Shown: piece by piece, positions 1 through 64,000 of the stretch
Layout of the letters: every line of letters begins with the position of its first letter
Numbering within the stretch: position 1 is the first letter of the stretch
The notes under the pieces: model-generated
Seen by the model: the letters and a program-made list of their open reading frames with translations, nothing else
What the model was told of the DNA's origin: nothing
Database searches by the model: none
Assembly (NCBI RefSeq): GCF_027889715.1
Contig: NZ_JAPJZH010000006.1
Location: 124,001-188,000, forward strand
DNA: 64,000 nt
Direction of reading: 5' to 3'
From: Allohoeflea poritis
GTDB taxonomy: Bacteria; Pseudomonadota; Alphaproteobacteria; Rhizobiales; Rhizobiaceae
Translations under genes and position numbers: made by a program

Positions 1-478
1 GAGGGATGGCTAAGGGATTGTCTGTTGTCCATAGCCGCTTCAAATTCGAATATGTCGCAAGGTAGGAAGCCCCTCTCGGGGTCGAGCACCGCAAAACAAG
101 CCGATCATATTCCAGGTTGACCAGCAAACCACTGCGGATCGTGCGGATCTTGATGTTCTCCAGAACGGGTTCGCCCTCGGCCGCTTTAAGATAGGCCGCG
201 GTGTAGTTGTCGTCGTGTTCCACGTCGGTCTTCAATTGCTGCCGCCAGCCCTTGCCCATCGCTCGCGCCGCCAGTGACGCGCCGCCGATACTGGTGATTT
301 CCGGTATCTCGTTGTGGAGAGGCATGCCGAATAGGACCATATGGTCCCACAGTTCATGAATGGTCTCTTCCATCTGACCGCGGCGCAGGTCCCAGTCCTG
401 GAACAGCCTCAGCTGAGTCTCGCAGGCGCCGGGGTTCTCGAGTTCGCTGTCGTCAAGAAGTCTTGTTCGAACCTGCAT
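1..478 (-). CDS. Prophage hypothetical protein, C-terminus beyond window
   Basis: An open frame runs from an ATG at 478 leftward off the window edge, so only about 159 N-terminal residues are visible. It begins MQVRTRLLDDSELENPGACE and continues without a stop, with normal amino-acid composition and no membrane segment or motif I recognise. It overlaps the 3' end of the gene at 453-740 by 26 bases in another frame, as translationally coupled phage genes often do. Function unknown; the prophage context is inferred from the repressor just to the right. Confidence 0.55.
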   Translation of the reverse strand, partial: MQVRTRLLDDSELENPGACETQLRLFQDWDLRRGQMEETIHELWDHMVLFGMPLHNEIPEITSIGGASLAARAMGKGWRQQLKTDVEHDDNYTAAYLKAAEGEPVLENIKIRTIRSGLLVNLEYDRLVLRCSTPRGASYLATYSNLKRLWTTDNPLAIP

Positions 479-740
479 AGGTGGTGCACTCGCTGGATAG
501 GATGAATTGCGTGATGAACACGCTGTAGATCTTCTTGAAATAGGCCAGTTCGAAAGGATCGAACTTGCTGATGTCGGTATGTCCTGCGGCCTTGCACGCG
601 CAGTTGTCCCGCATCATGTGACACCCGAATTTCTCGGTCATCGCGTCCAGATAGTCCAAGTCGGATGCGTATTCGTCGTCACCAGTAAGAATTTCGTTCT
701 GTGCGTAGTTCCAGTCCGTCACCATGCAACCATCATTCAC
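453..740 (-). CDS. Small prophage hypothetical protein, Cys-containing
   Basis: A 95-residue acidic protein starting MNDGCMVTDWNYAQ, with a second possible start at residue 6. Cysteines occur singly and as a C-A-C pair near residues 47-49, but no clear zinc knuckle is formed. It is followed by the overlapping partial gene at 1-478 and lies downstream of the CI-like repressor on the same strand. I do not recognise a family. Confidence 0.5.
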   Translation of the reverse strand: MNDGCMVTDWNYAQNEILTGDDEYASDLDYLDAMTEKFGCHMMRDNCACKAAGHTDISKFDPFELAYFKKIYSVFITQFILSSECTTYAGSNKTS

Positions 741-803
741 ATCGATTGGCGCGAAAGCAACCAGAATAATATCGTGTAACTATTCGTGATCACTGTACCG
801 ATG

Positions 804-1238
804 CTATCCGTTTACGACCACATTTAGTGATCTGAGTTTCAGAAGATTGGCATAATGAAGCTTGATCAACCGGTCGCGTTTCTCCAACGATACTTCACCG
901 CCATAGCCCGTTATCGTCAAATCGGCCGCTCGGATCGCTTGCTCCATCAGTTCGAAATCGATACCCCCCGCATTTGCGTCTGTATCTGTGATTGGTGCGT
1001 CGTTCATATCGTTTTCACCCGGTGTTGGTGGTTCCCCTTTTCCGGTCAGAAGCCATACCGGGTCGCAGCCAAAGGCTTCGGCGTATCTGTTGGCCCAGGA
1101 CCGGTCGAATTTGTTCTGACCGTTTTCGTGAGAAAAATAGGTGGTCGTCTTCATGCCCATCCGCTCCGCCGCAGTCTTGGCAAAGCGAAATCCGGCGTTA
1201 CGGCGGGCAAACTTTAAGCGTTCGTTCATCGTGTTCAT
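804..1238 (-). CDS. CI-like phage repressor (XRE-type helix-turn-helix)
   Basis: A 144-residue protein. Residues 1-60 form an XRE/lambda-repressor-like helix-turn-helix: an N-terminal helix NERLKFARRNAGF, then an AAERMGMKTTTYFSHENGQN segment typical of the recognition region, and a GCDPVWLLTGKG end that is common in prophage repressors. The rest is short and acidic with no recognisable LexA/S24 catalytic domain. I chose ATG 1238 because a GGTGG sits just upstream; a start at 1256 would lie inside the operator palindrome. It is probably the lysogeny repressor, binding the inverted repeat at 1259-1277 directly upstream of its own gene and the divergent gene at 1414. Confidence 0.8.
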   Translation of the reverse strand: MNTMNERLKFARRNAGFRFAKTAAERMGMKTTTYFSHENGQNKFDRSWANRYAEAFGCDPVWLLTGKGEPPTPGENDMNDAPITDTDANAGGIDFELMEQAIRAADLTITGYGGEVSLEKRDRLIKLHYANLLKLRSLNVVVNG

Positions 1239-1253
1239 ATTTCCACCGTACAC

Positions 1254-1277
1254 CACCTATAGGTGTCCTGCACCTAT
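1254..1277. promoter_or_regulatory. Operator palindromes for the CI-like repressor
   Basis: Two overlapping perfect inverted repeats share a half-site. CACCTATAGGTG occupies 1254-1265, and ATAGGTG-N5-CACCTAT occupies 1259-1277. A further GCACC lies at 1283-1287. The repeats sit between the repressor start (1238) and the rightward gene, where a phage operator is expected. Binding by the adjacent repressor is inferred. Confidence 0.7.
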
Positions 1278-1413
1278 TTTTTGCACCAAATTATATTGAC
1301 TAAGTATGAATTAGAATGTTTCATTACATCACATTACGTGTATGCGAAGCAAAGAATCAACGAAAAAAAGAGTCCAACGTCCTGGGGTGGGCGGCCTCAA
1401 CCGGAGTTTTCAC

Positions 1414-1752
1414 ATGCCCGACACTGTTCAACAGCCACCGTGCACCAAAAAAGACCGGTTCGGGAGGCATTTGATTTCGTTGAAGGAACTGAACCAGCGG
1501 TACAACGCATCCGAATCCGATATGGCGGTCGAGGACCACGAGCGACAACTGTTGTACCTTGAGCGGGCGATGGCCTCAGAGCCGGTGCGGGACATCGCCG
1601 GCGCGGTCTGCCGACTCACTTTCGTGAAGGAACAGATCCAGAAGGAATACGAGCTCCAAGAGAGTGACGTCCTGATGCGACTGCTTCAAAACACGATCGA
1701 CGGGCTCGACGCATTGACGAAATCCCACGACACTCAGCGGCACGCCGGATAG
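1414..1752 (+). CDS. Prophage hypothetical protein divergent from the repressor
   Basis: A 112-residue hydrophilic, helix-rich protein (MPDTVQQPPCTKKDRFGRHL). ATG 1414 is preferred over an in-frame ATG at 1342 because GGAG lies seven bases before it. The middle and C-terminal part (ERQLLYLERAMASEP, then LRLLQN-like heptads) looks alpha-helical. It holds the position of a cro-like early gene but shows no helix-turn-helix I can identify. Its last 19 bases overlap the end of the convergent gene at 1734. Confidence 0.5.
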   Translation: MPDTVQQPPCTKKDRFGRHLISLKELNQRYNASESDMAVEDHERQLLYLERAMASEPVRDIAGAVCRLTFVKEQIQKEYELQESDVLMRLLQNTIDGLDALTKSHDTQRHAG

Positions 1753-2399
1753 AGGCCAAGCGGGTCCTTGACCTTTTTCTTGTCCGGAAACGGACACTCC
1801 GTATCAGCTACCCGCGCAGGGCGGTGCTGCAGCCGATAGTCCCTGAGTTCGGCCCTTGAGTAGATGTGCATGGTTTCCGATGCGGTTTCCAGCGCGGCGG
1901 CAAGGGCCCGATGGTCGACACCCATCTCGGCGATGAAACGCACCATCTCTGCGACAGTGGCTTGTGTACTGGCGATGGCGTCCTCGGCGGTTTGGTCGGT
2001 GCCGTCCTCGTAGAACTGGTGCAGCCCAAGCCTGGCGCCGGTCGCAACATCCCGCTGCACACCCCCGGCGAAGGCAAAGAAGCAGGCCGACAGGCAATCG
2101 TCGCCGGCGGCAACCGCCGTCGAGAAACCGAGGCTGCGTATTGTGCGCCCCAGCTCGATGCTTTCCATGATGTAACCGCCATCGGACCGTAGCACGATCC
2201 ATTCGACATCATCCTCAATGGCGTGGAACGCGTCGAAGAACCTGCGCTCGTCCCCCTTCTCGATCGAGCCGCGCGCTTCGATCCATCGTCTCTGGCCATC
2301 GTCCTCGATCGTGAATTCCAGGGCGCTCGCACCCGGCGCAGTTCCGATGAGGATGGCCATTGCGGCGCACGCAGCGCCAACTGTGCCTGTCCGTGTCAT
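1734..2399 (-). CDS. Exported ClpP-like serine protease-fold protein
   Basis: A 221-residue protein with a signal peptide (residues 1-26, ending GASA) followed by a ClpP/crotonase-like fold of the kind annotated as predicted periplasmic proteins (COG3904-like). The ClpP-style elements are visible: a strand plus SDGG turn near 72-75, a candidate nucleophile Ser104 in CLSACFF, and a candidate His127 in LGLHQF. ATG 2399 is chosen because it gives the signal peptide and has AGGGA upstream; a longer frame back to 2639 adds unrelated sequence. It sits between the repressor region and the tRNA, so it may be a cargo (lysogenic conversion) gene. Protease activity is not proven by sequence. Confidence 0.65.
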   Translation of the reverse strand: MTRTGTVGAACAAMAILIGTAPGASALEFTIEDDGQRRWIEARGSIEKGDERRFFDAFHAIEDDVEWIVLRSDGGYIMESIELGRTIRSLGFSTAVAAGDDCLSACFFAFAGGVQRDVATGARLGLHQFYEDGTDQTAEDAIASTQATVAEMVRFIAEMGVDHRALAAALETASETMHIYSRAELRDYRLQHRPARVADTECPFPDKKKVKDPLGLYPACR

Positions 2400-2648
2400 C
2401 TTGAGTTCTATCCCTGCCTTTGGCGGCAAGGCTATGCCCCTGATTACGTCCTGTCCATATGGGGACGCCTGGGCGCGAAAAAAGGGGCGACGCATGATGT
2501 GATCGGCGCCGCCCAAGTCCAGAGAGGAATACAGCCCCGACCGGAGATCAGGTCTTGGTCCGGTCGAGGCATGAAAACGATAGGCATATTGCCAATATTT
2601 CTCAATAGAGATGTTGCAAATTTCACAATCAAATGACATGTTCCGGGC

Positions 2649-2915
<267 letters not shown>

Positions 2916-3461
2916 ATGCCGCCGGGACTGCTCACCTATCTTCGCCTGGCCCCGCTGGGGCTCTTCTTCACCCTCTTCTTCACTCTGCCGACCGCGCCGC
3001 TATGGGCCGCGCTGAGCGTTCTGATGGGTTGGAAAGTCCTGCCGGGTTTTCTGGCGTTGATCCACACCTCCAATGACGATCTCGACGGCGGTCAGCATCA
3101 ACTGCACTGGCCGGAGGCGAGCGGCCTCGCTCTGATGTGGCAACGGACCCGCTGGATCTGGCGAAACCCGTCGAGTGGCTTCTTTGGTGAGATCCTGGGC
3201 ATTCCGAAAGAAGGTACGACACTCGATTATCGCGAAGCGGGCCCGTTAAGCGGCCGGACCGCGACCCGGTTCTACAACTACACCGTATGGAGAACCGCTG
3301 ACGGCCGCCTCTATTTCGGCTGGCGATGCAACTGGCCGCTGTTTGGTAAATGGTACATCAAGATGTGGTTCGGCTGGCGCTATTACGATAATCCCGACCA
3401 GTACAAGCACCCCAGATTTCATGATTTGTGCCTGGACGCGTGGGTCAAAACAACGACCTGA
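2916..3461 (+). CDS. Phage membrane-anchored hypothetical protein (DUF7338-like)
   Basis: A 181-residue protein. Residues 5-50 hold one or two hydrophobic segments (LAPLGLFFTLFFTLPTAPL onward), followed by a Trp/Tyr-rich soluble part containing RTRWIWRNPSSGF and YFGWRCNWPLFGKWYIKMWFGWR-type aromatic repeats. The WxWRNPxxGF pattern is shared by phage proteins labelled DUF7338, from memory rather than a search. Function unknown. It is the only rightward gene between the tRNA and the leftward zinc-finger operon, whose last gene ends 3 bases beyond it (convergent). Confidence 0.55.
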   Translation: MPPGLLTYLRLAPLGLFFTLFFTLPTAPLWAALSVLMGWKVLPGFLALIHTSNDDLDGGQHQLHWPEASGLALMWQRTRWIWRNPSSGFFGEILGIPKEGTTLDYREAGPLSGRTATRFYNYTVWRTADGRLYFGWRCNWPLFGKWYIKMWFGWRYYDNPDQYKHPRFHDLCLDAWVKTTT

Positions 3462-3463
3462 AC

Positions 3464-3787
3464 CTACGACATCCCCTGCTCTTCCAGGAACCGGTCGAGA
3501 CCTTCCGGCTGTTCGGGCCGATTGAAGTATTTCCAAATCCGGCGCCAGTTGGCGTCGCAGAGCTTTTCGCAGCGGATCACGTCGATCCTGTTGGTGTGAT
3601 TGTCGATCTTGGCATAGCGTCGCTCGCAACTGCGAAGGAGCCGACGAAGCTTTTTGTATCGACGGGTCAGGTGGACCGGCAGAAGCTTCCAGCACTTGCC
3701 GCAACATATCTGTGAGCACGACCCGTCGTCCGGCCCCGTGCGGCCGCACTTCGGGTTGATGCAGGGAATGCGTCCGGGCTTTGTCAT
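3464..3787 (-). CDS. Phage zinc-ribbon-like hypothetical protein
   Basis: A 107-residue basic protein. The N-terminus has a Cys cluster (CINPKC, then CSQICCGKCW), consistent with a zinc knuckle; the remainder is Arg/Lys-rich and helical. ATG 3787 is chosen because GAGG lies six bases upstream; a start at 3808 would overlap the upstream gene more. It is the last gene of the leftward operon 5495-3464. DNA or RNA binding is plausible but not shown. Confidence 0.5.
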   Translation of the reverse strand: MTKPGRIPCINPKCGRTGPDDGSCSQICCGKCWKLLPVHLTRRYKKLRRLLRSCERRYAKIDNHTNRIDVIRCEKLCDANWRRIWKYFNRPEQPEGLDRFLEEQGMS

Positions 3788-3794
3788 GCGCGCC

Positions 3795-4031
3795 TCAAAA
3801 GTCGCCAAATTCGGGCGGATCGGGATAAGTGCTCATCCCCCACCACTTTTCCATGCAGTCGTCACAGAACCGGGCGGTAAACCCCTGTTCGCTCGTCAGA
3901 ATAAGAGGCACCGTCGTTTCCGGAATACCCGCGCTGCAGTATGAGCACAGTCTGGGTGGAAGGGAGTCCGGCCGACTCCAGCAGACGCGGTTCCAGTCGA
4001 ATCCGGCTTTTGGAGCAATCGGATTGTTCAT
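3795..4031 (-). CDS. Small zinc-finger phage protein
   Basis: A 78-residue protein with two CxxC pairs (LCSYCS and FCDDCM) separated by about 25 residues, which is the layout of a four-Cys zinc ribbon. It overlaps the upstream gene by 4 bases (ATG inside its 3' end), so the two are probably translationally coupled. No family recognised. Confidence 0.5.
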   Translation of the reverse strand: MNNPIAPKAGFDWNRVCWSRPDSLPPRLCSYCSAGIPETTVPLILTSEQGFTARFCDDCMEKWWGMSTYPDPPEFGDF

Positions 4032-4672
4032 GCCGCTGGCAGATACTGATCGAATTTGGTGCAGGCCTGCTCAAGCGCCCGTACCGCATCCTCGCCCTGT
4101 GACTGGGCATCCTTGAACAAGATCGGTAGCCCCGTCTCAATCGAATTGCGGATCTCGCCCAGCGTTGCCTCCCTGCCCTCGCAGAACCACAGCACTTCGA
4201 CCGGATCTCCGATATCGAACAGGATGCCGGCATTGCCGCGCCGCGGTCTGAACATCGACGGATGCTTCGATATCCAGACGCCGCACGCACCCGGGTTTCG
4301 GCGGATGGACTTTCCGGGCGCGTCCTTGCGTTCGTACGGCAAGCCGCGCTCATTGCGCTTCGCCATCGGGTTCGCCAGAAACGGACAGTTGCGGGCCGCA
4401 AAGATGGCGCAATCGCGGTGCTGGGGCGGTTCGGAGATGGTCCGGTTGATGCCACACATCGGACCGATAACGAAGGCCTTGTATTTTCCGACTTTCTCAC
4501 CGCAGATCCAGCAATGATCGTGCTCGATGGCCTTGCGTAGTTTGTTCTCGTCGGCCACGCGAAAGTCCGGCTTGCCGTCGTAATAGGCAACGAAATAGGG
4601 AATTGGAAAGCCCCGTTCGTCGCGGCGCAGTTTGGCGATGCGGGGCGGCATGTCTCTGAATTTGCGGTCCAT
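4028..4672 (-). CDS. Phage hypothetical protein with treble-clef-like Cys/His motif
   Basis: A 214-residue hydrophilic protein. HCWICGEKVGKYKAFVIGPMC near residues 52-73, followed by HRDC, looks like a metal-binding finger. The motif resembles small phage proteins that handle other zinc-finger substrates, but I cannot name the family. It sits in the middle of the leftward operon between two small genes and shares its start region with no regulatory gap. Confidence 0.5.
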   Translation of the reverse strand: MDRKFRDMPPRIAKLRRDERGFPIPYFVAYYDGKPDFRVADENKLRKAIEHDHCWICGEKVGKYKAFVIGPMCGINRTISEPPQHRDCAIFAARNCPFLANPMAKRNERGLPYERKDAPGKSIRRNPGACGVWISKHPSMFRPRRGNAGILFDIGDPVEVLWFCEGREATLGEIRNSIETGLPILFKDAQSQGEDAVRALEQACTKFDQYLPAA

Positions 4673-4676
4673 GGTG

Positions 4677-4880
4677 TTACTCCGAATTCACGGCAGCGCT
4701 GGTTATCTTGGCTTGTGCACGTGCCAGCGAGGCCATTGCCAGATGCTTCGGCACAGAATCCCCCGCGTCCTCGAGCAGTTTCTCCATCTTGGCTTCGTAC
4801 GTCGCCGCGAGCTCCGTCATGGCGGCGATCATCTCGTCTGCATACTGGTCGACGATGCGGTCAAATTCTTCGGCGGTCAT
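4677..4880 (-). CDS. Small helical phage protein
   Basis: A 67-residue protein beginning MTAEEFDRIVDQYADEMIAA, acidic and strongly helical with a heptad-like pattern. The ATG at 4880 is preferred over longer in-frame starts because the upstream extension overlaps the neighbouring gene and has a different composition. It ends 5 bases before the next gene, consistent with co-transcription. Function unknown. Confidence 0.5.
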   Translation of the reverse strand: MTAEEFDRIVDQYADEMIAAMTELAATYEAKMEKLLEDAGDSVPKHLAMASLARAQAKITSAAVNSE

Positions 4881-4890
4881 GGCGCAGCCC

Positions 4891-5109
4891 TCACAACTGC
4901 TTTTCAATGAAATCGGCAGCCAAGCGGAGACGGTGGACAATCGTTCTTGCTTCAAACTTTTGCCCGTCAAAAACCACCATCTGACCATTGATTTCATCAG
5001 TCACCGAAACGAGGGTTATCGGGATTGGCTGGGCCCCCGGCTTTGTTACATCAGCGACCGCGTGCACGAGCTCGCCGTGCGCATCGTGTATGTTCTGAAA
5101 TTCGCTCAT
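4891..5109 (-). CDS. Small phage hypothetical protein
   Basis: A 72-residue protein (MSEFQNIHDAHGELVHAV) whose ATG overlaps the stop codon of the HNH gene. A short beta-rich segment (PIPITLVSV, QMVVFDGQ) precedes a C-terminal helix. No known motif. Membership of the HNH operon is supported by the overlap. Confidence 0.5.
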   Translation of the reverse strand: MSEFQNIHDAHGELVHAVADVTKPGAQPIPITLVSVTDEINGQMVVFDGQKFEARTIVHRLRLAADFIEKQL

Positions 5110-5495
5110 TATCGCTTATCCCTCCTTTGCGGCCTGCCCCTCATCGGCACGTACCAGCCCGAGGCCTTGGAGCCGGGTATCGGGTTGGCTGATTCGTAGC
5201 GAAGGCTGCAGTGGTTCTTGATCTTCTTCCGGTAGACGTCGGATTTCTCGGCGACGTCTCGCGCTGTCTTCGGCGGTTCGCACCAATCGCACAGCGGCTG
5301 GAGGTTGCCTTCCCGGTTCTCGCCGCCATTGATCAGAGCGTCCTTGTGGTCGCAGGTCCAGTGGTCTGTGCCGGTCAAGGGCCTGGTGCATCCCGCGCAC
5401 TGGTAGCCATGACGCTCCAGGACGCGTAGGCGCACCCGCGGCGGTGGCCGCTGGTCATCTGTCTCTCCGGTCCACTCTTCAACGCTTCTTGCCAT
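5109..5495 (-). CDS. HNH endonuclease-family protein
   Basis: A 128-residue protein with the HNH fold: CAGC at 33-36, a WTCDHKDAL strand with candidate catalytic His50, then GGxNREGNLQPLC with Asn64, closed by CDWC at 69-72. The two CxxC pairs would bind a structural zinc. ATG 5495 has GGAG seven bases upstream. It is the first gene of the leftward operon to 3464, and the palindromic operator pair at 5511-5549 lies immediately upstream. Phage HNH proteins act in genome packaging or as homing or nicking enzymes; the role here cannot be decided. Confidence 0.8.
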   Translation of the reverse strand: MARSVEEWTGETDDQRPPPRVRLRVLERHGYQCAGCTRPLTGTDHWTCDHKDALINGGENREGNLQPLCDWCEPPKTARDVAEKSDVYRKKIKNHCSLRYESANPIPGSKASGWYVPMRGRPQRRDKR

Positions 5496-5510
5496 GATCG
5501 CTCCACAATA

Positions 5511-5549
5511 TTGGCAAAATGCCAATTTATTATGTAGGCAATATGCCAA
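5511..5549. promoter_or_regulatory. Two direct copies of a TTGGCA-N3-TGCCAA palindrome
   Basis: TTGGCAAAATGCCAA (5511-5525) is a perfect inverted repeat. TAGGCAATATGCCAA (5535-5549) is the same site with one mismatch, 24 bp centre to centre, so both lie on nearly the same helical face. They sit between the HNH operon start (5495) and the rightward lysis genes (5646), so they probably bind a dimeric regulator controlling one or both. The sequence is unlike the CI-like operator at 1259-1277. Confidence 0.65.
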
Positions 5550-5645
5550 CAATAATCCAGTCGCGATCTTTAAAATTTGCCGGTGCGATGATACAAACCA
5601 TGCAATTGCGCAGGACGTGCTTCATCAACCGCCGAGGTCAGAAGC

Positions 5646-6386
5646 ATGTCAAAAAATTCTCCCACCATGTCCTTTGAAATGTGGCTGCAAAGCCGATTGA
5701 CCGCTCACGGCTACGCGCCTGGCGTGATCGACGGCATTGTCGGGCCCAACACGATCGCGGCGATCAAGGCATTTGAGAAGACCCACGGCCTGCCGGTCGA
5801 CGGCAAGGCTGACGAGGTTGTCGTCAAGGCGCTGCGCGCCAGTGCCAGTGCGATTCCTCCGATCGACATGACGAAGATACCGAATCGTGATGAAGATCCG
5901 GACGAAGCCTCACCGGGCAAGACGACGTTCCCGCGGCAAAAGGACGTCCTGAAATTCTTCGGACCGGTTGGCCAGAACCAGACCCGTGTCGAAGTCCCGT
6001 TCGACATGGTGCTCGCCTGGGACACGTCCAAGCGGGTCCGCGCGATGACCCTGCACCTGAAGGTGGCCGAATCAGCGTCACGCGCCCTCGAGAAGATCAG
6101 CGAGGTCTATTCGGAGGATGAGCGGCGCAGTCTGGGTCTCCACCTGTGGGGCGGCTCGCTCAACGTGCGCCGGATGCGGGGCGGCAAGCGCTACTCGATG
6201 CACTCCTGGGGCATTGCCATCGACTTCGATCCGCAGCGCAACGCGCTGCGCTGGGGCCGCGATCGTGCGCGGCTTGCGGAAGACGATGCCGTTCCGTTCT
6301 GGCAAGCGTGGGAGAGTGAAGGCTGGTGCTCTCTCGGCCGGCTTCGGAACTTCGACTGGATGCATGTTCAGGCCGCGAGGCTCTGA
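5646..6386 (+). CDS. Endolysin: peptidoglycan-binding domain plus M15-like peptidase
   Basis: A 246-residue protein. Residues 10-62 form a peptidoglycan-binding type 1 domain (LxxHGYxPGxIDGIVGPNTIAAIKAFE). Residues 165-243 form an M15-type D,D- or L,D-peptidase with zinc ligands His186 and Asp193 (MHSWGIAIDFD) and His240 in FDWMHVQ. There is no N-terminal signal, so export would need a holin. GAGG precedes ATG 5646. It is the first gene of the rightward lysis cassette, and its stop overlaps the start of the next gene. Confidence in endolysin is high from the domain pair plus the holin and spanin neighbours. Confidence 0.9.
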   Translation: MSKNSPTMSFEMWLQSRLTAHGYAPGVIDGIVGPNTIAAIKAFEKTHGLPVDGKADEVVVKALRASASAIPPIDMTKIPNRDEDPDEASPGKTTFPRQKDVLKFFGPVGQNQTRVEVPFDMVLAWDTSKRVRAMTLHLKVAESASRALEKISEVYSEDERRSLGLHLWGGSLNVRRMRGGKRYSMHSWGIAIDFDPQRNALRWGRDRARLAEDDAVPFWQAWESEGWCSLGRLRNFDWMHVQAARL

Positions 6387-6691
6387 TGACCGAAATCAGA
6401 ACAGAACCGGTCGAGGCGGAAGGGTTCCAGGACCTCAAATCCTTCCGCGACGCCCGAAGACCGGGTTCGTTCCATATAGCCGAGGACGGTGAAGACATTT
6501 ACTTCTGGTCCTTTTGCCCATGCGGTTGTGGTGCTCAGTCCTCCATCCCGATCGGGCGAAACATCAAACCTGACGAAAGCCCGAGCTGGAATTGGAACGG
6601 CGATGAGGCGAAGCCGACGCTGGAACCCAGCATCAACCACGTCGGCCATTGGCACGGCTGGCTTAGAGACGGAATTTGGAGTTCCTGCTGA
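6386..6691 (+). CDS. DUF6527-like phage protein
   Basis: A 101-residue protein translated from an ATG overlapping the endolysin stop (TGATG). It has a CPCGCG metal-binding-like motif and a C-terminal HVGHWHGWLRDG segment. That arrangement is characteristic of DUF6527 proteins, which often lie beside phage endolysins (recalled, not searched). Function unknown. Confidence 0.6.
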   Translation: MTEIRTEPVEAEGFQDLKSFRDARRPGSFHIAEDGEDIYFWSFCPCGCGAQSSIPIGRNIKPDESPSWNWNGDEAKPTLEPSINHVGHWHGWLRDGIWSSC

Positions 6692-6942
6692 TGTTTGTCC
6701 GACTTCTGCATTTACTTGGCGTGACGCCCAATGATGGCAAGACGGGAAAACGCGAGGCGTCCTGGGCCCTCGTCTTCATCGCCATCGCAATGACCGTCGG
6801 CGCGATGATCCATGGTGAGGGCATGGTCAGCGCCATGTCCGACATCCTCACCCTGACCTGGCTTGCCGCGATTGCCGCGGTTGGTGGCGCCTACAAGCTG
6901 GAGCATGACAAGGGCGCCTGGAACAAGATGGGAGAGAAGTAA
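6691..6942 (+). CDS. Holin-like small membrane protein
   Basis: An 83-residue protein with two predicted membrane segments (about residues 24-44 and 50-68) and a short charged tail ending KMGEK. The ATG overlaps the upstream stop, and the next gene begins inside its stop codon. Size, topology and position between the endolysin and spanins suggest a holin or antiholin; sequence alone does not prove it. Confidence 0.6.
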   Translation: MFVRLLHLLGVTPNDGKTGKREASWALVFIAIAMTVGAMIHGEGMVSAMSDILTLTWLAAIAAVGGAYKLEHDKGAWNKMGEK

Positions 6943-7382
6943 TGCTCGCATCCTTCCTCGCATCCCGGGTGGTCTCCATTCTCGGCGTGCCAGGCATGGT
7001 CGCCCTGCTCATCATCGGTTTCTACGAGGGCCTGCCCGGCATCAAGGCAATACCATTCATCGACCGAATTCCTCTTGTTGGCTACCTCACCACCGGGCGC
7101 GTCGATCGGCAAATTGCTCTTGCGACGGAGGCGATGGTTGCGAAGGCCGAGCTTGTAGCTGCACGGGAACGCGAGCGCGGACTGCAAATCATCATTGAGG
7201 AGAAGAATCGGCGTGAGGCGCTGACGCTAACGGCAAATGCCGAGTTTCGAGAACGGCTCGCCGCGGCAAACCGCGCGAACGAGGATTTGAACGATGAGAT
7301 CAAGGAATATCTGGCACGCCCCGTTAACGGCGGTTGTGTCGTTACTGACGCTCTCTGGGAACTCATGCACAACGCTGAGTGA
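6942..7382 (+). CDS. Rz-like inner-membrane spanin
   Basis: A 146-residue protein with an N-terminal membrane anchor (residues 5-27) and a long charged coiled coil (about 55-125: RQIALATEAMVAKAELVAAR and after). This is the classical i-spanin plan. The lipoprotein gene at 7294 starts within its 3' end in another frame, as in lambda Rz/Rz1. It would link the inner and outer membranes in the last step of lysis. Confidence 0.75.
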   Translation: MLASFLASRVVSILGVPGMVALLIIGFYEGLPGIKAIPFIDRIPLVGYLTTGRVDRQIALATEAMVAKAELVAARERERGLQIIIEEKNRREALTLTANAEFRERLAAANRANEDLNDEIKEYLARPVNGGCVVTDALWELMHNAE

Positions 7383-7629
7383 CCGGCTTAACCAGGCGGA
7401 GCGAGGCAAGGCCGATGCCAGCCAGGTCGAACAGGCCATCGACGAGGCCTCAAAGATCCCAAACCTCCCAGCCGATTGTCGTGTGATGGAGCCGAGAGGG
7501 TACCGGAAGGGCGATCGGCTCGACCTTGCCTTGATCGGCTCCGATGCAGCTCGTAAGCGCGCCAATGCGCGCGTGAGCCGCTGCGCGGGTTGGCACGACA
7601 GCATTAGAGCCAAGGGAGATGGGACATGA
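7294..7629 (+). CDS. Rz1-like outer-membrane spanin lipoprotein
   Basis: A 111-residue protein with a signal sequence ending SGNSC (lipobox Cys25), followed by a helical stretch and a PNLPADCR segment, a pattern common in alphaproteobacterial phage Rz1-like proteins. Its first 89 bases overlap the Rz-like gene out of frame, and its last 4 bases overlap the next gene. The lipobox is imperfect (Asn at -2), so lipidation is likely rather than certain. Confidence 0.65.
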   Translation: MRSRNIWHAPLTAVVSLLTLSGNSCTTLSDRLNQAERGKADASQVEQAIDEASKIPNLPADCRVMEPRGYRKGDRLDLALIGSDAARKRANARVSRCAGWHDSIRAKGDGT

Positions 7630-7961
7630 AGCGCACCGTCGAATGGCTATTTTTCCTCGCGGCCATTGTCGTCATCGGAACTTTCTTCTACGCGGCCGCC
7701 AATCGTCAGGCACACGGCGCCGGCCTTGCTTGTGGCGACAGGATCGGCATCCTGAAGTCACTTGCCAGCAAATACAAGGAATCACCCCGGGCGCTTGGGC
7801 TTGCGTCGACCGGCAGAGCGGTATTCGAGGTCTATACGTCGAAAACCGGCACCTGGACGATCCTTATGACGACGACGACGGGCATGACCTGCATCATGGC
7901 CGCCGGTCGATCGTGGGAGGAATATGATCAGCATTACCATGTCCCAGGAAAGCCTATCTGA
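7626..7961 (+). CDS. Exported or membrane-anchored hypothetical protein
   Basis: A 111-residue protein with an N-terminal hydrophobic segment (residues 7-27) then a small domain with two Cys (LACGDR, MTCIMAAGRSWEE) that could form a disulfide. I have seen similar short alphaproteobacterial secreted domains but know no function. It overlaps the Rz1-like gene by 4 bases, so it is part of the lysis transcript. Confidence 0.55.
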   Translation: MKRTVEWLFFLAAIVVIGTFFYAAANRQAHGAGLACGDRIGILKSLASKYKESPRALGLASTGRAVFEVYTSKTGTWTILMTTTTGMTCIMAAGRSWEEYDQHYHVPGKPI

Positions 7962-8251
7962 TGCTCGGCCATGACTTGAAGTTCTGGATCGCGGTTGTTG
8001 GCGCCATCATAGTCAAACTGCTCTTGTCGAAAACGCAGTCCGTATTGAAAGCACTCGCGACTGTGGTCGCCGCGCTTTTCTTCGCCTGGATTTTCACAGA
8101 TCCGATGCTGCACTTTATGGAGTGGGAGCCGGAAACCTATAAGGCTCCGTTGGCCGCACTTCTGGCGCTGACGAGTGAAGGTTTGCTGCGCTCACTTATG
8201 ACGATCAATCTCGACAAGATCGTCGAGTACGTCAGGACGCTGCGCTCATGA
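7961..8251 (+). CDS. Putative phage holin, three membrane segments
   Basis: A 96-residue protein with hydrophobic segments at about residues 8-22, 30-46 and 60-76, separated by short loops, and a short C-terminal tail. This is the topology of class I holins. It starts on the last base of the preceding stop codon and overlaps the following small gene (ATGA). With the protein at 6691 it gives two holin-like candidates in one cassette. Confidence 0.6.
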   Translation: MLGHDLKFWIAVVGAIIVKLLLSKTQSVLKALATVVAALFFAWIFTDPMLHFMEWEPETYKAPLAALLALTSEGLLRSLMTINLDKIVEYVRTLRS

Positions 8252-8382
8252 ACTGGATGCGTATATCGGACGCAAAATGGCTGCTTCTGATCGCGTTCGC
8301 GTGGGTTGCACTCATGATTGCCACGAAGGGCTGCTCGCCGGCCGCGGCGCTCCATACCATCGTACTTACTCAGTCGAATTGA
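8248..8382 (+). CDS. Tiny putative lipoprotein of the lysis cassette
   Basis: A 44-residue protein starting MNWMRISDAK in an ATGA overlap with the holin-like gene. Residues 11-27 are hydrophobic and end ATKGCS, a lipobox-like site at Cys29, leaving a 16-residue tail. The size and context fit a second small outer-membrane or entry-exclusion-type lipoprotein. Too short for homology claims. Confidence 0.45.
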   Translation: MNWMRISDAKWLLLIAFAWVALMIATKGCSPAAALHTIVLTQSN

Positions 8383-8479
8383 CAGACAACTTCTTTCGAA
8401 GGCCCTTCCATTTCATCTGAAATTCACTATCTTCCCGTGAGCGGCAGAATAGACATCGGCAGGGAAAGACAATGGAACC

Positions 8480-8941
8480 TTGCCGCCGAAATTTGCCGAT
8501 CACATAAAATTCCCCCTCAAAGTCCGCCGAACGCGCTCGCACGTCTTCATCGAGGACGCGGACCGGCGAGCCCATTCGACGGTCGCCTACGACGCTCACA
8601 GGTCCTGCTCGCTGGACTATGCCACTTTCGTCTGCAAGACACTGGCACGGGCATTGACGGACGCGCATGACGGAAAGAGCGTTCAGAAGGACATCAAGAC
8701 CAAGTCGGCGCCGGACGATTTGTCATTCAAGGTCGAGATCTGGTTCGAGGAAGATCGTGGAGTGCAACAGACACTCGCAGCCTTTGCCAAGGTCACCGAT
8801 GCAAAGAGCTTTTTGATGATCGCGCGGAAGGATTACGCCGGCCGGAACATCAAACTGCGTCAGGGTATCCGGGTGATTTGGGAGGAGGGTATGGTGGCCA
8901 GAAAAGGCGACTGTAAGACCAACTTGGATTGTAGCCATTGA
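8480..8941 (+). CDS. Prophage hypothetical protein
   Basis: A 153-residue soluble protein, probably starting at TTG 8480, with normal composition, a helical N-terminal half and a strand-rich C-terminal half (LSFKVEIWFEED, KLRQGIRVIWEEG). No motif recognised. Its last 92 bases overlap the convergent gene at 8850. The rightward lysis transcript would read through it. Confidence 0.5.
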   Translation: MPPKFADHIKFPLKVRRTRSHVFIEDADRRAHSTVAYDAHRSCSLDYATFVCKTLARALTDAHDGKSVQKDIKTKSAPDDLSFKVEIWFEEDRGVQQTLAAFAKVTDAKSFLMIARKDYAGRNIKLRQGIRVIWEEGMVARKGDCKTNLDCSH

Positions 8942-9161
8942 CGTGGCTAACACCGAAGTTCCCGAAACGGGCGGCAGCCAGTAGCGCGCCGCAGCCTTCA
9001 TCATACGGTTCTGGTGACCAAACGAAGGTATCTCCGAATGGATAAACTTCTCCAGGTTCAGGGAATTCAAACCGCATTGGGCGGTAAATTGGAGCACTCA
9101 AAAACGCCCTTTTGAAGTCTGGCCAAAGCGCCGGAGCATTACTTAGGGCCATCACCGGCAT
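8850..9161 (-). CDS. Prophage hypothetical protein, last gene of early operon
   Basis: A 103-residue Pro/Tyr/Phe-rich protein from ATG 9161, which has GGAGG ten bases upstream; that supports a genuine start even though the 3' end overlaps the convergent gene at 8480. No known domain. It would be the last gene of the leftward operon beginning at 18163. Confidence 0.4.
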   Translation of the reverse strand: MPVMALSNAPALWPDFKRAFLSAPIYRPMRFEFPEPGEVYPFGDTFVWSPEPYDEGCGALLAAARFGNFGVSHVNGYNPSWSYSRLFWPPYPPPKSPGYPDAV

Positions 9162-9216
9162 TACCACATATCCTCCGAGTTTAGCCCGACACCGGGCCAC
9201 ATGATCTCGTCTTTAT

Positions 9217-9564
9217 TCATCTCGCGCCCCTTGGAGCCGACGGTGAGTCCTTTTTGCGTTCGATTATCTCGTCATTCGGATCGCGCCCGCGAAAAGGTTC
9301 CTCGTCGATCCATCGGCGCACAGTTTTAGTCCCATCATCGTTGCGGAAGACCACACTGTGTAGGAATCCTTGTGTTTCAGTCAGCACCGGCTCGCTGATT
9401 GGCTCCGGAACGCCTTGATGAACCAGTGGGTTGTCGATGCCAATGCCGCCATAACCGAGCTCTCCGCAAACCCACTCAAGGAACTGCTCTTTCGTGCAGT
9501 TGACGGGAACCTCGACAAAAAACTCGACCCTGACAATCTGAGACCGGATTAAGTCATCTGCCAT
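9217..9564 (-). CDS. Prophage hypothetical protein
   Basis: A 115-residue acidic protein (MADDLIRSQIVRVEFFVEVPVN) with an N-terminal strand-rich part that looks like a small alpha/beta domain (CTKEQFLEWVCGELGYGG). No family recognised. It follows the gene at 9568 by 3 bases in the leftward operon. Confidence 0.5.
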   Translation of the reverse strand: MADDLIRSQIVRVEFFVEVPVNCTKEQFLEWVCGELGYGGIGIDNPLVHQGVPEPISEPVLTETQGFLHSVVFRNDDGTKTVRRWIDEEPFRGRDPNDEIIERKKDSPSAPRGAR

Positions 9565-9567
9565 GGA

Positions 9568-9840
9568 TCACGGTTTCCACGGATTTGACGGCTGCGCATC
9601 CCGGATGAACCGGCTCAGTTCCTTCAATGCGCGCCGCGTGTTGGTCCGGCCCACTTCTCTGGCGAGATATTCCGCGCCGATCCGTATCCACATCTCAATC
9701 AGAAGCGCCCGCTCCGACTCGTCTGAGGCGTAGGCCAGTAGATCCTCCATGGCGCGATTTACGAGCGGTTGCTCGTCCGGATCCTGCTCAACGGCTTTCG
9801 CCGCAGTGGACATGATCATGTCGAAACCCGTGTTGGTCAC
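9568..9840 (-). CDS. Small helical prophage protein
   Basis: A 90-residue, mostly helical acidic protein (EDLLAYASDESERALLIEMW) with a basic C-terminal third. No motif identified. It is tightly placed between two leftward genes, supporting expression in the operon. Confidence 0.5.
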   Translation of the reverse strand: MTNTGFDMIMSTAAKAVEQDPDEQPLVNRAMEDLLAYASDESERALLIEMWIRIGAEYLAREVGRTNTRRALKELSRFIRDAQPSNPWKP

Positions 9841-9853
9841 GCTCTTCTCCTTC

Positions 9854-9967
9854 TCACGGAAACATCAATTGATAAATGTAGAGACCGAGCCGGTACGAGC
9901 CGCCGCCTATAAGTGTCACAGCGAGACCGATGATCACGATCCAGGCATATTTTTCGGCGTAGCGCAT
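9854..9967 (-). CDS. 37-residue membrane peptide
   Basis: A short frame starts MRYAEKYAWIVIIGLAVTLI and ends QLMFP. A single hydrophobic helix (residues 8-20) is followed by a Gly-rich turn and an aromatic tail. It fits exactly between the flanking leftward genes, which leave no other coding sequence in this gap. Function unknown. Confidence 0.45.
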   Translation of the reverse strand: MRYAEKYAWIVIIGLAVTLIGGGSYRLGLYIYQLMFP

Positions 9968-9975
9968 GCTGGCTC

Positions 9976-10290
9976 CTAACCTGATGGTGGCATTTCTTCC
10001 AGTTGGCGCTCTAAAGCGGTTACCGTGCGCCTGGCTGCCGATAGCTGCTTCTCTAGATCTTCACGTTTCGCTGAATTCCTGCGCGCACTTTCAACCTCCT
10101 CGCGACGAGACATGCATGCATCACAGCACGCAGTGAATACCGGCTCGCCGTTTTCAAGCTGCGCATATGAGCCATACCACGCCCAACCCGGCCCCCAGAC
10201 GTCTTTGCGTCCGCAAGCGCTACATTCATGCACTCTCCCGCTTGGCGGATCGTATGGTTCGTCGTCGGGCACTGGGTGCGTCTCCTTCAA
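9976..10290 (-). CDS. Zinc-ribbon plus coiled-coil phage protein
   Basis: A 104-residue protein with CSAC at about 23-26 and CCDAC at about 55-59, forming a likely four-Cys zinc ribbon. A C-terminal coiled coil (about 62-100, EDLEKQLSAARRTVTALERQ) follows. It overlaps the upstream gene by 4 bases. Probably a small DNA- or protein-binding factor; no family assigned. Confidence 0.5.
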   Translation of the reverse strand: MKETHPVPDDEPYDPPSGRVHECSACGRKDVWGPGWAWYGSYAQLENGEPVFTACCDACMSRREEVESARRNSAKREDLEKQLSAARRTVTALERQLEEMPPSG

Positions 10291-10538
10291 AACACGTCAT
10301 CTGGAAGCGGGTCATATTTGGGCGGATCATCTAGGATCGCCCATGCAATCTTTTCGTATTCCTCGGCGGTAAGGCTCTGGCCTTCGGGAAGGCCGTACAC
10401 CTTGTCGAATTCAACCTCGACATCATCGCCAGGCATCCAGCATCCGCCGGCGAAGTAATCACCGCCGCCACCCGAAATGCGATATGTGACCAGGACCTCC
10501 GTGCCGTCTTCACGGGTGAAATCGTAGTTGTACGACAT
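10287..10538 (-). CDS. Small phage hypothetical protein
   Basis: An 83-residue acidic protein (MSYNYDFTREDGTEVLVTYR) with a beta-rich N-terminus and the repeated theme GGGGDYFAGG. No motif known to me. It overlaps the following gene by 4 bases. Confidence 0.5.
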   Translation of the reverse strand: MSYNYDFTREDGTEVLVTYRISGGGGDYFAGGCWMPGDDVEVEFDKVYGLPEGQSLTAEEYEKIAWAILDDPPKYDPLPDDVF

Positions 10539-10550
10539 AAGCCCGACTCC

Positions 10551-10889
10551 TCACTCAACCGGACCGCCAAAGCGGGCAATGCGGCAGTTGAGTGTTTCGA
10601 GATACAGCGTCATCACCTTCCGCTGATGGTTCAGCAAGATGGCATCAGCGTCCGGTAGCTCTTCGAACGTTGGTGTCAACGAAAATTCCTTAAGTTTCCG
10701 AAGCCGCTCAGCAAGCTCGTTCCGTTCGGCAATCACTCGTTCTTCGTGAGGTTGAAACGCGTCAGAGTTGGCCATGTTCTCGTATAATTGGTCGTGCTTT
10801 CCGCGTTTAATACCCTTCTCAAATGCTTCCTGGCGGATGTCGGCCAGTTCAAGTGATGTGAGAATGTGAACGTTCGAAGAGACAGTCAT
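10551..10889 (-). CDS. crAss001_48-like phage protein
   Basis: A 112-residue helical protein. The C-terminal half (HEERVIAERNELAERLRKL, then NHQRKVMTLYLETLNCRIARF) matches the pattern of small phage proteins labelled crAss001_48-related, as I recall it, with a Q-x2-VM-x-x-Y motif. Role unknown. It is 13 bases upstream of the helicase start on the same strand. Confidence 0.5.
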   Translation of the reverse strand: MTVSSNVHILTSLELADIRQEAFEKGIKRGKHDQLYENMANSDAFQPHEERVIAERNELAERLRKLKEFSLTPTFEELPDADAILLNHQRKVMTLYLETLNCRIARFGGPVE

Positions 10890-10902
10890 ATTTTCTGCTT
10901 CC

Positions 10903-12567
10903 CTATTTGCGTTCCAGAAATCGTTCCGCCAGCAGTTTGATCCGGCTATCGTCGGTGTGGACAGGCTGAGCGCCTTTCAATGGATCGACGATCCCTTGCG
11001 ACTGCGAGGCCTTCAGCCCCAGCATTTCGATCAGAAGCGGATCGCTGCCGCCATTCGTGTGGCAATAAATGGCGTCCACCTGCTTTTCCTGACCGGGCCG
11101 GCGCAAGCGGCCGATCAGTTGCTTGTGAACCTGCGGTGACCAGTCCAACTCGCCGATCACTGCCGTGTTGCAGACCTTTTGCAGACCATCGAGGCCGGCA
11201 CCGGAGCGCAGTGAAATCAGCATCGGCCTTGCCGGGCCCTCGACAAAAGCCTGCTTCGAGCGCCGCTTCTGTGGCGTCGATTCGGAGCCCGTGTACATAA
11301 CCGGGTCAAGGTCTGCCAGGCACTCATTCCAGATGTCGTAAACCTCGCGGTGCCAGGCGCCGACAAGCACATGCTCTCCGCTTTCAACCAGCATTCGCAC
11401 GACCGCAGCAACGTGGCGTGCTTTGGCGACGCCGGTTACCTGTCGCGCTTTGAGATCAAGCTCGCGCGCTGCCTTCCCGCGTTCGGTAAACTCGCCGGAC
11501 AAGACCTTGATGGCAAGCGAGCGAGCCACTTCGAGGAAATCGTCGACAATGTCCTGATCATAGGGCACCTCGTGCAAGAGCGTGTTGACCGGCGGCATCT
11601 GCCCGTCGACGTCTTCCTCCGTGCGGCGCAGTGTGATCGAATGGTCCTTCAGATAAGCACCCAGGGCGTCAGGGTTTGCGGCGACCCAGTGCGCGTTGCG
11701 CGAAACGCACCACTCGGTAATGAACTCGTTGACGCTGCCGAGCGCACCTTCGTTCAGCATGTCGACGATGTTGAAAATCTCCGATCCATAGTTGTAAATC
11801 GGAGTCGCCGTCAGGCCCATGCGATAACGCGTAAACTCACACAGGACCTTCGAGGCCTCGCCCTTCTTTGTGTAGACGCCGTGGCGCAGCTCCTGCATTT
11901 CATCGAAGACCGCAAACTGGAAGAACCGTGTCGTAAAGATATCCACCCATCCGGCGATGTTCGAATATTTGAAGATGTAGATGTCCGCTTCAGGCAGCTT
12001 GTAGGGCGTGCGGCCCTTGATGATGTGCGGACGAAACTCGGTGAACTCCTCTATGAATTCCCGCCACTGGTCGGCAAGGTGCGCCTGCACGACGATGGCC
12101 GCCGGCAGTGCCCGGGTTTCCGCGATCGCGGCCAGAGACGATATGGTCTTGCCGAGGCCGACGTCGTCCATGAGCAACAGGCTTCTCAGTGTCGCCGTCA
12201 TGCGTCCGGCCTGCGCCTGGAATGGGTAAGGCGCATAGCCGTCGCGAAAGCCCTGCAGCAGCTTTGGCTGCCAGTTGGGCTTGAAGATAGCGTCGACGGC
12301 CTTCTCGCGCGCCAGGACCGCCTTGTGGCCGTCCTCAAGCCGCTGGCGCGCCTCCCTGTTCATCTTGAACGGGTAGCGCGTGCAGAACCACAGCAGGTCA
12401 CTGCAAATGTCGTCGTTGTCGAACAAATGAAATTGTTCTGTCGCCGTGCTCGATATCTGTCGGAACACGCGTTTGAGCTTCATGGAAATGTAGGGCGGGA
12501 AGTCGGTGATCCACCAGGACCGACCACGCCAAATCAAGGTGCCATATGTGCGCGTCGTCAGATCCAT
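10903..12567 (-). CDS. SNF2-family DNA helicase/ATPase
   Basis: A 554-residue superfamily 2 ATPase. Walker A DDVGLGKT is at 134-141, motif II DEMQ at 222-225 (in place of DEAH) and motif III GLTATPI at 251-257. In the C-terminal RecA domain, SLRSGAGLDGLQ (motif V) and QLIGRLRRPGQ (motif VI, arginine finger) are clear. Phage SNF2 proteins of this type act in replication or recombination as dsDNA translocases. It directly follows the nuclease gene at 12558 with a 10-base overlap, suggesting the two proteins cooperate. Confidence 0.9.
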   Translation of the reverse strand: MDLTTRTYGTLIWRGRSWWITDFPPYISMKLKRVFRQISSTATEQFHLFDNDDICSDLLWFCTRYPFKMNREARQRLEDGHKAVLAREKAVDAIFKPNWQPKLLQGFRDGYAPYPFQAQAGRMTATLRSLLLMDDVGLGKTISSLAAIAETRALPAAIVVQAHLADQWREFIEEFTEFRPHIIKGRTPYKLPEADIYIFKYSNIAGWVDIFTTRFFQFAVFDEMQELRHGVYTKKGEASKVLCEFTRYRMGLTATPIYNYGSEIFNIVDMLNEGALGSVNEFITEWCVSRNAHWVAANPDALGAYLKDHSITLRRTEEDVDGQMPPVNTLLHEVPYDQDIVDDFLEVARSLAIKVLSGEFTERGKAARELDLKARQVTGVAKARHVAAVVRMLVESGEHVLVGAWHREVYDIWNECLADLDPVMYTGSESTPQKRRSKQAFVEGPARPMLISLRSGAGLDGLQKVCNTAVIGELDWSPQVHKQLIGRLRRPGQEKQVDAIYCHTNGGSDPLLIEMLGLKASQSQGIVDPLKGAQPVHTDDSRIKLLAERFLERK

Positions 12568-12914
12568 GCGGCACCCAATGAAACGATGTGAATTGGCCGC
12601 CCATTGATCTGGTCGGGCATGCCGATCGCGACACCGGTCAGCAGAACGATTTCGGTGACCTCGTCGAATGCGCAGTAGCGCTTGATCTGGCGGTATATGC
12701 CGCGCTTCGCGCCCTTGATCTTGATCTCGATACCCGTTGATCCAGACAGGAAGTCGATGCGGTTCTTGCGATCAAGGCGGTGTTCGCGCGAGTAATCGAT
12801 ACCGGCGCCGTCCAAGACGCTCGCCACCTGGTTCTGTACGGTGGTTTCCGAGCCGATCAAAAAGCGATGCGGCTGTAGAAGTTTCACTATTTCGTGCGTC
12901 ACAACAGCCTCCAT
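12558..12914 (-). CDS. PD-(D/E)XK (VRR-NUC-like) nuclease
   Basis: A 118-residue protein with a minimal PD-(D/E)XK core: RIDFLSG supplies the Asp and GIEIKIKG the E-x-K, followed by helices and a strand (EIVLLTG). This size and order match the VRR-NUC-like nucleases next to phage SNF2 helicases. The ATG at 12914 is chosen because the sequence further upstream is the end of the methylase in another frame. Nuclease activity is inferred. Confidence 0.75.
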   Translation of the reverse strand: MEAVVTHEIVKLLQPHRFLIGSETTVQNQVASVLDGAGIDYSREHRLDRKNRIDFLSGSTGIEIKIKGAKRGIYRQIKRYCAFDEVTEIVLLTGVAIGMPDQINGRPIHIVSLGAAWI

Positions 12915-13621
12915 ATGCCTCGATCGACACGTTCGAACAGGCCGCGCTGCAGGACCTGCCGGATCTTGGCCTTGTAGTTGCGGTTCCGCGCGGACTTCGG
13001 GGACGCGGCCAGTTCCCGGTAGAGCGCGTCGAGTGTTGCGGTCCGACCCAGGCGGTCCAATGCCGCGGTAACCTCTTCGGCCCATGTCCCAGGATCTGGA
13101 AGAGCGATCATGAAGATCCGTGCGGTCAGCGGAACGAAACGCCCCTCGAGAGGGATATGAGCCAGAACGTCGGCATCGTCCGTTCCATAGGCGCACAGCA
13201 CCGACGGCGCGCCGGCGTTCTTCTGTGAGAGCCGCCCGTCACCCAAATGAAACGTCAGGCGGCCCTCGAGGAAGAACAGGGCGTCGCACTGGTCCCAGAC
13301 ATAGCGCTGGAATGCTTCGGTTTCGGTTCGCGCGAAAATCAGCGCCAGGCCAACGCCATGACCCGTCATTCGGGCCAGCCAGGCACCGATCTTGTCGCGC
13401 CGATATGGCGGGTTGAGCCACACGCGGCCATGCCAGGGCTTGTGCAGCCCGTTGTCGACAATGGTGTAATGCTGCCGGGCTGTCGGCCAGGGCCGGTCGA
13501 CCGGCGAGCACGGATCAAGATCGAAGGAACCCGGCCCACCGACGGCTTCAAGCACATATGGCGGTGTGAGCCAGTTCTCCGTGCGCGGCCGCGATGATTG
13601 GTGCCCGGTCATCGCTGTCAT
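12899..13621 (-). CDS. Phage N6-adenine DNA methyltransferase
   Basis: A 240-residue protein of the phage Dam-like family (N6A_MTase, PF05869 type). The NWLTP start, the FDLDPC motif (33-38) for AdoMet binding and the catalytic NPPY at 70-73 are intact. The C-terminal 60 residues look like a small winged-helix tail (LDALYRELAASP and after). It would methylate adenine in phage DNA, perhaps to evade host restriction. It overlaps the nuclease gene by 16 bases. Confidence 0.9.
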   Translation of the reverse strand: MTAMTGHQSSRPRTENWLTPPYVLEAVGGPGSFDLDPCSPVDRPWPTARQHYTIVDNGLHKPWHGRVWLNPPYRRDKIGAWLARMTGHGVGLALIFARTETEAFQRYVWDQCDALFFLEGRLTFHLGDGRLSQKNAGAPSVLCAYGTDDADVLAHIPLEGRFVPLTARIFMIALPDPGTWAEEVTAALDRLGRTATLDALYRELAASPKSARNRNYKAKIRQVLQRGLFERVDRGIWRLL

Positions 13622-14013
13622 GACGGATCGCCAGTTTTCGCGTCCGCCGGTTGGATGAAACCCTGCGGGAAATCCGATTCCGCCTTATCTCCAAAGTGAT
13701 AGATGTAAGGATTCGCGGCCTCTCTCTTCAGCCGCTGATCGCGCCGGTGTTCGACTGTCGTTTGGGTAACTCCCTCCGGCAGCGGAAAATCGTTCTTATT
13801 GGCGAATGTTACCGGCACCATGTTTCCATGCCCGCGCCAGCACGTCTCTCTGCCGGTAATCCGGTCGCGGAAACGCTGTTCACCACATTTCGGGCAACAG
13901 AGGATGAAGGAGCCCGCAGACCCGAGTCGATACTTAACGCCATCTACCTCGTAGTATGGCAATTCCAGATCGAGGTCGTACCCTCTTCTGGTGACTTCAT
14001 TATATCGCGGCAC
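13618..14013 (-). CDS. Phage zinc-ribbon hypothetical protein
   Basis: A 131-residue protein with CCPKCGEQRF and a second Cys/His element (ETCWRGHG) that together look like a C4 or C3H ribbon in its first half. The second half is hydrophilic and Pro/Gln-rich. It overlaps the methylase start by 4 bases. No precise family recognised. Confidence 0.5.
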   Translation of the reverse strand: MPRYNEVTRRGYDLDLELPYYEVDGVKYRLGSAGSFILCCPKCGEQRFRDRITGRETCWRGHGNMVPVTFANKNDFPLPEGVTQTTVEHRRDQRLKREAANPYIYHFGDKAESDFPQGFIQPADAKTGDPS

Positions 14014-14034
14014 GAGATGACCTTCCTTTGCACT

Positions 14035-14946
14035 TCATGCTGGCACCTTCATCAGTGGAAACTCGTCATGGGTCCGCCCGTCGAGGTGACGGCCGGACAT
14101 CTGCTTGCCAACTCGCTTCATGACCTTGATGTTGAGTTCGACGCTCGTAGACACTGCTTCGACCAGTGCTGCCTCTACGTTTTCGAATATGCGCCCATCG
14201 TGGGCCAGCACGGTGGTCCGGCCTCTAAGACGACCCATTCCGTAAACCCACTCTCCCCATTGTTTGAAGAAGAACGAGACGCCGGCGTCTTTGCACTGAT
14301 CGCGGATCGACCGCGCCCAGTCCAGGTGCATCGGCCGGGCATGCGCGCCCGTTTCGCCGCCAACAATCACCCAATCGATATCTTTGAGGTATTTGCGCAG
14401 ATCGATGGCGCTAAGCAGCGGCTCAACGGATAGGCCGATCCACGGGATATTGAAGCGGCGTTTCAGCTTAATCAGGCGGGGAATGTCCCGGTCGGCTTCC
14501 TGCTGGTTCACCACCGTGATCATCAGTCCGACATTCTGTGGCCAGTTCTTGCGCCAAGCGTCGGGGATTCCCTTCTCGACGTTGCTGATGCGTTTTGTCA
14601 GCAACTGTATGTCGAGCCGGTCGCAGCGCTCCGCGTACATCAGCGCCTCATCCCGCCAAGACCACGGCACTTCCTTGTCGAATACGTCGCACATCGAGGA
14701 CATAAAAACGCGCCGCCGGCGACCGTTCTTTCGCTCGAACGCGTCGGCGTCATCGTGCATCTTGCAGATCATCTTCGGCGCGCCAGCGATCTTGCGGCGC
14801 TTGACGCCGAGACCGAAAACGTCGTGGCCGCAACGCATCGCCCAGGTATCTGCGTAGCAATTTTCACACCCCGGCCCGACCGCGGTGCAACCCCACCAGA
14901 AATTCACAGTGGAGTCGGTCCATTCAATGGAGCTTGTTGCGGCCAT
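14035..14946 (-). CDS. Gp37/Gp68 family protein (DUF5131), radical-SAM-like
   Basis: A 303-residue protein matching the phage Gp37/Gp68 (DUF5131) family: N-terminal SIEWTDSTVNFWWGC followed by Cx6CxxC (Cys20, Cys27, Cys30), then MCDVFDKEVPWSWRDE, QLLTKR, WIGLSVEPLL and WVIVGGETG blocks. The Cys triad suggests an Fe-S cluster and the fold is radical-SAM-like by family, but no reaction is known. It lies between two small genes in the early operon. Confidence 0.85.
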   Translation of the reverse strand: MAATSSIEWTDSTVNFWWGCTAVGPGCENCYADTWAMRCGHDVFGLGVKRRKIAGAPKMICKMHDDADAFERKNGRRRRVFMSSMCDVFDKEVPWSWRDEALMYAERCDRLDIQLLTKRISNVEKGIPDAWRKNWPQNVGLMITVVNQQEADRDIPRLIKLKRRFNIPWIGLSVEPLLSAIDLRKYLKDIDWVIVGGETGAHARPMHLDWARSIRDQCKDAGVSFFFKQWGEWVYGMGRLRGRTTVLAHDGRIFENVEAALVEAVSTSVELNIKVMKRVGKQMSGRHLDGRTHDEFPLMKVPA

Positions 14947-15166
14947 CGCCCGTCCTCGTCTCTCGCATTATTGCCGCTTGGGCCTGCATCATGAGCTGGT
15001 TCGCGAATGCGGCCGCGTCGGCGGCACTCAGTTCAATGTCGGCGAAGGGATCGCCCTCGAAATCAATGATCGTGATGTGCACGTTGTTGCAGTTGTCGCA
15101 GACAAACGAATGGATCGACTTGGCGACTTCCAGTTCAGCAAGATCATCATCGTCTTCGTCGGTCAT
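14924..15166 (-). CDS. Small acidic phage protein with CxxC
   Basis: An 80-residue protein starting MTDEDDDDLAELEVAKS, with VCDNCN as the only metal-like motif and a helical C-terminal half (AADAAAFANQLMMQAQ). It overlaps the J-domain gene by 4 bases and the Gp37/Gp68 gene by 23 bases. Function unknown. Confidence 0.5.
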   Translation of the reverse strand: MTDEDDDDLAELEVAKSIHSFVCDNCNNVHITIIDFEGDPFADIELSAADAAAFANQLMMQAQAAIMRETRTGDGRNKLH

Positions 15167-15762
15167 CGCAGGTTCTCCAATTCGGCAAGCGCGTCCTGCC
15201 TCGCGATGTTCAGTTCGGACATTGCTTCTTTGGACCCGGTCGGAGTATCGGGATGCCGTTTCTTCGACAGGGCTTTGTGACGCGCTTCAACACGGCTCTT
15301 GTCGACGATTTCGCCGTCCGAGAAATCCATCACCTGCCGCCATGTCCGCATCTTTGCCCCATTCGGCGCCGGAAGCGCCTGGAACCCGGTGAAGGTCGCT
15401 TTGACGATGTTCAGGCCACCGTGGCGTAACTCGGTGCGACGTGCCTCAAGGATGTGGTGGATGGCTTGGACGTTGTCTTGCAACTTCGGATAGCGATCGA
15501 CGGCGATGCAGACCTGCCGTCCGTCCCAGACAAACCAGACCGCGACGCCAGGATCTGCGGGGTTCGTGACGCCAAGGGTGTAATTGCTCGAGATGATCAC
15601 ATTGTCGAGCTTGCGGCCCGAGTCCTCCGAAAACCGTCGAAGGGAATCACGCACGTTCTTCAGTGTGCCGTTGAGTGATGTCTTGAAGAGGGAAGTCGCC
15701 TTTCGCCCCGCGCGAGGCATGTTGTCCGGCCACGTCAATGGGTATTCAGCAGGCTTTGTCAT
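15163..15762 (-). CDS. Phage J-domain (DnaJ-like) protein
   Basis: A 199-residue protein. Residues 160-198 form a C-terminal J-domain fragment with the diagnostic HPD at 170-172 (KKRHPDTPTGS) and a following helix (MSELNIARQDALAEL). Residues 1-155 are an unrelated alpha/beta domain with no motif I can name. The J-domain should stimulate a host DnaK ATPase. The ATG at 15762 is inside the 3' end of the upstream gene. Such a phage co-chaperone could redirect host Hsp70 in replication. Confidence 0.75.
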   Translation of the reverse strand: MTKPAEYPLTWPDNMPRAGRKATSLFKTSLNGTLKNVRDSLRRFSEDSGRKLDNVIISSNYTLGVTNPADPGVAVWFVWDGRQVCIAVDRYPKLQDNVQAIHHILEARRTELRHGGLNIVKATFTGFQALPAPNGAKMRTWRQVMDFSDGEIVDKSRVEARHKALSKKRHPDTPTGSKEAMSELNIARQDALAELENLR

Positions 15763-16481
15763 GCTGCCTCCTTCATCGTGTCGATGTTCTGCCTGTGGAC
15801 GGTGAACGTGTATGCCGCGACCCAAGGGTTTGCGTCCCAGCCAAGGCCGCGTTTTGCGTTCAGGCTGTCCCAAAGTTTTTGAAACTGACGGTCGGGCCCG
15901 TGGAGCGGTGACATCTCAATGCCGTTGACCATTTCCGTGTTGTCATTGTCGAAAAACGGTCGGCATCCTTCGGCTATCGCGGCATGTTCGCCGACGTCCT
16001 GAATGCGCTCAATCCGCACATCCGAAACAATCAGCGTCACCCGGCTGGCCCAGCGTGGCATAAAGATGTTCGGCTTCCACGGGCCGCGACGAGTGATCTG
16101 CTTTGGCGGGACCAATCCGTCGGCGCGATACCAAAGCCCGTTGCGATTCAGTAAACCGCCCTGCTCACGGCGCCAGAAGGACGGTGCCCATTCCGATGGC
16201 TTTGACGGTGCGCACGCACCGGCCGCAACGGTTTCCCGGACATAGAGCCGATCGCTCATGCGATACGGAAGACATCCGAGCAGGTCAAAATGCGTCATGT
16301 CGTTCCACACGGCGCGCTTGTCGCGAAAATGCCAAGTGTACCCGGGCGTTGTGGACGGCCCGAATTCGCTGACTTTGCCGAATCGCCGCAGTTTTGTGAT
16401 CACCCGCCGCGTCTGGGTCTTCCTGCCTTCCAGCAGAGCCCGGACCATGGCGTCGGAAAAGAGGATGGGGAGATCAGCCAT
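15759..16481 (-). CDS. ASCH-domain-like phage protein
   Basis: A 240-residue protein starting MADLPILFSDAMVRALLEGRKTQTRRV in two pieces; the LF-x-x-MV-x-ALL-GRKTQTRR motif is the hallmark of phage ASCH-superfamily proteins. The YVRET block and a tryptophan-rich middle (WAPSFWRR) follow. ASCH domains resemble PUA domains and may bind RNA or modified nucleotides. ATG 16481 gives an 8-base overlap with the upstream gene; a longer start at 16508 is possible. Confidence 0.75.
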   Translation of the reverse strand: MADLPILFSDAMVRALLEGRKTQTRRVITKLRRFGKVSEFGPSTTPGYTWHFRDKRAVWNDMTHFDLLGCLPYRMSDRLYVRETVAAGACAPSKPSEWAPSFWRREQGGLLNRNGLWYRADGLVPPKQITRRGPWKPNIFMPRWASRVTLIVSDVRIERIQDVGEHAAIAEGCRPFFDNDNTEMVNGIEMSPLHGPDRQFQKLWDSLNAKRGLGWDANPWVAAYTFTVHRQNIDTMKEAA

Positions 16482-16935
16482 CGCATTCACCCTGTTTTGG
16501 ATGGCCATCGGCAGTCTTCAATAGAGCCCAGTATTTTGCGCGAAATTGGTGGAGCATATGGGCAATTTTTCCCGCGTCCGTGTTGTAGCCATAATCGCCA
16601 GGCGCGCCGATCTTCTTCAGCATCTCGGCAAAATCGGTCTTAAACCGTTCCATCTCCGCACGACGCTGCACCGGTCGCTCGGCAGCAATTTCCTTCAAAA
16701 CGGCGGGGACGCATTCCTCGGCACGCATCTTGGCGGCGTGCAGACTGCCCGCTTCACCACGGCGGACATCGCCGAAATCGAATCGGATGATCTCCCAAGA
16801 AAATGCACTCTCGCCGTCATCCACGATGCGCAGATCCAGCGGGCCATCGTCATCGGCGCAGGCAACAAACGCACGATGCAAAACCCAGTTGTATCCACGG
16901 TCGTCCTTCTGTGGCAGTTCTTCCCATTCGATCAT
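16474..16935 (-). CDS. Prophage hypothetical protein
   Basis: A 153-residue soluble protein from ATG 16935 (MIEWEELPQKDDRGYNWVLH), with a beta-rich first half (GPLDLRIVDDGESAFSWEIIRF) and a helical second half. The ATG overlaps the preceding stop codon. The longer upstream extension is low-complexity and overlaps another gene, so I reject it. No family recognised. Confidence 0.5.
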   Translation of the reverse strand: MIEWEELPQKDDRGYNWVLHRAFVACADDDGPLDLRIVDDGESAFSWEIIRFDFGDVRRGEAGSLHAAKMRAEECVPAVLKEIAAERPVQRRAEMERFKTDFAEMLKKIGAPGDYGYNTDAGKIAHMLHQFRAKYWALLKTADGHPKQGECDG

Positions 16936-17219
16936 CACGCACTCCCTGCTGTACTGCTTCGCAAGTCGTCGACAACGAGCCGGTTGCCGATCTCCATATT
17001 CTTGGCGACAATCTCGATTGCCTCGTCCGGTGTCATTGTCCGCTGATCTTGCAGCGCAATGACGGTTCCCACCGTCTGAGCCAGACACGCCAAAATCTCT
17101 TCCGCAGACAGGTTGTCGCTGTATTTGCGCAGGGTCTTTCGGATCTGCTTGACGAGTGTGATGTGTTCCGGTCGAAGCTCCGCCGGGCGCAAGCGCCTTT
17201 CTGCCCTTGGGTCGCTCAT
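16935..17219 (-). CDS. Small helical prophage protein
   Basis: A 94-residue helical protein (MSDPRAERRLRPAEL). The central AEEILACLAQTVGTVIALQDQ could be a dimerisation helix. It overlaps the upstream gene by 4 bases and the downstream start by 1 base. Function unknown. Confidence 0.5.
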   Translation of the reverse strand: MSDPRAERRLRPAELRPEHITLVKQIRKTLRKYSDNLSAEEILACLAQTVGTVIALQDQRTMTPDEAIEIVAKNMEIGNRLVVDDLRSSTAGSA

Positions 17220-17506
17220 TTGACAGCCTTTGTGTTCTTGAGATCTGCCGGCAAAAGCCAGGCGGTGATCAGATGGTTGTCCTTGAAGATGAAAACGTGC
17301 CGGTGGCGCACCCGCAGCGTCGGGAGATCGGTTTCGGCGCGGTTCTTCCTGATCCAGTCGAGATACCGTCGAAGCCTGCCACTGAACGCCTCTGGCGCGG
17401 CTCCATGATCGAAAGCGTCGTTCGCCAGTTTCTCGACAGCCTTCATCGGCACGCCGAGGCGCTGGCGAACGCGCTTTGTTCCATGCCTGGTCAGGATCAC
17501 GGCCAT
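17216..17506 (-). CDS. RelE-like fold small phage protein
   Basis: A 96-residue basic protein starting MAVILTRHGTKRVRQRLGVP and ending with two strands (TLRVRHRHVFIFKDNHLITAWLL). This pattern (ILTRHGxKRVRxRLG, then a YLDWI helix and strand pair) is shared by small gut and alphaproteobacterial phage proteins resembling the RelE/ParE fold, without obvious catalytic residues. ATG 17506 overlaps the stop codon of the upstream reading frame (TGATG), so translation is probably coupled. It can also be read as the C-terminal part of a longer fused frame (see 17506-17728). Confidence 0.5.
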   Translation of the reverse strand: MAVILTRHGTKRVRQRLGVPMKAVEKLANDAFDHGAAPEAFSGRLRRYLDWIRKNRAETDLPTLRVRHRHVFIFKDNHLITAWLLPADLKNTKAVK

Positions 17507-17728
17507 CAAAAGTCCGGTTCTCCGTAATCGTCGTCGGTGTGATCTTCGAGTTGAGACTGAGGCCGGGATGTCAATGCGCAGCATGACGCCGCCGGCGACG
17601 TTCTCTTCGAACGCGCGGCCGACGCGGGTGCGGTGCCCCATCACTTCCAGAATGACCCAGCCAAACTCCTTCAAGTCGTTCGGCGATGTTTCGATATGCT
17701 GGTCGATGGCGGCTTGTTCATTTGTCAT
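17506..17728 (-). pseudogene. Small phage gene with apparent frameshift
   Basis: From ATG 17728 the frame reads a sensible N-terminus (FGWVILEVMGHRTRVGRAF, then VMLRIDIP), like small phage proteins often misnamed acetyltransferases. After about residue 55 it turns into an Arg-rich string and runs on into the next gene. In the next frame the same DNA reads QSQLEDHTDDDYGEPDF followed by a stop at 17506 overlapping the next ATG, which is the natural end. A one-base indel around 17560, or a sequencing error, is the simplest explanation. Confidence 0.45.
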
Positions 17729-17760
17729 GTTGAATCGTCTCTACAGTTGGGATGGAGGGT

Positions 17761-17988
17761 TCAGAACAGCACCAGCGCCATGACGGCGGAGGTGAAGCCG
17801 GCTATCGCCAGGAGCGATGATGCGGCGTGCGCGGCATAGCGATCGAACTGGATCAGGTATTGCGACGCGCACCCAAGCAGCGCGCTCAGCAAAGCGTAGA
17901 TCCGCACTGTTTCGCTGCCGAAGATCACAACCAGTGCAATGAAGGTCACGGCGAACGCCATTGCGCACAAAGCGCTAATCGCTTTCAT
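17761..17988 (-). CDS. Small membrane protein of early operon
   Basis: A 75-residue protein with three hydrophobic stretches (about 5-22, 28-44 and 55-74), starting MKAISALCAMAFAVTFIALV. No charged motif. It overlaps the downstream end of the zinc-finger gene (17975). A small phage membrane protein of unknown role. Confidence 0.5.
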   Translation of the reverse strand: MKAISALCAMAFAVTFIALVVIFGSETVRIYALLSALLGCASQYLIQFDRYAAHAASSLLAIAGFTSAVMALVLF

Positions 17989-18163
17989 GGGCTTGGTCCT
18001 CACGATTGATGAATGTCTGGAAGTCGTATCCGGCCTTGCACCGGGTGCAGCGCATCGCCAAAAGGCGGTCGCAGTCGAGCGCCGCGTCCGGGTGTGGCTC
18101 GTCGTAGAAAAACCACTTGTGGCCGCACGCCAGGCACCGCATGGGCTCCTTTTTTCGGCCCAT
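17975..18163 (-). CDS. Small zinc-finger protein, first gene of leftward early operon
   Basis: A 62-residue protein with two CxxC pairs (RCLACGHKW and RCTRCKAG), giving a four-Cys zinc ribbon. AAGGTG lies ahead of ATG 18163. A long open frame extends upstream through the tRNA remnant but is not coding. It is the first of about twenty leftward genes, so the early promoter should lie in 18164-18298. Confidence 0.6.
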   Translation of the reverse strand: MGRKKEPMRCLACGHKWFFYDEPHPDAALDCDRLLAMRCTRCKAGYDFQTFINREDQAHESD

Positions 18164-18298
18164 GGCACACACCTTATGAAACAGTCTCAGAAGTCCTCGG
18201 CGAAGGGCCCCGAGGTTAGCCAAAACGCGCGTAAGTATTTGATGTTTGACACGCGGTTCGCCACTTTTTAAAAATAAGTAGCTGAAAACAAAGGAATG
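18164..18298. promoter_or_regulatory. Right-end intergenic of prophage: likely early promoter region
   Basis: No gene. It must hold the promoter of the leftward early operon, though no strong leftward -35/-10 pair is obvious. A rightward TTGACA (18246-18251) with TAAAAA 17 bases further (18269-18274) is a near-consensus pair that points out of the prophage. CCTCGG/CCGAGG (18195-18200, 18210-18215) forms a hairpin in the leader of the operon. Confidence 0.4.
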
Positions 18299-18350
18299 TC
18301 TGCGGACTCTGACTCCGTTAGTCCTGGTTCGAATCCAGGTTCCCCAGCCA
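18299..18350 (+). other. attR: 3' half of tRNA-Gln(CUG) at the prophage end
   Basis: The sequence from the anticodon stem (GCGGA/TCCGT around the CTCTGAC loop, anticodon CUG) through the T arm, the TTCCCCA acceptor strand, G73 and CCA is intact. No D arm or 5' acceptor strand precedes it; phage-like AT-rich DNA does. This is the displaced 3' fragment left when an element integrates into a tRNA gene. The complete tRNA-Gln copy is predicted beyond the left window edge. Confidence 0.8.
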
Positions 18351-18416
18351 AATTTTTCAAAAATTATCTCAAGAGGTTCAGCCGGTTCAAGCCATGGCCT
18401 TTGCTTTGTTGAGCCG

Positions 18417-18788
18417 CTATTTGGATGCCCGGACCTCGCACTCGCCGGAATGGACGCGCTTCCATTTCCTGGTGCCGTTGACGCAGCCAGCCACGGCTCT
18501 TGCCTCGGCTTCCTGTGTCGTCCTGCGGTTGAGTGAATGACCGCAGATATATCCGGTCGAACCGAAACCGTAGATTGGTGTGGATGCATAGGCCGAGTGG
18601 CCCTTTGCCGCGACATATTCCTTGTAGGCCTTTGCGCACGGGCCGGTGCCGCGTGGCAGACGGCCCTGAACTTTTCCCTTTTGCCCGGAAAGGTCCTGGG
18701 CAACCGCGCCGGACAATTCCGGCGCAACCATGGCGCTTGTCGCAAGCATTTGCAGCGAAAGTACAGCAGACAGAAACAACCGGCTCAC
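18417..18788 (-). CDS. Exported small Cys-rich host protein
   Basis: A 123-residue protein with a signal peptide (residues 1-31, ending AVAQ). The mature part carries four Cys (PCAKAYKEY, ICGHSLN, GCVNG, ECEVRAS) that could form two disulfides. GTG 18788 is chosen because GGGGGA precedes it by about 5 bases. Similar small secreted proteins with a CGHSLNRRTTQEAEARA-type core occur in rhizobia with no known role. It is the first host gene right of the prophage, pointing towards the attachment site. Confidence 0.55.
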   Translation of the reverse strand: MSRLFLSAVLSLQMLATSAMVAPELSGAVAQDLSGQKGKVQGRLPRGTGPCAKAYKEYVAAKGHSAYASTPIYGFGSTGYICGHSLNRRTTQEAEARAVAGCVNGTRKWKRVHSGECEVRASK

Positions 18789-19166
18789 GTGATCCCCCAA
18801 AAGAATTGAACAACGGCATTGCCTGCAACTTATTCATGTATTTTTCATGATTCAACAACAATTTCAGCTTTTTAAACAATCACAGCAACGAAAAAGCTAT
18901 ACGCCAAAATCTTCTGACCGCCCTGCCAGGATAACTGCGGTCGATTGATCCTGTTTCGCGGTATCTCGCTCTAAACGCGAATATGTGATTGCGCTTAGAA
19001 AAGCTTTCCCAACGGAAATCTTTGTTGTATTGGCGGTATGTGACTATGAATTATCATGGATTTCCATGATAATTCATACAGAGAATACTGCTTAGATCGG
19101 AGAATTTACGCTCAAGGAAGTCAGTTTTCTCTGGTGCGGCCCGTATCAATACTACACAACGGAGAG
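18789..19166. other. Intergenic, AT-rich, contains long palindrome
   Basis: No credible gene. It holds the promoters of the flanking genes, an AT-rich stretch (18830-18900) and the palindrome at 19045-19078. No tRNA or other RNA gene is visible. Confidence 0.5.
19045..19078. repeat. Perfect 15-bp inverted repeat with 4-nt loop
   Basis: TATGAATTATCATGG (19045-19059) pairs perfectly with CCATGATAATTCATA (19064-19078) around ATTT. It lies about 90 bp upstream of the gene at 19167. No T-run follows, so it is not a canonical terminator; it could be an operator, a cruciform or an mRNA leader hairpin. Confidence 0.7.
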
Positions 19167-19535
19167 ATGAGTTTGACGCCGGCAAATCACTACCAACTGG
19201 AAGGTGCAAATTCCACAATCGTCTACGGTCCCGATATCGCGGGCCGGCCGCATATCGTGCTCAACGACAGGGTATTCGACGAGGTCTCGGTCGAGCCGAC
19301 ATCGGCGGGAGAACTGGCGACGGCGGTGATCGATCTCGCGCCGGACGTTTATACGAAAAGGATCACGGTGCTCATCCCGCCCGTGCATGTCAGTGCCGGC
19401 CCCCAGCCGGTCGAGACGATTGCCGTTTTCTCAACCCACCGCACGTCGGCACAGGGAACGCAGCCGCTTGTCGGACAACTGATCGAATACGAGATCGAGA
19501 TAGTGAAGGGAACGGCGGATCACATCCTGACCTGA
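19167..19535 (+). CDS. Conserved hypothetical beta-rich protein
   Basis: A 122-residue soluble protein (MSLTPANHYQLEGANSTIVY) rich in strands, without signal peptide or known catalytic motif. ATG 19167 has GGAG only two bases away, so a TTG two codons later is an alternative start. An upstream in-frame extension to 19056 would lie inside the palindrome and is rejected. It may be a small beta-sandwich stress or binding protein; I cannot name a family. Confidence 0.55.
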   Translation: MSLTPANHYQLEGANSTIVYGPDIAGRPHIVLNDRVFDEVSVEPTSAGELATAVIDLAPDVYTKRITVLIPPVHVSAGPQPVETIAVFSTHRTSAQGTQPLVGQLIEYEIEIVKGTADHILT

Positions 19536-19550
19536 CAGCCCCCCGCCAGC

Positions 19551-19898
19551 TCAGGGAAACAGGCGCCGGCGCAGCAACCGCAGAACCACCAGCGCCAGGA
19601 ACAACGCCGCCGCGACATTGTTGAGCGGCAGCAGGATCTGAGACGGCAGCGGTTGCTCGAAACGGATGAGCGGTACCATCAGCCAATGCATGACGGCGGC
19701 CACCGCATCCTGGGCGGGCGCTGCCAATATCATTGCGCACAGAACAAGGGCAGCGGCAACGCCAATTCGCCTGACCAGCGCCCATCGCGCCTGTTTTTCA
19801 ACACCCGTCATCACGGCGGAGACAAAATCGCGCTCCTCCAATTTCTCCTCGGCGGCGGCGAACAGGGATGTCAGTTGCGGATCGCGTTCTTCGGTCAT
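19551..19898 (-). CDS. Membrane partner of ECF sigma factor (possible anti-sigma)
   Basis: A 115-residue protein with a charged cytoplasmic N-terminus (1-40: LTSLFAAAEEKLEERDFVSAVM) and two membrane segments (about 44-62 and 90-108). It overlaps the sigma gene by 4 bases, as anti-sigma genes do. It lacks a visible zinc HxxxCxxC motif, so the anti-sigma role is inferred from position and topology only. Confidence 0.6.
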   Translation of the reverse strand: MTEERDPQLTSLFAAAEEKLEERDFVSAVMTGVEKQARWALVRRIGVAAALVLCAMILAAPAQDAVAAVMHWLMVPLIRFEQPLPSQILLPLNNVAAALFLALVVLRLLRRRLFP

Positions 19899-20455
19899 GG
19901 GGCTTCCTCGGGCGATTGACTATATGGCGACAGGAGAGCCTTCAGGCGCCCGGTGCCGCGTCGTATGTGCGATTTGACGGTTCCGACCGGCAGGCCGGTC
20001 AGTTCGGAAATCTCGTTGTGCGTCATGCCCTCATGATAGGCGAGCACAACACAAAGCCGCTCCGGTCCGGAGAGCCGCGACAGGGCCCGGTCGAGGTCGG
20101 CCGATAGGCCGTCAATGTTCTCGCCGGCCGCATGGTGCGGTTCGATTTCATCGGCGTCCTCAAGGGCATCTTTCTTGCGCAAATGCTGCAGCCAGGCCGT
20201 CACGGCAAGGCGTTTCAGCCAGGGCCCGAAACTGCCCGGCCGGCGCAGGTGGCCGATATTGCGCCAGGCCTGCAGGAACGCCTGTTGCGCCAGATCGTCC
20301 GCCAGTACGGGATCCGCACACAGGCGCCGCATCAATTTGCGCAGCCAGGACTGGCGCCGCCGCACCAGTTCCTCGAAAGCAGCACGGTCACCCGTGCCTG
20401 CCAGACCGGCAAGCAGCGCCTCCTGGACCTGTGAATATCTGGCCCTTGCCCCCAT
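19895..20455 (-). CDS. ECF-type RNA polymerase sigma factor
   Basis: A 186-residue sigma-70 family protein. Region 2 is at 20-90 (AFEELVRRRQSWLRKLMRR, then DDLAQQAFLQAW) and region 4 at 120-178 (LSGPERLCVVLAYHEGMTHNEIS, then PVGTVKSHIRRG with the helix-turn-helix). No C-terminal extension. The downstream membrane gene overlaps it and the DUF6249 gene ends ten bases upstream; this triplet recurs in rhizobia as I recall. The signal is unknown. Confidence 0.9.
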   Translation of the reverse strand: MGARARYSQVQEALLAGLAGTGDRAAFEELVRRRQSWLRKLMRRLCADPVLADDLAQQAFLQAWRNIGHLRRPGSFGPWLKRLAVTAWLQHLRKKDALEDADEIEPHHAAGENIDGLSADLDRALSRLSGPERLCVVLAYHEGMTHNEISELTGLPVGTVKSHIRRGTGRLKALLSPYSQSPEEAP

Positions 20456-20464
20456 TTGGCGTGC

Positions 20465-20908
20465 CTATCTGCCGCGCCGGTCACGCGGACCGGAAGCGCC
20501 CTCACCTGGCATGCGCCCCGCCACTTTCGAGGCAACGATGAGGCCGATGGCGATGAAGCCGACCAGCACGGCCGCGCCCAGAACCGGGTAGAGGGCCGGC
20601 GGGTATTGCAGGCTCAAAAACCATGCAAGGAGCGCGATGCCCGGGGCGACAAACAGGGTCACGAGCCCGTAGACCATCAATTCGCGCTGCAGACGCTCGC
20701 CGCCACCGGTGGTGGCTGAGAAGAGTTTGCCCAGCATGTCCTGATCGATCTTCTGACCGCTCGCGATCAGGCGGCGGAGGATCTCGTTCTGCGACCGTTT
20801 CCTGGCGATGTCGTACCACATGCCCGCAATGACGATCGCGGCGATGAACATCCAGAATCCGAACGCCGCGAGGCCGGTGCCCAGCCCATTCAGGCCCATA
20901 TCCTGCAT
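20465..20908 (-). CDS. DUF6249-type inner-membrane protein
   Basis: A 147-residue protein with three membrane segments (about 12-32, 79-99 and 108-128) and a cytoplasmic RKRSQNEILRRLIASGQKIDQD motif between the first two, characteristic of DUF6249 proteins. The ATG at 20908 is preferred because the upstream frame overlaps a divergent promoter. It precedes the sigma gene by 10 bases and is probably its target or sensor partner. Confidence 0.7.
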   Translation of the reverse strand: MQDMGLNGLGTGLAAFGFWMFIAAIVIAGMWYDIARKRSQNEILRRLIASGQKIDQDMLGKLFSATTGGGERLQRELMVYGLVTLFVAPGIALLAWFLSLQYPPALYPVLGAAVLVGFIAIGLIVASKVAGRMPGEGASGPRDRRGR

Positions 20909-21057
20909 ATCGATCTCCTTTGAATTTTCCGTTCCTGCAATAAGAGATGCATTGCGGGCAGGCTTGGATGCATGGGGCGAAAATTTTTCTGCCAAACACC
21001 CAATGCGCCCTCGCCCGTCGATTGCATTCAAGCATGCTTCGCTCTAACGTCGCGCCC

Positions 21058-21966
21058 ATGATCTCCGACCGGCCGCTTCTCGGCATCCTCCTGATGATCG
21101 GATTCTGCATTCTAGCGCCGCTGGGTGATTCCATCGCCAAGGTGCTGGGCGATTCTGTTCCGCTTGGTGTGCTACTCGTCGTGCGTTTCGCAATTCAAGC
21201 CCTCTTGCTGATCCCGCTGGTTTTCATGACCGGTCGGAGCCTTGCCATGTCCGGCCGGGTGCTGCGGCTCACTGTTTTGCGGACCGTACTGCACATTATC
21301 GGCATTGGAGCAATGTTCGAATCGTACCGCTACTTGCCGCTGGCAGATGCCATAGCCATCGCCTTTGTGATGCCGTTCATCATGCTGCTTCTGGGCAAAT
21401 ATGTCCTGTCGGAGGAAATTGGGCCGCACCGGCTCATCGCCTGCGTGGTCGGGTTCTGTGGCACACTTCTCGTCATTCAGCCCAATTTTGCCGCGGTGGG
21501 CGCGCCAGCGCTGCTACCGCTGCTCGTCGCCGTCATCTTCTCGCTCTTCATGCTGGTGACCCGCCAAATTGCCAAGGAGGTCGATCCAATCTGCCTGCAG
21601 GGCGTCAGCGGCATCGTCGGAACCGCCGGCCTGGCCGTTGTCCTTCTGGTCTTCAGCAATGCCGAAATCGAACCGCTGATCCTGGTCGCCCCGAACAATT
21701 CGGATTGGGTGCTGCTGGCGCTTCTCGGCATTCTCGGCACCCTGGCGCATCTGCTGATGACGTGGTCGCTGCGCTTTGCCCCGTCCGCCACGCTGGCGCC
21801 GATGCAATATCTGGAAATACCGATGGCGACACTGATCGGCTGGCTGATATTCAGAGATTTTCCCAACACGCTTGCCTCGATCGGCATTGCCATCACCATC
21901 GGCGCCGGTCTCTACGTCATCCATCGCGAGCGGGTCACCGCAATGCGCATGGCGGCGGAAGTCTAG
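21058..21966 (+). CDS. EamA/DMT-family transporter
   Basis: A 302-residue membrane protein with about ten hydrophobic helices in two EamA repeats (roughly residues 5-140 and 150-300). Typical elements include the helix-2 start SIAKVLGDSVPLGVLLVVRF and FESYRYLPLADAIAIAFVMP. It exports or imports small metabolites by family; the substrate is unknown. ATG 21058 is the usual position for the first EamA helix; an in-frame ATG at 21034 is also possible. Neither start has a strong ribosome site. Confidence 0.85.
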   Translation: MISDRPLLGILLMIGFCILAPLGDSIAKVLGDSVPLGVLLVVRFAIQALLLIPLVFMTGRSLAMSGRVLRLTVLRTVLHIIGIGAMFESYRYLPLADAIAIAFVMPFIMLLLGKYVLSEEIGPHRLIACVVGFCGTLLVIQPNFAAVGAPALLPLLVAVIFSLFMLVTRQIAKEVDPICLQGVSGIVGTAGLAVVLLVFSNAEIEPLILVAPNNSDWVLLALLGILGTLAHLLMTWSLRFAPSATLAPMQYLEIPMATLIGWLIFRDFPNTLASIGIAITIGAGLYVIHRERVTAMRMAAEV

Positions 21967-22310
21967 GACGATCCCGCCCGGGTTTGTTGTGACCGGCGCC
22001 ACGTCGAAACACTTGCCCGGCCATGCTTTCCCGATCTTCGAAACGGGAATCGATTTACATGCAAATGCAATTATATCGAAGTTTTATCCGCACGATGGCC
22101 CTCAAACGCGGCGACGGATTTCCGATTTCAGTCATATTTCTGAGTGAAAATCTGCGAAAAGGCCGTTCTCCGCTGGACTGCTCCATAAATATGCAAATGA
22201 AATATTTTAGATTTAAATATTGACATGCGATTTTTCCTTCACGCATAGTCCCGAAGGGGAGAAGGAGCGCGTATCACGGTCCGGGAAACCGGACTCACGC
22301 GAGTAAATTC
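21967..22310 (+). promoter_or_regulatory. Leader and promoter of the aromatic operon, with GNRA hairpin
   Basis: No gene is evident in these 344 bases. TTGACA at 22221-22226 followed 17-18 bases later by GCATAG/CATAGT is a plausible promoter. A GTCCGG-GAAA-CCGGAC hairpin at 22279-22294 lies just upstream of the start codon (22311), between a purine-rich GGGGAGAAGGAG stretch and the weak ribosome site. Confidence 0.5.
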
Positions 22311-23276
22311 ATGCCGGAGCTCAGGCTTGTCGTAACCAGCAGCGAGGCGGCCACACCGCAGATAAGGACCATCGAACTCGCGTCTGAGGACGGTGGCGCG
22401 CTGCCGCCCTATCGCGCCGGCGCCCATATCAAGGTGCAGCTTCCCGACGGCGGCGAACGCCCCTATTCCCTGGTCAACACCGATCCGTCGCACAACGCCA
22501 CGCAGAACCCGCGAAGCTACCGGCTTGGCGTGCGCCTCGAGGAAGACAGTGCCGGCGGATCAAGCTTCATGCACACGCTCAAGGCTGGCGATGTGATCAC
22601 GGCCGCCGGCCCTGAAAACCAGTTCGCGGTCAAGCAACAGGATGCCTCGATCGTCCTGATCGCCGGCGGCATCGGCATCACGCCGATCCTTTCAATGGCG
22701 AGCGAACTGACGGCCGCCGGGCGCCCGTTCGATTTTCATTATTGCGGCCGGACGCGGTCGGCACTTGCATTTGTGGAGCCCCTGCAGGCGATTTGCGGCG
22801 ATGCGCTGACGTTGCATTGCGACGACGAGCCGGATACCGCGGTCGATCTCGGCGCCGTTGTCAGCGCCGCCTCGTCCGGCGCACATCTTTATGTCTGCGG
22901 TCCGCGCGGCATGATCGAGGCAGTGCGCGAACGCGCCCATGAGGCCGGCATCGACAAGGATCACGTCCATTTCGAGCTGTTCAGCAAGCACGACGAACAG
23001 GTGGCCGGCGGCTCCTTCGAAGTCGAGATCAGTTCCACCGGCGAGGTGTTTACAATCCCGCCGGACCGGTCGATCATCGAGGTTCTGGAGGAAGCCGGCG
23101 TCGATCTCATCTATGATTGCCAGCGGGGCGATTGCGGTATCTGCCAGACAGGTGTGATTGACGGCGTGCCCGATCATCGCGATGTGATCCTCACCGATGA
23201 CGAACGCGCCGCCAATGATGTCATGCAGATTTGCGTATCGAGGGCGAAATCGGACAGGCTTGTCCTCGATCTGTAG
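22311..23276 (+). CDS. PDR/VanB-type oxygenase reductase (FMN, NADH, 2Fe-2S)
   Basis: A 321-residue three-domain reductase. An FMN-binding barrel has RPYSL at 50-54, an NAD-binding domain has IAGGIGITPILSM and YVCGPRGM, and a C-terminal plant-type ferredoxin domain holds the 2Fe-2S cluster with DCQRGDCGICQTG and a last Cys in ICVSRA. This is the layout of phthalate dioxygenase reductase. It should pass electrons from NADH to the Rieske oxygenase encoded next. First gene of the operon, 17 bases before the alpha subunit. Confidence 0.9.
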   Translation: MPELRLVVTSSEAATPQIRTIELASEDGGALPPYRAGAHIKVQLPDGGERPYSLVNTDPSHNATQNPRSYRLGVRLEEDSAGGSSFMHTLKAGDVITAAGPENQFAVKQQDASIVLIAGGIGITPILSMASELTAAGRPFDFHYCGRTRSALAFVEPLQAICGDALTLHCDDEPDTAVDLGAVVSAASSGAHLYVCGPRGMIEAVRERAHEAGIDKDHVHFELFSKHDEQVAGGSFEVEISSTGEVFTIPPDRSIIEVLEEAGVDLIYDCQRGDCGICQTGVIDGVPDHRDVILTDDERAANDVMQICVSRAKSDRLVLDL

Positions 23277-23293
23277 ACCGGGAGGAAGCAGCC

Positions 23294-24625
23294 ATGGGCA
23301 GGTATAGCGGCAATGCGGCATCGATCGAAGCGCTGATCCGGCCGACTCAGGTGCATCGCGACGTCTATATCGACGACGAGGTGTTCGATCTGGAGATGAA
23401 GCACCTGTTCGCAAACACATGGGTGTTTGTCGGCCATGACAGCCAGGTACCCAACAAGGGCGACTATTTCGCCACCGAGATCGGCCGCCAGCCGGTGCTG
23501 ATGGCGCGCCACACGGATGGCGACGTCTATGTGATGCACAATCGCTGCCCGCACAAGGGAACGAAGATCGTCATCGACCGGGAAGGCAATACCGGAAAGT
23601 TCTTCCGCTGCCCCTATCATGCCTGGTCGTTCAAGACCGATGGCTGCCTGCTCGCGATCCCCCTGAAGAAGGGCTACAAGGATACCGGGCTCGAAGACAG
23701 CGAGGCGGCCAGGGGCCTGGCGCCGGTCGGCGCGGTGAAGAATTATCGCGGCTTCATCTTCGCACGGCTCAATCCGGAAGGCCCCGGCTTCGACGAATTC
23801 TTCGGCGATTCGTTGAGTTCCCTGGACAACATGATCGACCGCTCCCCGGAGGGCCGGCTGGAGGTCGCCGGTCCGCCGCTGCGTTACATGCACCAGTGCA
23901 ACTGGAAAATGCTGGTCGAAAACCAGACGGATACCTGCCACCCGATGGTCGCCCATGAGAGTTCGGCAGGAACCGCCGTCAAATTGTGGGAGTCACTGGA
24001 CAAACCGGAAGGCACGACGAAACCGATGGCGATGGAGGTGATCGCGCCCTTCATGTCGCCTTACGAATTCTTCGAGGATATGGGCATCCGCACCTGGCCG
24101 AACGGCCACGGCCATACGGGCGTGCATCACTCGATCCACTCCGACTATTCTGCGGTGCCCGGCTATTTCGATCAGATGGTCGAAGCCCATGGCGAGGAAC
24201 GGGCGAAAGCGATCCTCGGCGAGAACCGGCACAACACCGTCTACTTCCCCAACATCATGATCAAGGGGCCGATCCAGCAATTGCGGATCTTCATCCCGCT
24301 GGCCGCCAACAAGACGCTGGTGGAAAGTTATATCTACCGGCTCGTCGGCGCGCCGGACATGCTGCTGCAACGGACCGCCATGTACAACCGGCTGATCAAC
24401 GCGCCGACCTCGGTCGTCGGCCATGACGACCTTGAAATGTACGAGCGGGCGCAGGAGGGCCTGCATTCGGACGGGCTGGAATGGGTCAATGTCCAGCGGC
24501 TTTACGCCGAGGGCGAGGACATGGACGAGACGGCGGTCGAAAACGGCACGACCGAACGGCAGATGCGCAACCAGTTCCACGCCTGGAAGAAATACATGAC
24601 GATGACGATGGGGGCGGCGCAATGA
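23294..24625 (+). CDS. Rieske non-haem iron oxygenase, alpha subunit
   Basis: A 443-residue ring-hydroxylating oxygenase large subunit. The Rieske ligands are Cys85-x-His87 (RCPHKG) and Cys106-x2-His109 (RCPYHAW). The mononuclear iron site is Asp213, His216 and His221 in ENQTDTCHPMVAH, with the bridging Asp in place. GGGAGGA precedes ATG 23294; an upstream in-frame start at 23231 overlaps the reductase. The substrate cannot be read from these residues. With the CoA ligase, thiolase, DUF35 and cyclase neighbours it fits oxidation of an arylacetate such as indole-3-acetate. Confidence 0.9.
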   Translation: MGRYSGNAASIEALIRPTQVHRDVYIDDEVFDLEMKHLFANTWVFVGHDSQVPNKGDYFATEIGRQPVLMARHTDGDVYVMHNRCPHKGTKIVIDREGNTGKFFRCPYHAWSFKTDGCLLAIPLKKGYKDTGLEDSEAARGLAPVGAVKNYRGFIFARLNPEGPGFDEFFGDSLSSLDNMIDRSPEGRLEVAGPPLRYMHQCNWKMLVENQTDTCHPMVAHESSAGTAVKLWESLDKPEGTTKPMAMEVIAPFMSPYEFFEDMGIRTWPNGHGHTGVHHSIHSDYSAVPGYFDQMVEAHGEERAKAILGENRHNTVYFPNIMIKGPIQQLRIFIPLAANKTLVESYIYRLVGAPDMLLQRTAMYNRLINAPTSVVGHDDLEMYERAQEGLHSDGLEWVNVQRLYAEGEDMDETAVENGTTERQMRNQFHAWKKYMTMTMGAAQ

Positions 24626-25104
24626 GCTTTCCCTCCCGCGACGAGTTGATCGACTTCGTCTATGAAGAAGCGCGCATGATCGATGACGGCCGTTTCGACG
24701 AATGGCTCGATCTGTGGACCGAGGACGGCTATTACTGGATGCCGCTGGACTACAAGCAGGAAGACCCGCATCTGGTGACGTCGTTGCTCTACGAGGACGA
24801 ATTCCTGCGCAAGCTGCGCGTCGAGCGCCTGAAGGGCGAGCGCACCTTCTCGCAAAAGCCGAAGAGCCGCTGCCATCACGTGCTGTCGCGGCCGTTCGTC
24901 GACGAGATGGACCGTGAGAAGGGTCTTTTCGTCACCCACACGCCGTTCCACTATGTCGAGACGCGGCTTGACGAGCAGTTCCTGCTTGCCGCCACTGCGC
25001 GCCACGAGCTGGTTCTCGTCGGTGAGGAACTCAAGATCCGGTTGAAGCGTGTCGACCTGCTGAACAGCGACGCCGCGTTCGGCAATATCCAGCTCTTCCT
25101 GTAA
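24622..25104 (+). CDS. Rieske oxygenase beta subunit
   Basis: A 160-residue small subunit of the NTF2-like fold (DELIDFVYEEARMIDDGRFDEWLDLWTEDGYYWMP), typical of alpha3-beta3 ring-hydroxylating dioxygenases. It starts in an ATGA overlap with the alpha subunit, ensuring co-translation. It is structural and carries no redox centre. Confidence 0.9.
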   Translation: MSFPSRDELIDFVYEEARMIDDGRFDEWLDLWTEDGYYWMPLDYKQEDPHLVTSLLYEDEFLRKLRVERLKGERTFSQKPKSRCHHVLSRPFVDEMDREKGLFVTHTPFHYVETRLDEQFLLAATARHELVLVGEELKIRLKRVDLLNSDAAFGNIQLFL

Positions 25105-25113
25105 AACGGCCAT

Positions 25114-26745
25114 ATGAACGACAACCAGTTCCCAGTCCGAACGGTTTACGAGCTTTTTGCGGCAGCGGCCCGCCGCTGGCCGGAGCGGCCGTTCCTGAGC
25201 ATTCTGCCGGAAACGGCGGATGCCTACGGTATCGAGGCCGGCGAGCGAAGCTATCGCGACATGCTCGACGCGGTCGACATGATCCGGGCCCAATATGCGA
25301 AGGCAGGATACCGCGCCGGCGAGCGCGTGATGCTGCTGCTGGAGAACCGCCCGTCCTATTTCCTGCACTGGTTCGCGCTGAATGCCCTTGGCCTTTCGGT
25401 GGTGCCGGTCAATCCGGATCTCCAATCGGCGGAGCTGGCCTATATGGCCGGCCACGCGGAGCCGGTTCTGGCGATCGCAACGGCCAACCGCATCGCCGAC
25501 CTCGAACAAGCGAGCCGGGCTTCGGGCGTCGGCTTTCCGGTCATCAGCGGCGATATGGAGTTACCCGCCCTGCGGGCGGATGAGATGGGCGATGTCGAGC
25601 CTTCGCCTTCCCGCGAAGCTGCGATGCTCTATACATCCGGAACGACCGGCAACCCGAAGGGCTGCGTGCTCTCCAACGCCTATTTCCTGCATGCCGGGCA
25701 CTGGTATGCCCATGCCGGCGGTGTCTGCGCTCTGCATGAAGAGGGCGAGCGCATGATCACGCCGCTGCCCATGTTCCACATGAATGCCATGGCCTGTTCG
25801 CTGATGGCGATGATCACCGTCGGCGGCTGCCTCATCGTGCTCGATCGCTTTCATCCCAAGAGCTGGTGGCAAAGCGTGCGCGACAGCCGCGCCACATGCC
25901 TGCATTACCTCGGCGTCATGCCCTCGATCCTGATGAAGGCGGAGGCATCTGCGCAGGATCGCGATCATTCGGTGCGATTCGGCTTCGGGGCCGGCATCGA
26001 TCCCAGGCTGCATATACCCTTCGAGGAGCGCTTCGGCATCCCGCTGGTGGAGGCCTGGGCGATGACCGAGACCGGTGCGGGCGCGGTGATCGCGGCCAAT
26101 CGCGAGCCGCGCCGCCGCGGCGAAAGCTGCCTCGGCCGCCCGGAGGCCGAAGTCGAGACGCGTATCGTTCTTGACGACGGATCGGAGGCTGCGGCAGGTG
26201 AGCCCGGCGAATTGCTTGTGCGGCGCGCCGGACCCGATCCGCGCTACGGCTTTTTTTCCGAGTATTACAAGGACCCGCAGGCCACCACTGATGCCTGGGA
26301 CGACGGATGGTTCCACACCGGCGATATCGTCATGCGGGATGAGGCAGGCGATTTCTTTTTCGTCGACCGCAAGAAGAACGTGATCCGCCGCAGCGGCGAG
26401 AACATCGCCGCCGTCGAGGTGGAGACGGTACTGATGCAGCACTCGGACATCCGCGCGGTAGCGGCTGCAGCCGCGCCCGATGCGCTGCGCGGCGACGAGG
26501 TGCTTGCCTGCATCGTGACGGACGGAGCGCGCTCCGAGGAAGCCGCCCGGGCGATCGTGACCTGGGCGCTGGAGCGCATGGCCTATTACAAGGCGCCCGG
26601 ATATGTCGCCTTTATCGACGCGCTGCCCCTGACGCCGACCCAGAAGATCCAGCGGGGCGAACTGAAGAAACTCGTGCCGTCGCTGCTCGCCGATCCCGCG
26701 ACCGTGGATACGCGGACCATGAAGAAGCGCCTGGTGCCGTCGTGA
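25114..26745 (+). CDS. Class I adenylate-forming acyl/aryl-CoA ligase
   Basis: A 543-residue ANL-superfamily ligase. P-loop YTSGTTGNPKGC, AWAMTETGAG (A5), GWFHTGDIVMRD (A7/A8) with the hinge, and a C-terminal PTQKIQRGELKK region carrying the catalytic Lys are all present. It would activate a carboxylate with ATP and CoA. Nine bases separate it from the beta subunit gene, and its stop overlaps the next start. The proposed substrate is the oxygenase product (dioxindole-3-acetate), by inference only. Confidence 0.9.
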   Translation: MNDNQFPVRTVYELFAAAARRWPERPFLSILPETADAYGIEAGERSYRDMLDAVDMIRAQYAKAGYRAGERVMLLLENRPSYFLHWFALNALGLSVVPVNPDLQSAELAYMAGHAEPVLAIATANRIADLEQASRASGVGFPVISGDMELPALRADEMGDVEPSPSREAAMLYTSGTTGNPKGCVLSNAYFLHAGHWYAHAGGVCALHEEGERMITPLPMFHMNAMACSLMAMITVGGCLIVLDRFHPKSWWQSVRDSRATCLHYLGVMPSILMKAEASAQDRDHSVRFGFGAGIDPRLHIPFEERFGIPLVEAWAMTETGAGAVIAANREPRRRGESCLGRPEAEVETRIVLDDGSEAAAGEPGELLVRRAGPDPRYGFFSEYYKDPQATTDAWDDGWFHTGDIVMRDEAGDFFFVDRKKNVIRRSGENIAAVEVETVLMQHSDIRAVAAAAAPDALRGDEVLACIVTDGARSEEAARAIVTWALERMAYYKAPGYVAFIDALPLTPTQKIQRGELKKLVPSLLADPATVDTRTMKKRLVPS

Positions 26746-27917
26746 GCGCAACGCGAAAGGGTTATGACGGGGTGGTTGCCGCCGTACCGGTGACAGTGCC
26801 CTATGAGCGTTTTTCGAAGGAATCCGCGCATTGGTGGATTGCCCGCGCATTGAGGCAGTTGTGTGCGCAGGCGGGCGTCAAACCGTCCGAAATCGACGGC
26901 TTTTGCGTGTCCAGCTTCACGCTCTTTCCCGACACCGCCGTGGGTCTCACCCAGCATCTCGGACTGACGGCACGCTGGCTCGACCATATCCCGTTTGGCG
27001 GCGCAAGCGGCATAACGGCCCTGCGGCGGGCAGCGCGCGCGGTACAGGCTGGCGACACACGCATGGTCGCCTGCCTTGCCGGCGATACAAACCATGTCGA
27101 CAGTTTCCGGCGCACGCTTTCAAGCTTCAGCCGTTTCGCACAGGATGCTTCCTACCCTTACGGCTCGGGCGGGCCGAATGCCTGTTTCGCGCTTCTGACG
27201 GATCATTATATGCGTCATTATGGAGCAAAGCGTCAGGATTTCGGCGCCATATGCGTGGCGCAGCGACAGAACGCCCTGCGCAATCCGCATGCGATCATGA
27301 AGAAACCGCTCAGCCTTGAGCAATATATGGCTGCGCGGGCGGTCTCCGACCCGATCGCCCTGTTCGACTGCGTGATGCCGGTGGCCGGCGCCGAAGCCTT
27401 CCTGGTGATGCGCGAGGAAGATGCTCGGGCCGCCGGCCTGCCCCACGCCCATATCCGCTCGACCATCGAGCGCCACAATGCCTTTGCCGACGATCCGATC
27501 CAGATGCGCGGCGGCTGGGCGATGGATGTCGACGAACTTTACGGCATGGCAGGCTTGATGGCCGATGGAATTGACGTGCTGCAGACCTATGACGACTATC
27601 CGGTCATCGTGATGATGCAGTTCGAGGATCTCGGTTTTTGCGAGAAAGGCGAAGCGCCGCAATTCGTGCGCGCGCATGACCTGACGATCGACGGCGATTT
27701 TCCGCACAATACAAGCGGCGGCCAATTGTCCGCCGGACAGGCAGGCGCCGCCGGCGGCTATATCGGCTTGGTTGAGGCGATCCGTCAGGTGACGGGCATA
27801 GCAGGGCCGACACAGGTGAAAGACGCCGCGACGGCAATGGTATCCGGTTTCGGCATGATCAATTACGACCGTGGCCTTTGTTCCGGCGCGGCAATTCTCA
27901 GCGGTGGCACAGCATGA
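26742..27917 (+). CDS. Thiolase-fold (SCP2/Ltp2-like) protein lacking Cys and His
   Basis: A 391-residue thiolase-superfamily protein starting at GTG in a GTGA overlap with the ligase. The nucleophile motif that should read C-x-S-G is FGGASG (85-90), with Gly at the Cys position. The C-terminal GHP motif is AGQAG (331-335), with Gln for His. Tyr283/Tyr286 lie in QTYDDYP. Losing Cys and His is seen in Ltp2, an aldol lyase that works with a DUF35 partner in steroid degradation, and the next gene encodes exactly such a partner. A retro-aldol cleavage of a beta-hydroxyacyl-CoA is the best guess; ordinary thiolysis is unlikely. Confidence 0.75.
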   Translation: MSATRKGYDGVVAAVPVTVPYERFSKESAHWWIARALRQLCAQAGVKPSEIDGFCVSSFTLFPDTAVGLTQHLGLTARWLDHIPFGGASGITALRRAARAVQAGDTRMVACLAGDTNHVDSFRRTLSSFSRFAQDASYPYGSGGPNACFALLTDHYMRHYGAKRQDFGAICVAQRQNALRNPHAIMKKPLSLEQYMAARAVSDPIALFDCVMPVAGAEAFLVMREEDARAAGLPHAHIRSTIERHNAFADDPIQMRGGWAMDVDELYGMAGLMADGIDVLQTYDDYPVIVMMQFEDLGFCEKGEAPQFVRAHDLTIDGDFPHNTSGGQLSAGQAGAAGGYIGLVEAIRQVTGIAGPTQVKDAATAMVSGFGMINYDRGLCSGAAILSGGTA

Positions 27918-29170
27918 CCGATCCGCTCAGCCCCCCGCCCCGCAAAAACCCGCAGAAACGCACCCGCGTGCCGACCCGGCCGTCGCATGTGCGCAGCCGC
28001 GCTGCACTCGGCTTTGCGGCGGCCGCGGCCGAGGGCCGTTTCATGCTGCAGACCTGCGCCGAATGCGGAGCCGTGCAATATCCGCCGCGCGATGCCTGCG
28101 GCTCGTGCCTGTCCGTTGAACTCAACTGGACGGATGTCTCGCCGGCCGGCCGGCTGATTGCCGACACCACCGTGCGCATCAGCACGAATGTCTATTTCCG
28201 CGAGCGCACGCCATGGCGTGTCGGAACGGTGCGGCTCGATATCGGGCCGTCGGTCATGTGTCACGTCCACGGCGATGTCGCCGTCGACGATCCGGTACGG
28301 CTTTCCATCAAGCTGGACAAGTCCGGCCAGGGCGTGATGTTTGCCCTGCCGCAGAAAGCGACGCCGAATATGGAGGACGATCCTCACATGCGCGAAATGA
28401 CCTGCGATCCCAAGCACCGGCGCGTGCTGATCACCGATGCCCGCAACGAGAACGCACCGGCCCTGGCGCAGGCGCTTGCCGAAGCCGGGGCATCGCTCAT
28501 CTTTGTCGGCGAGGCCGAAAGCTGGCACCCCTACCCGCACCGCGCGACGCTGGAAAAAATCGCCAATGTCGAAATCATGCCGCTCGACGTGACCGACACC
28601 GCGTCGGTGACCGAGCTTGCCGCCGAGATCGGCGGCAAGACCGATATTCTCATCAACAATGCCCGTTTCGTGCGACCCGGCGGCATCATGGACCGTGGCG
28701 ACGTCATATTCTCGCGCGACGAGATGGAGGTGAATTTCTTCGGCATGATGCGGCTTGCCCAGGCCTTCGGGCCGGCAATGCGCGGCCGCGGCGCAGACGG
28801 CGACAACAGCGCCACGGCCTGGGTGAATATCCTGTCGGTCTATGCCTGGTCGAACATGCCGGAATTCGGCGCATTCTCTGCCTCGAATGCGGCGGCACTC
28901 TCGCTTTCGCAGTGCCTGCGCGCCGAATTGCTGCAGGGCGGGGTGCGGGTGATGAATGTGTTCACCGGCCCGACCGAGGATGAATGGCACCAGCCGCTGC
29001 CGCCGCCCAAGGTGCTGCCGGCGGCACTCGCCCGGGCCGTGGTCGGCGGGCTGAAGGACGGGCTTGAAGATGTCTTCGTCGGCGATGTGGCGAAGGATCT
29101 TATCGACCGCTGGCGGGCCGGCCCGAAAATCCTCGAACGGGAAATGCTCGACACAAGAGGCCAGGGATGA
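27914..29170 (+). CDS. DUF35 OB-fold protein fused to degenerate SDR domain
   Basis: A 418-residue protein. Residues 40-145 are a DUF35/OB-fold acyl-CoA-associated domain with a rubredoxin-like zinc knuckle (Cys48, Cys51, Cys62, Cys65). Residues 170-405 form an SDR-like Rossmann domain that has lost its catalytic signature. The TGxxxGxG loop reads TDARNENAP, the YxxxK pair is Phe321/Asn325 (FSASN), and NNAG is NNAR. The first half would dock the thiolase-like protein, as DUF35 domains do. The SDR half is probably structural or binds CoA. ATGA overlaps join it to both neighbours. Confidence 0.8.
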   Translation: MTDPLSPPPRKNPQKRTRVPTRPSHVRSRAALGFAAAAAEGRFMLQTCAECGAVQYPPRDACGSCLSVELNWTDVSPAGRLIADTTVRISTNVYFRERTPWRVGTVRLDIGPSVMCHVHGDVAVDDPVRLSIKLDKSGQGVMFALPQKATPNMEDDPHMREMTCDPKHRRVLITDARNENAPALAQALAEAGASLIFVGEAESWHPYPHRATLEKIANVEIMPLDVTDTASVTELAAEIGGKTDILINNARFVRPGGIMDRGDVIFSRDEMEVNFFGMMRLAQAFGPAMRGRGADGDNSATAWVNILSVYAWSNMPEFGAFSASNAAALSLSQCLRAELLQGGVRVMNVFTGPTEDEWHQPLPPPKVLPAALARAVVGGLKDGLEDVFVGDVAKDLIDRWRAGPKILEREMLDTRGQG

Positions 29171-29976
29171 CCACGACCGCTGATCCAGCCGCCCTGCTGA
29201 CGGGCCTTGCGCAATCGCTGTCGTCCGGCGCGGTCAAGGTTGTGGACCTTACCCACACGCTGGACCCGGATTTCCCGGTCATCGTGCTGCCACCGGAATT
29301 CGGCCAGTGCGCCGGCTTTCGCATGGAAGAAGTCTCCGCCTATGATCACCGGGGACCGGCCTGGAAATGGAACAATTTTACCTGCAGCGAACATACCGGC
29401 ACCCATTTCGACGCGCCGGTCCACTGGATCTCCGGGCGCGATCTTCCGAACAACAGCGTCGACACCATCCCGGCCGACAAATTCGTCGGTCCGGTGTGCG
29501 TGATCGACTGTTCGGAAGGCGCATCTCAAAATGATGATTTCGAGCTGACGCCGGAGATCATCACCGCCTGGGAGGCAAAGCACGGACGGATCCCCGAGGA
29601 TTGCTGGGTGCTGATGCGCACCGACTGGTCGAAGCGGCGCGGCGACGCCTATCTCAACATGCGCGAGGACGGCCCGCATTCGCCCGGTCCGACGCCGGAG
29701 GCGGTTCGGCTGCTCGTCGAGGAGCGTAATGTTCGCGGCTTCGGCACGGAAACCGTCGGCACCGATGCCGGCCAGGGCATGCACTACACGCCGCCCTACC
29801 CGGCCCACTACATCCTGCATGGTGCCGGATGCTATGGCCTGCAGTGCCTCAACAATCTCGACCGTTTGCCGCCGACCGGCGCTCTGCTGTGCACCGCGCC
29901 GCTGAAGATCAAGCAGGGAACGGGCAGCCCGCTGCGTGTCATGGCGCTCGTTGCCGATAATGGAGCGGTGTCATGA
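29167..29976 (+). CDS. Cyclase-family amidohydrolase, isatin-hydrolase-like
   Basis: A 269-residue member of the cyclase/kynurenine formamidase superfamily. The metal-binding motif HTGTHFDAPVHW at 76-87 (His76, His80, Asp82, His86) is intact, and the WKWNNF and ETVGTDAG blocks are typical of isatin hydrolases as I remember them. Family members hydrolyse cyclic amides or imides with Mn or Zn. In this operon it could open isatin to isatinate. The name is a family-level call and the substrate is inferred. Confidence 0.8.
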   Translation: MTTTADPAALLTGLAQSLSSGAVKVVDLTHTLDPDFPVIVLPPEFGQCAGFRMEEVSAYDHRGPAWKWNNFTCSEHTGTHFDAPVHWISGRDLPNNSVDTIPADKFVGPVCVIDCSEGASQNDDFELTPEIITAWEAKHGRIPEDCWVLMRTDWSKRRGDAYLNMREDGPHSPGPTPEAVRLLVEERNVRGFGTETVGTDAGQGMHYTPPYPAHYILHGAGCYGLQCLNNLDRLPPTGALLCTAPLKIKQGTGSPLRVMALVADNGAVS

Positions 29977-30701
29977 GCGGGCAAATGACCGCCGTCATCA
30001 CCGGCGGCAACAAGGGCATCGGCGCCGATATCGCCAGGCGCATGCTGGACGAAGGCTATGCTGTCATATCGGTGGCGCGACACGCACCGGACTTTGCCCA
30101 TGAGCGGCTGTCTTCGGTGGAGGCCGACCTGCTCGATCCCGAGGCTGTCAGCGCGGCGGCAGCGGAAATCGCCGCAAACCACAAGGTCACGCATCTCATC
30201 CAGAATGCCGGCCTGATCTGGCCGAACCTGATCGAGGATGCAAAACCATCGGACATTACCGGCCTTGCGCAATTGCATCTCGGCTCGGCCCTCACCCTGC
30301 TCCAGGCGGTGCTGCCGGGTATGAAGGAGCGCCGCTTTGGGCGCGTGATCTTCAACGGCTCGCGTGCCGCGCTGGGCGTTGCCACCCGCACCGCCTACAG
30401 CGCTTCGAAGGCCGGTATGATCGGCATGGCGCGCACCTGGGCGCTGGAACTCGCGCCGCACCAGATCACCGTCAACGTGGTCGCGCCGGGTCCGATCCTG
30501 ACCGACAATTTCTGGGGCATCATCCCGAAGGGTAGCGAAAAGGAGGCCGAGCTCGCGACGCGCATTCCCGTGGGACGGCTCGGCACGGTCGAGGATGTGG
30601 CCAACGCCTTCATGTTCTTTGCGGACGAGAAGAGCAGTTTCGTCACCGGCCAAACGCTCTATGTTTGCGGCGGCGCCAGCGTCGGCACGGCGATCCTCTG
30701 A
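29973..30701 (+). CDS. SDR-family NAD(P)-dependent dehydrogenase
   Basis: A 242-residue classical SDR with intact motifs: GGNKGIG (cofactor loop near residue 11), QNAG, Ser in FNGSRAA and the YSASK catalytic pair. It overlaps the cyclase gene by 4 bases and is the last gene of the operon. It may oxidise or reduce an intermediate such as dioxindole/isatin, or serve the CoA-bound stage. The substrate is unknown. Confidence 0.85.
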   Translation: MSGQMTAVITGGNKGIGADIARRMLDEGYAVISVARHAPDFAHERLSSVEADLLDPEAVSAAAAEIAANHKVTHLIQNAGLIWPNLIEDAKPSDITGLAQLHLGSALTLLQAVLPGMKERRFGRVIFNGSRAALGVATRTAYSASKAGMIGMARTWALELAPHQITVNVVAPGPILTDNFWGIIPKGSEKEAELATRIPVGRLGTVEDVANAFMFFADEKSSFVTGQTLYVCGGASVGTAIL

Positions 30702-30749
30702 CTGCGGCAAACAAATTTCCGACGCAAACAGCTCCTAACGGTCGACCCC

Positions 30750-31508
30750 ATGAGAGGATTGTTCAGCCGGCTTCCGATGACGATGCGAACAACATTGTTT
30801 TCCGCCGCCTTTGCCGCCGTCGTCATCGCCGGCGCATCGGTCTACCTGCTCCGGTCTCTGATACCCGGCACGGCCAATCTCGACGCGGTTCGTGAAATCG
30901 TCGTTCCGGAACTGGAAAGCCGGCTTGCCGAACAGGGTCTTCATTTCGGCGCGCCGATCTTCATCCGCATCTTCAAGGCGTCCAGCGAACTGGAACTTTG
31001 GGTGCAAGACGGCGCGCAGTATAGCCTCTTCAAGACCTATCCGATCTGCAGTTATTCCGGCGGGCTGGGGCCGAAACTGATGGAGGGCGACCGGCAGTCG
31101 CCGGAGGGCTTCTATTCGGTCTCGGCCCGGCAGCTCAATCCGAACAGCAGCTATCACCTTTCCTTCAATCTCGGTTTCCCCAACCGCTATGACCGGGCTC
31201 ACGGGCGCACCGGCAGCTTCCTGATGGTGCACGGCAAATGCGTTTCGATCGGCTGCTACGCGATGACCGACGGGGGCATCGAGGAGATTTATCTCATCGC
31301 CGAGGCGGCGCTGAGCGGCGGACAGAGTGCATTCGACGTGCATGTGTTTCCGTTCCGCATGACGGAAGAAGCGCTTACCGACTATGCCGGTTCGCAATGG
31401 ATTAGTTTCTGGCAGAACCTCAAGGAAGGTCACGACCTATTCGAGGCGACACGGGTGCCGCCCACCACCGGCGTGGTTGACGGGCGTTATGCCTTCAATG
31501 GCGGGTGA
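30750..31508 (+). CDS. YafK-type L,D-transpeptidase
   Basis: A 252-residue protein with an N-terminal membrane anchor or signal (residues 10-36) followed by an L,D-transpeptidase (YkuD) domain. The catalytic block HGKCVSIGCYAM has the His and Cys, and GFPNRYDRAHGRTG lies upstream. YafK-like enzymes release or remodel lipoprotein-peptidoglycan links. It stands alone, 48 bases after the SDR gene, and is probably not part of the aromatic pathway. Confidence 0.85.
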   Translation: MRGLFSRLPMTMRTTLFSAAFAAVVIAGASVYLLRSLIPGTANLDAVREIVVPELESRLAEQGLHFGAPIFIRIFKASSELELWVQDGAQYSLFKTYPICSYSGGLGPKLMEGDRQSPEGFYSVSARQLNPNSSYHLSFNLGFPNRYDRAHGRTGSFLMVHGKCVSIGCYAMTDGGIEEIYLIAEAALSGGQSAFDVHVFPFRMTEEALTDYAGSQWISFWQNLKEGHDLFEATRVPPTTGVVDGRYAFNGG

Positions 31509-31602
31509 GGCGATCAGCTCAGCCTGAGGGCGATGTCCTTGCACTCATGCACCGGCACGCGGTAGAGCAGCCGAACGACGCATTTCAACGACGGGATAGA
31601 AA

Positions 31603-32388
31603 ATGGATCTGGGAATTACCGGTAAGACGGCGCTTGTTCTCGGCGCATCGCAGGGCATCGGCCGCGCAATCGCCGACACGCTGGCGCAGGAAGGCGCCAA
31701 TGTCGTGCTCGTCGCACGCAACGCGGAGGCACTCGAAGCGATTGCGGCTGACATTGCGCGCAAGCATGGCGTGACCGCAACGCCCTGCCCGGTCGACCTG
31801 TCGGACCCGCAGGCCGTCGCGGCCTTCTGCACAAGGGTGGAAAACGAATTCAAACCCGACATGCTCGTCAACAATGCCGGCGGGCCGCCGCCATCCCCAT
31901 CGACCGGCGTTTCCGACGAGGTCTGGCACAATTCGACGCAGATGATGCTGTTCAGCATCGTGCGGGTCACGGAAGCCGCGCTTCCGGCCATGAAGGCGCG
32001 CGGCTGGGGCCGCATCGTCGCGGTCGGCTCCTCCGGCATCGTCCAGCCGATTCCGAACCTTTCCGTTTCGAACACCATCCGCGGCGCCGTCGCCGGCTTC
32101 TGCAAGTCACTGTCGGCCGAGGTCGCCGCCGACGGCATCACGGTCAACATGATCCTGCCCGGCAAGATCGACACCGACAGGCTCAGTCGGCTTGACTCCG
32201 CCAGAGCAGAGCGGGAGGGCAAATCCGTCGATGCGGTTCGTGCTTCGGCGCAGGCCGACCTGCCGATCAAGCGTTACGGCCGGCCCGAGGAATTCGCCAA
32301 GGTGGCGGTTTTCCTGCTTTCCGATGCCGCAGGCTACGTAACGGGCCAGATGACCCGCGTCGACGGCGGGCTGATCCGCAGCATCTGA
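31603..32388 (+). CDS. SDR-family protein with SN-x-x-R in place of YxxxK
   Basis: A 261-residue SDR with normal cofactor loop GASQGIG (residues 14-20), NNAGG and the GSSGI serine. The catalytic YxxxK region reads LSVSNTIRGAV, so Tyr is replaced by Ser and Lys by Arg. This SN-x-x-R variant is a recognised SDR subfamily in my memory (YvaG-like), so it may be an active reductase with altered chemistry rather than a broken gene. A 94-base gap separates it from the L,D-transpeptidase. Confidence 0.75.
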   Translation: MDLGITGKTALVLGASQGIGRAIADTLAQEGANVVLVARNAEALEAIAADIARKHGVTATPCPVDLSDPQAVAAFCTRVENEFKPDMLVNNAGGPPPSPSTGVSDEVWHNSTQMMLFSIVRVTEAALPAMKARGWGRIVAVGSSGIVQPIPNLSVSNTIRGAVAGFCKSLSAEVAADGITVNMILPGKIDTDRLSRLDSARAEREGKSVDAVRASAQADLPIKRYGRPEEFAKVAVFLLSDAAGYVTGQMTRVDGGLIRSI

Positions 32389-32416
32389 GGGCCTGCGACC
32401 GGCGAAACTCCGGTGG

Positions 32417-33340
32417 TCAGCCGCTCTCCTGCCTCGGAACGATCGCCCCGCGGATGCCGATAACCTTTGCGGCGCGGTTATGCCCGGCCAGCATGGCCTC
32501 GCCGAGCGAATTCCCGGCCAGATAGGCAGCCAGGAACGCCCCGTTGAAACTGTCACCGGCGGCCGTGGTATCGACTACCTTCTGGGCGGGGTCGAAGCAT
32601 AGCGCGGGGTCGGCCTCTCCGTTGATCGGCACCGGTCCGTCGGCGCCGCGCTTGAGCGCGCCGATGCCTATGCCGTAAGCCTCCAGCCGCGCCAACGCCG
32701 AGGATGCATCCTTGTCGCCGAAAAGCGCCATCTCGTCATCCACCGAGGGAAGGCCGATATCGCAGTTGCGCCAGGCCTGCGATACGGCCTGCCGCGCCGC
32801 CTCGACACTATCCCAGAGCCTGGGGCGGAAATTGGAATCGAAGGCAAACAACCCGCCCCGTTTACGAAAGCCGGATATCCAGTCGAGCAGCCCGCTTCTG
32901 ATGGATAGTGGCAAGATGGCAAGCGTGATGGCCGAAAGATAGACGACGTCAAAGCCGTCTAGAGCGGAAAAATCGCGACCGCCGGCAGTCTGGAACAGCG
33001 TTCGCGCAGCGGAATTCTCGCGCCAGTAGGAAAACGACCGCTCGCCATTGGCATCCGTGCTGATGGCGTAAAGGCCCGGCAGGCGCGTGTCGTCGCGTGC
33101 GACCGCCGCGGTCGAAACGCCTTCGCTTTCGATGAAGGCCAGCATGTCACCGGAGAACCTGTCCGTGCCGACAGTGGACACGAAAGCGATATCGTGGACG
33201 CCGGGGCATTCCCGCGCCATGTAGATCGCGGTGTTCAGCGTGTCGCCGGCATAGCCGATGCGCGCGGTCTGGCCGGCGGTGTCCATTGAAAGCTCCACCA
33301 TGGCTTCGCCTATGCAGGCGACGCGGCGTGCTTGGCCCAT
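32417..33340 (-). CDS. PfkB-family sugar kinase, 2-keto-3-deoxygluconate kinase-like
   Basis: A 307-residue ribokinase-family enzyme. The N-terminal GEAMVELS and the C-terminal DTTAAGDSFNGAF motif, with the catalytic Asp and anion hole, are intact. The lid-like segment ALFIESEGVSTA-type region is conserved as in KdgK. It phosphorylates a sugar acid such as 2-keto-3-deoxygluconate. It points towards the SDR gene at 31603, so the two are convergent. Substrate assignment is approximate. Confidence 0.8.
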   Translation of the reverse strand: MGQARRVACIGEAMVELSMDTAGQTARIGYAGDTLNTAIYMARECPGVHDIAFVSTVGTDRFSGDMLAFIESEGVSTAAVARDDTRLPGLYAISTDANGERSFSYWRENSAARTLFQTAGGRDFSALDGFDVVYLSAITLAILPLSIRSGLLDWISGFRKRGGLFAFDSNFRPRLWDSVEAARQAVSQAWRNCDIGLPSVDDEMALFGDKDASSALARLEAYGIGIGALKRGADGPVPINGEADPALCFDPAQKVVDTTAAGDSFNGAFLAAYLAGNSLGEAMLAGHNRAAKVIGIRGAIVPRQESG

Positions 33341-33486
33341 GGGTCGATCCTTCTATCTGCTTCTTGCCTTGCGCGATCGGCGCTGTGGCTGGATTACAAA
33401 AACGTAATGTTGCGTCAAGGTATCGTCCACAAATGCGCCCTACATCAGTGGTAATCCAACGGTTGGGAGAAAGGAGTGGATGTAAC

Positions 33487-33669
33487 ATGACCAAACACAA
33501 TTTCCCAAATACAGCCGATCCGCTCGACATGATGGTCAAGGCCCGCCTGATCAGGTGGCGCTGCATGACCCGCGCCGCGGGTGCCGTCTCGCGGGCGGCA
33601 AGGTCCTATATTGCACCGGACCGCTCAAGCCCCAATCCACTGCAACTGCGTGGACTGGATGTCGGCTGA
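33487..33669 (+). CDS. 60-residue basic hypothetical protein
   Basis: A small gene starts MTKHNFPNTADPLDMMVKAR with AAAGGAG ten bases upstream and ends LRGLDVG. It is basic, with a helical centre (RWRCMTRAAGAVSRAARSY), and no hydrophobic anchor. Its start is 147 bases from the divergent kinase start, and it may share that promoter region. No homologue recognised; the ribosome site supports translation. Confidence 0.5.
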   Translation: MTKHNFPNTADPLDMMVKARLIRWRCMTRAAGAVSRAARSYIAPDRSSPNPLQLRGLDVG

Positions 33670-33959
33670 ATGACACGTATGCCGGATCGGAGCTCCGCGC
33701 TTCCGGTCCGGAACAAGGGTGCGGGATCGTCGCATCTGCCCGAAAAGAATTTCCATAAAGACCAATCAACGACCTCCGACAGGATGGGCTACCCGGCTGC
33801 AGCCTTTGGCAGGCCGCCGATGTCGCCCCAGCGCTTGCCGTCTTTATGCGTCTCGAATAAATGTCGTGTGACACTTTTCCCGTTTACGCCCCGTGTCATG
33901 TCAATTGCGCGCAAGACGCATCGGACACGGCGGGCTCCACCAATCCCATAGGGTCAATA
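33670..33959. other. Intergenic between small protein and M20 hydrolase
   Basis: These 290 bases hold no convincing gene. In-frame sequence upstream of ATG 33960 is open but has no ribosome site and unrelated composition. The region presumably carries the promoter of the hydrolase; no clear palindrome or riboswitch seen. Confidence 0.4.
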
Positions 33960-35129
33960 ATGTACATAAAGAACAACCGCATCGCCGATCTTGTCCCGGA
34001 AGTAACCGAGTGGCGCCGCTGGCTGCACCGTCATCCGGAGCTTTTGTTCGATCTGCCGGAAACATCCCGCTTCGTCACCGAACGCCTTCGCGAGATCGGT
34101 GTCGACGAGATTTACGAGAACGTCGCCGAAACCGGTGTCGTCGCCATAATCAACGGTGCGGGCGACGGGCCGACAATCGGGCTGCGCGCCGATATGGATG
34201 CCTTGCCGATCGAGGAGGCCTCGGATGCCGGACATGCTTCCGAAACGCCCGGCAAAATGCATGCGTGCGGGCATGACGGCCACAGCGCCATGTTGCTGGG
34301 CGCCGCCAAGTACCTTGCGGAGACACGCAATTTTTCCGGAAAGGCCGTACTGATTTTCCAGCCCGCCGAAGAAGGTGGCCTGGGCGCCAAGGCGATGGTG
34401 GATACCGGCCTTTTCGAGCGTCTCGGACTTCACGAGATTTACGGCATGCACAACATGCCGAACATGCCTGTCGGCGAGTTCGGGCTGTGTGACGGCCCGA
34501 CACTGGCCGCGACCGATTTCTTCTATATCGACATTGAGGGTCTCGGCGGACATGCATCCCAGCCCCATAAATGCGTCGATCCGCTGGCGGCGGCGAATGC
34601 CATCTATAACAGCTTCCAATCGATCATCACCCGCAACACCGATCCGGCAAAGAACGGGCTGATCTCGATCACCGCGCTTCAGGCGGGCGAGGCCAACAAT
34701 GTGATTCCGCAAACGGCGACGATGAAAGGCACGGTCCGCAACCTGCACGAGGACACCCGCGACATCATCGAACGGCGCATGCACGAGATCGTCGCGGGCG
34801 TTGCCGAAAGCCACGGGGTGAAGGCGACACTCAACTATGAGCGGCTCTGCCCGGTAACGGTCAATCACAGCGACCAGGTCGATCGCGCGGCAGAGGCCGC
34901 CATCGGGGTGGCCGGTGCGGAAAATGTCGACCGCGAACAACCGGCACGGCTGGGCGGTGAAGACTTCTCCTACATGCTGCAGGAGCATCCCGGCGCCATC
35001 ATATTTATCGGCAACGGGGACTCGGCCGGATTGCATCACCCGGCTTATGATTTCAATGACGACGCAATTCCGTATGGCATCGCCTTCTGGGCAAAGATCG
35101 TCGAGGACCGGCTGCCGCTGGCGCGATAG
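33960..35129 (+). CDS. M20 amidohydrolase (hippurate / IAA-amino acid hydrolase type)
   Basis: A 389-residue zinc aminoacylase of subfamily M20D. The metal ligands lie in GLRADMDALPIEE, GKMHACGHDGHS, FQPAEEGGLGAK and LGGEDFSYMLQ, with the dimerisation domain HASQPHKCVDPLAAANAIY. These enzymes release an acid from an N-acyl amino acid; plant IAA-amino acid hydrolases and bacterial hippurate hydrolases belong here. Its place a few kb after the proposed indole-acetate operon makes release of auxin from conjugates plausible. ATG 33960 has no strong ribosome site. Confidence 0.85.
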   Translation: MYIKNNRIADLVPEVTEWRRWLHRHPELLFDLPETSRFVTERLREIGVDEIYENVAETGVVAIINGAGDGPTIGLRADMDALPIEEASDAGHASETPGKMHACGHDGHSAMLLGAAKYLAETRNFSGKAVLIFQPAEEGGLGAKAMVDTGLFERLGLHEIYGMHNMPNMPVGEFGLCDGPTLAATDFFYIDIEGLGGHASQPHKCVDPLAAANAIYNSFQSIITRNTDPAKNGLISITALQAGEANNVIPQTATMKGTVRNLHEDTRDIIERRMHEIVAGVAESHGVKATLNYERLCPVTVNHSDQVDRAAEAAIGVAGAENVDREQPARLGGEDFSYMLQEHPGAIIFIGNGDSAGLHHPAYDFNDDAIPYGIAFWAKIVEDRLPLAR

Positions 35130-35134
35130 CGGCC

Positions 35135-35602
35135 TTAGCGCGTGGCCGGTTCCGGCGAGAGGATGGCGCCGTCGCCCAATCTCTCGCCGGGCGCCAGCAG
35201 GATGCCCCGGTGTTGCGCAACGCCCATTTCGAGGCTTTGGGCGATGTTGCGCGCCCTTTCGGCAAAATGCGCCGCCGCCTCGGGCGTACAGAGTTCGCGC
35301 GCCGTTTCTTCAAAGAGCGTCAGCCACCGGTCGAAATGCTCCGCCGATACGGGCAGCGGCGCGTGTTTCGGCATCGGACGTCCGTGATAGCGCCCGGTGA
35401 GGAGCGCGACGGACGACCAGAAGGCGAACATCTGCTGGAGATGCGGCTCCCAGTGCGTAATCCGCTCGGCGAAAATCGGCCCCAGAACGGGATCGGCCCG
35501 CACGCGATCGTAAAATCGGCGGACAAGGCGTTCGATCAGCGCCTCGGTAATGCCCGTCCGTTCCGAAATTTCCCGCGAAATTCTTGCACGTCGCTCGTTC
35601 AT
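35135..35602 (-). CDS. Group III truncated haemoglobin
   Basis: A 155-residue 2-on-2 globin. The ITEALIERLVRRFYDRVRADPVLGPIF helix B/C region and the GRYHGRPMPKHAPLPV segment with the proximal His are characteristic of group III (trHbP). It may handle O2 or NO, or act in redox sensing. ATG 35602 is preferred, with 35629 as an alternative. It ends 6 bases from the convergent hydrolase gene. Confidence 0.85.
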   Translation of the reverse strand: MNERRARISREISERTGITEALIERLVRRFYDRVRADPVLGPIFAERITHWEPHLQQMFAFWSSVALLTGRYHGRPMPKHAPLPVSAEHFDRWLTLFEETARELCTPEAAAHFAERARNIAQSLEMGVAQHRGILLAPGERLGDGAILSPEPATR

Positions 35603-35683
35603 CGGTGACCCATCCTGTCTTCCCGACATGTGACGCCGAACGTGAGCTGCCGCAATCGGGTGAATTGCCGCAGGCCGTTGGGT

Positions 35684-36874
35684 TTAGGCCCTTTGCGGGT
35701 TCAGGTCGCGAATGATGGGCGCGAGCGTATCCGCCAGGGCCTTGTCGGTATAGCGCTCTGCGACAAGCGCCCTGCCCTCGCCAACAAGCCGCGCACCTAG
35801 ACCGGGATCCCGGATGAGACGCCGGATCGCCGCGACATAGTCTTGCGCCGTTTCCGCTCGCAGCCAATGCCGGTCCGGCGTAAGGCCGAGACCTTCGACG
35901 GCCTTGGCCGTTGCGATCACCGGCATTCCGACCGCAAAGGCCTCCAGCACTTTCAGACGGGAGCCCCCGCCCTGGCGCAGGGGCATGATCGCCACATCGC
36001 AGCCATCATAGATGCCGTCGAGCGAGGATGGATCGGCGTGAAGTTCAATGTCCGTGCGCGAGCCGGCCCAGCGCCGAACGCGTCGCGCCGGATTGCGCCC
36101 GGCGATGACCAGCCGCATATCCAGGAATTCACCGCGCAATTGCGGCCAGATCCGATGGACGAGAGCGTCAACCGCCTCCACATTGGGCGTGTATCTGAGG
36201 TGACCGACAAACAACAGACGCCTGATCCCGCCCCGCTCATTTGCGACGGGCGCCGCCGCAAGTCGCCGCAGCGCCCAGGACGGTGCAATATTGGGAACCA
36301 CCCTGATCTTGCCGGCCTGCTTCTCGTCGCCGACAAGGTCGGTCAGCCGCTGCCTGTCTTCGCCGGTCGGAACCAGGACCGCATCGCTGAGCCGGACAGC
36401 CTCGCGATCCGCGAGACGGACGCTTTCGCGTGCACCGACGACACGCCTTGCCTTCCACAGCCGACGCAATACGCCCATCCGCGCGAAGACGTTCTCTTCC
36501 CAAAGCGCGCTTTCGACATTGTGAAAATCCAGAACCAGCCTGGGTATTTTGAAGACACTTTGTGAAACCAGAGCTTCACAAAACTTTAATAGTCCGACGC
36601 CTTCGAACAACAGTATGTCCGGCCGTTCGTGGCCGATATACTTGACGAAATTCTGCACACATGTTTCATCTGGCGCCAGAAGAGTTGGGGCGCTCTTGTT
36701 ACCGGTCAGCCGCTGGTTTGAGACGGCAAAGTCTTTCGGCGAGACGACCGTCACGTCGGTAAACGGCATCAGCGCCCTTTTGACAGCGTCGTTCCTGAGC
36801 TCGGCACCGGATACGGGCTGCTCGAACGGATCGATGACGAGCTGAACGGTTTTGGGTGGGCGATTCTGCTTCAT
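35684..36874 (-). CDS. Glycosyltransferase family 4-like protein
   Basis: A 396-residue GT-B enzyme. The C-terminal Rossmann domain has LLFVGHLRYTPN, then VAIMPLRQGGGSRLKVLEAFAVGMPVIAT with the E-x7-E-like motif of GT4. The N-terminal half is an acceptor domain. It acts on surface polysaccharides or glycolipids in the cytoplasm. Its start codon overlaps that of the divergent gene at 36873 (CATG), so the two have essentially no promoter spacing. The truncated haemoglobin gene lies downstream. Confidence 0.85.
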   Translation of the reverse strand: MKQNRPPKTVQLVIDPFEQPVSGAELRNDAVKRALMPFTDVTVVSPKDFAVSNQRLTGNKSAPTLLAPDETCVQNFVKYIGHERPDILLFEGVGLLKFCEALVSQSVFKIPRLVLDFHNVESALWEENVFARMGVLRRLWKARRVVGARESVRLADREAVRLSDAVLVPTGEDRQRLTDLVGDEKQAGKIRVVPNIAPSWALRRLAAAPVANERGGIRRLLFVGHLRYTPNVEAVDALVHRIWPQLRGEFLDMRLVIAGRNPARRVRRWAGSRTDIELHADPSSLDGIYDGCDVAIMPLRQGGGSRLKVLEAFAVGMPVIATAKAVEGLGLTPDRHWLRAETAQDYVAAIRRLIRDPGLGARLVGEGRALVAERYTDKALADTLAPIIRDLNPQRA

Positions 36875-38468
36875 GGTTCCGAAGATAATTCATCAAACCT
36901 GGCGCGATGAAAACATTCCCGGAGAATATTCGGAACTGGTGGATAGCTGGAAGAGGCTCAATCCCGACTGGGAATACCGGTTGTGGACCGATGAGGATCT
37001 GGATGAACTGGTCGGCAAGCATTTTCCGGAATTTCTGGAACAGTTTCGCGGTTACCCGAATCCGGTTCAACGCGCCGATGCCGGCCGTTATATGCTCCTT
37101 TACATTCATGGCGGCGTCTATGCCGATCTCGACACGCGGTGCAATGAATCATTTGGGTTGCTGGCTGACGAAGAGCGTATCGTCCTGGCGCACGAACCGG
37201 TCGAGCATCTTTACGACCATTGTGAAGTGCGGCAGTTGGACCACCTGCTGTTCAACGGCACGATGGTCAGCCCGAAACGCCATCCCTTCTGGTTGATCGT
37301 ATTCGAGGCTCTCAAGCGCTGCCGTCATTCAAAGGATGTCATGGATTCGACAGGACCGGTGCTGCTGACCCAATGTGTCAGGCAGTATGACCGGCCTGAA
37401 CAATTGAGCATCAACTCGTGCCAGCTGTTCAATCCGCTCACCAAGCTGAAGGTGGAATCGGAAGCCGACCAGTTCGGCGATTATGCGGGCCACCGCCTTT
37501 CCACGCACTATTGGTTCGGCACCTGGTATCAGGACTGGTACGAAACGCCGCTGCGCAGATTCAAGAAAATCATCAGGCGAACCCGCTACCGGCTGACACG
37601 CGGCGAATATCTTTCACGCGAAGAAGCGCGTTCGCGCGTCGATCGCGGTATTCTCGACCTGCCCTTGTGTCCGGACAAACCGTTCGAGGATCAGAATATC
37701 ACTTGCCTTATACCGGTACGCGACGCGGAACCCTTCCTGGACCGCACCGTCGCCCTGCTGCGGGCGCTCGACTATCCGAAGGAGCGGATCCGGATCGCAT
37801 TTTGCGAAGGCGACAGCGCGGACGGCAGTTGGGAAAAGCTGGAAGGCCTGTGCGACGAACTGCGTTCGGAGTTCTCCGAGGTTTTGTGCCTCAAGAAAGA
37901 AATCGGCATCGTGTTCCCTCGCAAGACGCGCTGGAAACCGAAGATCCAGAAGATGCGCAGAAGCGGTCTTGCGAAGGTCCGCAATCATCTCATCGACAAT
38001 GCCATCGACGGACAAACGGACTGGGTGCTGTGGATCGACGCCGATGTCGACGACTATCCGCCGGACATTCTGAAGACGTTGCTGCGTGAGCGCGAGAAGA
38101 TCGTGGTTCCCAACTGCGTGCTCGAGCCGGGCGGAGCGACCTACGACCTCAACAGTTTTACCGTCACCGACGAGCGGCGCGACAGTGGATACTACAAACA
38201 TGTCCGCGGCGGCGTTTACATACCTCCGGGCAGAACCCCGCGGCGCCTGCATTTCAATGATCTGCGGGCCTGCGACAGGGTCGAGCTCTTCGGCGTCGGC
38301 GGCACGATGTTGCTGGTCCATGCATCGGTGCACCGTGCCGGGATACGATTTCCGGAGATACCGTATGTGGATCTGCTCGAGACCGAGGGGTTCGGCTACT
38401 GGGCGCGCGACTGCGGGGTCGTCCCGATCGGTTTGCCGAACACAGAAATAAGGCATGTGCGCTCGTGA
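36873..38468 (+). CDS. GT32 plus GT62-like (Och1/Anp1-type) glycosyltransferase fusion
   Basis: A 531-residue protein. Residues 1-215 are a GT32-type domain: VPKIIHQTWR at the start, then DAGRYMLLYIHGGVYADLDTR with the DxD at 85-87. Residues 275-530 look like the Anp1/Mnn9/Van1 family (GT62): ITCLIPVRDAEPFLDR, ACEGDSADGSW-like block and WVLWIDADVDDYPPDIL (389-397 holds the acidic cluster). The first half is common in bacteria; the second is typical of yeast Golgi mannosyltransferases. ATG 36873 overlaps the divergent start; a TTG at 36852 is an alternative. Confidence 0.75.
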   Translation: MVPKIIHQTWRDENIPGEYSELVDSWKRLNPDWEYRLWTDEDLDELVGKHFPEFLEQFRGYPNPVQRADAGRYMLLYIHGGVYADLDTRCNESFGLLADEERIVLAHEPVEHLYDHCEVRQLDHLLFNGTMVSPKRHPFWLIVFEALKRCRHSKDVMDSTGPVLLTQCVRQYDRPEQLSINSCQLFNPLTKLKVESEADQFGDYAGHRLSTHYWFGTWYQDWYETPLRRFKKIIRRTRYRLTRGEYLSREEARSRVDRGILDLPLCPDKPFEDQNITCLIPVRDAEPFLDRTVALLRALDYPKERIRIAFCEGDSADGSWEKLEGLCDELRSEFSEVLCLKKEIGIVFPRKTRWKPKIQKMRRSGLAKVRNHLIDNAIDGQTDWVLWIDADVDDYPPDILKTLLREREKIVVPNCVLEPGGATYDLNSFTVTDERRDSGYYKHVRGGVYIPPGRTPRRLHFNDLRACDRVELFGVGGTMLLVHASVHRAGIRFPEIPYVDLLETEGFGYWARDCGVVPIGLPNTEIRHVRS

Positions 38469-39253
38469 GCCCCTGCTGCAAAAATATCGCGGCTTTCGTG
38501 CTGACATTCGAAGGTGCAGGTTCCGTGCGCCGTGAATCCGTAACCCGGCAGATGCGCCAGTTCCCGTCCGCGCTCGACTGGCAACTGGTGTCCGGCTACG
38601 GCGCCGACGATGCGGCGCTTGGCCGGCACTATGACGCCGCGCTCAACAGGCGATATTCCAAGCGGCCGCTCAGTGACGGCGAGATCGCCGTTTATGCCGG
38701 CCATCGCAAGATGATGCGTCAGTTCCTCGAGACCGGTCAGCCATTCGGATTGTTCCTGGAGGATGATTTCGCCTGCCGGGATGTTGCATCCCGCTGGCGG
38801 CACCTGTTCACCCATGTCGACGACATCATGGTCGGCAAGGACATGCTCAAACTGTTCGATTTCGGACCTCCGAAATCCGGATTTGCTGAACAGGACACAC
38901 ATGGGCCGATTGAAATGGTGAAACCGCTCAGCGTCGGTGCCGGTGCGGTCGGCTATCTGCTCAGCCGCGAAGGCGCGCAAAAGATCCTTTCCCGTCAGAG
39001 GGTCTTCCGGCAGATTGACGAGGACATCAAATATTTCTGGGAACTTGGTCTCGATATCTGGGCGGTCCGGCCGCAGATGGTTCGCGAGATCAGCGATGTG
39101 CTCGGCGGCAGTTTCCTCGAGGCTGAGCGCAATGCCATCAAACAACGCCACAAAAACATCGCAACCTCGATAAAGGGCAATTATCTGGCGCTCAGGAAAA
39201 TGGCGCTCAATCGCCTCCACCGGACCGTTTCAGCTCAGCGTTCACGCAACTGA
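38465..39253 (+). CDS. GT25-family LPS glycosyltransferase
   Basis: A 262-residue protein beginning at GTG in a GTGA overlap with the fusion gene. LFLEDDF near residue 97 is the acidic GT25 motif, and KPLSVGAGAVGYLLSREGAQKIL is the conserved C-terminal block. GT25 enzymes add galactose or similar sugars to lipooligosaccharide. It is co-expressed with the GT32-GT62 protein, implying one surface glycan. Confidence 0.85.
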   Translation: MSPCCKNIAAFVLTFEGAGSVRRESVTRQMRQFPSALDWQLVSGYGADDAALGRHYDAALNRRYSKRPLSDGEIAVYAGHRKMMRQFLETGQPFGLFLEDDFACRDVASRWRHLFTHVDDIMVGKDMLKLFDFGPPKSGFAEQDTHGPIEMVKPLSVGAGAVGYLLSREGAQKILSRQRVFRQIDEDIKYFWELGLDIWAVRPQMVREISDVLGGSFLEAERNAIKQRHKNIATSIKGNYLALRKMALNRLHRTVSAQRSRN

Positions 39254-39272
39254 GGCGGCCAGGTTTGTGCAA

Positions 39273-40136
39273 ATGGTGAAGCAATCGGATAAGCTCGCAA
39301 CCGGATCGTCTTCCAGGGATGCGCCGGAGACAGGACCGCGGACCGTGAAATACGCCAGCTTCAAAGCCGCGATACTGATGATTGCCGCTGTCGCGGCTGC
39401 GCCGGCAGGCGCGTCGGACGATCCGCTGGAATTCTGCTACGAGGCCCCCAAGGATCTGTCAAAGCACCGTCACGTGAAGCTTTGGGGCACCTACTATCAC
39501 ACCAAGATCGCACAGGAGAGCAAGGACGGGTTTGACCTGCTCGACGCACATGACAAGCCGATCGGCCCGAAACTCGACCGCGAAGACTGGTGCAAGGCAG
39601 CGCTGGAAGGTGCGGCGGTCATCGCCATGCCGGACGGCAGCAATGTCATTGTCAATGTGCGCGACGCCGATGGCCCCTCGCAGGTCAATTGCGACAAATA
39701 CTATCCCCACCTGCATGCCCGCGCACGGATCGGCATGCGCCATACGCGCTTCTTCAAGGTCACGTCGCCGAAGGTCAAATACGGCTACGGTATCGACAAC
39801 ATGCCGCTGGCGGCGTTTCGAACGATCGCGGTCGACCGACGCCAGTTTCCGATCCGATACAGGTCGCTGCTGTTCATCCCGAAGCTCAAGGGCCGCAAGC
39901 TGACGCTCCATGACGGGACAACCATTACCCATGACGGTTACGTCTTTGCGGCCGATACGGGCAGCGGCATCAGGGGCCACCACATCGATTTCTATACGGG
40001 CTTTGTGAACGAGAACCCATTTCCGGACCTGGCAGGCGGCGCCTCCCATACTTTCTCGGCCTATCTGGTCAAGGACGAGTCCATTCGCAAACAGCTTCTC
40101 GAACTGCATACCGACACTACGTCCGGCGACAAGTGA
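39273..40136 (+). CDS. Exported 3D-domain (MltA-like) protein
   Basis: A 287-residue protein with a hydrophobic signal near residues 25-48 (AAILMIAAVAAAPAGA). Its C-terminal 3D motif is YVFAADTGSGIRGHHIDFYTG, with conserved aspartates as in MltA-type barrels. It may bind or cleave peptidoglycan or a polysaccharide. The start is unclear: ATG 39273 and a GTG near 39345 both precede the signal. It follows the glycosyltransferases in the same direction. Confidence 0.65.
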   Translation: MVKQSDKLATGSSSRDAPETGPRTVKYASFKAAILMIAAVAAAPAGASDDPLEFCYEAPKDLSKHRHVKLWGTYYHTKIAQESKDGFDLLDAHDKPIGPKLDREDWCKAALEGAAVIAMPDGSNVIVNVRDADGPSQVNCDKYYPHLHARARIGMRHTRFFKVTSPKVKYGYGIDNMPLAAFRTIAVDRRQFPIRYRSLLFIPKLKGRKLTLHDGTTITHDGYVFAADTGSGIRGHHIDFYTGFVNENPFPDLAGGASHTFSAYLVKDESIRKQLLELHTDTTSGDK

Positions 40137-40287
40137 CCTGAACAAAGCAACTGGTAAAGAAATTTGTCCAATCACTGCGGCAACGCTTGTCAGCCTGACC
40201 GGCATCGCTATGATGCGCGCAGATCGGCCACGGGGACCTTCTTGAGCGGCGGATCAGCACTGCAGGCATGGGTAATGGAGATCCGTA

Positions 40288-41445
40288 ATGGGGCCAATTC
40301 TTGAAGTCGCGGACCTGAAGAAACGCGCCAAGCGGCGCGTGCCGAAAATGTTCTTCGACTACGCGGATTCCGGCTCATGGACCGAAAGCACCTACCGGGC
40401 CAATGAGAGCGACTACAATGAGGTAAAGTTGCGTCAGCGCGTTGCGGTCGACATGACCAACCGGTCGCTCGCAACCACCATGGTCGGCCAGGACGTCTCC
40501 ATGCCCGTGGCGCTCGCCCCGGTCGGCTTCTGCGGCATGCAATGGGCGGATGGAGAAATCCTGGCGGCGCAGGCCGCCGAGGAGTTTGGCGTGCCCTTCA
40601 CGCTCTCGACCATGAGCATCTGCTCCATCGAGGATGTCGCGGAAAACACGACCAAGCCCTTCTGGTTCCAGCTCTACGTGATGCGCGACCGGGACTTTGT
40701 AAACAATCTGATCGACAGGGCGAAGGCGGCCGGCTGTTCGGCGCTGGTCGTCACGCTGGATCTGCAGATCCTCGGCCAGCGACACAAGGATCTGCGCAAC
40801 GGCCTGTCGGCACCTCCGAAATTCACGCCCAAACACCTCTGGCAGATCGGCACCTGCCCTTCCTGGTGCATGGCCATGGCGCAGACCAAGCGCCGCACTT
40901 TCCGCAATATCGTCGGTCACGCCAAGGGCGTCTCCAACCTGTCGTCGCTCAGCGCGTGGACGGCCGAGCAGTTCGACCCGACGCTGTCATGGAACGATAT
41001 TGCGTGGATCAAGGAACGCTGGGGCGGGCCGGTCATCCTGAAGGGCATCCTCGATCCGGAGGATGCGAAAAAGGCGGTCGACAGCGGGGCCGATGCGATC
41101 ATCGTCTCCAACCATGGCGGCCGGCAGTTGGACGGAGCGCCCTCCTCCATTCGTGCGCTGCCCGCCATTGTCGATGCGGTCAGCGACAAGATGGAGGTGC
41201 ATGTGGATGGCGGCATCCGGTCCGGGCAGGACATTCTGAAAGCCGTGTGCCTGGGCGCCAAGAGCACCTATGTGGGCCGGCCTTTCCTTTACGGCCTTGG
41301 CACGCAAGGCAAGGCCGGCGTTGCCAGGATGTTCGAGATCATGCGCACCGAGCTCGACACGACGATGGCGCTGTGCGGCGAGCGCAAGGTCACCGAACTC
41401 GGCCGTTCCAATCTTTACAGCGCGTTCGGTGAAAAGTTCGGCTGA
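40288..41445 (+). CDS. FMN-dependent alpha-hydroxy-acid dehydrogenase (LldD-like)
   Basis: A 385-residue TIM-barrel flavoenzyme of the L-lactate dehydrogenase/glycolate oxidase family. FFDYADSGSWTEST, the LAPVGFCGMQ strand, the SNHGGRQLDGAP motif with catalytic His and Arg, and the VDGGIRSGQDILKA phosphate site are intact. It oxidises an L-2-hydroxy acid to a keto acid. It stands alone, 150 bases after the 3D protein and convergent with fumC. An LldD-type call is most likely. Confidence 0.9.
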   Translation: MGPILEVADLKKRAKRRVPKMFFDYADSGSWTESTYRANESDYNEVKLRQRVAVDMTNRSLATTMVGQDVSMPVALAPVGFCGMQWADGEILAAQAAEEFGVPFTLSTMSICSIEDVAENTTKPFWFQLYVMRDRDFVNNLIDRAKAAGCSALVVTLDLQILGQRHKDLRNGLSAPPKFTPKHLWQIGTCPSWCMAMAQTKRRTFRNIVGHAKGVSNLSSLSAWTAEQFDPTLSWNDIAWIKERWGGPVILKGILDPEDAKKAVDSGADAIIVSNHGGRQLDGAPSSIRALPAIVDAVSDKMEVHVDGGIRSGQDILKAVCLGAKSTYVGRPFLYGLGTQGKAGVARMFEIMRTELDTTMALCGERKVTELGRSNLYSAFGEKFG

Positions 41446-41448
41446 TCG

Positions 41449-42852
41449 CTATGACGGCCCGATCATGTGCTCGGGCCGGACCGTCGCGTCGAATTCCTCC
41501 GCCGTCACATAGCCGAGCCGCAGGGCTTCCTCTCGCAAGGTCGTGCCGTTCTTGTGGGCGGCCTTGGCGATTTCGGTCGCCTTGTCGTAGCCGATCTTCG
41601 GGGCAAGCGCGGTAACCAGCATCAGCGAACGCTCCATCAGTTCCTGGATATGCTCCTTGTTCGCCTTGATGCCGACCACGCACCGATCGGCAAAGCTGCG
41701 CGATGCCTCGGCCAGCAGTTCGACCGACTGCAGCAAATTATAGGCGAGCAGAGGCTTGTAGACATTGAGCTCGAACTGTCCCTGGCTGCCCGCCATCGAT
41801 ACCGATGTCTGGTTGCCCATCACCTGGACGCAGACCATGGTCATGGCCTCACACTGCGTCGGGTTGACCTTGCCCGGCATGATTGACGAACCCGGCTCGT
41901 TCTCCGGAAGCGACAATTCGCCGAGGCCCGAACGGGGCCCGGAGCCGAGATAGCGGATATCGTTTGCGATCTTGAACAGCGACACGGCAATCGTGTTGAG
42001 CGCGCCGTGTGCAAAAACATAAGCATCGTGGGTGGCCAGGGCCTCGAACTTGTTGGGCGCCGTCTCGAAGGGCAGACCGGTCAGCTCCGCGACCGCTGCG
42101 GCGAACTTCTTGTCGAAACCCTTGACGGAGTTGAGCCCTGTGCCCACCGCCGTGCCGCCCTGGGCAAGATGGTAGAGGCCATCCATGGCCGGCGAAAGCC
42201 GTTCGATGCCGTTGGCGATCTGCGCGGCATAGCCGGAAAACTCCTGCCCCAGGGTGAGCGGCGTGGCGTCCTGCGTATGGGTGCGGCCGATCTTGACGAT
42301 ATCCGCAAACGCCTTCGATTTGCCGTCGACAGCGGCATGGAGATGACGCAGCGCCGGGATCAGCGTCGCACTGATCTCGCGCGCGGCCGCGATGTGCATG
42401 GCCGTCGGGAACGTGTCGTTGGAGGATTGCCCCATATTGACGTGATCGTTCGGGTGAACCGGGTCCTTGGAGCCGATCTTGCCACCCATGAGTTCGATGG
42501 CGCGATTGGATATGACTTCATTGGCATTCATGTTGGACTGCGTGCCGGACCCTGTCTGCCACACGACAAGCGGAAAATGGTCGTCGAAGCGGCCATCGGC
42601 GACTTCCCGCGCCGCCTGGGTGATCGCGTCGGCCCGCGCCTGATCCAGTTTGCCCAGGGCGAGGTTGACCTTGGCAGCGGCCTGCTTGATGACGCCAAGG
42701 GCCGAGATCAGCGGGCGGGGCATCGTCTCGCCGCCGATGGGGAAATTGATCAGCGATCGTGCCGTCTGCGCGCCATAATATTTGTCGGCCGGAACTTCCA
42801 AATTGCCGAAGGAGTCGGATTCAATCCGTGTCGCACCGTCTTTGTCAGCCAT
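41449..42852 (-). CDS. fumC: Fumarase class II
   Basis: A 467-residue homotetrameric fumarase. The signature [16 protein letters not shown] is present with the catalytic Ser in the flexible loop, along with GSGTQSNMN and [19 protein letters not shown]. The ATG at 42852 begins [16 protein letters not shown]; a start three codons earlier is possible. It catalyses fumarate/malate interconversion in the TCA cycle. It ends 4 bases from the convergent LldD-like gene. Confidence 0.95.
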
Positions 42853-43071
42853 GATTCTCACCTGTTTTCTCTGCGCACCGGAGCCACGGTTTGCCGGGTG
42901 TCGTCGACCAATCTACGTCGGGTCAGACAAGAGCACAAAGGCGCATCAAGCATAGACCAAACTTTATCGCGTCCTTGCGCGTTCCACCCGATCCCCGGCT
43001 TCATATTTTCCCAATAATAATATCGATTTTTTTCTGCTCTTTCTTTATTATCTATTTTGGGAGGTATAACT

Positions 43072-44136
43072 ATGAAATTATCGATGTTGAAAATTTGCGC
43101 CATTGCCGGTGCCGGTATGGCGCTTTCGCTGTCCGCCGCGGCGGCGGAGCCGTGCATGAAGGTGACGCTGACCGGAACGCAGGGCGGGCCGCCGCTGTTC
43201 AACGGGCAGGCCGGTGCCGGAACGCTCGTGCAATATGGCGACGAGACCAACGGATGCGGCGCGGTGAAGCTGCAGTTCGACACCGGCCGGGGAACCAATA
43301 TGCGCCTGTCGCAAATGAAGGTGCCCGTCGGCAAGCTCGACGCGATCTTCTTTACCCATATGCACTCCGACCACACGGAAGGTCTGCACGACATTTTGCA
43401 ACTGCGCTGGCACTTCAATTCCGGCGGTCCGAAAGTCGATGTCGTCTGCAGCGACGACGCCAAATCGCCATTGGGCCACACGCTGAGTTGCAGCCGTTAC
43501 GTGACCCATATCGGCGATTCCCTGATCGAATCGGGCGAGATCGCGCAGCGGCTGGCCGAAAACAAGAAGCGGCTGCCCGGTGGCCCGGCCGATCTGGTCA
43601 ATATCATGACCTTTTCACCCGGCGGCGATCCGATGGGCGTTTGGCAAAAAGGCGATGTAACCGTCTCGGCCATCGGCTCGAAACACATTCCCGGACACGC
43701 GTCCTACCGCGTCGACACACCGGCGGGAAGTGTTGTCGTGGGCGGTGATGCCGGCAATGACAAACCGGCACCGCCGCGTCCGTCTTCAACGTCCGAGCAG
43801 GTCGAAAAACTTGCCCAGGGCGCCGATGTTCTGGTGCACTCGACAATCCATCCGGTGATGGGTCCCGACAAGGAAAGCGGCTTCCCGCCGCCGATCTATT
43901 TCCGCCAGAGCAATGCATCGGACCTCGGTGCGCTTTCCAAGCGGGCGGGTGTCAAAAATCTGATGCTGACGCATCTGATTCCGCCCATGGGCGCCGCCAG
44001 GCAGGGCCCCTTCCCGATTCCCGGCGGAGCGCTCGATGAGGCGTCGTACAAGGACGCTGTCGCGGGCGGCGGTTACGAGGGCAATACGATTGTCGGCACG
44101 GATCTGGCGACGATCACCCTGCCGGCAAAGAATTAG
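43072..44136 (+). CDS. Exported metallo-beta-lactamase-fold hydrolase
   Basis: A 354-residue protein with a Sec signal peptide (1-23, ending SAAAA). It has an MBL domain with THMHSDHTEGL (metal ligands H-x-H-x-DH), a later GGDAGN and a LTHLIPPM His. It most resembles exported MBL proteins of the arylsulfatase/RNase Z-like branch, with no clear substrate. GGGAGGT precedes ATG 43072. Placed alone with a terminator-like hairpin just downstream (44164). Confidence 0.85.
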   Translation: MKLSMLKICAIAGAGMALSLSAAAAEPCMKVTLTGTQGGPPLFNGQAGAGTLVQYGDETNGCGAVKLQFDTGRGTNMRLSQMKVPVGKLDAIFFTHMHSDHTEGLHDILQLRWHFNSGGPKVDVVCSDDAKSPLGHTLSCSRYVTHIGDSLIESGEIAQRLAENKKRLPGGPADLVNIMTFSPGGDPMGVWQKGDVTVSAIGSKHIPGHASYRVDTPAGSVVVGGDAGNDKPAPPRPSSTSEQVEKLAQGADVLVHSTIHPVMGPDKESGFPPPIYFRQSNASDLGALSKRAGVKNLMLTHLIPPMGAARQGPFPIPGGALDEASYKDAVAGGGYEGNTIVGTDLATITLPAKN

Positions 44137-44163
44137 AACATCCGTCAGGCACGTAAGTGAAAC

Positions 44164-44193
44164 GGCCCGCCGAACGTCATGTTGCGGCGGGCC
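44164..44193. terminator. GC-rich hairpin between convergent genes
   Basis: GGCCCGCCG (44164-44172) pairs with CGGCGGGCC (44185-44193), a perfect 9-bp stem with a 12-nt loop, between the stop codons of convergent genes (44136 and 44227). No T-run is attached, so a terminator or processing role is likely but not certain. Confidence 0.55.
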
Positions 44194-44226
44194 ATTCCAT
44201 GTGGGTAATGGAGTTGCGGCGGACGT

Positions 44227-44931
44227 TCAGCCGGTCATGGAATTCAGTCGCATGCGCAGAAATTCGCCGGTCGCCGTGTAGTGGTGAATCAGCAACTCGA
44301 CGGCGCGGTCCGCCTCATGCGCGATGGCTGCCTCGCAGATCGCCAGGTGTTCGGCGGCCACGTTGCGGGACGGGTAGGCAACCGCGCCCGCCAGATTCCG
44401 GTAGCGGATGTTGAGATCGTAGAGCTGCTCGCAAAAGCCCACCAGGAAACCGGAACCACAGGCCGAAAGCAGCGACATGTGAAACAGCTTGTGAGCTTGC
44501 TCCCAGCCGGGACTTGCAGCATCCGCACCCGGTGCGGAGCGCGGTGTCCTGGTCAACCTGTGATGGGCAAGCAGGACGCCTTCCTCCCAGGCGGTCGATC
44601 CGGAGGCGATGGATTCGCGCAGCGCGCGTTCTTCCAGCCAGCAGCGTGTGCGCAGCAGCTCCTCGAAGGCCGTGACGGAGATATCCGAGACGCGGAAGCC
44701 GCGCTGATCCAATCGTTGGACCAGGCCCTCGGATGTCAGCATGCTGAGCGCCTCGCGAACGGGGCTGGCGCCCACCTCATAGTGCTCACGCAGCGTCTCG
44801 ATTTTCAGCTTCTGCCCCGGCTGAAGCGCGCCGTTCAAAATGTCGTCGCGAAGGCGGTCGAACAGCTGGGCCGTTATCGACGCCCCACCCGAACCAGCGG
44901 CAACCGTTTCCAGACCCCGTTCAGCAGACAT
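44227..44931 (-). CDS. GntR-family regulator, FCD domain
   Basis: A 234-residue FadR-type regulator. The winged helix-turn-helix is at 18-88 (LRDDILNGALQPGQKL, then GASPVREALSMLTSEGLV). The C-terminal FCD helices (FEELLRTRCWLEERALRES, HKLFHMSLLSACGS) bind a carboxylate or metal by family. It lies at the end of the aromatic/TRAP operon on the same strand and likely responds to its substrate. A palindrome at 45015-45029 sits upstream. Confidence 0.9.
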   Translation of the reverse strand: MSAERGLETVAAGSGGASITAQLFDRLRDDILNGALQPGQKLKIETLREHYEVGASPVREALSMLTSEGLVQRLDQRGFRVSDISVTAFEELLRTRCWLEERALRESIASGSTAWEEGVLLAHHRLTRTPRSAPGADAASPGWEQAHKLFHMSLLSACGSGFLVGFCEQLYDLNIRYRNLAGAVAYPSRNVAAEHLAICEAAIAHEADRAVELLIHHYTATGEFLRMRLNSMTG

Positions 44932-45014
44932 GTCCCTTCACCCCATCAGTTGCTTGCAGCACCCCAGAACAACGCCTCATACAGCCCATCTATATAATAA
45001 GCGGCTCCGGAATT

Positions 45015-45029
45015 GGTAAATTTTTTACC
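45015..45029. promoter_or_regulatory. GGTAAA-TTT-TTTACC palindrome upstream of gntR
   Basis: GGTAAA (45015-45020) and TTTACC (45024-45029) form a perfect inverted repeat around TTT. It lies 84 bases before the GntR start. FCD-type GntR proteins bind short palindromes with GGT/ACC or TNGT/ACNA half-sites, so autoregulation is plausible. I found no second copy upstream of the divergent pair at 51146-51248. Confidence 0.55.
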
Positions 45030-45076
45030 CAGTTACGCAGTTCCCGTTGATCGATCCACCCTCGCCCCGGCTTGCC

Positions 45077-45955
45077 CTACTCGGATGTATCGGCGGCCAG
45101 CACAAAGTCAAAGTCAACCGTATAATAGGGCGACGTCAGCCGGGGCTTTGCCTCGAAATCCTCCGGGACCAGATTACGATCGGTCTGCTCCACATAATTC
45201 ATGATCAGGTCGGAACGCACCCCGAACACCGCATCTTCGTCGAGATAGGGATCGTCGCTCGGAAAGACTTCTGTGACGAGCGTGCGATATCCGGGCGCCA
45301 TGACGATGAAATGCAGATGCGACGGCCGCCAGGGATGGCGTCCGGTGGCATGCAGCAACTCGCCGACCGGGCCGTCGTCAGGAACCGTGTAGGGCGCCGG
45401 CCGAACCGTGGTGAAGGCATAATCGCCATTGTCGCGTGCCGTCAGCCGTGCACGCAGGTTGTATTCCGGCTGCTGGGGATCCTGGTTCGAATAAAGCCCG
45501 TTGTCCGCCGTTTGCCAGATTTCGATCTCGGCGCCGCTGATCGGATTGCCGGCCGGATCGCGGACCGCGCCCTTCACGACCACGGTCGCCCCGTCATTGT
45601 CGTTTTTCAGATCGCCGCCATAGGCCAGGGGAGGCGCGCCGAGAATGTGGAACGGACCGAGCACGCTCGACGAAGTGGCATCCGGCTTCGAGTTGACCAT
45701 GTCCACCAGGGACGACACACCGAGGACATCGGAGAACAGAACGAACTCGTTGCGCTCATCATCGGTTATCTCGCCGGTTTTGGTCAGCAGCTCGATCGCC
45801 TTGCGCCATTCGGCATGGGTCAGGCCGGTTTCCCGGACAAAGGTGTGCAGGTGCTTGGCCAGATGTTCCAGGAGAAAGCGCAGCCTCGGCGAAGTTTCCG
45901 GACCGCAATAATCCAGGAAGGTCTGTGTCAGCGTATCGGCGGTGACATGGCGCAT
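45077..45955 (-). CDS. Intradiol ring-cleavage dioxygenase (catechol/hydroxyquinol type)
   Basis: A 292-residue Fe(III) dioxygenase. An N-terminal helical dimerisation region (5-95, QTFLDYCGPETSPRLRFLLE) is typical of catechol and hydroxyquinol 1,2-dioxygenases. The metal ligands are Tyr155 (GLYS), Tyr189 (APYTVP), His213 and His215 (RPSHLHF). The protein opens an ortho-diol ring to a muconate. ATG 45955 is chosen. It follows the TRAP genes by 12 bases in one operon, so the transported compound probably feeds a ring-cleavage route. Chloro- or hydroxyquinol preference cannot be told. Confidence 0.9.
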   Translation of the reverse strand: MRHVTADTLTQTFLDYCGPETSPRLRFLLEHLAKHLHTFVRETGLTHAEWRKAIELLTKTGEITDDERNEFVLFSDVLGVSSLVDMVNSKPDATSSSVLGPFHILGAPPLAYGGDLKNDNDGATVVVKGAVRDPAGNPISGAEIEIWQTADNGLYSNQDPQQPEYNLRARLTARDNGDYAFTTVRPAPYTVPDDGPVGELLHATGRHPWRPSHLHFIVMAPGYRTLVTEVFPSDDPYLDEDAVFGVRSDLIMNYVEQTDRNLVPEDFEAKPRLTSPYYTVDFDFVLAADTSE

Positions 45956-45967
45956 GGCGCTCTCCAA

Positions 45968-47281
45968 TCAATTCAGCAGATAAGTGGTCAGTATCGGGAA
46001 CCGGATGATCACGATCAGGACGAGGAGCATCACGAAAGCGAACGGCAACGCGCCCAGGAAGACATCCTTCAATGATATTCGGTCGTCGTTCAGCGTCGCC
46101 TTGATGACAAAGCAGGATATGCCGAGCGGTGGCGTCAGCAGGCCTATTTCGGCGCCGATGACGGTAACCAGTCCGAACCAGATGAGGCTGAGACCCATGG
46201 GCTCGATCACATCGATGAAGAGCGGCACGACGATCAGGATGATCGATGCCGTGTCGAGAAGGGTCCCGAGGAACAGCATCAGCACCACATAGGCAACCAT
46301 GATCCAGAAGAAGCTGAGATTCTGGCTGTCGAGGAACTCGCGCAACTCGTTCGGCAAGTCGACGAAACCGAGCATGCGGCTGTAGAATGACGCGGCGGTG
46401 ATCAGGAACAGGATGCTGGCGGTGATGTGCCCGGTTTCAAGCAATGCCTCCCAGAAGGAGCCCGCCGTCATGCGCCGGCGCACAACCGCAATGATCAGGC
46501 CAGCCAGCGATCCGGCCGCACCGGCTTCCACCGGCGTCAGCCAGCCGGTGTAGATGCCGCCCAGCACGATGACGATGAGACCGACGATGGGCGCGGTCTT
46601 GCCGAACAACTCACCCCAGCCGAGCAGGTCTTCATCGGCAATCGGCTCGATGCGGCCCCCTATGGCCTGCGGGCGGACCTTTCCGGCGATGAAGATCGCG
46701 ACAATATAGGCGAGCGCCAGCACGATGCCCGGGATGATACCGGCGATGAACATCTCGCCGACGGACACTTCGGCCACGAAGGAATAGATGATCAGCATCG
46801 CGCTCGGCGGGATGATCATGCCGAGCACGGAAGAACCGGCCACGACACCAACCGCGAAACGCCTGTTATAGTCGAGACGAAGCATCTCCGGGACGGACAC
46901 TTTGGTGAAAACCGAGGCCGACGCGATCGACGAGCCGGTGACGGCGGCGAACACCGCGTTGGCGCCGACAGTGGCCATGCCGATGCCGCCGCGTATGCGG
47001 CGGAAGACCTGGTTCATGACGTCGTATACATCCTTGCCGAGCCCCGCTTTCGACACCACGAGGCCCATGAAGGTAAACAGCGGTATGGTCGCGAACTCAT
47101 ATTCGGTCACACTGTCGCCGATGGTCTGGCGCAGGAAGTTGATGGCGAGGATCGGACGTTCGCTGACGATCCAGAGCGTGACGAAGGACACACTGGCAAG
47201 CGCTATGGGAATGTACACGCCGAGATAGATCATCACGACGATGGCAACGACCGAGAGTATGCCGATTTCTACCGGGCTCAT
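45968..47281 (-). CDS. TRAP transporter large permease (DctM)
   Basis: A 437-residue integral membrane protein with about 12 hydrophobic helices and typical DctM motifs (PLFTFMGLVVSKAG, PPSAMLIIYS, FLGTLLDTASIILI). It carries the Na+-driven substrate path with DctQ. It overlaps the small permease stop by 1 base and precedes the dioxygenase by 12 bases. Confidence 0.95.
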   Translation of the reverse strand: MSPVEIGILSVVAIVVMIYLGVYIPIALASVSFVTLWIVSERPILAINFLRQTIGDSVTEYEFATIPLFTFMGLVVSKAGLGKDVYDVMNQVFRRIRGGIGMATVGANAVFAAVTGSSIASASVFTKVSVPEMLRLDYNRRFAVGVVAGSSVLGMIIPPSAMLIIYSFVAEVSVGEMFIAGIIPGIVLALAYIVAIFIAGKVRPQAIGGRIEPIADEDLLGWGELFGKTAPIVGLIVIVLGGIYTGWLTPVEAGAAGSLAGLIIAVVRRRMTAGSFWEALLETGHITASILFLITAASFYSRMLGFVDLPNELREFLDSQNLSFFWIMVAYVVLMLFLGTLLDTASIILIVVPLFIDVIEPMGLSLIWFGLVTVIGAEIGLLTPPLGISCFVIKATLNDDRISLKDVFLGALPFAFVMLLVLIVIIRFPILTTYLLN

Positions 47282-47949
47282 CAGCTTGTCTCCCCGGCGC
47301 TGTCGCGCAACTCTTCATCCGCGGTATGCGGCGGCTCTCCCGGAGCCTTCAGTTCATGGCCGAAAACGACCTTCAGGAAAAACAGCACCGTGCACAGGCC
47401 GGCGCTGCCGGTAATGACCGCATTGGCCGGCCACCAGGGCACGGTGAAGACGCCGAGCGTGCCGAAATAGTGGCAGCGTCCGGTGGCGGCGACGAAATCG
47501 GTCCACAAGTCACCGGTCGGTTTTGGGCCGAACTCCGGCGGCGTGAAATAGTGACAGGTTTCGAACGCCTCAACCAATGTCGGGAAAGTGGCGTAGGTAA
47601 TCAGAGCCATCAACACGAAGGAAATGCCATCGATCACCCGGTAGAACGCGTCGGCAATTCGCGGATGGCTATCGCGAATGAGGACGAGAAACCCGTCCGA
47701 GCGCGTCAGCCGGTTGACGCGCACCACGTCGGGCAACTGCATGAACACGATGAAAATCATCGAGAAAATGACGATCTCGACGACGCCGAGGAACGGCGAG
47801 TGGAACACGCCGCGCGCAACGACATCGATGTTCATGACGATGACCAGCACCAGCACCGTCAGGGTCCCGACGGCGTTGGCGCCGATCGCCAGTGATTTTG
47901 CCAGACCGGTCAGTTTACGGGCGACCTGTATCCCGATTTGACTTTGCAT
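47281..47949 (-). CDS. TRAP transporter small permease (DctQ)
   Basis: A 222-residue protein with four membrane helices (around 25-45, 60-80, 105-127 and 170-190), the DctQ topology. It contains MNIDVVARGVFHSPFLGVVE in its first half. This is somewhat longer than the usual 160-200 residues because of a loop near residues 127-165 rich in His, Phe and Cys. It pairs with the DctM gene. Confidence 0.9.
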   Translation of the reverse strand: MQSQIGIQVARKLTGLAKSLAIGANAVGTLTVLVLVIVMNIDVVARGVFHSPFLGVVEIVIFSMIFIVFMQLPDVVRVNRLTRSDGFLVLIRDSHPRIADAFYRVIDGISFVLMALITYATFPTLVEAFETCHYFTPPEFGPKPTGDLWTDFVAATGRCHYFGTLGVFTVPWWPANAVITGSAGLCTVLFFLKVVFGHELKAPGEPPHTADEELRDSAGETS

Positions 47950-47967
47950 AGCAGGCCGCCCGCAATC

Positions 47968-49059
47968 CTAGTTGGTTGCCGCCCAGTCGCGAACGGGCAC
48001 CGAGCCCGCATCCTTCAGCTTCTGGACATAGGAGCCGAGCATGGCGGTTCCCGGTGCGCCTTTCGTGTCGAGCGCGCCGGCCCACTCTTCGGCGATGTTG
48101 GGCATAGCGTCGGCCCATGCGGCGCGCTGGTCCTCGGACAGGACAACGACGGTGCCGCCGGCCTCCTTGAAGGCATCCAGCGATGTGGCGGCGCGATCCA
48201 TGGCGACGGCGGCAACACGGTCCCGATATTCGATCGCGACCGATTCAAGCACCCGCTTGACCTCATCGGGAAGCTTGTCCCACACGTCCTTGTTGACGGT
48301 GACCGTCTTGGAATTGACCGCGCCAAGATCGACCTTGAGCATATGCGGCGCGACTTCGTTGATCTTGAAGGTCATCGCCGCTTCCGGCCAGAGCATCGCG
48401 GCATCGACGACACCGGTCTGCAGCATGTTGTAGAAATTCGGCAGCCCGCCGCGCACGCCGGCCACATCCTTCAGCCCTTCCAGGTAGCGCAGATTGTATC
48501 CGGCGCCGGCCAGTTTCAGGCCGGTCAGGTCGTCAAGCGAATTGATCGGCGTCTTCGAAAAGATCTGGTAGCTGTCGAGAACCACCCCGGTCGCAAGATA
48601 AACCTGGTTTTCGGCAGCAAACTCAGCCTGCATCTGCGGGTATTCCTTGGCGATCTCGTCCACCGCCTTGGCGACGATACGCGCATCGGAAGAGACCATC
48701 GGGGTCGCGGCCGAGATTGCCTGGCTCGGCAGGGCCGAATTGTGGAAGATCGTCGTCACGATGCCGATATCGCCGAGGCCGAGCTTGATGCCCTCGAGAA
48801 CCCCGCGCGGCTTGACGATCTGGCCGCCATAGGCCTGCTGCCAGTCGATCTTGTAGTTGCCCGTGCGGGCAAGTTCCTCGTCCACGCGCGGAATGAAGAA
48901 GCCGGAAAACTCCTTCACCCACATGGATCGCTCCGGATATCCGTCGATGGCGATCATCTTGATCGTCTCTGTCGCGGATGCAGGAACCATGGCCGTCGAG
49001 ATGGTCACGCCGATCGCGGCAGCCGCGGTCAAGAAAGACCTGCGTAGCAATTTGTTCAT
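47968..49059 (-). CDS. TRAP substrate-binding protein (DctP family)
   Basis: A 363-residue periplasmic binding protein with a twin-arginine-like or Sec signal (RRSFLTAAAAIGVTISTAMVPASA; the RRSFL motif is a possible Tat signal). FSKTPINSLDDLTGLKLAGAG is the DctP motif region with a carboxylate-binding residue. Ligand unknown; aromatic or dicarboxylic acid is plausible given the operon. Nineteen bases separate it from the DctQ gene. Confidence 0.9.
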   Translation of the reverse strand: MNKLLRRSFLTAAAAIGVTISTAMVPASATETIKMIAIDGYPERSMWVKEFSGFFIPRVDEELARTGNYKIDWQQAYGGQIVKPRGVLEGIKLGLGDIGIVTTIFHNSALPSQAISAATPMVSSDARIVAKAVDEIAKEYPQMQAEFAAENQVYLATGVVLDSYQIFSKTPINSLDDLTGLKLAGAGYNLRYLEGLKDVAGVRGGLPNFYNMLQTGVVDAAMLWPEAAMTFKINEVAPHMLKVDLGAVNSKTVTVNKDVWDKLPDEVKRVLESVAIEYRDRVAAVAMDRAATSLDAFKEAGGTVVVLSEDQRAAWADAMPNIAEEWAGALDTKGAPGTAMLGSYVQKLKDAGSVPVRDWAATN

Positions 49060-49113
49060 TTCCTTCCTCCTTTGCGACGGTCAACCTCCCGCTGACCGGT
49101 TCCGACAGCGGCG

Positions 49114-49572
49114 CTAGTCCGCCGGCTGCCAAATTTCGACAATTTCCGTCCCGGCGCCCGTAAAGAGCTTGGAAAGCGGGCAGAACTTCCTGACTTCGGC
49201 GGCAAGGCGCGTCAGGTCGTCCGCGGACGCGCTTCCGTTGCTGGTGACGGTCAGCTCGATCCTTGTGAACGGCACATCGATCTCCTCTTCCAGCGTGACG
49301 CCACGCCGGTCGAATGCGCATTTGGCCGAGATATCCAGATGGCCGATATCGATCCCCAGGCGGTCGGCACATTTGTGGCCGATGACATTGGTGCACCCGA
49401 TCAGCGCCGCCAGCGCCGTATCGGTGGGCGTCGGCCCGGCATTGGTGCCGCCGCGCTCCGCCGGCTCATCGATGGCGAATTCCAGGTCGCGGATGGCAAT
49501 GTCCGAACGCGAATGGCTGGGGCATGTGGCAGTTGCCCTGAGCATGACTTCGGTTTTCATTCGAATGGCCAT
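49114..49572 (-). CDS. OsmC-family protein
   Basis: A 152-residue OsmC/Ohr-superfamily protein. Two redox-like Cys occur in the expected places: GCTNVIGHKCAD carries one and KFCPLSKLF the other. The GPTPTDTALAALIG motif is typical. It may reduce organic hydroperoxides or bind small molecules. ATG 49572 follows GAGGACGGG; the next ATG is at 49560. It is inside the aromatic operon. Confidence 0.85.
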   Translation of the reverse strand: MAIRMKTEVMLRATATCPSHSRSDIAIRDLEFAIDEPAERGGTNAGPTPTDTALAALIGCTNVIGHKCADRLGIDIGHLDISAKCAFDRRGVTLEEEIDVPFTRIELTVTSNGSASADDLTRLAAEVRKFCPLSKLFTGAGTEIVEIWQPAD

Positions 49573-49583
49573 CAATCCCGTCC

Positions 49584-50264
49584 TCAGGCGAAGCTGCACA
49601 CATCCTCGAAGTCGAAGCGCGGCAATTTGTGAAACAGAGCGCCTTCGTCGGCATAGCCCAGATTGCACAGAAAATTGGACCGCAGCGTCGTGCCGGCGAA
49701 GAACTCCCGATCGACGATCTCGTTCGAAAAGCCGGACATGGCGCCGACATCAAGGCCAAGCGCGCGCGCGGCAATCATCAGATAGGCGCCCTGGAGTGTG
49801 CCGTTGCGAAACGCCGTGTCTTCGGCAAATTCGGGCTTGCCCTCGAAATGCGGGCGCCTGTCCTCATGCGGGAAGAGAAACGGCAACTCGCGCCAGAACT
49901 CCAGGTCATGCGCGACGATGACGGTGACCGGTGCTGTCGCCATCTTCGGCACATTTGCCGGTTTCAGGGATTTGGCGAGTTTCTCGCGCCCCTCCGGCGA
50001 GCGCACGAAAACAAAGCGCGCCGGCGAACTGTTCATGCTGGTCGCGCCCATCTTCACGATGTCGTAGAGCTGACGCAGCGTTTCTTCCGCCACCGGGCGG
50101 TCCGTCCAGGCGTAGTGCGAGCGCGCGCCCGACAGGACCAGCCTGATCTCATCTTCGCCAAGTTGCCGGATGCGCTCGCGCAACTGCCGGACGTGGTCCT
50201 GGGCTTGCCTGCGCATCGCCTCCAGTTTCTCACCGGTCGGCGCTTCCTGTGGCGGCTTGATCAT
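49584..50264 (-). CDS. Nitroreductase-family FMN protein
   Basis: A 226-residue protein of the nitroreductase fold: RSHYAWTDRPVAEETLRQLYDIV with the phosphate contact, MNSSPARFVFV, and the C-terminal LGLDVGAMSGF, LGYADE motifs. These enzymes reduce nitro-, quinone- or enone-type substrates with NAD(P)H. It overlaps the FAH gene by 4 bases and precedes OsmC by 11. In an aromatic operon it could reduce a quinone or the ring. Confidence 0.85.
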   Translation of the reverse strand: MIKPPQEAPTGEKLEAMRRQAQDHVRQLRERIRQLGEDEIRLVLSGARSHYAWTDRPVAEETLRQLYDIVKMGATSMNSSPARFVFVRSPEGREKLAKSLKPANVPKMATAPVTVIVAHDLEFWRELPFLFPHEDRRPHFEGKPEFAEDTAFRNGTLQGAYLMIAARALGLDVGAMSGFSNEIVDREFFAGTTLRSNFLCNLGYADEGALFHKLPRFDFEDVCSFA

Positions 50265-51145
50265 GCGGCGGCCTCGTTCTTGGCGGCATCAGCTTCGCTG
50301 ACAACGGGATTGCTGCAGGTGCAAATGTTCTCGATCTCGACTTCGACCACGTCGCCCGGAAACATGAAAACCGGGGGTGTTCGGGCGTGGCCGACACCGG
50401 GCGGTGTTCCCATTGCGATAAGGTCGCCCGGCTCCAGCGTCATGAACTCCGAAACCGTCGCGATGGTCTTGGCGACCGGCCACATCATGTCGGAGGTGTT
50501 GGCGTCCTGCATGACCTGCCCGTTCAGGCGCGACTGTATTTTCAGACCGGCCGCGCCGGCCGGCAATTCGTCGGGCGTAACGATGATCGGCCCGAGAGAG
50601 CCGGTCGCGTCGAAATTCTTGCCCGGCGTCCACTGGTGCGTCTTGCGCTGATAATCGCGCACGGAGCCGTCATTGAAGACGGTGTAGCCGAAGACGTGGC
50701 CGAGCGCGTCCTCTTCCCTGATGTGACGCCCGCCCCTGCCGATGATGACCATCAGCTCGACTTCATAGTCAAGGCGGTCCGAACAGTCCGGCTTTATCAT
50801 GGGCGCGCCAGCCGCCATCATGGAACTCGGCACGCGGATGAACATGGCCGGATAGCTGGGAATCTCGTAGCCACCCTCCTTGACATGGTCGACGTAATTC
50901 AGCCCCAGGCACAAGATCTTGCCGAACCGGTTGAACGGCAATGCCGGGCTCAGCGAGGCAGCAGGCACCGGCGCGCCCGATTTTGCCGCCTCGACGGCAG
51001 CGGCCGTCTGCGCCGGACCACCGGCAATAGTGCCGTAAAGGTCCGTCCCGTCCATGCCGCCCCGGCCGGTGACGCGATAGGCATCCTCACCCTCAACAAC
51101 GTATAGTGCCGTATCCTGCCCGTCTCGGGCGACCATGAAGCGCAT
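50261..51145 (-). CDS. Fumarylacetoacetate hydrolase (FAH) family protein
   Basis: A 294-residue FAH-superfamily enzyme. The metal triad is in LDYEVELMVIIGRGG (Glu-x-Glu) with the following VFNDGSVRDYQRK, and WTPGKNFDATGSLGP is the conserved loop. The family performs hydrolysis or decarboxylation of ring-cleavage products. ATG 51145 is the first of the leftward aromatic operon and is 104 bases from the divergent YciI gene. Product identity is unclear. Confidence 0.85.
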   Translation of the reverse strand: MRFMVARDGQDTALYVVEGEDAYRVTGRGGMDGTDLYGTIAGGPAQTAAAVEAAKSGAPVPAASLSPALPFNRFGKILCLGLNYVDHVKEGGYEIPSYPAMFIRVPSSMMAAGAPMIKPDCSDRLDYEVELMVIIGRGGRHIREEDALGHVFGYTVFNDGSVRDYQRKTHQWTPGKNFDATGSLGPIIVTPDELPAGAAGLKIQSRLNGQVMQDANTSDMMWPVAKTIATVSEFMTLEPGDLIAMGTPPGVGHARTPPVFMFPGDVVEVEIENICTCSNPVVSEADAAKNEAAA

Positions 51146-51248
51146 TGCATTCCTCCTTGCTCGCCTCGAAATAATCAATAATTTCTTGCTTTGTCAAATT
51201 ATATCGATATTTTTATCCGAAATCACAATCACAACGCAGGACACCGCC

Positions 51249-51623
51249 ATGCCCAAATGGGACGACTATGTAAAAGAAGCGCGTGAACGCGGTTCTCTCG
51301 CGGCTGAATTCTTCATGGTGCGCAGCAAACCCATCGCTCCGCCCGAGCGCGTCAAGGCGATCCTGCCGCGCCATCTGGCCTATCAGGTCGGCCTCCAGGA
51401 GCAGCATAAACTCGTCTTTGCCGGTCCCGTGTCGGACGAGAGCGGGGAGAACATGATGGGCGAAGGCATGATGATCTACCGTGCCGCCTCGGAAAAGGAA
51501 GCGCGGGCGCTCGCCGATGCGGACCCGATGCATGCCGAGGGCGGACGCAGCTACACCATGCGGCGCTGGCTGATCAATGAAGGCCACATCCCGCAAGAGC
51601 TGAAGCCTCTGCTCGACAACTGA
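51249..51623 (+). CDS. YciI-like protein
   Basis: A 124-residue YCII-domain protein starting MPKWDDYVKEARERGSLAAE. The conserved HLAYQVGLQEQHKLVFAGPV strand-helix with the His and a later DPMHAEGGRSYTMRRW block are present. Such proteins are used for dehalogenation or isomerisation, or accompany muconolactone steps. It is divergent from the operon head and likely shares the 51146-51248 promoter region. Confidence 0.8.
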   Translation: MPKWDDYVKEARERGSLAAEFFMVRSKPIAPPERVKAILPRHLAYQVGLQEQHKLVFAGPVSDESGENMMGEGMMIYRAASEKEARALADADPMHAEGGRSYTMRRWLINEGHIPQELKPLLDN

Positions 51624-52086
51624 TGACCGCGTATTCGCGATATCGCATCCTTGCATGCGATAAATCGTAGCCGGCTACAAATTATCCCGGTGCCACGACG
51701 TGCACGGCAAGGTATCGGCGCCGAGCGGCTCACCAGCTCTGCTCCCTCCTCGCGACGCCGTCCGCGCGTCCCGTCAGCCGTTTGAGGCCGCCGTTGCGGA
51801 GAATCGGAGCCGCTCGCACAACCCGGCGTGAAGCAGGCTTTGCGGCCCCGGCGCACAGCAAGGGGCCGCTGTTTATCAGCGACAGCCTGGCCGGCCCGTT
51901 GAGCGAGGCCGCAAAAAGCCAGCAAAATCAGCACCGGGGCCGACAAAACCACCGCATGCGTTTGAGCCGTTAACGCTTTCTTTCATTTCCCGTTGTTGTT
52001 GCTCAATTGCCACAAAACCATCTTCTCCGTTAGGAAATTTTACGTTAGTTTTCGATATGTGAATTTTCTCAGTGGGGACTCAAGAA
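51624..52086. other. Intergenic before duplicated barrel gene
   Basis: These 463 bases hold no supported gene. A leftward open frame at 51551-51952 has Arg/Ser-rich composition and overlaps the YciI-like gene, so I discount it. AT-rich DNA from 51960 on, ending at the start near 52087, is the likely promoter. No RNA gene or repeat recognised. Confidence 0.4.
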
Positions 52087-53370
52087 ATGAGATATGCCGT
52101 TTCGGGCGCGGTTTTGGCTTTCGCGCTTTCAGCGCCGGCGATGGCCGCTGACGTAATTGTTGAACAGCCTCAGTCAATCGTTTCCGGCACATCGGTGTAT
52201 GACTGGAGCGGCTTCTGGGTGGGCGCCGGCGGCGGCCGCGGGGCCGTTGTCCACGAACTCGGCCTTATTGGTTTTCCGGTCAGCTTCAACGGTGTCGGCG
52301 GTGACGGGTTCTTCGGCCAGCTCAGCGCCGGTTACGATCACGTTTTCGATAACGGTCTGGTTGCCGGCATCGCCGTTTCCGGACGCTACGGCAATATCGA
52401 AACGACACTGGATATCGCACCGGTTCCGTTTTTCGGTTTTCCCGGCTTCAACGCCGACGTGACCGCGGAATACGGCTTCGATGTTATCGGTCGCCTCGGA
52501 TACACTGTCGCGCCCCGGACACTGGCCTATGTGCTTGGCGGATATACCTGGCAGCATTTCGATATCTCCACAAATTTCACCGGCTCCATCTATGACTGGA
52601 GCAGCAGCGGCTATGTCGTCGGCCTCGGCGTCGAGCACGCGGTTCGCGACAAGTGGACGGTGAGATCGGAGTACCGGTACTCGCATTACAGCAGCCACGA
52701 TGTGGCCGGCGCCGGCTTCCTCAGCATCGATCCGTCCACGCACACTTTCCACACGACGTTGAACTATCGCTTCAATGGCGGGGATTCCGCCCGCACCATC
52801 GCACCGCTTTCCTATGACTGGACCGGCATCAAGCTCGGTGTCGCCGGCGGCGCCGGCGCGATCGTTCACGATGTCGATCTGATCGGCTCTTTCATCGAGT
52901 TTAACGGCATCGGCGGCGAAGGCGTACTCGGCGAAATCAACATCGGCTACGACCGCGAATTCGGAAACGGTTACCTGGGCGGTGTCGTTCTCGCGGCCCG
53001 TGTCTCGAACATTGAAACCTCGCTGAACGTTGGCGGCTTCAACGCCGACATCCAGGCGGACTACGGATTTGATGCCCTGTTGCGTGTCGGTAAGATTTTC
53101 GGCGGACGTACACTGGCCTATGCCATCGGCGGTTATACATGGCAGAGCTTCGACCTGAGCTCCTCGCCCGCCTTCGTGACCGGCGACTGGGATCTCGGCG
53201 GCTTCACGATCGGTACGGGTGCTGAATTCGCGATCACCGAGCGGATCACAGCCTATACCGAATACCGCTATACCTATTATGAGGACACGGAGTTCAACTC
53301 CGGCGGCTTTATTTCTCTGAAGCCTTCCACCCACACGGTCCGTGCGGGTGCAAAGTTCAAGCTCTACTGA
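52087..53370 (+). CDS. Outer-membrane beta-barrel with two tandem Omp25/RopB-like domains
   Basis: A 427-residue exported protein with a signal peptide (1-20, ending AMA). The mature part holds two similar eight-strand-type barrels. Residues about 38-230 begin YDWSGFWVGAGGG, and about 243-427 begin YDWTGIKLGVAGG. Both contain FNADx-AxYGFD, RTLAYxxGGYTWQxFD and end SxDPSTHTxx or SLKPSTHTVRAGxKF, so the second copy is a duplication of the first. Each resembles rhizobial Omp25/RopB surface proteins of about 200 residues. A strong terminator follows at 53399. Confidence 0.9.
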   Translation: MRYAVSGAVLAFALSAPAMAADVIVEQPQSIVSGTSVYDWSGFWVGAGGGRGAVVHELGLIGFPVSFNGVGGDGFFGQLSAGYDHVFDNGLVAGIAVSGRYGNIETTLDIAPVPFFGFPGFNADVTAEYGFDVIGRLGYTVAPRTLAYVLGGYTWQHFDISTNFTGSIYDWSSSGYVVGLGVEHAVRDKWTVRSEYRYSHYSSHDVAGAGFLSIDPSTHTFHTTLNYRFNGGDSARTIAPLSYDWTGIKLGVAGGAGAIVHDVDLIGSFIEFNGIGGEGVLGEINIGYDREFGNGYLGGVVLAARVSNIETSLNVGGFNADIQADYGFDALLRVGKIFGGRTLAYAIGGYTWQSFDLSSSPAFVTGDWDLGGFTIGTGAEFAITERITAYTEYRYTYYEDTEFNSGGFISLKPSTHTVRAGAKFKLY

Positions 53371-53398
53371 CCGCGTAACTAAAAGTTACTCCAGTTGA

Positions 53399-53428
53399 AG
53401 CCGGCAGTTGTCTGCCGGCTTTTTCTTT
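53399..53428 (+). terminator. Rho-independent terminator of the barrel gene
   Basis: AGCCGGCAG (53399-53407), loop TTGT, CTGCCGGCT (53412-53420), then TTTTCTTT. A textbook intrinsic terminator 29 bases after the stop codon. Confidence 0.9.
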
Positions 53429-53516
53429 GCCGCGACCGCGCACGGCACAAGACGGCGCCGGCTGGGTGTGGAACTGTTACTGAGGAGTTGATGCGCCCGC
53501 CGAGAGAGCGCCGGGC

Positions 53517-53828
53517 CTATGCAGCCCTGACAGCTTTGCCCGGCAGTTGAACGGGATCGTCCGCATAATGGTCGCGCAGCTCAAGAAGCTTCAGGCGATA
53601 GGAAACCATATCGACTTCCGGCGTTTCATACCGGGCGTGATAGGCATCTGTGACACGGATGATGATATCCACGACATTCGGGAAGCAGCGGCAGCATTTG
53701 CCGCGTTTTTCGAGCGCGTGATAGACCTTGGCGGGGACGATCAGCTGCCAGCGGTCCTCGTCGAGCATGGACATGATGATCTGCTCGATATCGGCTTCCG
53801 TTATGATGTTGCAATGACAGGCGATCAT
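53517..53828 (-). CDS. Bfd-like [2Fe-2S] bacterioferritin-associated ferredoxin
   Basis: A 103-residue protein whose N-terminal half is a Bfd domain with four Cys: CHC at residues 4-6 and CCRC near 45-48 (KCCRCFPNV). The C-terminal half is a helical extension. Bfd reduces bacterioferritin iron for release. An ICE box 124 bases upstream (53952-53968) indicates control by Irr. The usual bfd is 64-70 residues, so the extension is unusual. Confidence 0.8.
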   Translation of the reverse strand: MIACHCNIITEADIEQIIMSMLDEDRWQLIVPAKVYHALEKRGKCCRCFPNVVDIIIRVTDAYHARYETPEVDMVSYRLKLLELRDHYADDPVQLPGKAVRAA

Positions 53829-53951
53829 CTGCTCTTACCGTGACCATCGCCGGGGACCATACTGCCCGACGGTATGCGACTGGGCCGAAAATGATTTCCG
53901 CAGTGCAAAATGTCAACAGGTAAATCGGAATTTTCGCAATAAAAACATATA

Positions 53952-53968
53952 TTTAGAATAATTCTAAA
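53952..53968. promoter_or_regulatory. ICE box (Irr binding site)
   Basis: TTTAGAA-TAA-TTCTAAA is a perfect 17-bp palindrome matching the iron-control element recognised by Irr in rhizobia (TTTRGAAYNRTTCYAAA-type, from memory). It lies 124 bases before the bfd-like start, which fits an iron-storage gene under Irr. The orientation and effect (activation or repression) cannot be read. Confidence 0.85.
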
Positions 53969-54073
53969 CTGTTTTTGCAGCGATTCCAGACCGTTGACGA
54001 TCCACCGGGTTGGAATCACATTTGTGATTTATTGGTGACAGTATTGTCGGCCACCCAGGATTCCGGTCGCCGG

Positions 54074-54090
54074 CGGCCGCTCAGCGGCCG
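54074..54090. terminator. CGGCCGCT-C-AGCGGCCG hairpin after haem monooxygenase
   Basis: A near-perfect GC palindrome 22 bases beyond the stop of the last gene of the leftward hmu operon. No U-run follows in the leftward direction, so it may act as a 3'-end stabiliser or weak terminator. Confidence 0.45.
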
Positions 54091-54111
54091 TCCCGGAGTC
54101 GCGAACGGTGC

Positions 54112-54444
54112 CTACGCGGCGGCTGCCACGAAGGTGCCCTCGACGGTGTCGAAGGTCTCAAGCTGCGGGTGGCCGAGATAATCGACCTTGCTTTTCCCGG
54201 CATTGGCGTGGGCCTTGCGGAACTGTTCGGATTTTGTCCAGGCCTCGAAATCGGCGCGCGTGTTCCACGTCGTGTGCGAGGCAAAGAGCGTAAAGCCATC
54301 CTCCTCGTCAAACGGCCCGCGCAGCAGCTTGAATTCAATGAAGCCCTTCATGCCCAGAAGATGCGACTCGCGGTTCTGCCAGACTTCCTCGAAAGCCGTC
54401 TCGGAACCCTCTTTAACCTTGAACCGGTTCATCACTACAAACAT
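54112..54444 (-). CDS. Haem-degrading monooxygenase (HmuQ/HmuD-like, IsdG fold)
   Basis: A 110-residue dimeric ABM-fold protein (MFVVMNRFKVKEGSETAF). The Asn near residue 6, the Trp in TWNTRADFEAW and the His in FASHTTW are the elements expected of IsdG-type haem oxygenases. Rhizobial HmuQ/HmuD do this reaction as part of haem utilisation. Ten bases separate it from tonB on the same strand. It opens haem to release iron. Confidence 0.8.
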   Translation of the reverse strand: MFVVMNRFKVKEGSETAFEEVWQNRESHLLGMKGFIEFKLLRGPFDEEDGFTLFASHTTWNTRADFEAWTKSEQFRKAHANAGKSKVDYLGHPQLETFDTVEGTFVAAAA

Positions 54445-54454
54445 GGTTTTGTCC

Positions 54455-55822
54455 TTATCGTCTTGGATCGAATTCGATTGGAAATGTGAAGCTCCAGCTT
54501 CTTCGGTTTGCAGCAGCCGGAATTTTCGGAAATGGCGCCGCGCGCTTGACTACAGCAAGCGCTGCAGCGTCGAGAAGTGAGGAGCCTGAACTGCGTGCGA
54601 CGCGCATCTTTGTTACATTGCCCCCGGCGCCGACCACAAAAACAACATGCGCCGTTCCACGTAGCTTCTTGGAGAGCGCTTTTTTCGGATATTTCATCGC
54701 ACGGCGCAGCTTGCGGCGCACCTTTCCGGGATAGTTCGAGACGGCGGCGTTGCCGGCCACGCCCTTGCGATTGCCTTTCGCGGCATCGCCAGCAGAATCG
54801 CTGGCTCCGGATTTCTTCCCGTCGGCGCGCCCCTTTTTGGCATTCCTCTTGTTGCTGCCCTTGTTGCCCTTATTGGCGGATTTCTTATTTGAAGGCTTTT
54901 CGACACGTTTTTTTGCAGGCTTTTCTACCGGCTTTGCCACCGGCTCAACCGGCCGGATCAGAGCAGCGGTTTCAACGGGCTTGACTTCTTCGATCCTGAC
55001 TTCAGGCGCCGCCTGTGCCGGCTGCGCGGTCACCGGCTTTACCGTCGTGGCGGTTTCAATCGCTTTCGTCGCAGGGCGCAATGGATCCGCAGTCTCGGCG
55101 GCCTGGACGACCGCTGTGGCAATAGCATCTTTCGCAACGGCGCGTTCCGGCTGCGCGGCATCCTCCCTGGCCGGTTCGGCCTGATCCTGCTGCTCGGTGG
55201 GGCGTGCCTTTTGAGTACTTGTTTCCAACGGTTTCGTTGCAGCGGTCTGCGACGGTGCCGCATCGGCAGCCTGCTTTGCAGCCTGCGCGGCACTGGCGGC
55301 TGGATCCGCCTGCACCGCCCTCTCGGGCTTTTGTTGCGCAGCAGGATTGGTGTCGACAGGCGCCGCATCGGCGGCCTTGAGCGTCGATGGTTCCGCCGCC
55401 TGCGCGGCCTCGGCGTTCGATATCTGCTCGGCGTCCGTGACATCGACCGGCGCAGCGGCGATGATCGGAGCGGAACTCTCGGATGCCGCCAGGTCCGCCG
55501 CCATGGAAACCATGGCTGCCCGCCGCGGCTGGACCGCGGCCTGGACCGCCTGCACCGGTGTCTCCGCCACCACGGGCCGGACCGCTTGCTGTGCAACCGG
55601 ATTTGCCTGCGCGGCGGTGACCGGGGCTGCTTCGGCGGTCTCGAATTCACCGCCCTCCAAAAGCATGTCGGCGGTAGCGTTGCCGATGATGGCAATCTGC
55701 GCGTTGGCCGATCCGGCAACCTGGACCGGATCTTCCGCGTTGCTCAGCCAGGCATCGACGGCGCCGTGCAGTGCCAGCGAGACGACGAGCGCGATGCAGA
55801 ACTGCCACCAGCGCAAATTCAC
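54455..55822 (-). CDS. tonB: Energy transducer TonB with long Ala/Pro/Gln-rich spacer
   Basis: A 455-residue TonB-family protein. It has an N-terminal membrane anchor (residues 5-25), a long periplasmic spacer (about 30-370) rich in Ala, Pro, Val, Gln and Glu with a Lys/Asn-rich stretch near 310-340, and a C-terminal TonB domain with RGTAHVVFVVG, LLDAAALAVVKRAAPFP. TonBs are normally 240-300 residues, so the spacer is expanded, as seen in some rhizobia. It couples ExbB-ExbD to the haem receptor, and it overlaps exbD by 4 bases. Confidence 0.9.
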   Translation of the reverse strand: MNLRWWQFCIALVVSLALHGAVDAWLSNAEDPVQVAGSANAQIAIIGNATADMLLEGGEFETAEAAPVTAAQANPVAQQAVRPVVAETPVQAVQAAVQPRRAAMVSMAADLAASESSAPIIAAAPVDVTDAEQISNAEAAQAAEPSTLKAADAAPVDTNPAAQQKPERAVQADPAASAAQAAKQAADAAPSQTAATKPLETSTQKARPTEQQDQAEPAREDAAQPERAVAKDAIATAVVQAAETADPLRPATKAIETATTVKPVTAQPAQAAPEVRIEEVKPVETAALIRPVEPVAKPVEKPAKKRVEKPSNKKSANKGNKGSNKRNAKKGRADGKKSGASDSAGDAAKGNRKGVAGNAAVSNYPGKVRRKLRRAMKYPKKALSKKLRGTAHVVFVVGAGGNVTKMRVARSSGSSLLDAAALAVVKRAAPFPKIPAAANRRSWSFTFPIEFDPRR

Positions 55823-56274
55823 TTCGCTTTCCTCTCGGTGATGACGGCGATCTTGCCGGCGCCAGCCGTCTTCAACTCGTCGATGACCTCGATCAGCCTG
55901 GTTGCCGGCAGGCGTCCATCCGCCGCCAGTTTCACCTCCGGACCCACCGGCGTATCGGCTGCGATGTCTGTCACGGGCTGCTGCGTGCCCGTGTTTTCAG
56001 ACCTCTTTTTGTCCAGATAGGCCTGCGGCGTGACCTCCTCGCCTTCATATTTGAGCACACCTTGTTCGGTGACGAAGAGCGCGCGCGGCGGCTCGACGGA
56101 TCTTGCATCCGCGGCCCGGATCAGTTCGACATCGCCATCCATCGGCGGTGCCAGCGTTCCGGCGATCAGAAAGAAGATCAGCATCAGGAAAACGATATTA
56201 ATCAGGGCGATGGTGTTTTCGCCGCGTGGCTTGGGTGCAGGTCTCGGAAGTCTTCTCATCTGGCTACCCCGCAA
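55819..56274 (-). CDS. ExbD-family protein (second copy)
   Basis: A 151-residue biopolymer transport protein. Residues 1-20 are cytoplasmic, a single helix (about 20-43, IALINIVFLMLIFFLIAGTLA) follows, and a periplasmic beta domain completes it. Its Asn sits where the first copy has the essential membrane Asp (LIN versus LID). Its position immediately upstream of tonB and after the first exbD suggests a heteromeric motor. Confidence 0.85.
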   Translation of the reverse strand: MRGSQMRRLPRPAPKPRGENTIALINIVFLMLIFFLIAGTLAPPMDGDVELIRAADARSVEPPRALFVTEQGVLKYEGEEVTPQAYLDKKRSENTGTQQPVTDIAADTPVGPEVKLAADGRLPATRLIEVIDELKTAGAGKIAVITERKAK

Positions 56275-56653
56275 CCGCCACCTGGAGTTTGCCGGCCTTC
56301 GAAATGCGTTCGAGCGCGTCGACCAGTTCCTGGGACGTCACATTGTTGCGGACCACGACGATGGCTGTCTTCGCGCCCATCTGCTCCAGCCGATTGAGCT
56401 CGGCGATCGCGGCATCGGCGCCCAGCGCAGCACCATTGACCTTCCAGGAGCCGCCTTCTGCGAGCCTGATGAAGATATCCGGCGCCTTGCTCGTTTCCAA
56501 TGGCTGGCCGGCGCGCCCCGCCGCGATATCGACCTCGGCAAAGCGCGTGAAGGTGGACGACAGCATGAAGAAAAGCAGCAGCAGGAAGATGACGTCGATC
56601 AGCGATGTCAGGGACAGTCTCCGGCGTTTCTTTCCGACAGGCTCAATGCGCAT
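56264..56653 (-). CDS. exbD: ExbD-family protein (first copy)
   Basis: A 129-residue ExbD with basic N-terminus (RRRLSLTSLID), single membrane helix (LIDVIFLLLLFFML; Asp in the proton-binding position) and periplasmic domain. ATG 56653 is used; an earlier in-frame start overlaps exbB heavily. Encoded between exbB and the second exbD, it provides the proton-driven motor for haem uptake. Confidence 0.9.
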   Translation of the reverse strand: MRIEPVGKKRRRLSLTSLIDVIFLLLLFFMLSSTFTRFAEVDIAAGRAGQPLETSKAPDIFIRLAEGGSWKVNGAALGADAAIAELNRLEQMGAKTAIVVVRNNVTSQELVDALERISKAGKLQVAVAG

Positions 56654-57362
56654 GGCTCGTCCGCTCGACGAGATTGACGATACGCCTTGCCGGTTCACCG
56701 CCGATCGAAAGGATCTGCTGCTGGGACATCAGTTTGGTCGTCATCGTCTCGATGGCGACGCGTTCGTTTTCGACGCGGCTTTCGAACCAGGTCAGGATCA
56801 GCGAAACGGGCATGGCGACGGCAAGGCCGGCCGCCGTTGTCAGCAGCGCCACCCAGATACCGCCGGCCAGGATCGACGGATCGACGGCGCTGCCGGCGCC
56901 CTGCAGCGTCTGGAACGCCTCGATCATGCCAAGCACGGTGCCGAAGAGGCCGAGCAGCGGCGCAACCTGGACGATGGCGTCAAGCGCGCGGAAGCCGCGC
57001 TGCAAGCCGTAGAGCCTTGCCAGTGCCACGCGTCCGGTCTCCTCCTCGACGATATCCTTGGGCATCGAAGCGTCCGTGCCAAGGCGCATGGCAACGGCCA
57101 TGACCTCGGCGACTGCCGAGCGGTCCCCCTCAAGAAGCGACAGCGCCTCTGCCGTGCTTCCGTGCGCCCAAAGAAAGAAGGCCTTTTCCGCACGTCGACG
57201 GCGGCCGACGCGCAGATAGGCGAATTGCGCGAATTTCAGCAGGATGAGCGCCAGCGCGATGACCGAGACGCCAAGCAAAATCGCGACAACCGGCCCGCCG
57301 AGTTCGACAAGCGATGCGCCGGTGGAAAATATCTCTGAAATCATCTGTCCGTACCGGTTCAC
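56643..57362 (-). CDS. exbB: ExbB (MotA/TolQ/ExbB proton channel)
   Basis: A 239-residue protein with three membrane helices (about 15-40, 125-150 and 165-190) and the conserved LGLFGTVLGMIEAFQ and VALLTTAAGLAVAMP motifs. It forms the ExbB pentamer driving TonB. The stop of the preceding hypothetical gene lies next to its start, and its end overlaps exbD. Confidence 0.95.
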   Translation of the reverse strand: MNRYGQMISEIFSTGASLVELGGPVVAILLGVSVIALALILLKFAQFAYLRVGRRRRAEKAFFLWAHGSTAEALSLLEGDRSAVAEVMAVAMRLGTDASMPKDIVEEETGRVALARLYGLQRGFRALDAIVQVAPLLGLFGTVLGMIEAFQTLQGAGSAVDPSILAGGIWVALLTTAAGLAVAMPVSLILTWFESRVENERVAIETMTTKLMSQQQILSIGGEPARRIVNLVERTSHAH

Positions 57363-57799
57363 TAACTGCCGAATTCGACTTCAGGCCGCGCCGTCGTCTT
57401 CAAATTGTCAAGGCATGCGGTGGCCGGCAGCGCCTTGGCATCGCAGGCGGCGGCATCGTTGATGAGCACCCTGGAAATATCGGCGCAGTCGGCGCCGGCG
57501 AGATCGAACTGGCGCACCCGTGTCTTGCCGGTTGAAAGCGGGCTGAAATCGAGAACCATCAGCCGGTCGACGAGGCCCTGCGCGTTGAAGAGCACGATCT
57601 CGAAAGCGACCTTCTCCAACGGTTGCTCGAAGCCGTTCCTGACCATGAAGGTCGCCAGGCACCCGGCCTCGCTCCTGGCGAGGTTGTTCAGTTCGAGCGA
57701 CAGGCCCGTGGCCTTGTCCTCGGCGAGGCCCGAGACCGGCGCCGCAGCGCCGGCCAGTGCGGTGACTGCCATCAAACAGTGGGCAGCGATTTTTCTCAT
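57362..57799 (-). CDS. Exported small protein of haem operon
   Basis: A 145-residue protein with a signal peptide (1-22) and a beta-rich mature domain with Cys in CLATFMV, DCADIS and CDAKALPATACLD. I have seen such short secreted proteins next to hmuR in rhizobial genomes, but no function is known. ATG 57799 is preferred; an earlier start at 57814 overlaps the hmuR end. It is co-transcribed between hmuR and exbB, so it may help haem uptake in the periplasm. Confidence 0.6.
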   Translation of the reverse strand: MRKIAAHCLMAVTALAGAAAPVSGLAEDKATGLSLELNNLARSEAGCLATFMVRNGFEQPLEKVAFEIVLFNAQGLVDRLMVLDFSPLSTGKTRVRQFDLAGADCADISRVLINDAAACDAKALPATACLDNLKTTARPEVEFGS

Positions 57800-57804
57800 G
57801 GCGA

Positions 57805-59895
57805 TCAAGACCATCCGAATTGCTTGACGAGGGTGAATTTGAAGGTCCGGCCCTCGGCGTCATAGCCTTGCAGATATTCCCGGTACTGCTCGTTGAAGAT
57901 GTTGTCGACGCGGAACCGCCCTTCCCAGCCGACAAGCGGCCCATCGACGGGAGTCCAGTTGAAATAGACGTCGTGAACATCGAAAGCCGCGGAGGGATCG
58001 CGTGTCACGGTTTCGTTCTGGGCCGCAACGAAGCGGCTCGTCCAGCCGAAATCGATACCGTGTTCGGGAAGGCTCTTGCCGACCGTGATGAAGAACTCGT
58101 GCGGCGCGACCGTGTTGAGATAGCCGCCATTCGTCTTGTCCAGACCACGGTTATAGGCATAGCCGGCATTTGAGTAGAACCAGTCGGACTGATAGGCCGC
58201 TTCAATTTCCGCGCCGTAGATAACCACGTGACCGACGTTGCGGTAGCGCGGCACGGCAAAACGACCGAAATCCTCAATGTAGTCCCGAATGTCGTTGTAG
58301 AAGCCGGTGGTCTTGAACTGCAGCGAGTCGCCGTCACTCAGCAGATCGTATCCGGAGACCGCGAAACCGGCCTCAAAATTGTTCGACTTCTCCGGCTCCA
58401 GGTCGAGATGAAATCCGGTGCCGGTCGTCTGATACACCTCGTCCAGCGTCGGCAGCCTTTCCGTGTGGGCGATCGAGCCGAAAATGGAGAGATCGTCGGT
58501 CACCTTGTAGAGCGCCGCGATTTTCGGCGAAAAGCCGAAATTGTCCTTGTCATCGGCACCGGACGTTATGGTGTTGTCCGCCGCCGAGAGCTGCTGATAG
58601 TCGAAGCGCGATCCGGTGATTACCGTAAGGCGATCATTCCAGATGAGCTCGTTCTGCACGAAGAAACCGGTTTGAAGGTCGGTCCCCTCCGCATGCGAGC
58701 TGGAATCGGACCCGTCGCGGGTACGCTCCTGATGGGCTGTCTGATTGCCGACCGTCAGATAGTTCTCGAAGTTCTCTCCGATATGCTCGAAGGTGTTGTC
58801 GATATTGAACTGGTAGGTCTCGTAGCCGTAGTCCGAATTGGCGTAGGAGGCGCATGACGGGTGGGTCACGCAGACCTGTTCGTTCAGCGTGTCCGAATAG
58901 GAGACCTGCATGTTGAGATCGAGCCACGGATTGTCCGTCGCCTCGTTGGAATAGGCGATGATGGCCGTCTTGTCGGTCAGGGTCCGCTCATCGAGTATCG
59001 GGAAAAACGACGCCCCGCCATTGAGCTGGTCGTATCGCGCGGGCGCGGCATGGGCGACATATTGCTGATAGGAGATGCGAAGCTCCTGCTCCATATTCTC
59101 ACCGAACGTAAAGGTGCCCTTTGCAAGACCGCTCGGCTGATCGGCACCGGTTCCCGTTACTTCCGTGCCGTTGCCGCTGGTGTAGTCGCTGCTTGTCCGA
59201 TAGTCGCCGACAAGCAGGAATTCCGCGTTGTCGTTGAACCGATGCGCGATCACGGTTGAGCCAAAATAGGCCTCGGCGTTGGTCTCATAGGCGCCCTTCA
59301 GCCGCAGGACCGTATTGTATTCATCGCCCAGAAAGTCTGATGCGTCCTTGGTGGTAAAGTTGATGACGCCGCCGAGCGCCCCGGAGCCGTACAGCGTCGA
59401 GGAGGCCGGCCCGCGCAATACCTCAACCTGCTTGTAGAGTTCCGGGTCCGAAAAGAATCCGCCCATGCGGTACTGCTCGAAGAACTTGTTGACCCCGTCC
59501 ACGTTGAAAATGATGCGCCCTTCTTCCCCGCCGGATTCCGACGCGCCAATTCCGCGGATATTGAAGTTCTGGCCGAAGGCCCCCGTCCCGCCGGTCGCGT
59601 TGACGCCCGGCACATTCTCGACGATATCGGTGATGACGGTCGCCTGGAGATTGTCGATATCGGCCTGGTCGACAACCGTAACGGCCTGCGGCGTATCGAT
59701 CGCGACCTTCTCGACGCCCGCGCCGACCACCAGCCGGTCGAGCCGCGTCACGCGTCCTTGCTTGTCTTCTTCGTTAACAGAGGTTTCTTCTGTCTGCCCG
59801 TCGGCATCCTGTGCCAGAGAGCCATGTGTCCCCATAGACAGGGTTAACGCAACACTTCCGAGCAGAAGCGTCGCCCTGCGCCCAACCAAACCCAT
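57805..59895 (-). CDS. hmuR: TonB-dependent haem/haemoglobin receptor
   Basis: A 696-residue outer-membrane receptor with signal peptide (1-28, ending SLAQ), a plug domain (about 50-175, AVTVVDQADID, GSGALGGVINF) and a 22-strand barrel ending in a C-terminal aromatic (FGWS). A TonB-box-like TRLDRLVVG sequence lies near residues 50-58. It is of the haemoglobin/transferrin/lactoferrin family; HmuR or BhuR-type is most likely. First gene of the leftward operon with hmuQ-like gene, exb and tonB. Confidence 0.9.
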   Translation of the reverse strand: MGLVGRRATLLLGSVALTLSMGTHGSLAQDADGQTEETSVNEEDKQGRVTRLDRLVVGAGVEKVAIDTPQAVTVVDQADIDNLQATVITDIVENVPGVNATGGTGAFGQNFNIRGIGASESGGEEGRIIFNVDGVNKFFEQYRMGGFFSDPELYKQVEVLRGPASSTLYGSGALGGVINFTTKDASDFLGDEYNTVLRLKGAYETNAEAYFGSTVIAHRFNDNAEFLLVGDYRTSSDYTSGNGTEVTGTGADQPSGLAKGTFTFGENMEQELRISYQQYVAHAAPARYDQLNGGASFFPILDERTLTDKTAIIAYSNEATDNPWLDLNMQVSYSDTLNEQVCVTHPSCASYANSDYGYETYQFNIDNTFEHIGENFENYLTVGNQTAHQERTRDGSDSSSHAEGTDLQTGFFVQNELIWNDRLTVITGSRFDYQQLSAADNTITSGADDKDNFGFSPKIAALYKVTDDLSIFGSIAHTERLPTLDEVYQTTGTGFHLDLEPEKSNNFEAGFAVSGYDLLSDGDSLQFKTTGFYNDIRDYIEDFGRFAVPRYRNVGHVVIYGAEIEAAYQSDWFYSNAGYAYNRGLDKTNGGYLNTVAPHEFFITVGKSLPEHGIDFGWTSRFVAAQNETVTRDPSAAFDVHDVYFNWTPVDGPLVGWEGRFRVDNIFNEQYREYLQGYDAEGRTFKFTLVKQFGWS

Positions 59896-59989
59896 TTGTC
59901 CTTTTCTCCGTATTACTCATCGGGCTGGCTAGCAGTCAGGCTTGCTCGCTAATGCATGGATCAATCCGGAACATTTGATCTCGCTAAAT

Positions 59990-60047
59990 CTTGACAATCG
60001 CGCTCCGGTATTGCACTTCCGTAGTTAACATGATTGCGATTGTCAAG
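59990..60047. promoter_or_regulatory. 12-bp inverted repeat and RirA-type IRO-like box
   Basis: CTTGACAATCGC (59990-60001) and GCGATTGTCAAG (60036-60047) are perfect inverted copies 34 bases apart. The right copy includes TGA-N9-TCA at 60031-60045, the core of the RirA IRO motif in rhizobia. They lie in the divergent promoter between hmuR and hmuP. Each probably serves one direction, binding the same iron regulator. Confidence 0.7.
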
Positions 60048-60124
60048 TTAATTAAACCGCTGTTGAGAACGCCTCTAAGGCAATGACTCGAAAGGCGGAA
60101 TAGTGAGTAAGGAAGGTTATTGCG

Positions 60125-60310
60125 TTGCCTGAGCAAACACGAGAATCAAACACAGACCGGGACCGCCGAAACGATGCCGGGAAAGCCGACGTCAAGACAC
60201 TGAAGAGCCAGGATCTCTTCCAGGGCGCGCGGGAACTGGGAATCGACCACCACGGCGCCCTCTACCGCCTCAAGATAACCCGTCAGGGCAAACTTATCCT
60301 CAACAAATAG
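60125..60310 (+). CDS. hmuP: Haem uptake protein HmuP (HemP)
   Basis: A 61-residue protein starting at TTG with AAGGAAGG nine bases upstream. The C-terminal half SQDLFQGARELGIDHHGALYRLKITRQGKLILNK, in parts, is the HemP motif (LFQG, YRLKITRQGKLILNK). HmuP is needed for expression of the haem receptor in rhizobia. It starts the rightward hmuPSTUV operon. Confidence 0.9.
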   Translation: MPEQTRESNTDRDRRNDAGKADVKTLKSQDLFQGARELGIDHHGALYRLKITRQGKLILNK

Positions 60311-60318
60311 GCGCAAGC

Positions 60319-61413
60319 ATGACCAACGACATGATCGAAACCGCGTTGTCCCGGGATTCGAAATTGCCCCTCTCACCTGAGGCAATCCGGCAGGCCCGTC
60401 TCGACAACCCCAAAATGCGCGAACGCGAGCTTGCGACACAGCTCGGCATTTCCGAAGCGGAATTCGTGGCCGCATGGTGCGGTGTCGGGAATACCCGTCT
60501 CAATGTGCGGGTCAACGACCTGCTGAACGGCATGGAGGCGCTGGGCGAAGTCATGGCGCTGACCCGCAATGAGAGCGCGGTGCACGAGAAGGTGGGTGTC
60601 TATGACGGCGTGCGGACGAGCCAGCGCGGCGCCATCGTTCTTGGCGAGGATATTGACCTGCGGATCTTTCACAACAATTGGGCTCACGGTTTTGCAGTCG
60701 AAAAACGCGACGGCGAGCGGATCAGCCGCAGCCTTCAGTTCTTCGACAAACACGGCACCGCCGTTCACAAGATCCATCTGAGGCCCGAATCGAATGTCGA
60801 GGCCTATGAGCAGCTCGTGACAATGCTGAAAAGCGATGCCCAGACACCAACCGTCAAAGTGGAGGAGCCGGCGGAAGAACTCGAGCTCCCGGCTTCATTG
60901 AGCGATGTGGATCTCGCCGACATGCGCGACCGGTGGGCGGCTATGAGCGATGTCCATCAGTTCGTCGGGATATTGCGGAAATTCAATGTCTCGCGGCACC
61001 AGGCCGTCAGCGCGATGGACGAGGAATTCGCCTGGCGCCTCGACGACAGCGCGCTTGTGGCAATGCTCAATCTCGTCTCCAGCGAAGACATACCGATCAT
61101 GTGCTTCATCGGCAGCCCGGGCGTCATCCAGATTCACAGGGGACCGATCAAACAGATCAAACCGATGGGTCCGTGGATCAATATCCTCGATCCCGGTTTT
61201 CACATGCATCTGCGGCTCGATCACATCTCTGAGCTTTGGGCCGTGCGCAAACCGAACCGGGACGGGCACGTAACATCGCTGGAAGCCTACAACTCCGAAA
61301 AGAAGCTGATTATCCAGTTCTTCGGTGATCGCCGCGAAGGCTCAGACGAGCGCAGCGACTGGCGGATGCTGATGGAAAATCTCCCGAAACGACCGGGACA
61401 CGCAGCCGCCTGA
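60319..61413 (+). CDS. hmuS: Haemin-degrading factor HmuS
   Basis: A 364-residue HmuS/ChuS-family protein with two structural repeats. The second half ends WMRLMEN-type region. IFHNNWAHGF and FFDKHGTAVHKIHLR are conserved blocks, with a likely haem His. It receives haem from the ABC importer and stores or degrades it. It follows hmuP by 9 bases. Confidence 0.9.
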   Translation: MTNDMIETALSRDSKLPLSPEAIRQARLDNPKMRERELATQLGISEAEFVAAWCGVGNTRLNVRVNDLLNGMEALGEVMALTRNESAVHEKVGVYDGVRTSQRGAIVLGEDIDLRIFHNNWAHGFAVEKRDGERISRSLQFFDKHGTAVHKIHLRPESNVEAYEQLVTMLKSDAQTPTVKVEEPAEELELPASLSDVDLADMRDRWAAMSDVHQFVGILRKFNVSRHQAVSAMDEEFAWRLDDSALVAMLNLVSSEDIPIMCFIGSPGVIQIHRGPIKQIKPMGPWINILDPGFHMHLRLDHISELWAVRKPNRDGHVTSLEAYNSEKKLIIQFFGDRREGSDERSDWRMLMENLPKRPGHAAA

Positions 61414-61445
61414 AAAATTCATTCATATCTTACCAGAGGCCAGAA

Positions 61446-62312
61446 ATGCTCAAAACAACCAGGAGATTTGCGCTGGGCGCCATTGCGGCGCTGGCAATTC
61501 TTGCAACACCAGGCGCTCACGCCGAATTGAAAGCCAACAAGATCGTCGCAATTGGCGGTTCGGTCACGGAGATCGTTTACGCGCTGGGCGAGGAAGAACG
61601 GCTCGTTGCGCGCGACACCACCAGCACATTTCCACAAGAAGCAGCAAAGCTTCCCGATGTCGGCTACATCCGCGCGCTATCGCCTGAGGGTGTTCTGTCG
61701 ATCGATCCGGACCTGATCCTGGCGCTCGAAGGTTCGGGGCCGCCGGAAGCGTTCGAGGTCCTGAAAAAGGCGAGCGTGCCGGTGGTTACCATTCCGGCGG
61801 ACTTTGACAGGGACGGCATCGTCAAAAAGATCAAGGCGATCGGCTCTGCTCTGGGTGTCGACGACAAGGCCGCGGCTCTTGCCGAAAGCGTCAATGCCGA
61901 CATCATGGCGGCAGAAAAACAGGCCATGGGCCGTTCCGATCCCAAGCGTGTGCTGTTTCTGCTCAGCCTGAGCGGCGGCAAGATCATGGCGGCCGGAAGC
62001 GATACCAGCGCCGCCAGCATCATTGAAATGGCCGGCGGGAAAAACGCCCTGTCCGACATTGCGGGCTTCAAGCAGATCACAGACGAGTCGGCGATGGACG
62101 CAGCGCCCGATGTCATACTGGTCATGACCCGGACCGGCGATCACGGAATTAGCGCGGAGGACATCAAAAACCATCCTGCCCTGTCGGCAACCCCGGCGGC
62201 TCAGAATGACCGTATCGTGCGTATGGGCGGTTTGTACCTGCTCGGATTCGGGCCGCGGACGGCGCACGCCATCCGGGATCTGTCCGACGCAATCAACGAT
62301 GAAAGCCGATAA
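61446..62312 (+). CDS. hmuT: Periplasmic haemin-binding protein HmuT
   Basis: A 288-residue binding protein with signal peptide (1-26, ending AHA). DVGYIRALSPEG near residue 71 carries a Tyr (Tyr74) matching the haem ligand of ShuT/PhuT-type proteins. IVAIGGSVTEIVYALG begins the class III SBP fold. It passes haem to HmuUV. Confidence 0.92.
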   Translation: MLKTTRRFALGAIAALAILATPGAHAELKANKIVAIGGSVTEIVYALGEEERLVARDTTSTFPQEAAKLPDVGYIRALSPEGVLSIDPDLILALEGSGPPEAFEVLKKASVPVVTIPADFDRDGIVKKIKAIGSALGVDDKAAALAESVNADIMAAEKQAMGRSDPKRVLFLLSLSGGKIMAAGSDTSAASIIEMAGGKNALSDIAGFKQITDESAMDAAPDVILVMTRTGDHGISAEDIKNHPALSATPAAQNDRIVRMGGLYLLGFGPRTAHAIRDLSDAINDESR

Positions 62313-62314
62313 CG

Positions 62315-63424
62315 GTGCTTCAGCGGGTAGTGGAAACCGGTGCATCGGCTGATGCTGTGCGCCCAAGCGAAGGCGACCGCTCTCGAAGGGCAAGGCTGGC
62401 GATTGGGGTGCTTGTGCTGCTGCTGGCCGCGGCCGCGGTTCTGAGCCTGGCGACCGGCGCTTCCGATGCCTCCGTTGCCGCCGTCGTGCGGGCATGGGTC
62501 ACGGAGCTGCTCGGCGGCCATGCGGATCTCAGCGCCCGCAATCGCATCATCATCAACGATATCAGGCTTCCGCGAATGGTGCTCGGCGTGCTGGTGGGTG
62601 CAAGCCTTGCGGTATCCGGCGCCGTGATGCAGGGCCTTTTCCGCAATCCTCTGGCCGACCCCGGCATTGTCGGCGTATCCGCAGGTGCCAGCCTGGGCGC
62701 TGTCTCGGTGATTGTCCTGGGAGGCACCGTCCTTTCGCCCGTTACCGCATTCGCCGGCATCTACGCGCTGCCCTTCGCGGCCTTCCTCGGCGGCCTTGTT
62801 TCCACGTTCCTTCTTTACCGGGTTTCGACCCGCCAGGGGCGAACCTCGGTGGCGACCATGCTGCTTGCCGGCATCGCCCTTGGAGCGCTTGCGATGGCGC
62901 TGACCGGCATCCTGATCTATCTGGCGGACGATCAGCAGCTCCGTGACCTGACGTTCTGGAACATGGGTTCCCTGGCCGGCGCCACATGGTCCAAGGTGCT
63001 CGCGGCTGGCCCGATCATTGTGGTGGTGCTGGCAAGCACGTCGCTGCTTGCATCGGGCCTCAACGCCATGACCCTCGGCGAGGCGACGGCGCGGCACATG
63101 GGGCTGGCGGTGCAGCGGTTCAAGACGACGGCGATTGTCGTCGTGGCCGCGGCGACCGGGGCGGCTGTCGCGGTCAGCGGCGGCATCGGATTTGTCGGTA
63201 TCGTCGTGCCACACCTGCTGCGTCTGCTGATCGGACCTGACCACCGCTATCTGTTGCCGGCCTCCGCCCTCCTGGGTGCCAGCCTTCTTCTGTCCGCCGA
63301 CGCAGTGGCGCGCACGATCGTCGCGCCGGCCGAACTGCCGATCGGCATCATAACCGCTGTCGTGGGCGCACCGTTTTTCCTCTGGATCCTGCTTCGCCGC
63401 CGCGGCGTGCTGGACATGCTTTGA
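62315..63424 (+). CDS. hmuU: Haemin ABC permease HmuU
   Basis: A 369-residue FecCD-family permease with about ten helices and the motif GGIGFVGIVVPHLLR-like block and the RLPRMVLGVLVGASLAVSGAVMQG start. It begins at GTG 62315, three bases after hmuT; an internal start is possible because residues 1-25 look non-membrane. Confidence 0.93.
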   Translation: MLQRVVETGASADAVRPSEGDRSRRARLAIGVLVLLLAAAAVLSLATGASDASVAAVVRAWVTELLGGHADLSARNRIIINDIRLPRMVLGVLVGASLAVSGAVMQGLFRNPLADPGIVGVSAGASLGAVSVIVLGGTVLSPVTAFAGIYALPFAAFLGGLVSTFLLYRVSTRQGRTSVATMLLAGIALGALAMALTGILIYLADDQQLRDLTFWNMGSLAGATWSKVLAAGPIIVVVLASTSLLASGLNAMTLGEATARHMGLAVQRFKTTAIVVVAAATGAAVAVSGGIGFVGIVVPHLLRLLIGPDHRYLLPASALLGASLLLSADAVARTIVAPAELPIGIITAVVGAPFFLWILLRRRGVLDML

Positions 63425-63436
63425 GAACGATGAGCC

Positions 63437-64000
63437 ATGATTGACGTCAAGAACACGACCATCCGGATCGGGAAAAAAGAGATCGTAACCGATGCGGACT
63501 TCCACGCGGTGCCTGGTGAAATCACCACCATCATCGGACCCAATGGCAGCGGCAAGACAACGCTGCTCAAAGCGATTTCGGGGGACCTCGCCTATTGCGG
63601 CTCGATCCGGCTGCATGGCCGCGAAATCGCATCGCTTCTGCCCTGGGAAATGGCAGAAATGCGGGCAGTACTGCCGCAAAGCTCGAGCCTTGCCTTTCCC
63701 TTCACCGTGCGCGAAGTCGTCCGGTTTGGACTGACAACCGGCCGTTCGGGCAACGCCGGGAAATTGTCGGAAGACCTCGTGGAGATGGCCCTCGACCGGG
63801 TCGACCTTGCCGGGTTCACGGGCCGGTTTTACCAGGAACTATCGGGCGGCGAACAACAGCGCGTGCAGCTCGCCCGCGTGCTTTGCCAGGTGTGGGAGCC
63901 TGTTGCCGGGGACACGCCGCGATATCTTTTCCTGGATGAGCCGATCTCCAGCCTCGATATCCGTCACCAGTTGATCATCATGGATATCGCACGCGCCTAT
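63437..64000 (+). CDS. hmuV: Haemin ABC ATPase HmuV, cut by window end
   Basis: The visible 188 residues contain Walker A (GPNGSGKT), the Q-loop near VLPQSS, the signature LSGGEQQR and Walker B FLDEPIS, as in HmuV. The start ATG 63437 is the only one in frame; the ATG at 63430 stops at once. The 3' end lies beyond the window. Confidence 0.93.
   Translation, partial: MIDVKNTTIRIGKKEIVTDADFHAVPGEITTIIGPNGSGKTTLLKAISGDLAYCGSIRLHGREIASLLPWEMAEMRAVLPQSSSLAFPFTVREVVRFGLTTGRSGNAGKLSEDLVEMALDRVDLAGFTGRFYQELSGGEQQRVQLARVLCQVWEPVAGDTPRYLFLDEPISSLDIRHQLIIMDIARAY

Follow-up and report, generated by a model that had tools for sequence, protein, structure and literature searches.

An iad-type auxin-degradation operon of Allohoeflea poritis with a probable thiolase-fold/DUF35 retro-aldolase for the side-chain step

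Introduction

The iad-like loci, among them that of Variovorax paradoxus CL14/CL014 (PMC9613470), are the closest described relatives of the operon reported here. The same source records isatin, isatinate and dioxindole in Variovorax cultures. According to a preprint (PMC12633357), the Variovorax Rieske system alone gives a product of formula C10H9NO3 from indole-3-acetate (IAA), and the dehydrogenase IadJ then yields dioxindole-3-acetate; mutants in iadF, iadG, iadH or iadI each accumulate C10H9NO4, the formula of dioxindole-3-acetate. In the iadI mutant C8H7NO2, the formula of dioxindole, was reported, and reductive removal of the side chain was inferred there, with IadG assigned as a ketothiolase and IadH as an alcohol dehydrogenase. 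In this study, a window of 64,000 nucleotides of Allohoeflea poritis DNA (contig NZ_JAPJZH010000006.1, positions 124,001 to 188,000) was analysed. We propose that it carries an iad-type operon that probably converts IAA to isatinate, with IadG and the DUF35 domain of IadH cleaving dioxindole-3-acetyl-CoA to isatin and acetyl-CoA.

Results

The open reading frame list placed eight intact genes between positions 22311 and 30701, all on the + strand, with 4-bp overlaps at five of the seven junctions and gaps of 17 and 9 bp at the others (Table 1). The operon claimed in an earlier, sequence-only reading of this DNA was thus confirmed, its eight genes being intact, co-directional and tightly spaced. 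In gene order, the Pfam matches were to an FNR/Fer2 reductase, Rieske plus Ring_hydroxyl_A, Ring_hydroxyl_B, an AMP-binding ligase, Thiolase_C_1, zf-ChsH2 plus OB_ChsH2_C fused to an SDR domain, Cyclase, and SDR. The genes listed in that reading were real, but it had missed the DUF35-SDR fusion and had left the last SDR gene out of its scheme. The order was collinear with iadC-D-E-F-G-H-I-J of a Variovorax-type locus (L115, whose genome was assigned to Variovorax on the 94% identity between its IadD and that of PDB 9o71), which bears out the likeness to iad-type loci suggested in that reading. By gene content and order, the operon adds one more member to the iad-like auxin-degradation loci already known. 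No iadK2-like gene was noticed among the open reading frames next to the operon. IorAB (iadA/iadB) was located on a separate contig, C33, which also carries a MarR-type ORF and another cyclase. A MarR-family regulator is usual beside iad-like genes and was not taken as defining; none of the 54 MarR_2 and 46 MarR matches in the genome lay on the operon contig, C51, in a scan that scored 150 of the 186 MarR_2 candidates and 150 of the 206 MarR candidates.

Table 1. Features of the operon, with positions in the window and percent identity to the protein at the same position of L115.
Feature	Position	Strand	Identity to L115 (%)	Evidence
IadC-like reductase (flavin/NAD-binding and 2Fe-2S ferredoxin domains)	22311..23276	+	45	Pfam Fer2, NAD_binding_1
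IadD-like Rieske oxygenase alpha subunit	23294..24625	+	58	58.7% to IadD of PDB 9o71, E 1.5e-178; IadD clade
IadE-like Rieske oxygenase beta subunit	24622..25104	+	49	best PDB match 7yls_A (IadE), E 4.6e-44
IadF-like acyl-CoA ligase, predicted to make dioxindole-3-acetyl-CoA	25114..26745	+	58	AMP-binding, E 2.6e-59
IadG, thiolase-fold protein, predicted retro-aldolase subunit	26742..27917	+	65	structure matches 9myr, 6ok1
IadG Gly87, at thiolase nucleophilic-Cys site	27000..27002	+		Gly in 81/81; Gly in Sal and Ltp2 too
IadG YDDY motif, residues 283-286 (YDHF of Ltp2, YDCY of Sal)	27588..27599	+		alignment, 81/81 rows
IadG Gln328 and Gln333 (CtSal Gln347 and Gln352); Gln333 at GHPxG His site	27723..27740	+		both in 81/81
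IadH, DUF35 (zinc ribbon and OB fold) fused to SDR domain	27914..29170	+	52.5, over nearly full length	zf-ChsH2, OB_ChsH2_C, adh_short
IadH four-Cys zinc ribbon of DUF35, C-x2-C-x10-C-x2-C	28055..28108	+		all four Cys in 75/75 rows
IadH degenerate SDR domain, residues 167-418	28412..29167	+		first Gly of TGxxxGxG is Asp/Asn in 75/75; Tyr+Lys pair in 0/75
IadI, isatin hydrolase A orthologue	29167..29976	+	64	79.3% (203/256) to LaIHA 5nna
IadJ-like SDR, intact active site, predicted to make dioxindole-3-acetate	29973..30701	+	52

When the oxygenase was compared with IadD by phylogeny, a check named in the sequence-only reading, the alpha subunit grouped within the IadD clade (support 95/90), with naphthalene dioxygenase outside it, and phthalate dioxygenase 9jp5 was a far weaker match than IadD (E 2.2e-33). 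All seven Fe-S/Fe ligands are kept, and eight of the nine residues of the IAA pocket of IadD are identical; at the ninth, Leu211 of IadD is replaced by Gln, as in 39 of 45 alpha subunits, window included. L115 also holds a distinct second Rieske pair (50% and 47% identical), and this second Rieske protein departs from IadD also at His311. In IadJ, the TGxxxGIG motif was found in 43/44 rows (one gap), and the catalytic Tyr and Lys in 43/44 each. The conversion of IAA to dioxindole-3-acetate had previously been assigned to the Rieske oxygenase of this operon; the enzyme is of the IadD type, but in Variovorax the Rieske system alone stops at C10H9NO3 and IadJ is reported to be needed (PMC12633357). 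Given that IadJ is reported to make dioxindole-3-acetate in Variovorax, the last gene would be a needed part of the operon. What had been described as an isatin-hydrolase-like enzyme proved to be an orthologue of isatin hydrolase A, in which all 11 named active-site residues of LaIHA (the Mn ligands and the pocket Trp, Tyr, Asp and His) are identical; on this strong homology, IadI very probably hydrolyses isatin to isatinate.

IadG was aligned in 81 rows, comprising 80 loci and the window. A Foldseek search with the predicted structure returned 9myr Sal-Shy(DUF35) and 6ok1 Ltp2-ChsH2(DUF35) as its first two entries, and Sal and Ltp2 matches filled ranks 1-3. The VIA Z scores of the model were 44.7 for Sal, 43.4 for 4u4e and 42.7 for Ltp2, so that 4u4e, an uncharacterised thiolase, ranks between the two aldolases and less than 1 from Ltp2; model pLDDT falls below 50 at residues 130-142, 201-207, 328-336 and 374-377, which include the loop of Gln328 and Gln333. 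The tree likewise placed IadG with Ltp2 and Sal (85/77, 89/85), support being moderate and branches long, and the top NCBIfam model was an acetyl-CoA acetyltransferase subfamily at 200.9 bits, under its cut-off of 421. The earlier description of a Cys- and His-less thiolase holds only at the catalytic positions, where Gly occupies the nucleophile site and Gln the site of the GHPxG His. The third residue of the YDDY motif, Asp285, was found in 81/81 rows, and the proposed oxyanion residue Gln161 of CtSal aligns with Pro145 of IadG; with these two replacements, the mechanism cannot be identical to that of the known aldolases. We infer that IadG works like Ltp2 and Sal, as a third active-site variant that is neither.

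IadH was aligned in 75 rows, comprising 74 loci and the window. The catalytic Lys of the SDR domain is lost in 69/75, Variovorax-type IadH has TDGKTETG and FSASK at the SDR motifs, and the IadJ proteins of these operons retain the motifs that IadH has lost. The mean majority frequency was 0.68 in the SDR domain, 0.76 in the zinc ribbon and 0.64 in the OB fold. In 5u4s, the SDR nearest to IadH, the Tyr is missing too, yet this protein was solved with NADP, so a missing Tyr is by itself no bar to cofactor binding. The sequence speaks against IadH as an active SDR dehydrogenase, the first cofactor Gly and the Tyr+Lys pair each being found in 0/75 rows and both missing from Variovorax-type IadH as well. 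The SDR domain thus appears to have been kept as a structural element and not as a dehydrogenase, and IadH would be a non-redox partner.

The genes for IadG, IadH and IadI were adjacent in 72/72 testable loci, and C, D, F, G, H, I and J were all present in 33 of the 63 loci with enough DNA on either flank, which indicates that the order recurs beyond chance. Bradyrhizobium japonicum SZCCT0153 carries two clusters, C-D-E-F-J and G-H-I, which is the split predicted by the scheme proposed below. In nine of the 14 genomes examined, G-H-I was present and no IadD-like gene was found at E 1e-60. An Achromobacter genome encodes a YDDY paralogue of IadG (42% identical) beside a CoA ligase; a further neighbour, a short protein with a zinc ribbon, matches zf-ChsH2 at E 7e-4, under the gathering score. 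No SDR was seen at this locus, where the DUF35 part would seem to be the partner of importance.

Discussion

In the pathway that we propose, IadC, IadD and IadE would oxidise IAA, and the SDR IadJ would complete the oxidation to dioxindole-3-acetate, as published for Variovorax and carried over here by homology. The ligase IadF would form the CoA ester, which IadG, acting with the DUF35 domain of IadH, would cleave by a retro-aldol reaction to isatin and acetyl-CoA, Tyr283 serving as the base and Asp285 as the likely acid; IadI would then convert isatin to isatinate. Dioxindole in Variovorax would be a by-product of isatin reduction by other enzymes, not an obligate intermediate. The active-site sequence of IadG, the domain found in its partner, the comparison of structures and the linkage of the genes all speak for the thiolase-DUF35 aldolase put forward in the sequence-only reading.

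The preprint (PMC12633357) reached its different assignment from annotations: IadG as a true ketothiolase and IadH as an alcohol dehydrogenase would, with IadF, yield dioxindole by reductive loss of the side chain. IadG does have a thiolase fold, IadH does match SDRs, and C8H7NO2 is reported there to accumulate both in the iadI mutant and in a strain expressing iadCDEFGH_JK2. This assignment is unlikely, however, given that IadG has Gly for the nucleophilic Cys and Gln for the GHPxG His in all 81 rows, and that IadH has neither the cofactor Gly nor the Tyr+Lys pair in any of 75, with the Variovorax-type motifs altered as well. Moreover, C3 of dioxindole-3-acetyl-CoA is a tertiary alcohol, and this quaternary beta carbon can carry no beta-keto group, so that thiolysis would be excluded on chemical grounds.

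The retro-aldol step might also proceed as proposed with the SDR domain of IadH still active, isatin being reduced to dioxindole within the complex; IadI would then use dioxindole itself or act once it had been re-oxidised. The detection of dioxindole in Variovorax cultures (PMC9613470), the conservation of the SDR domain to about the degree of the DUF35 part, and the NADP of 5u4s would fit such an activity; we nevertheless consider it quite improbable, the first cofactor Gly being lost throughout and the Lys in most rows, and reduction of the substrate of an isatin hydrolase orthologue would be wasteful. Very improbable, in our view, is that the operon, though related, serves a different indole-acetic-acid-like or aryl-acetic substrate in place of IAA. 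The second Rieske pair of L115 indicates that the family diversifies, and G-H-I occurs in genomes where the search for an IadD-like gene was negative; against this, the IAA-contacting residues are those of IadD except at Leu211, where Gln prevails in the family, and the complete isatin hydrolase pocket ties the product to isatin.

The retro-aldol reading can be extended, tentatively and with considerable doubt, to G-H-I as a self-standing module for oxidised auxin, in which a YDDY-type non-steroid DUF35 aldolase with a pseudo-SDR partner might split dioxindole-3-acetyl-CoA into isatin and acetyl-CoA, with isatinate as the end product. Here the module would be joined to IadCDEFJ for the use of IAA; where no IadD-like gene was found, it might feed on auxin oxidised by plants or other organisms.

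None of the papers on auxin degradation that we found puts forward a DUF35 aldolase for the side-chain step, and the sequence suggests a route other than the published one. If this is true, the published roles of IadG and IadH, both of which are needed for anthranilate formation, would be corrected, DUF35-dependent aldolases would no longer be confined to steroids and would include a third active-site motif, and cleavage at a quaternary carbon would be explained, with dioxindole becoming a by-product. The reading also bears on the iad pathway, which is currently being introduced into root bacteria by engineering.

Compared with the iad locus of V. paradoxus CL14/CL014 (PMC9613470), the operon matches in all eight genes and in their arrangement, with 45-65% identity as measured on the Variovorax-type genome; IorAB lies off-contig here, on C33, with the MarR-type ORF. 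The iac loci of Pseudomonas putida 1290 are also described as breaking down IAA through dioxindole-3-acetate; they start with IacA/IacE and end in catechol (PMC9613470), whereas the operon here has iad content. IadI shares all named residues with Labrenzia aggregata isatin hydrolase A (5nna) and differs from it elsewhere at about one residue in five. With Ltp2-ChsH2 and Sal-Shy, the IadG-IadH pair shares the thiolase fold, the Gly at the Cys site, the Tyr of YDxF/Y and a DUF35 partner with a zinc ribbon. IadG resembles Sal in both active-site Gln residues (347 and 352 in CtSal) and differs from CtSal in that Gln161 is not conserved; it has Asp in place of the His of Ltp2 or the Cys of Sal. Finally, DUF35 is fused to a degenerate SDR here, whereas Shy is described with a MaoC domain (PMC11321319), and the substrate would be an oxindole CoA ester where those of Ltp2 and Sal are steroid.

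Identification of the operon as an iad-like locus

The operon comprises eight intact genes in the ORF listing, encoding IadC- to IadJ-like proteins (hereafter C to J). Adjacent genes overlap by 4 bp at five of the seven junctions, the other two being gaps of 17 and 9 bp. When the sequence of the IadD structure 9o71 was used to search 399 genomes sampled from the order of Achromobacter genome G001, one genome yielded an IadD match at 94% identity and, on that identity, was taken to be Variovorax. Its iad locus (L115) carries C, D, E, F, G, H, I, and J in the window's order, at 45, 58, 49, 58, 65, 52.5, 64, and 52% identity, respectively.

The oxygenase alpha subunit D matched the IadD structures 9o71 and 7yls at an E-value of 1e-178, with the next family at 2.5e-39. 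The sequence-only reading had likened the operon to iad-type loci of auxin-degrading bacteria and proposed a phylogeny of the oxygenase against IadD as a check; this likeness was borne out, in that D (58.7% identical to IadD) fell into one clade with IadD (support 95/90), a clade that also includes the second Rieske enzyme of L115 and one Achromobacter paralogue. Assignment of D as a naphthalene- or benzoate-type enzyme was ruled out by the tree and by low model scores; D reached 210 bits with the benzoate model (cut-off 781) and 166 bits with the anthranilate model (cut-off 672). Eight of the nine IAA-pocket residues of IadD named in the available text of PMC10374108 are identical in D, and the ninth, Leu211, is replaced by Gln, as it is in 39 of 45 alpha subunits (44 loci and the window). 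All seven Fe-S and Fe ligands are present, and His311 is kept, a position that differs in the second Rieske enzyme of L115 and in the Achromobacter paralogue. Moreover, the cyclase I shares 79.3% identity (203/256) with the Labrenzia aggregata isatin hydrolase A, and all 11 residues of that enzyme named in the available text of PMC6117287 are identical. Given the pocket and phylogeny of D, the collinearity with L115, and the cyclase identity, the locus is almost certainly an iad-like auxin operon as defined in the available part of PMC9613470. In the accessible text of PMC8383072, the name iad was given to an iac-type Pseudomonas cluster, which is a different locus type.

Features of the operon, its surroundings, and related loci (window coordinates unless another locus is named)
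Feature	Position	Strand	Content and remarks
Operon	22311-30701	+	In order, by Pfam: reductase; Rieske alpha; Rieske beta; CoA ligase; thiolase-like; zinc ribbon + OB (DUF35/ChsH2) fused to SDR; cyclase; SDR
YkuD-type gene	30750-31508		Best model DpaA/YafK, 252 bits (cut-off 365); within block kept in Nitratireductor sp. XY-223; no obvious pathway role
M20 amidohydrolase	33861-35129		3 kb downstream of operon
Aromatic-degradation-like cluster	44227-51178		GntR regulator, intradiol dioxygenase (catechol-dioxygenase N-terminus), TRAP-type solute-binding protein, nitroreductase, FAA hydrolase
Prophage-like genes	1-19000	mainly -	Helicase, methyltransferase-like, Gp37-like (judged by eye)
Second Rieske alpha/beta pair	L115, 13425-15202	reverse complement	50% and 47% to window genes; groups with IadD; Gln at His311
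L128	Own genome C33:284000-300000, 3580-10262		IorA/IorB pair, MarR-type ORF, second isatin-hydrolase-like cyclase
L129	G001 contig C4:82000-95000, 3351-7756		Outside iad locus: CoA ligase, MFS transporter, YDDY thiolase-fold protein, 113-aa zinc-ribbon/DUF35-like protein

Distribution of the operon and linkage of G, H, and I

The window corresponds to positions 124001-188000 of contig C51 in a host genome of 5.58 Mb. Among the matches listed, the closest named relative of the thiolase-fold protein G was in Nitratireductor sp. XY-223 (88% identity). A comparison of 19 kb with that genome revealed a homologous block at window 22185-31518 (85.5% identity) and a counterpart of window gene 31600-32390 located 4.4 kb further on, with no further DNA match over that length. 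At an E-value of 1e-120, G was present in 4 of 7 other genomes of the genus. Because the shared block is bounded and G occurs in only part of the genus, the operon is a unit of patchy distribution.

Linkage was assessed in the best 80 of 529 G loci, so that the counts are tilted to close relatives; with the window added, the motif alignments held 81 G, 75 H (74 loci), 45 D, and 44 J (43 loci) sequences. H and I lay downstream of G in all 72 loci having at least 2.3 kb of downstream DNA (8 of the 80 were too short). In the 63 loci whose flanks were long enough in both directions, C, D, F, G, H, I, and J were all found in 33, C alone was missing in 3, G-H-I occurred without a close C, D, F, or J in 25, and 2 had other mixtures; a more distant ligase (42-55% identity) was present in 8 of the 25. 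In B. japonicum SZCCT0153, C-D-E-F-J (with IorA close by) and G-H-I form two clusters about 19 kb apart on one contig, a split that is expected if one cluster makes dioxindole-3-acetyl-CoA and the other consumes it. The presence of C-D-E-F-J in this strain refuted the reading of Bradyrhizobium G-H-I loci as a sign of absent IadD, and IadD was also present in two further Bradyrhizobium genomes.

IadD was sought in 14 genomes from among the 36 loci without a D above 55% identity in nearby DNA. No IadD-like gene was found at 1e-60 in 9 of the 14, some of which are MAGs and may be incomplete; one of the nine was Rhizobium lusitanum Opo-234, whose best match was 30%. In these nine genomes the G-H-I substrate must come by another route, perhaps another oxygenase or uptake of oxidised auxin. 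In L023, L030, L060, L063, and L078, a CoA ligase (45-47% identity) adjoins G-H-I, and no IadD-like gene was found genome-wide at 1e-60.

Candidate pathway genes beyond the operon

According to the available part of PMC9613470, iadA and iadB are IorA/IorB. The IorA encoded on contig C33 of the window's own genome is 75-76% identical to IorA of iad loci L035 and L080, and the second cyclase there is 49% identical to IadI; L128 probably represents the pathway's iadAB genes, located on a separate contig. Because isatinate is 2-aminophenylglyoxylate, IorAB might convert it to 2-aminobenzoyl-CoA, by analogy with phenylglyoxylate oxidoreductase. The strong C8H7NO3 build-up described in the accessible text of PMC12633357 for strains overexpressing iadC-K2 would fit this idea if those strains were without iadAB. 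Anthranilate 1,2-dioxygenase (TIGR03228) gave no match above cut-off in the window's own genome.

The M20 amidohydrolase could be a candidate for freeing auxin, or its oxidised form, from conjugates with amino acids. L023 likewise has an M20 gene in the neighbourhood of G-H-I, and a match at 34% to that of the window occurs in L063. The genes at window 44227-51178 look like a second aromatic-degradation cluster.

The side-chain step and its likeness to DUF35-dependent aldolases

In the available sections of the preprint PMC12633357, IadCDE turns IAA into a C10H9NO3 compound, proposed to form via an epoxide, and IadJ next yields dioxindole-3-acetate (C10H9NO4). C10H9NO4 builds up in mutants lacking any one of iadF, G, H, or I, and C8H7NO2 builds up without iadI. 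From annotations, ketothiolase activity was assigned to IadG and alcohol dehydrogenase activity to IadH, with the side chain removed reductively; a search by word beginnings, which misses thiolase within ketothiolase, found DUF35, aldolase, and OB-fold absent from the main text. The IadCDE product given in PMC10374108, 2-oxindole-3-acetate, is contested by the preprint, and dioxindole, isatin, and isatinic acid were found in cultures (PMC9613470), as far as the available text of these sources goes. No proposal of an aldolase reading of this step was found in the open-licence literature searched.

In dioxindole-3-acetyl-CoA, the alcohol on the beta carbon is tertiary and cannot be oxidised to a beta-ketone, and classical thiolysis is thus left without a substrate. 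Retro-aldol cleavage would instead give isatin and acetyl-CoA. In IadG, the position of the thiolase nucleophilic Cys is Gly and that of the GHPxG His is Gln333 in all 81 sequences, and Tyr283-Asp284-Asp285-Tyr286 (YDDY) is invariant.

The DUF35 domain of IadH rests on Pfam, given that the Foldseek list for IadH was filled by SDRs; the four zinc Cys of the domain (C-x2-C-x10-C-x2-C) are kept in 75/75 sequences. In the SDR domain, the first Gly of TGxxxGxG is replaced by Asp or Asn in all 75, Lys is found in 6, and Tyr and Lys occur together in none; the Variovorax-type IadH has TDGKTETG and FSASK at these motifs. In J, used as an SDR control, TGxxxGIG (one gap), Tyr, and Lys are each kept in 43 of 44. 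The SDR domain of IadH has nonetheless stayed conserved: its mean majority frequency is 0.68, between that of the zinc ribbon (0.76) and that of the OB fold (0.64). This conservation suggests a structural role, which is to be taken with caution because 5u4s, the SDR structure closest to IadH, also misses the Tyr in the alignment, yet was solved with NADP.

Achromobacter G001 encodes a YDDY paralogue 42% identical to IadG, flanked by the MFS transporter (preceded by the CoA ligase) on one side and by the 113-aa protein on the other. In Pfam, the 113-aa protein is closest to zf-ChsH2 (E 7.4e-4; 19.7 bits against a gathering score of 23.2). No SDR was found among seven ORFs scanned, the paralogue included. 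This arrangement is a faint hint that the DUF35 domain is what matters in the partner; the cluster is possibly a second aldolase of YDDY type for another substrate.

The top Foldseek matches of the IadG AlphaFold model (mean pLDDT 83.7; loops, including that of Gln328/Gln333, below 50) were Sal-Shy(DUF35) and Ltp2-ChsH2(DUF35), and VIA Z was 44.7 for 9myr (Sal-Shy), 43.4 for 4u4e, and 42.7 for 6ok1 (Ltp2-ChsH2). In the tree, IadG joins Ltp2 (85/77) and Sal (89/85) on long branches; the best NCBIfam model, an acetyl-CoA acetyltransferase subfamily, scored below cut-off and was followed by a lipid-transfer-protein subfamily. Active-site Gln347 and Gln352 of Sal are retained in IadG as Gln328 and Gln333, whereas the Cys of Sal or His of Ltp2 is Asp in IadG, and CtSal Gln161 pairs with Pro145. 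These two differences, together with the low-pLDDT loops, speak against the Sal mechanism operating unchanged in IadG. From the sequence comparisons and the model, we consider it quite likely that the side-chain step is a retro-aldol cleavage by a YDDY variant of the DUF35-dependent aldolases, the equivalent motif being YDCY in CtSal and YDHF in TcLtp2, with Tyr as the base in the available account of these enzymes (PMC12329534).
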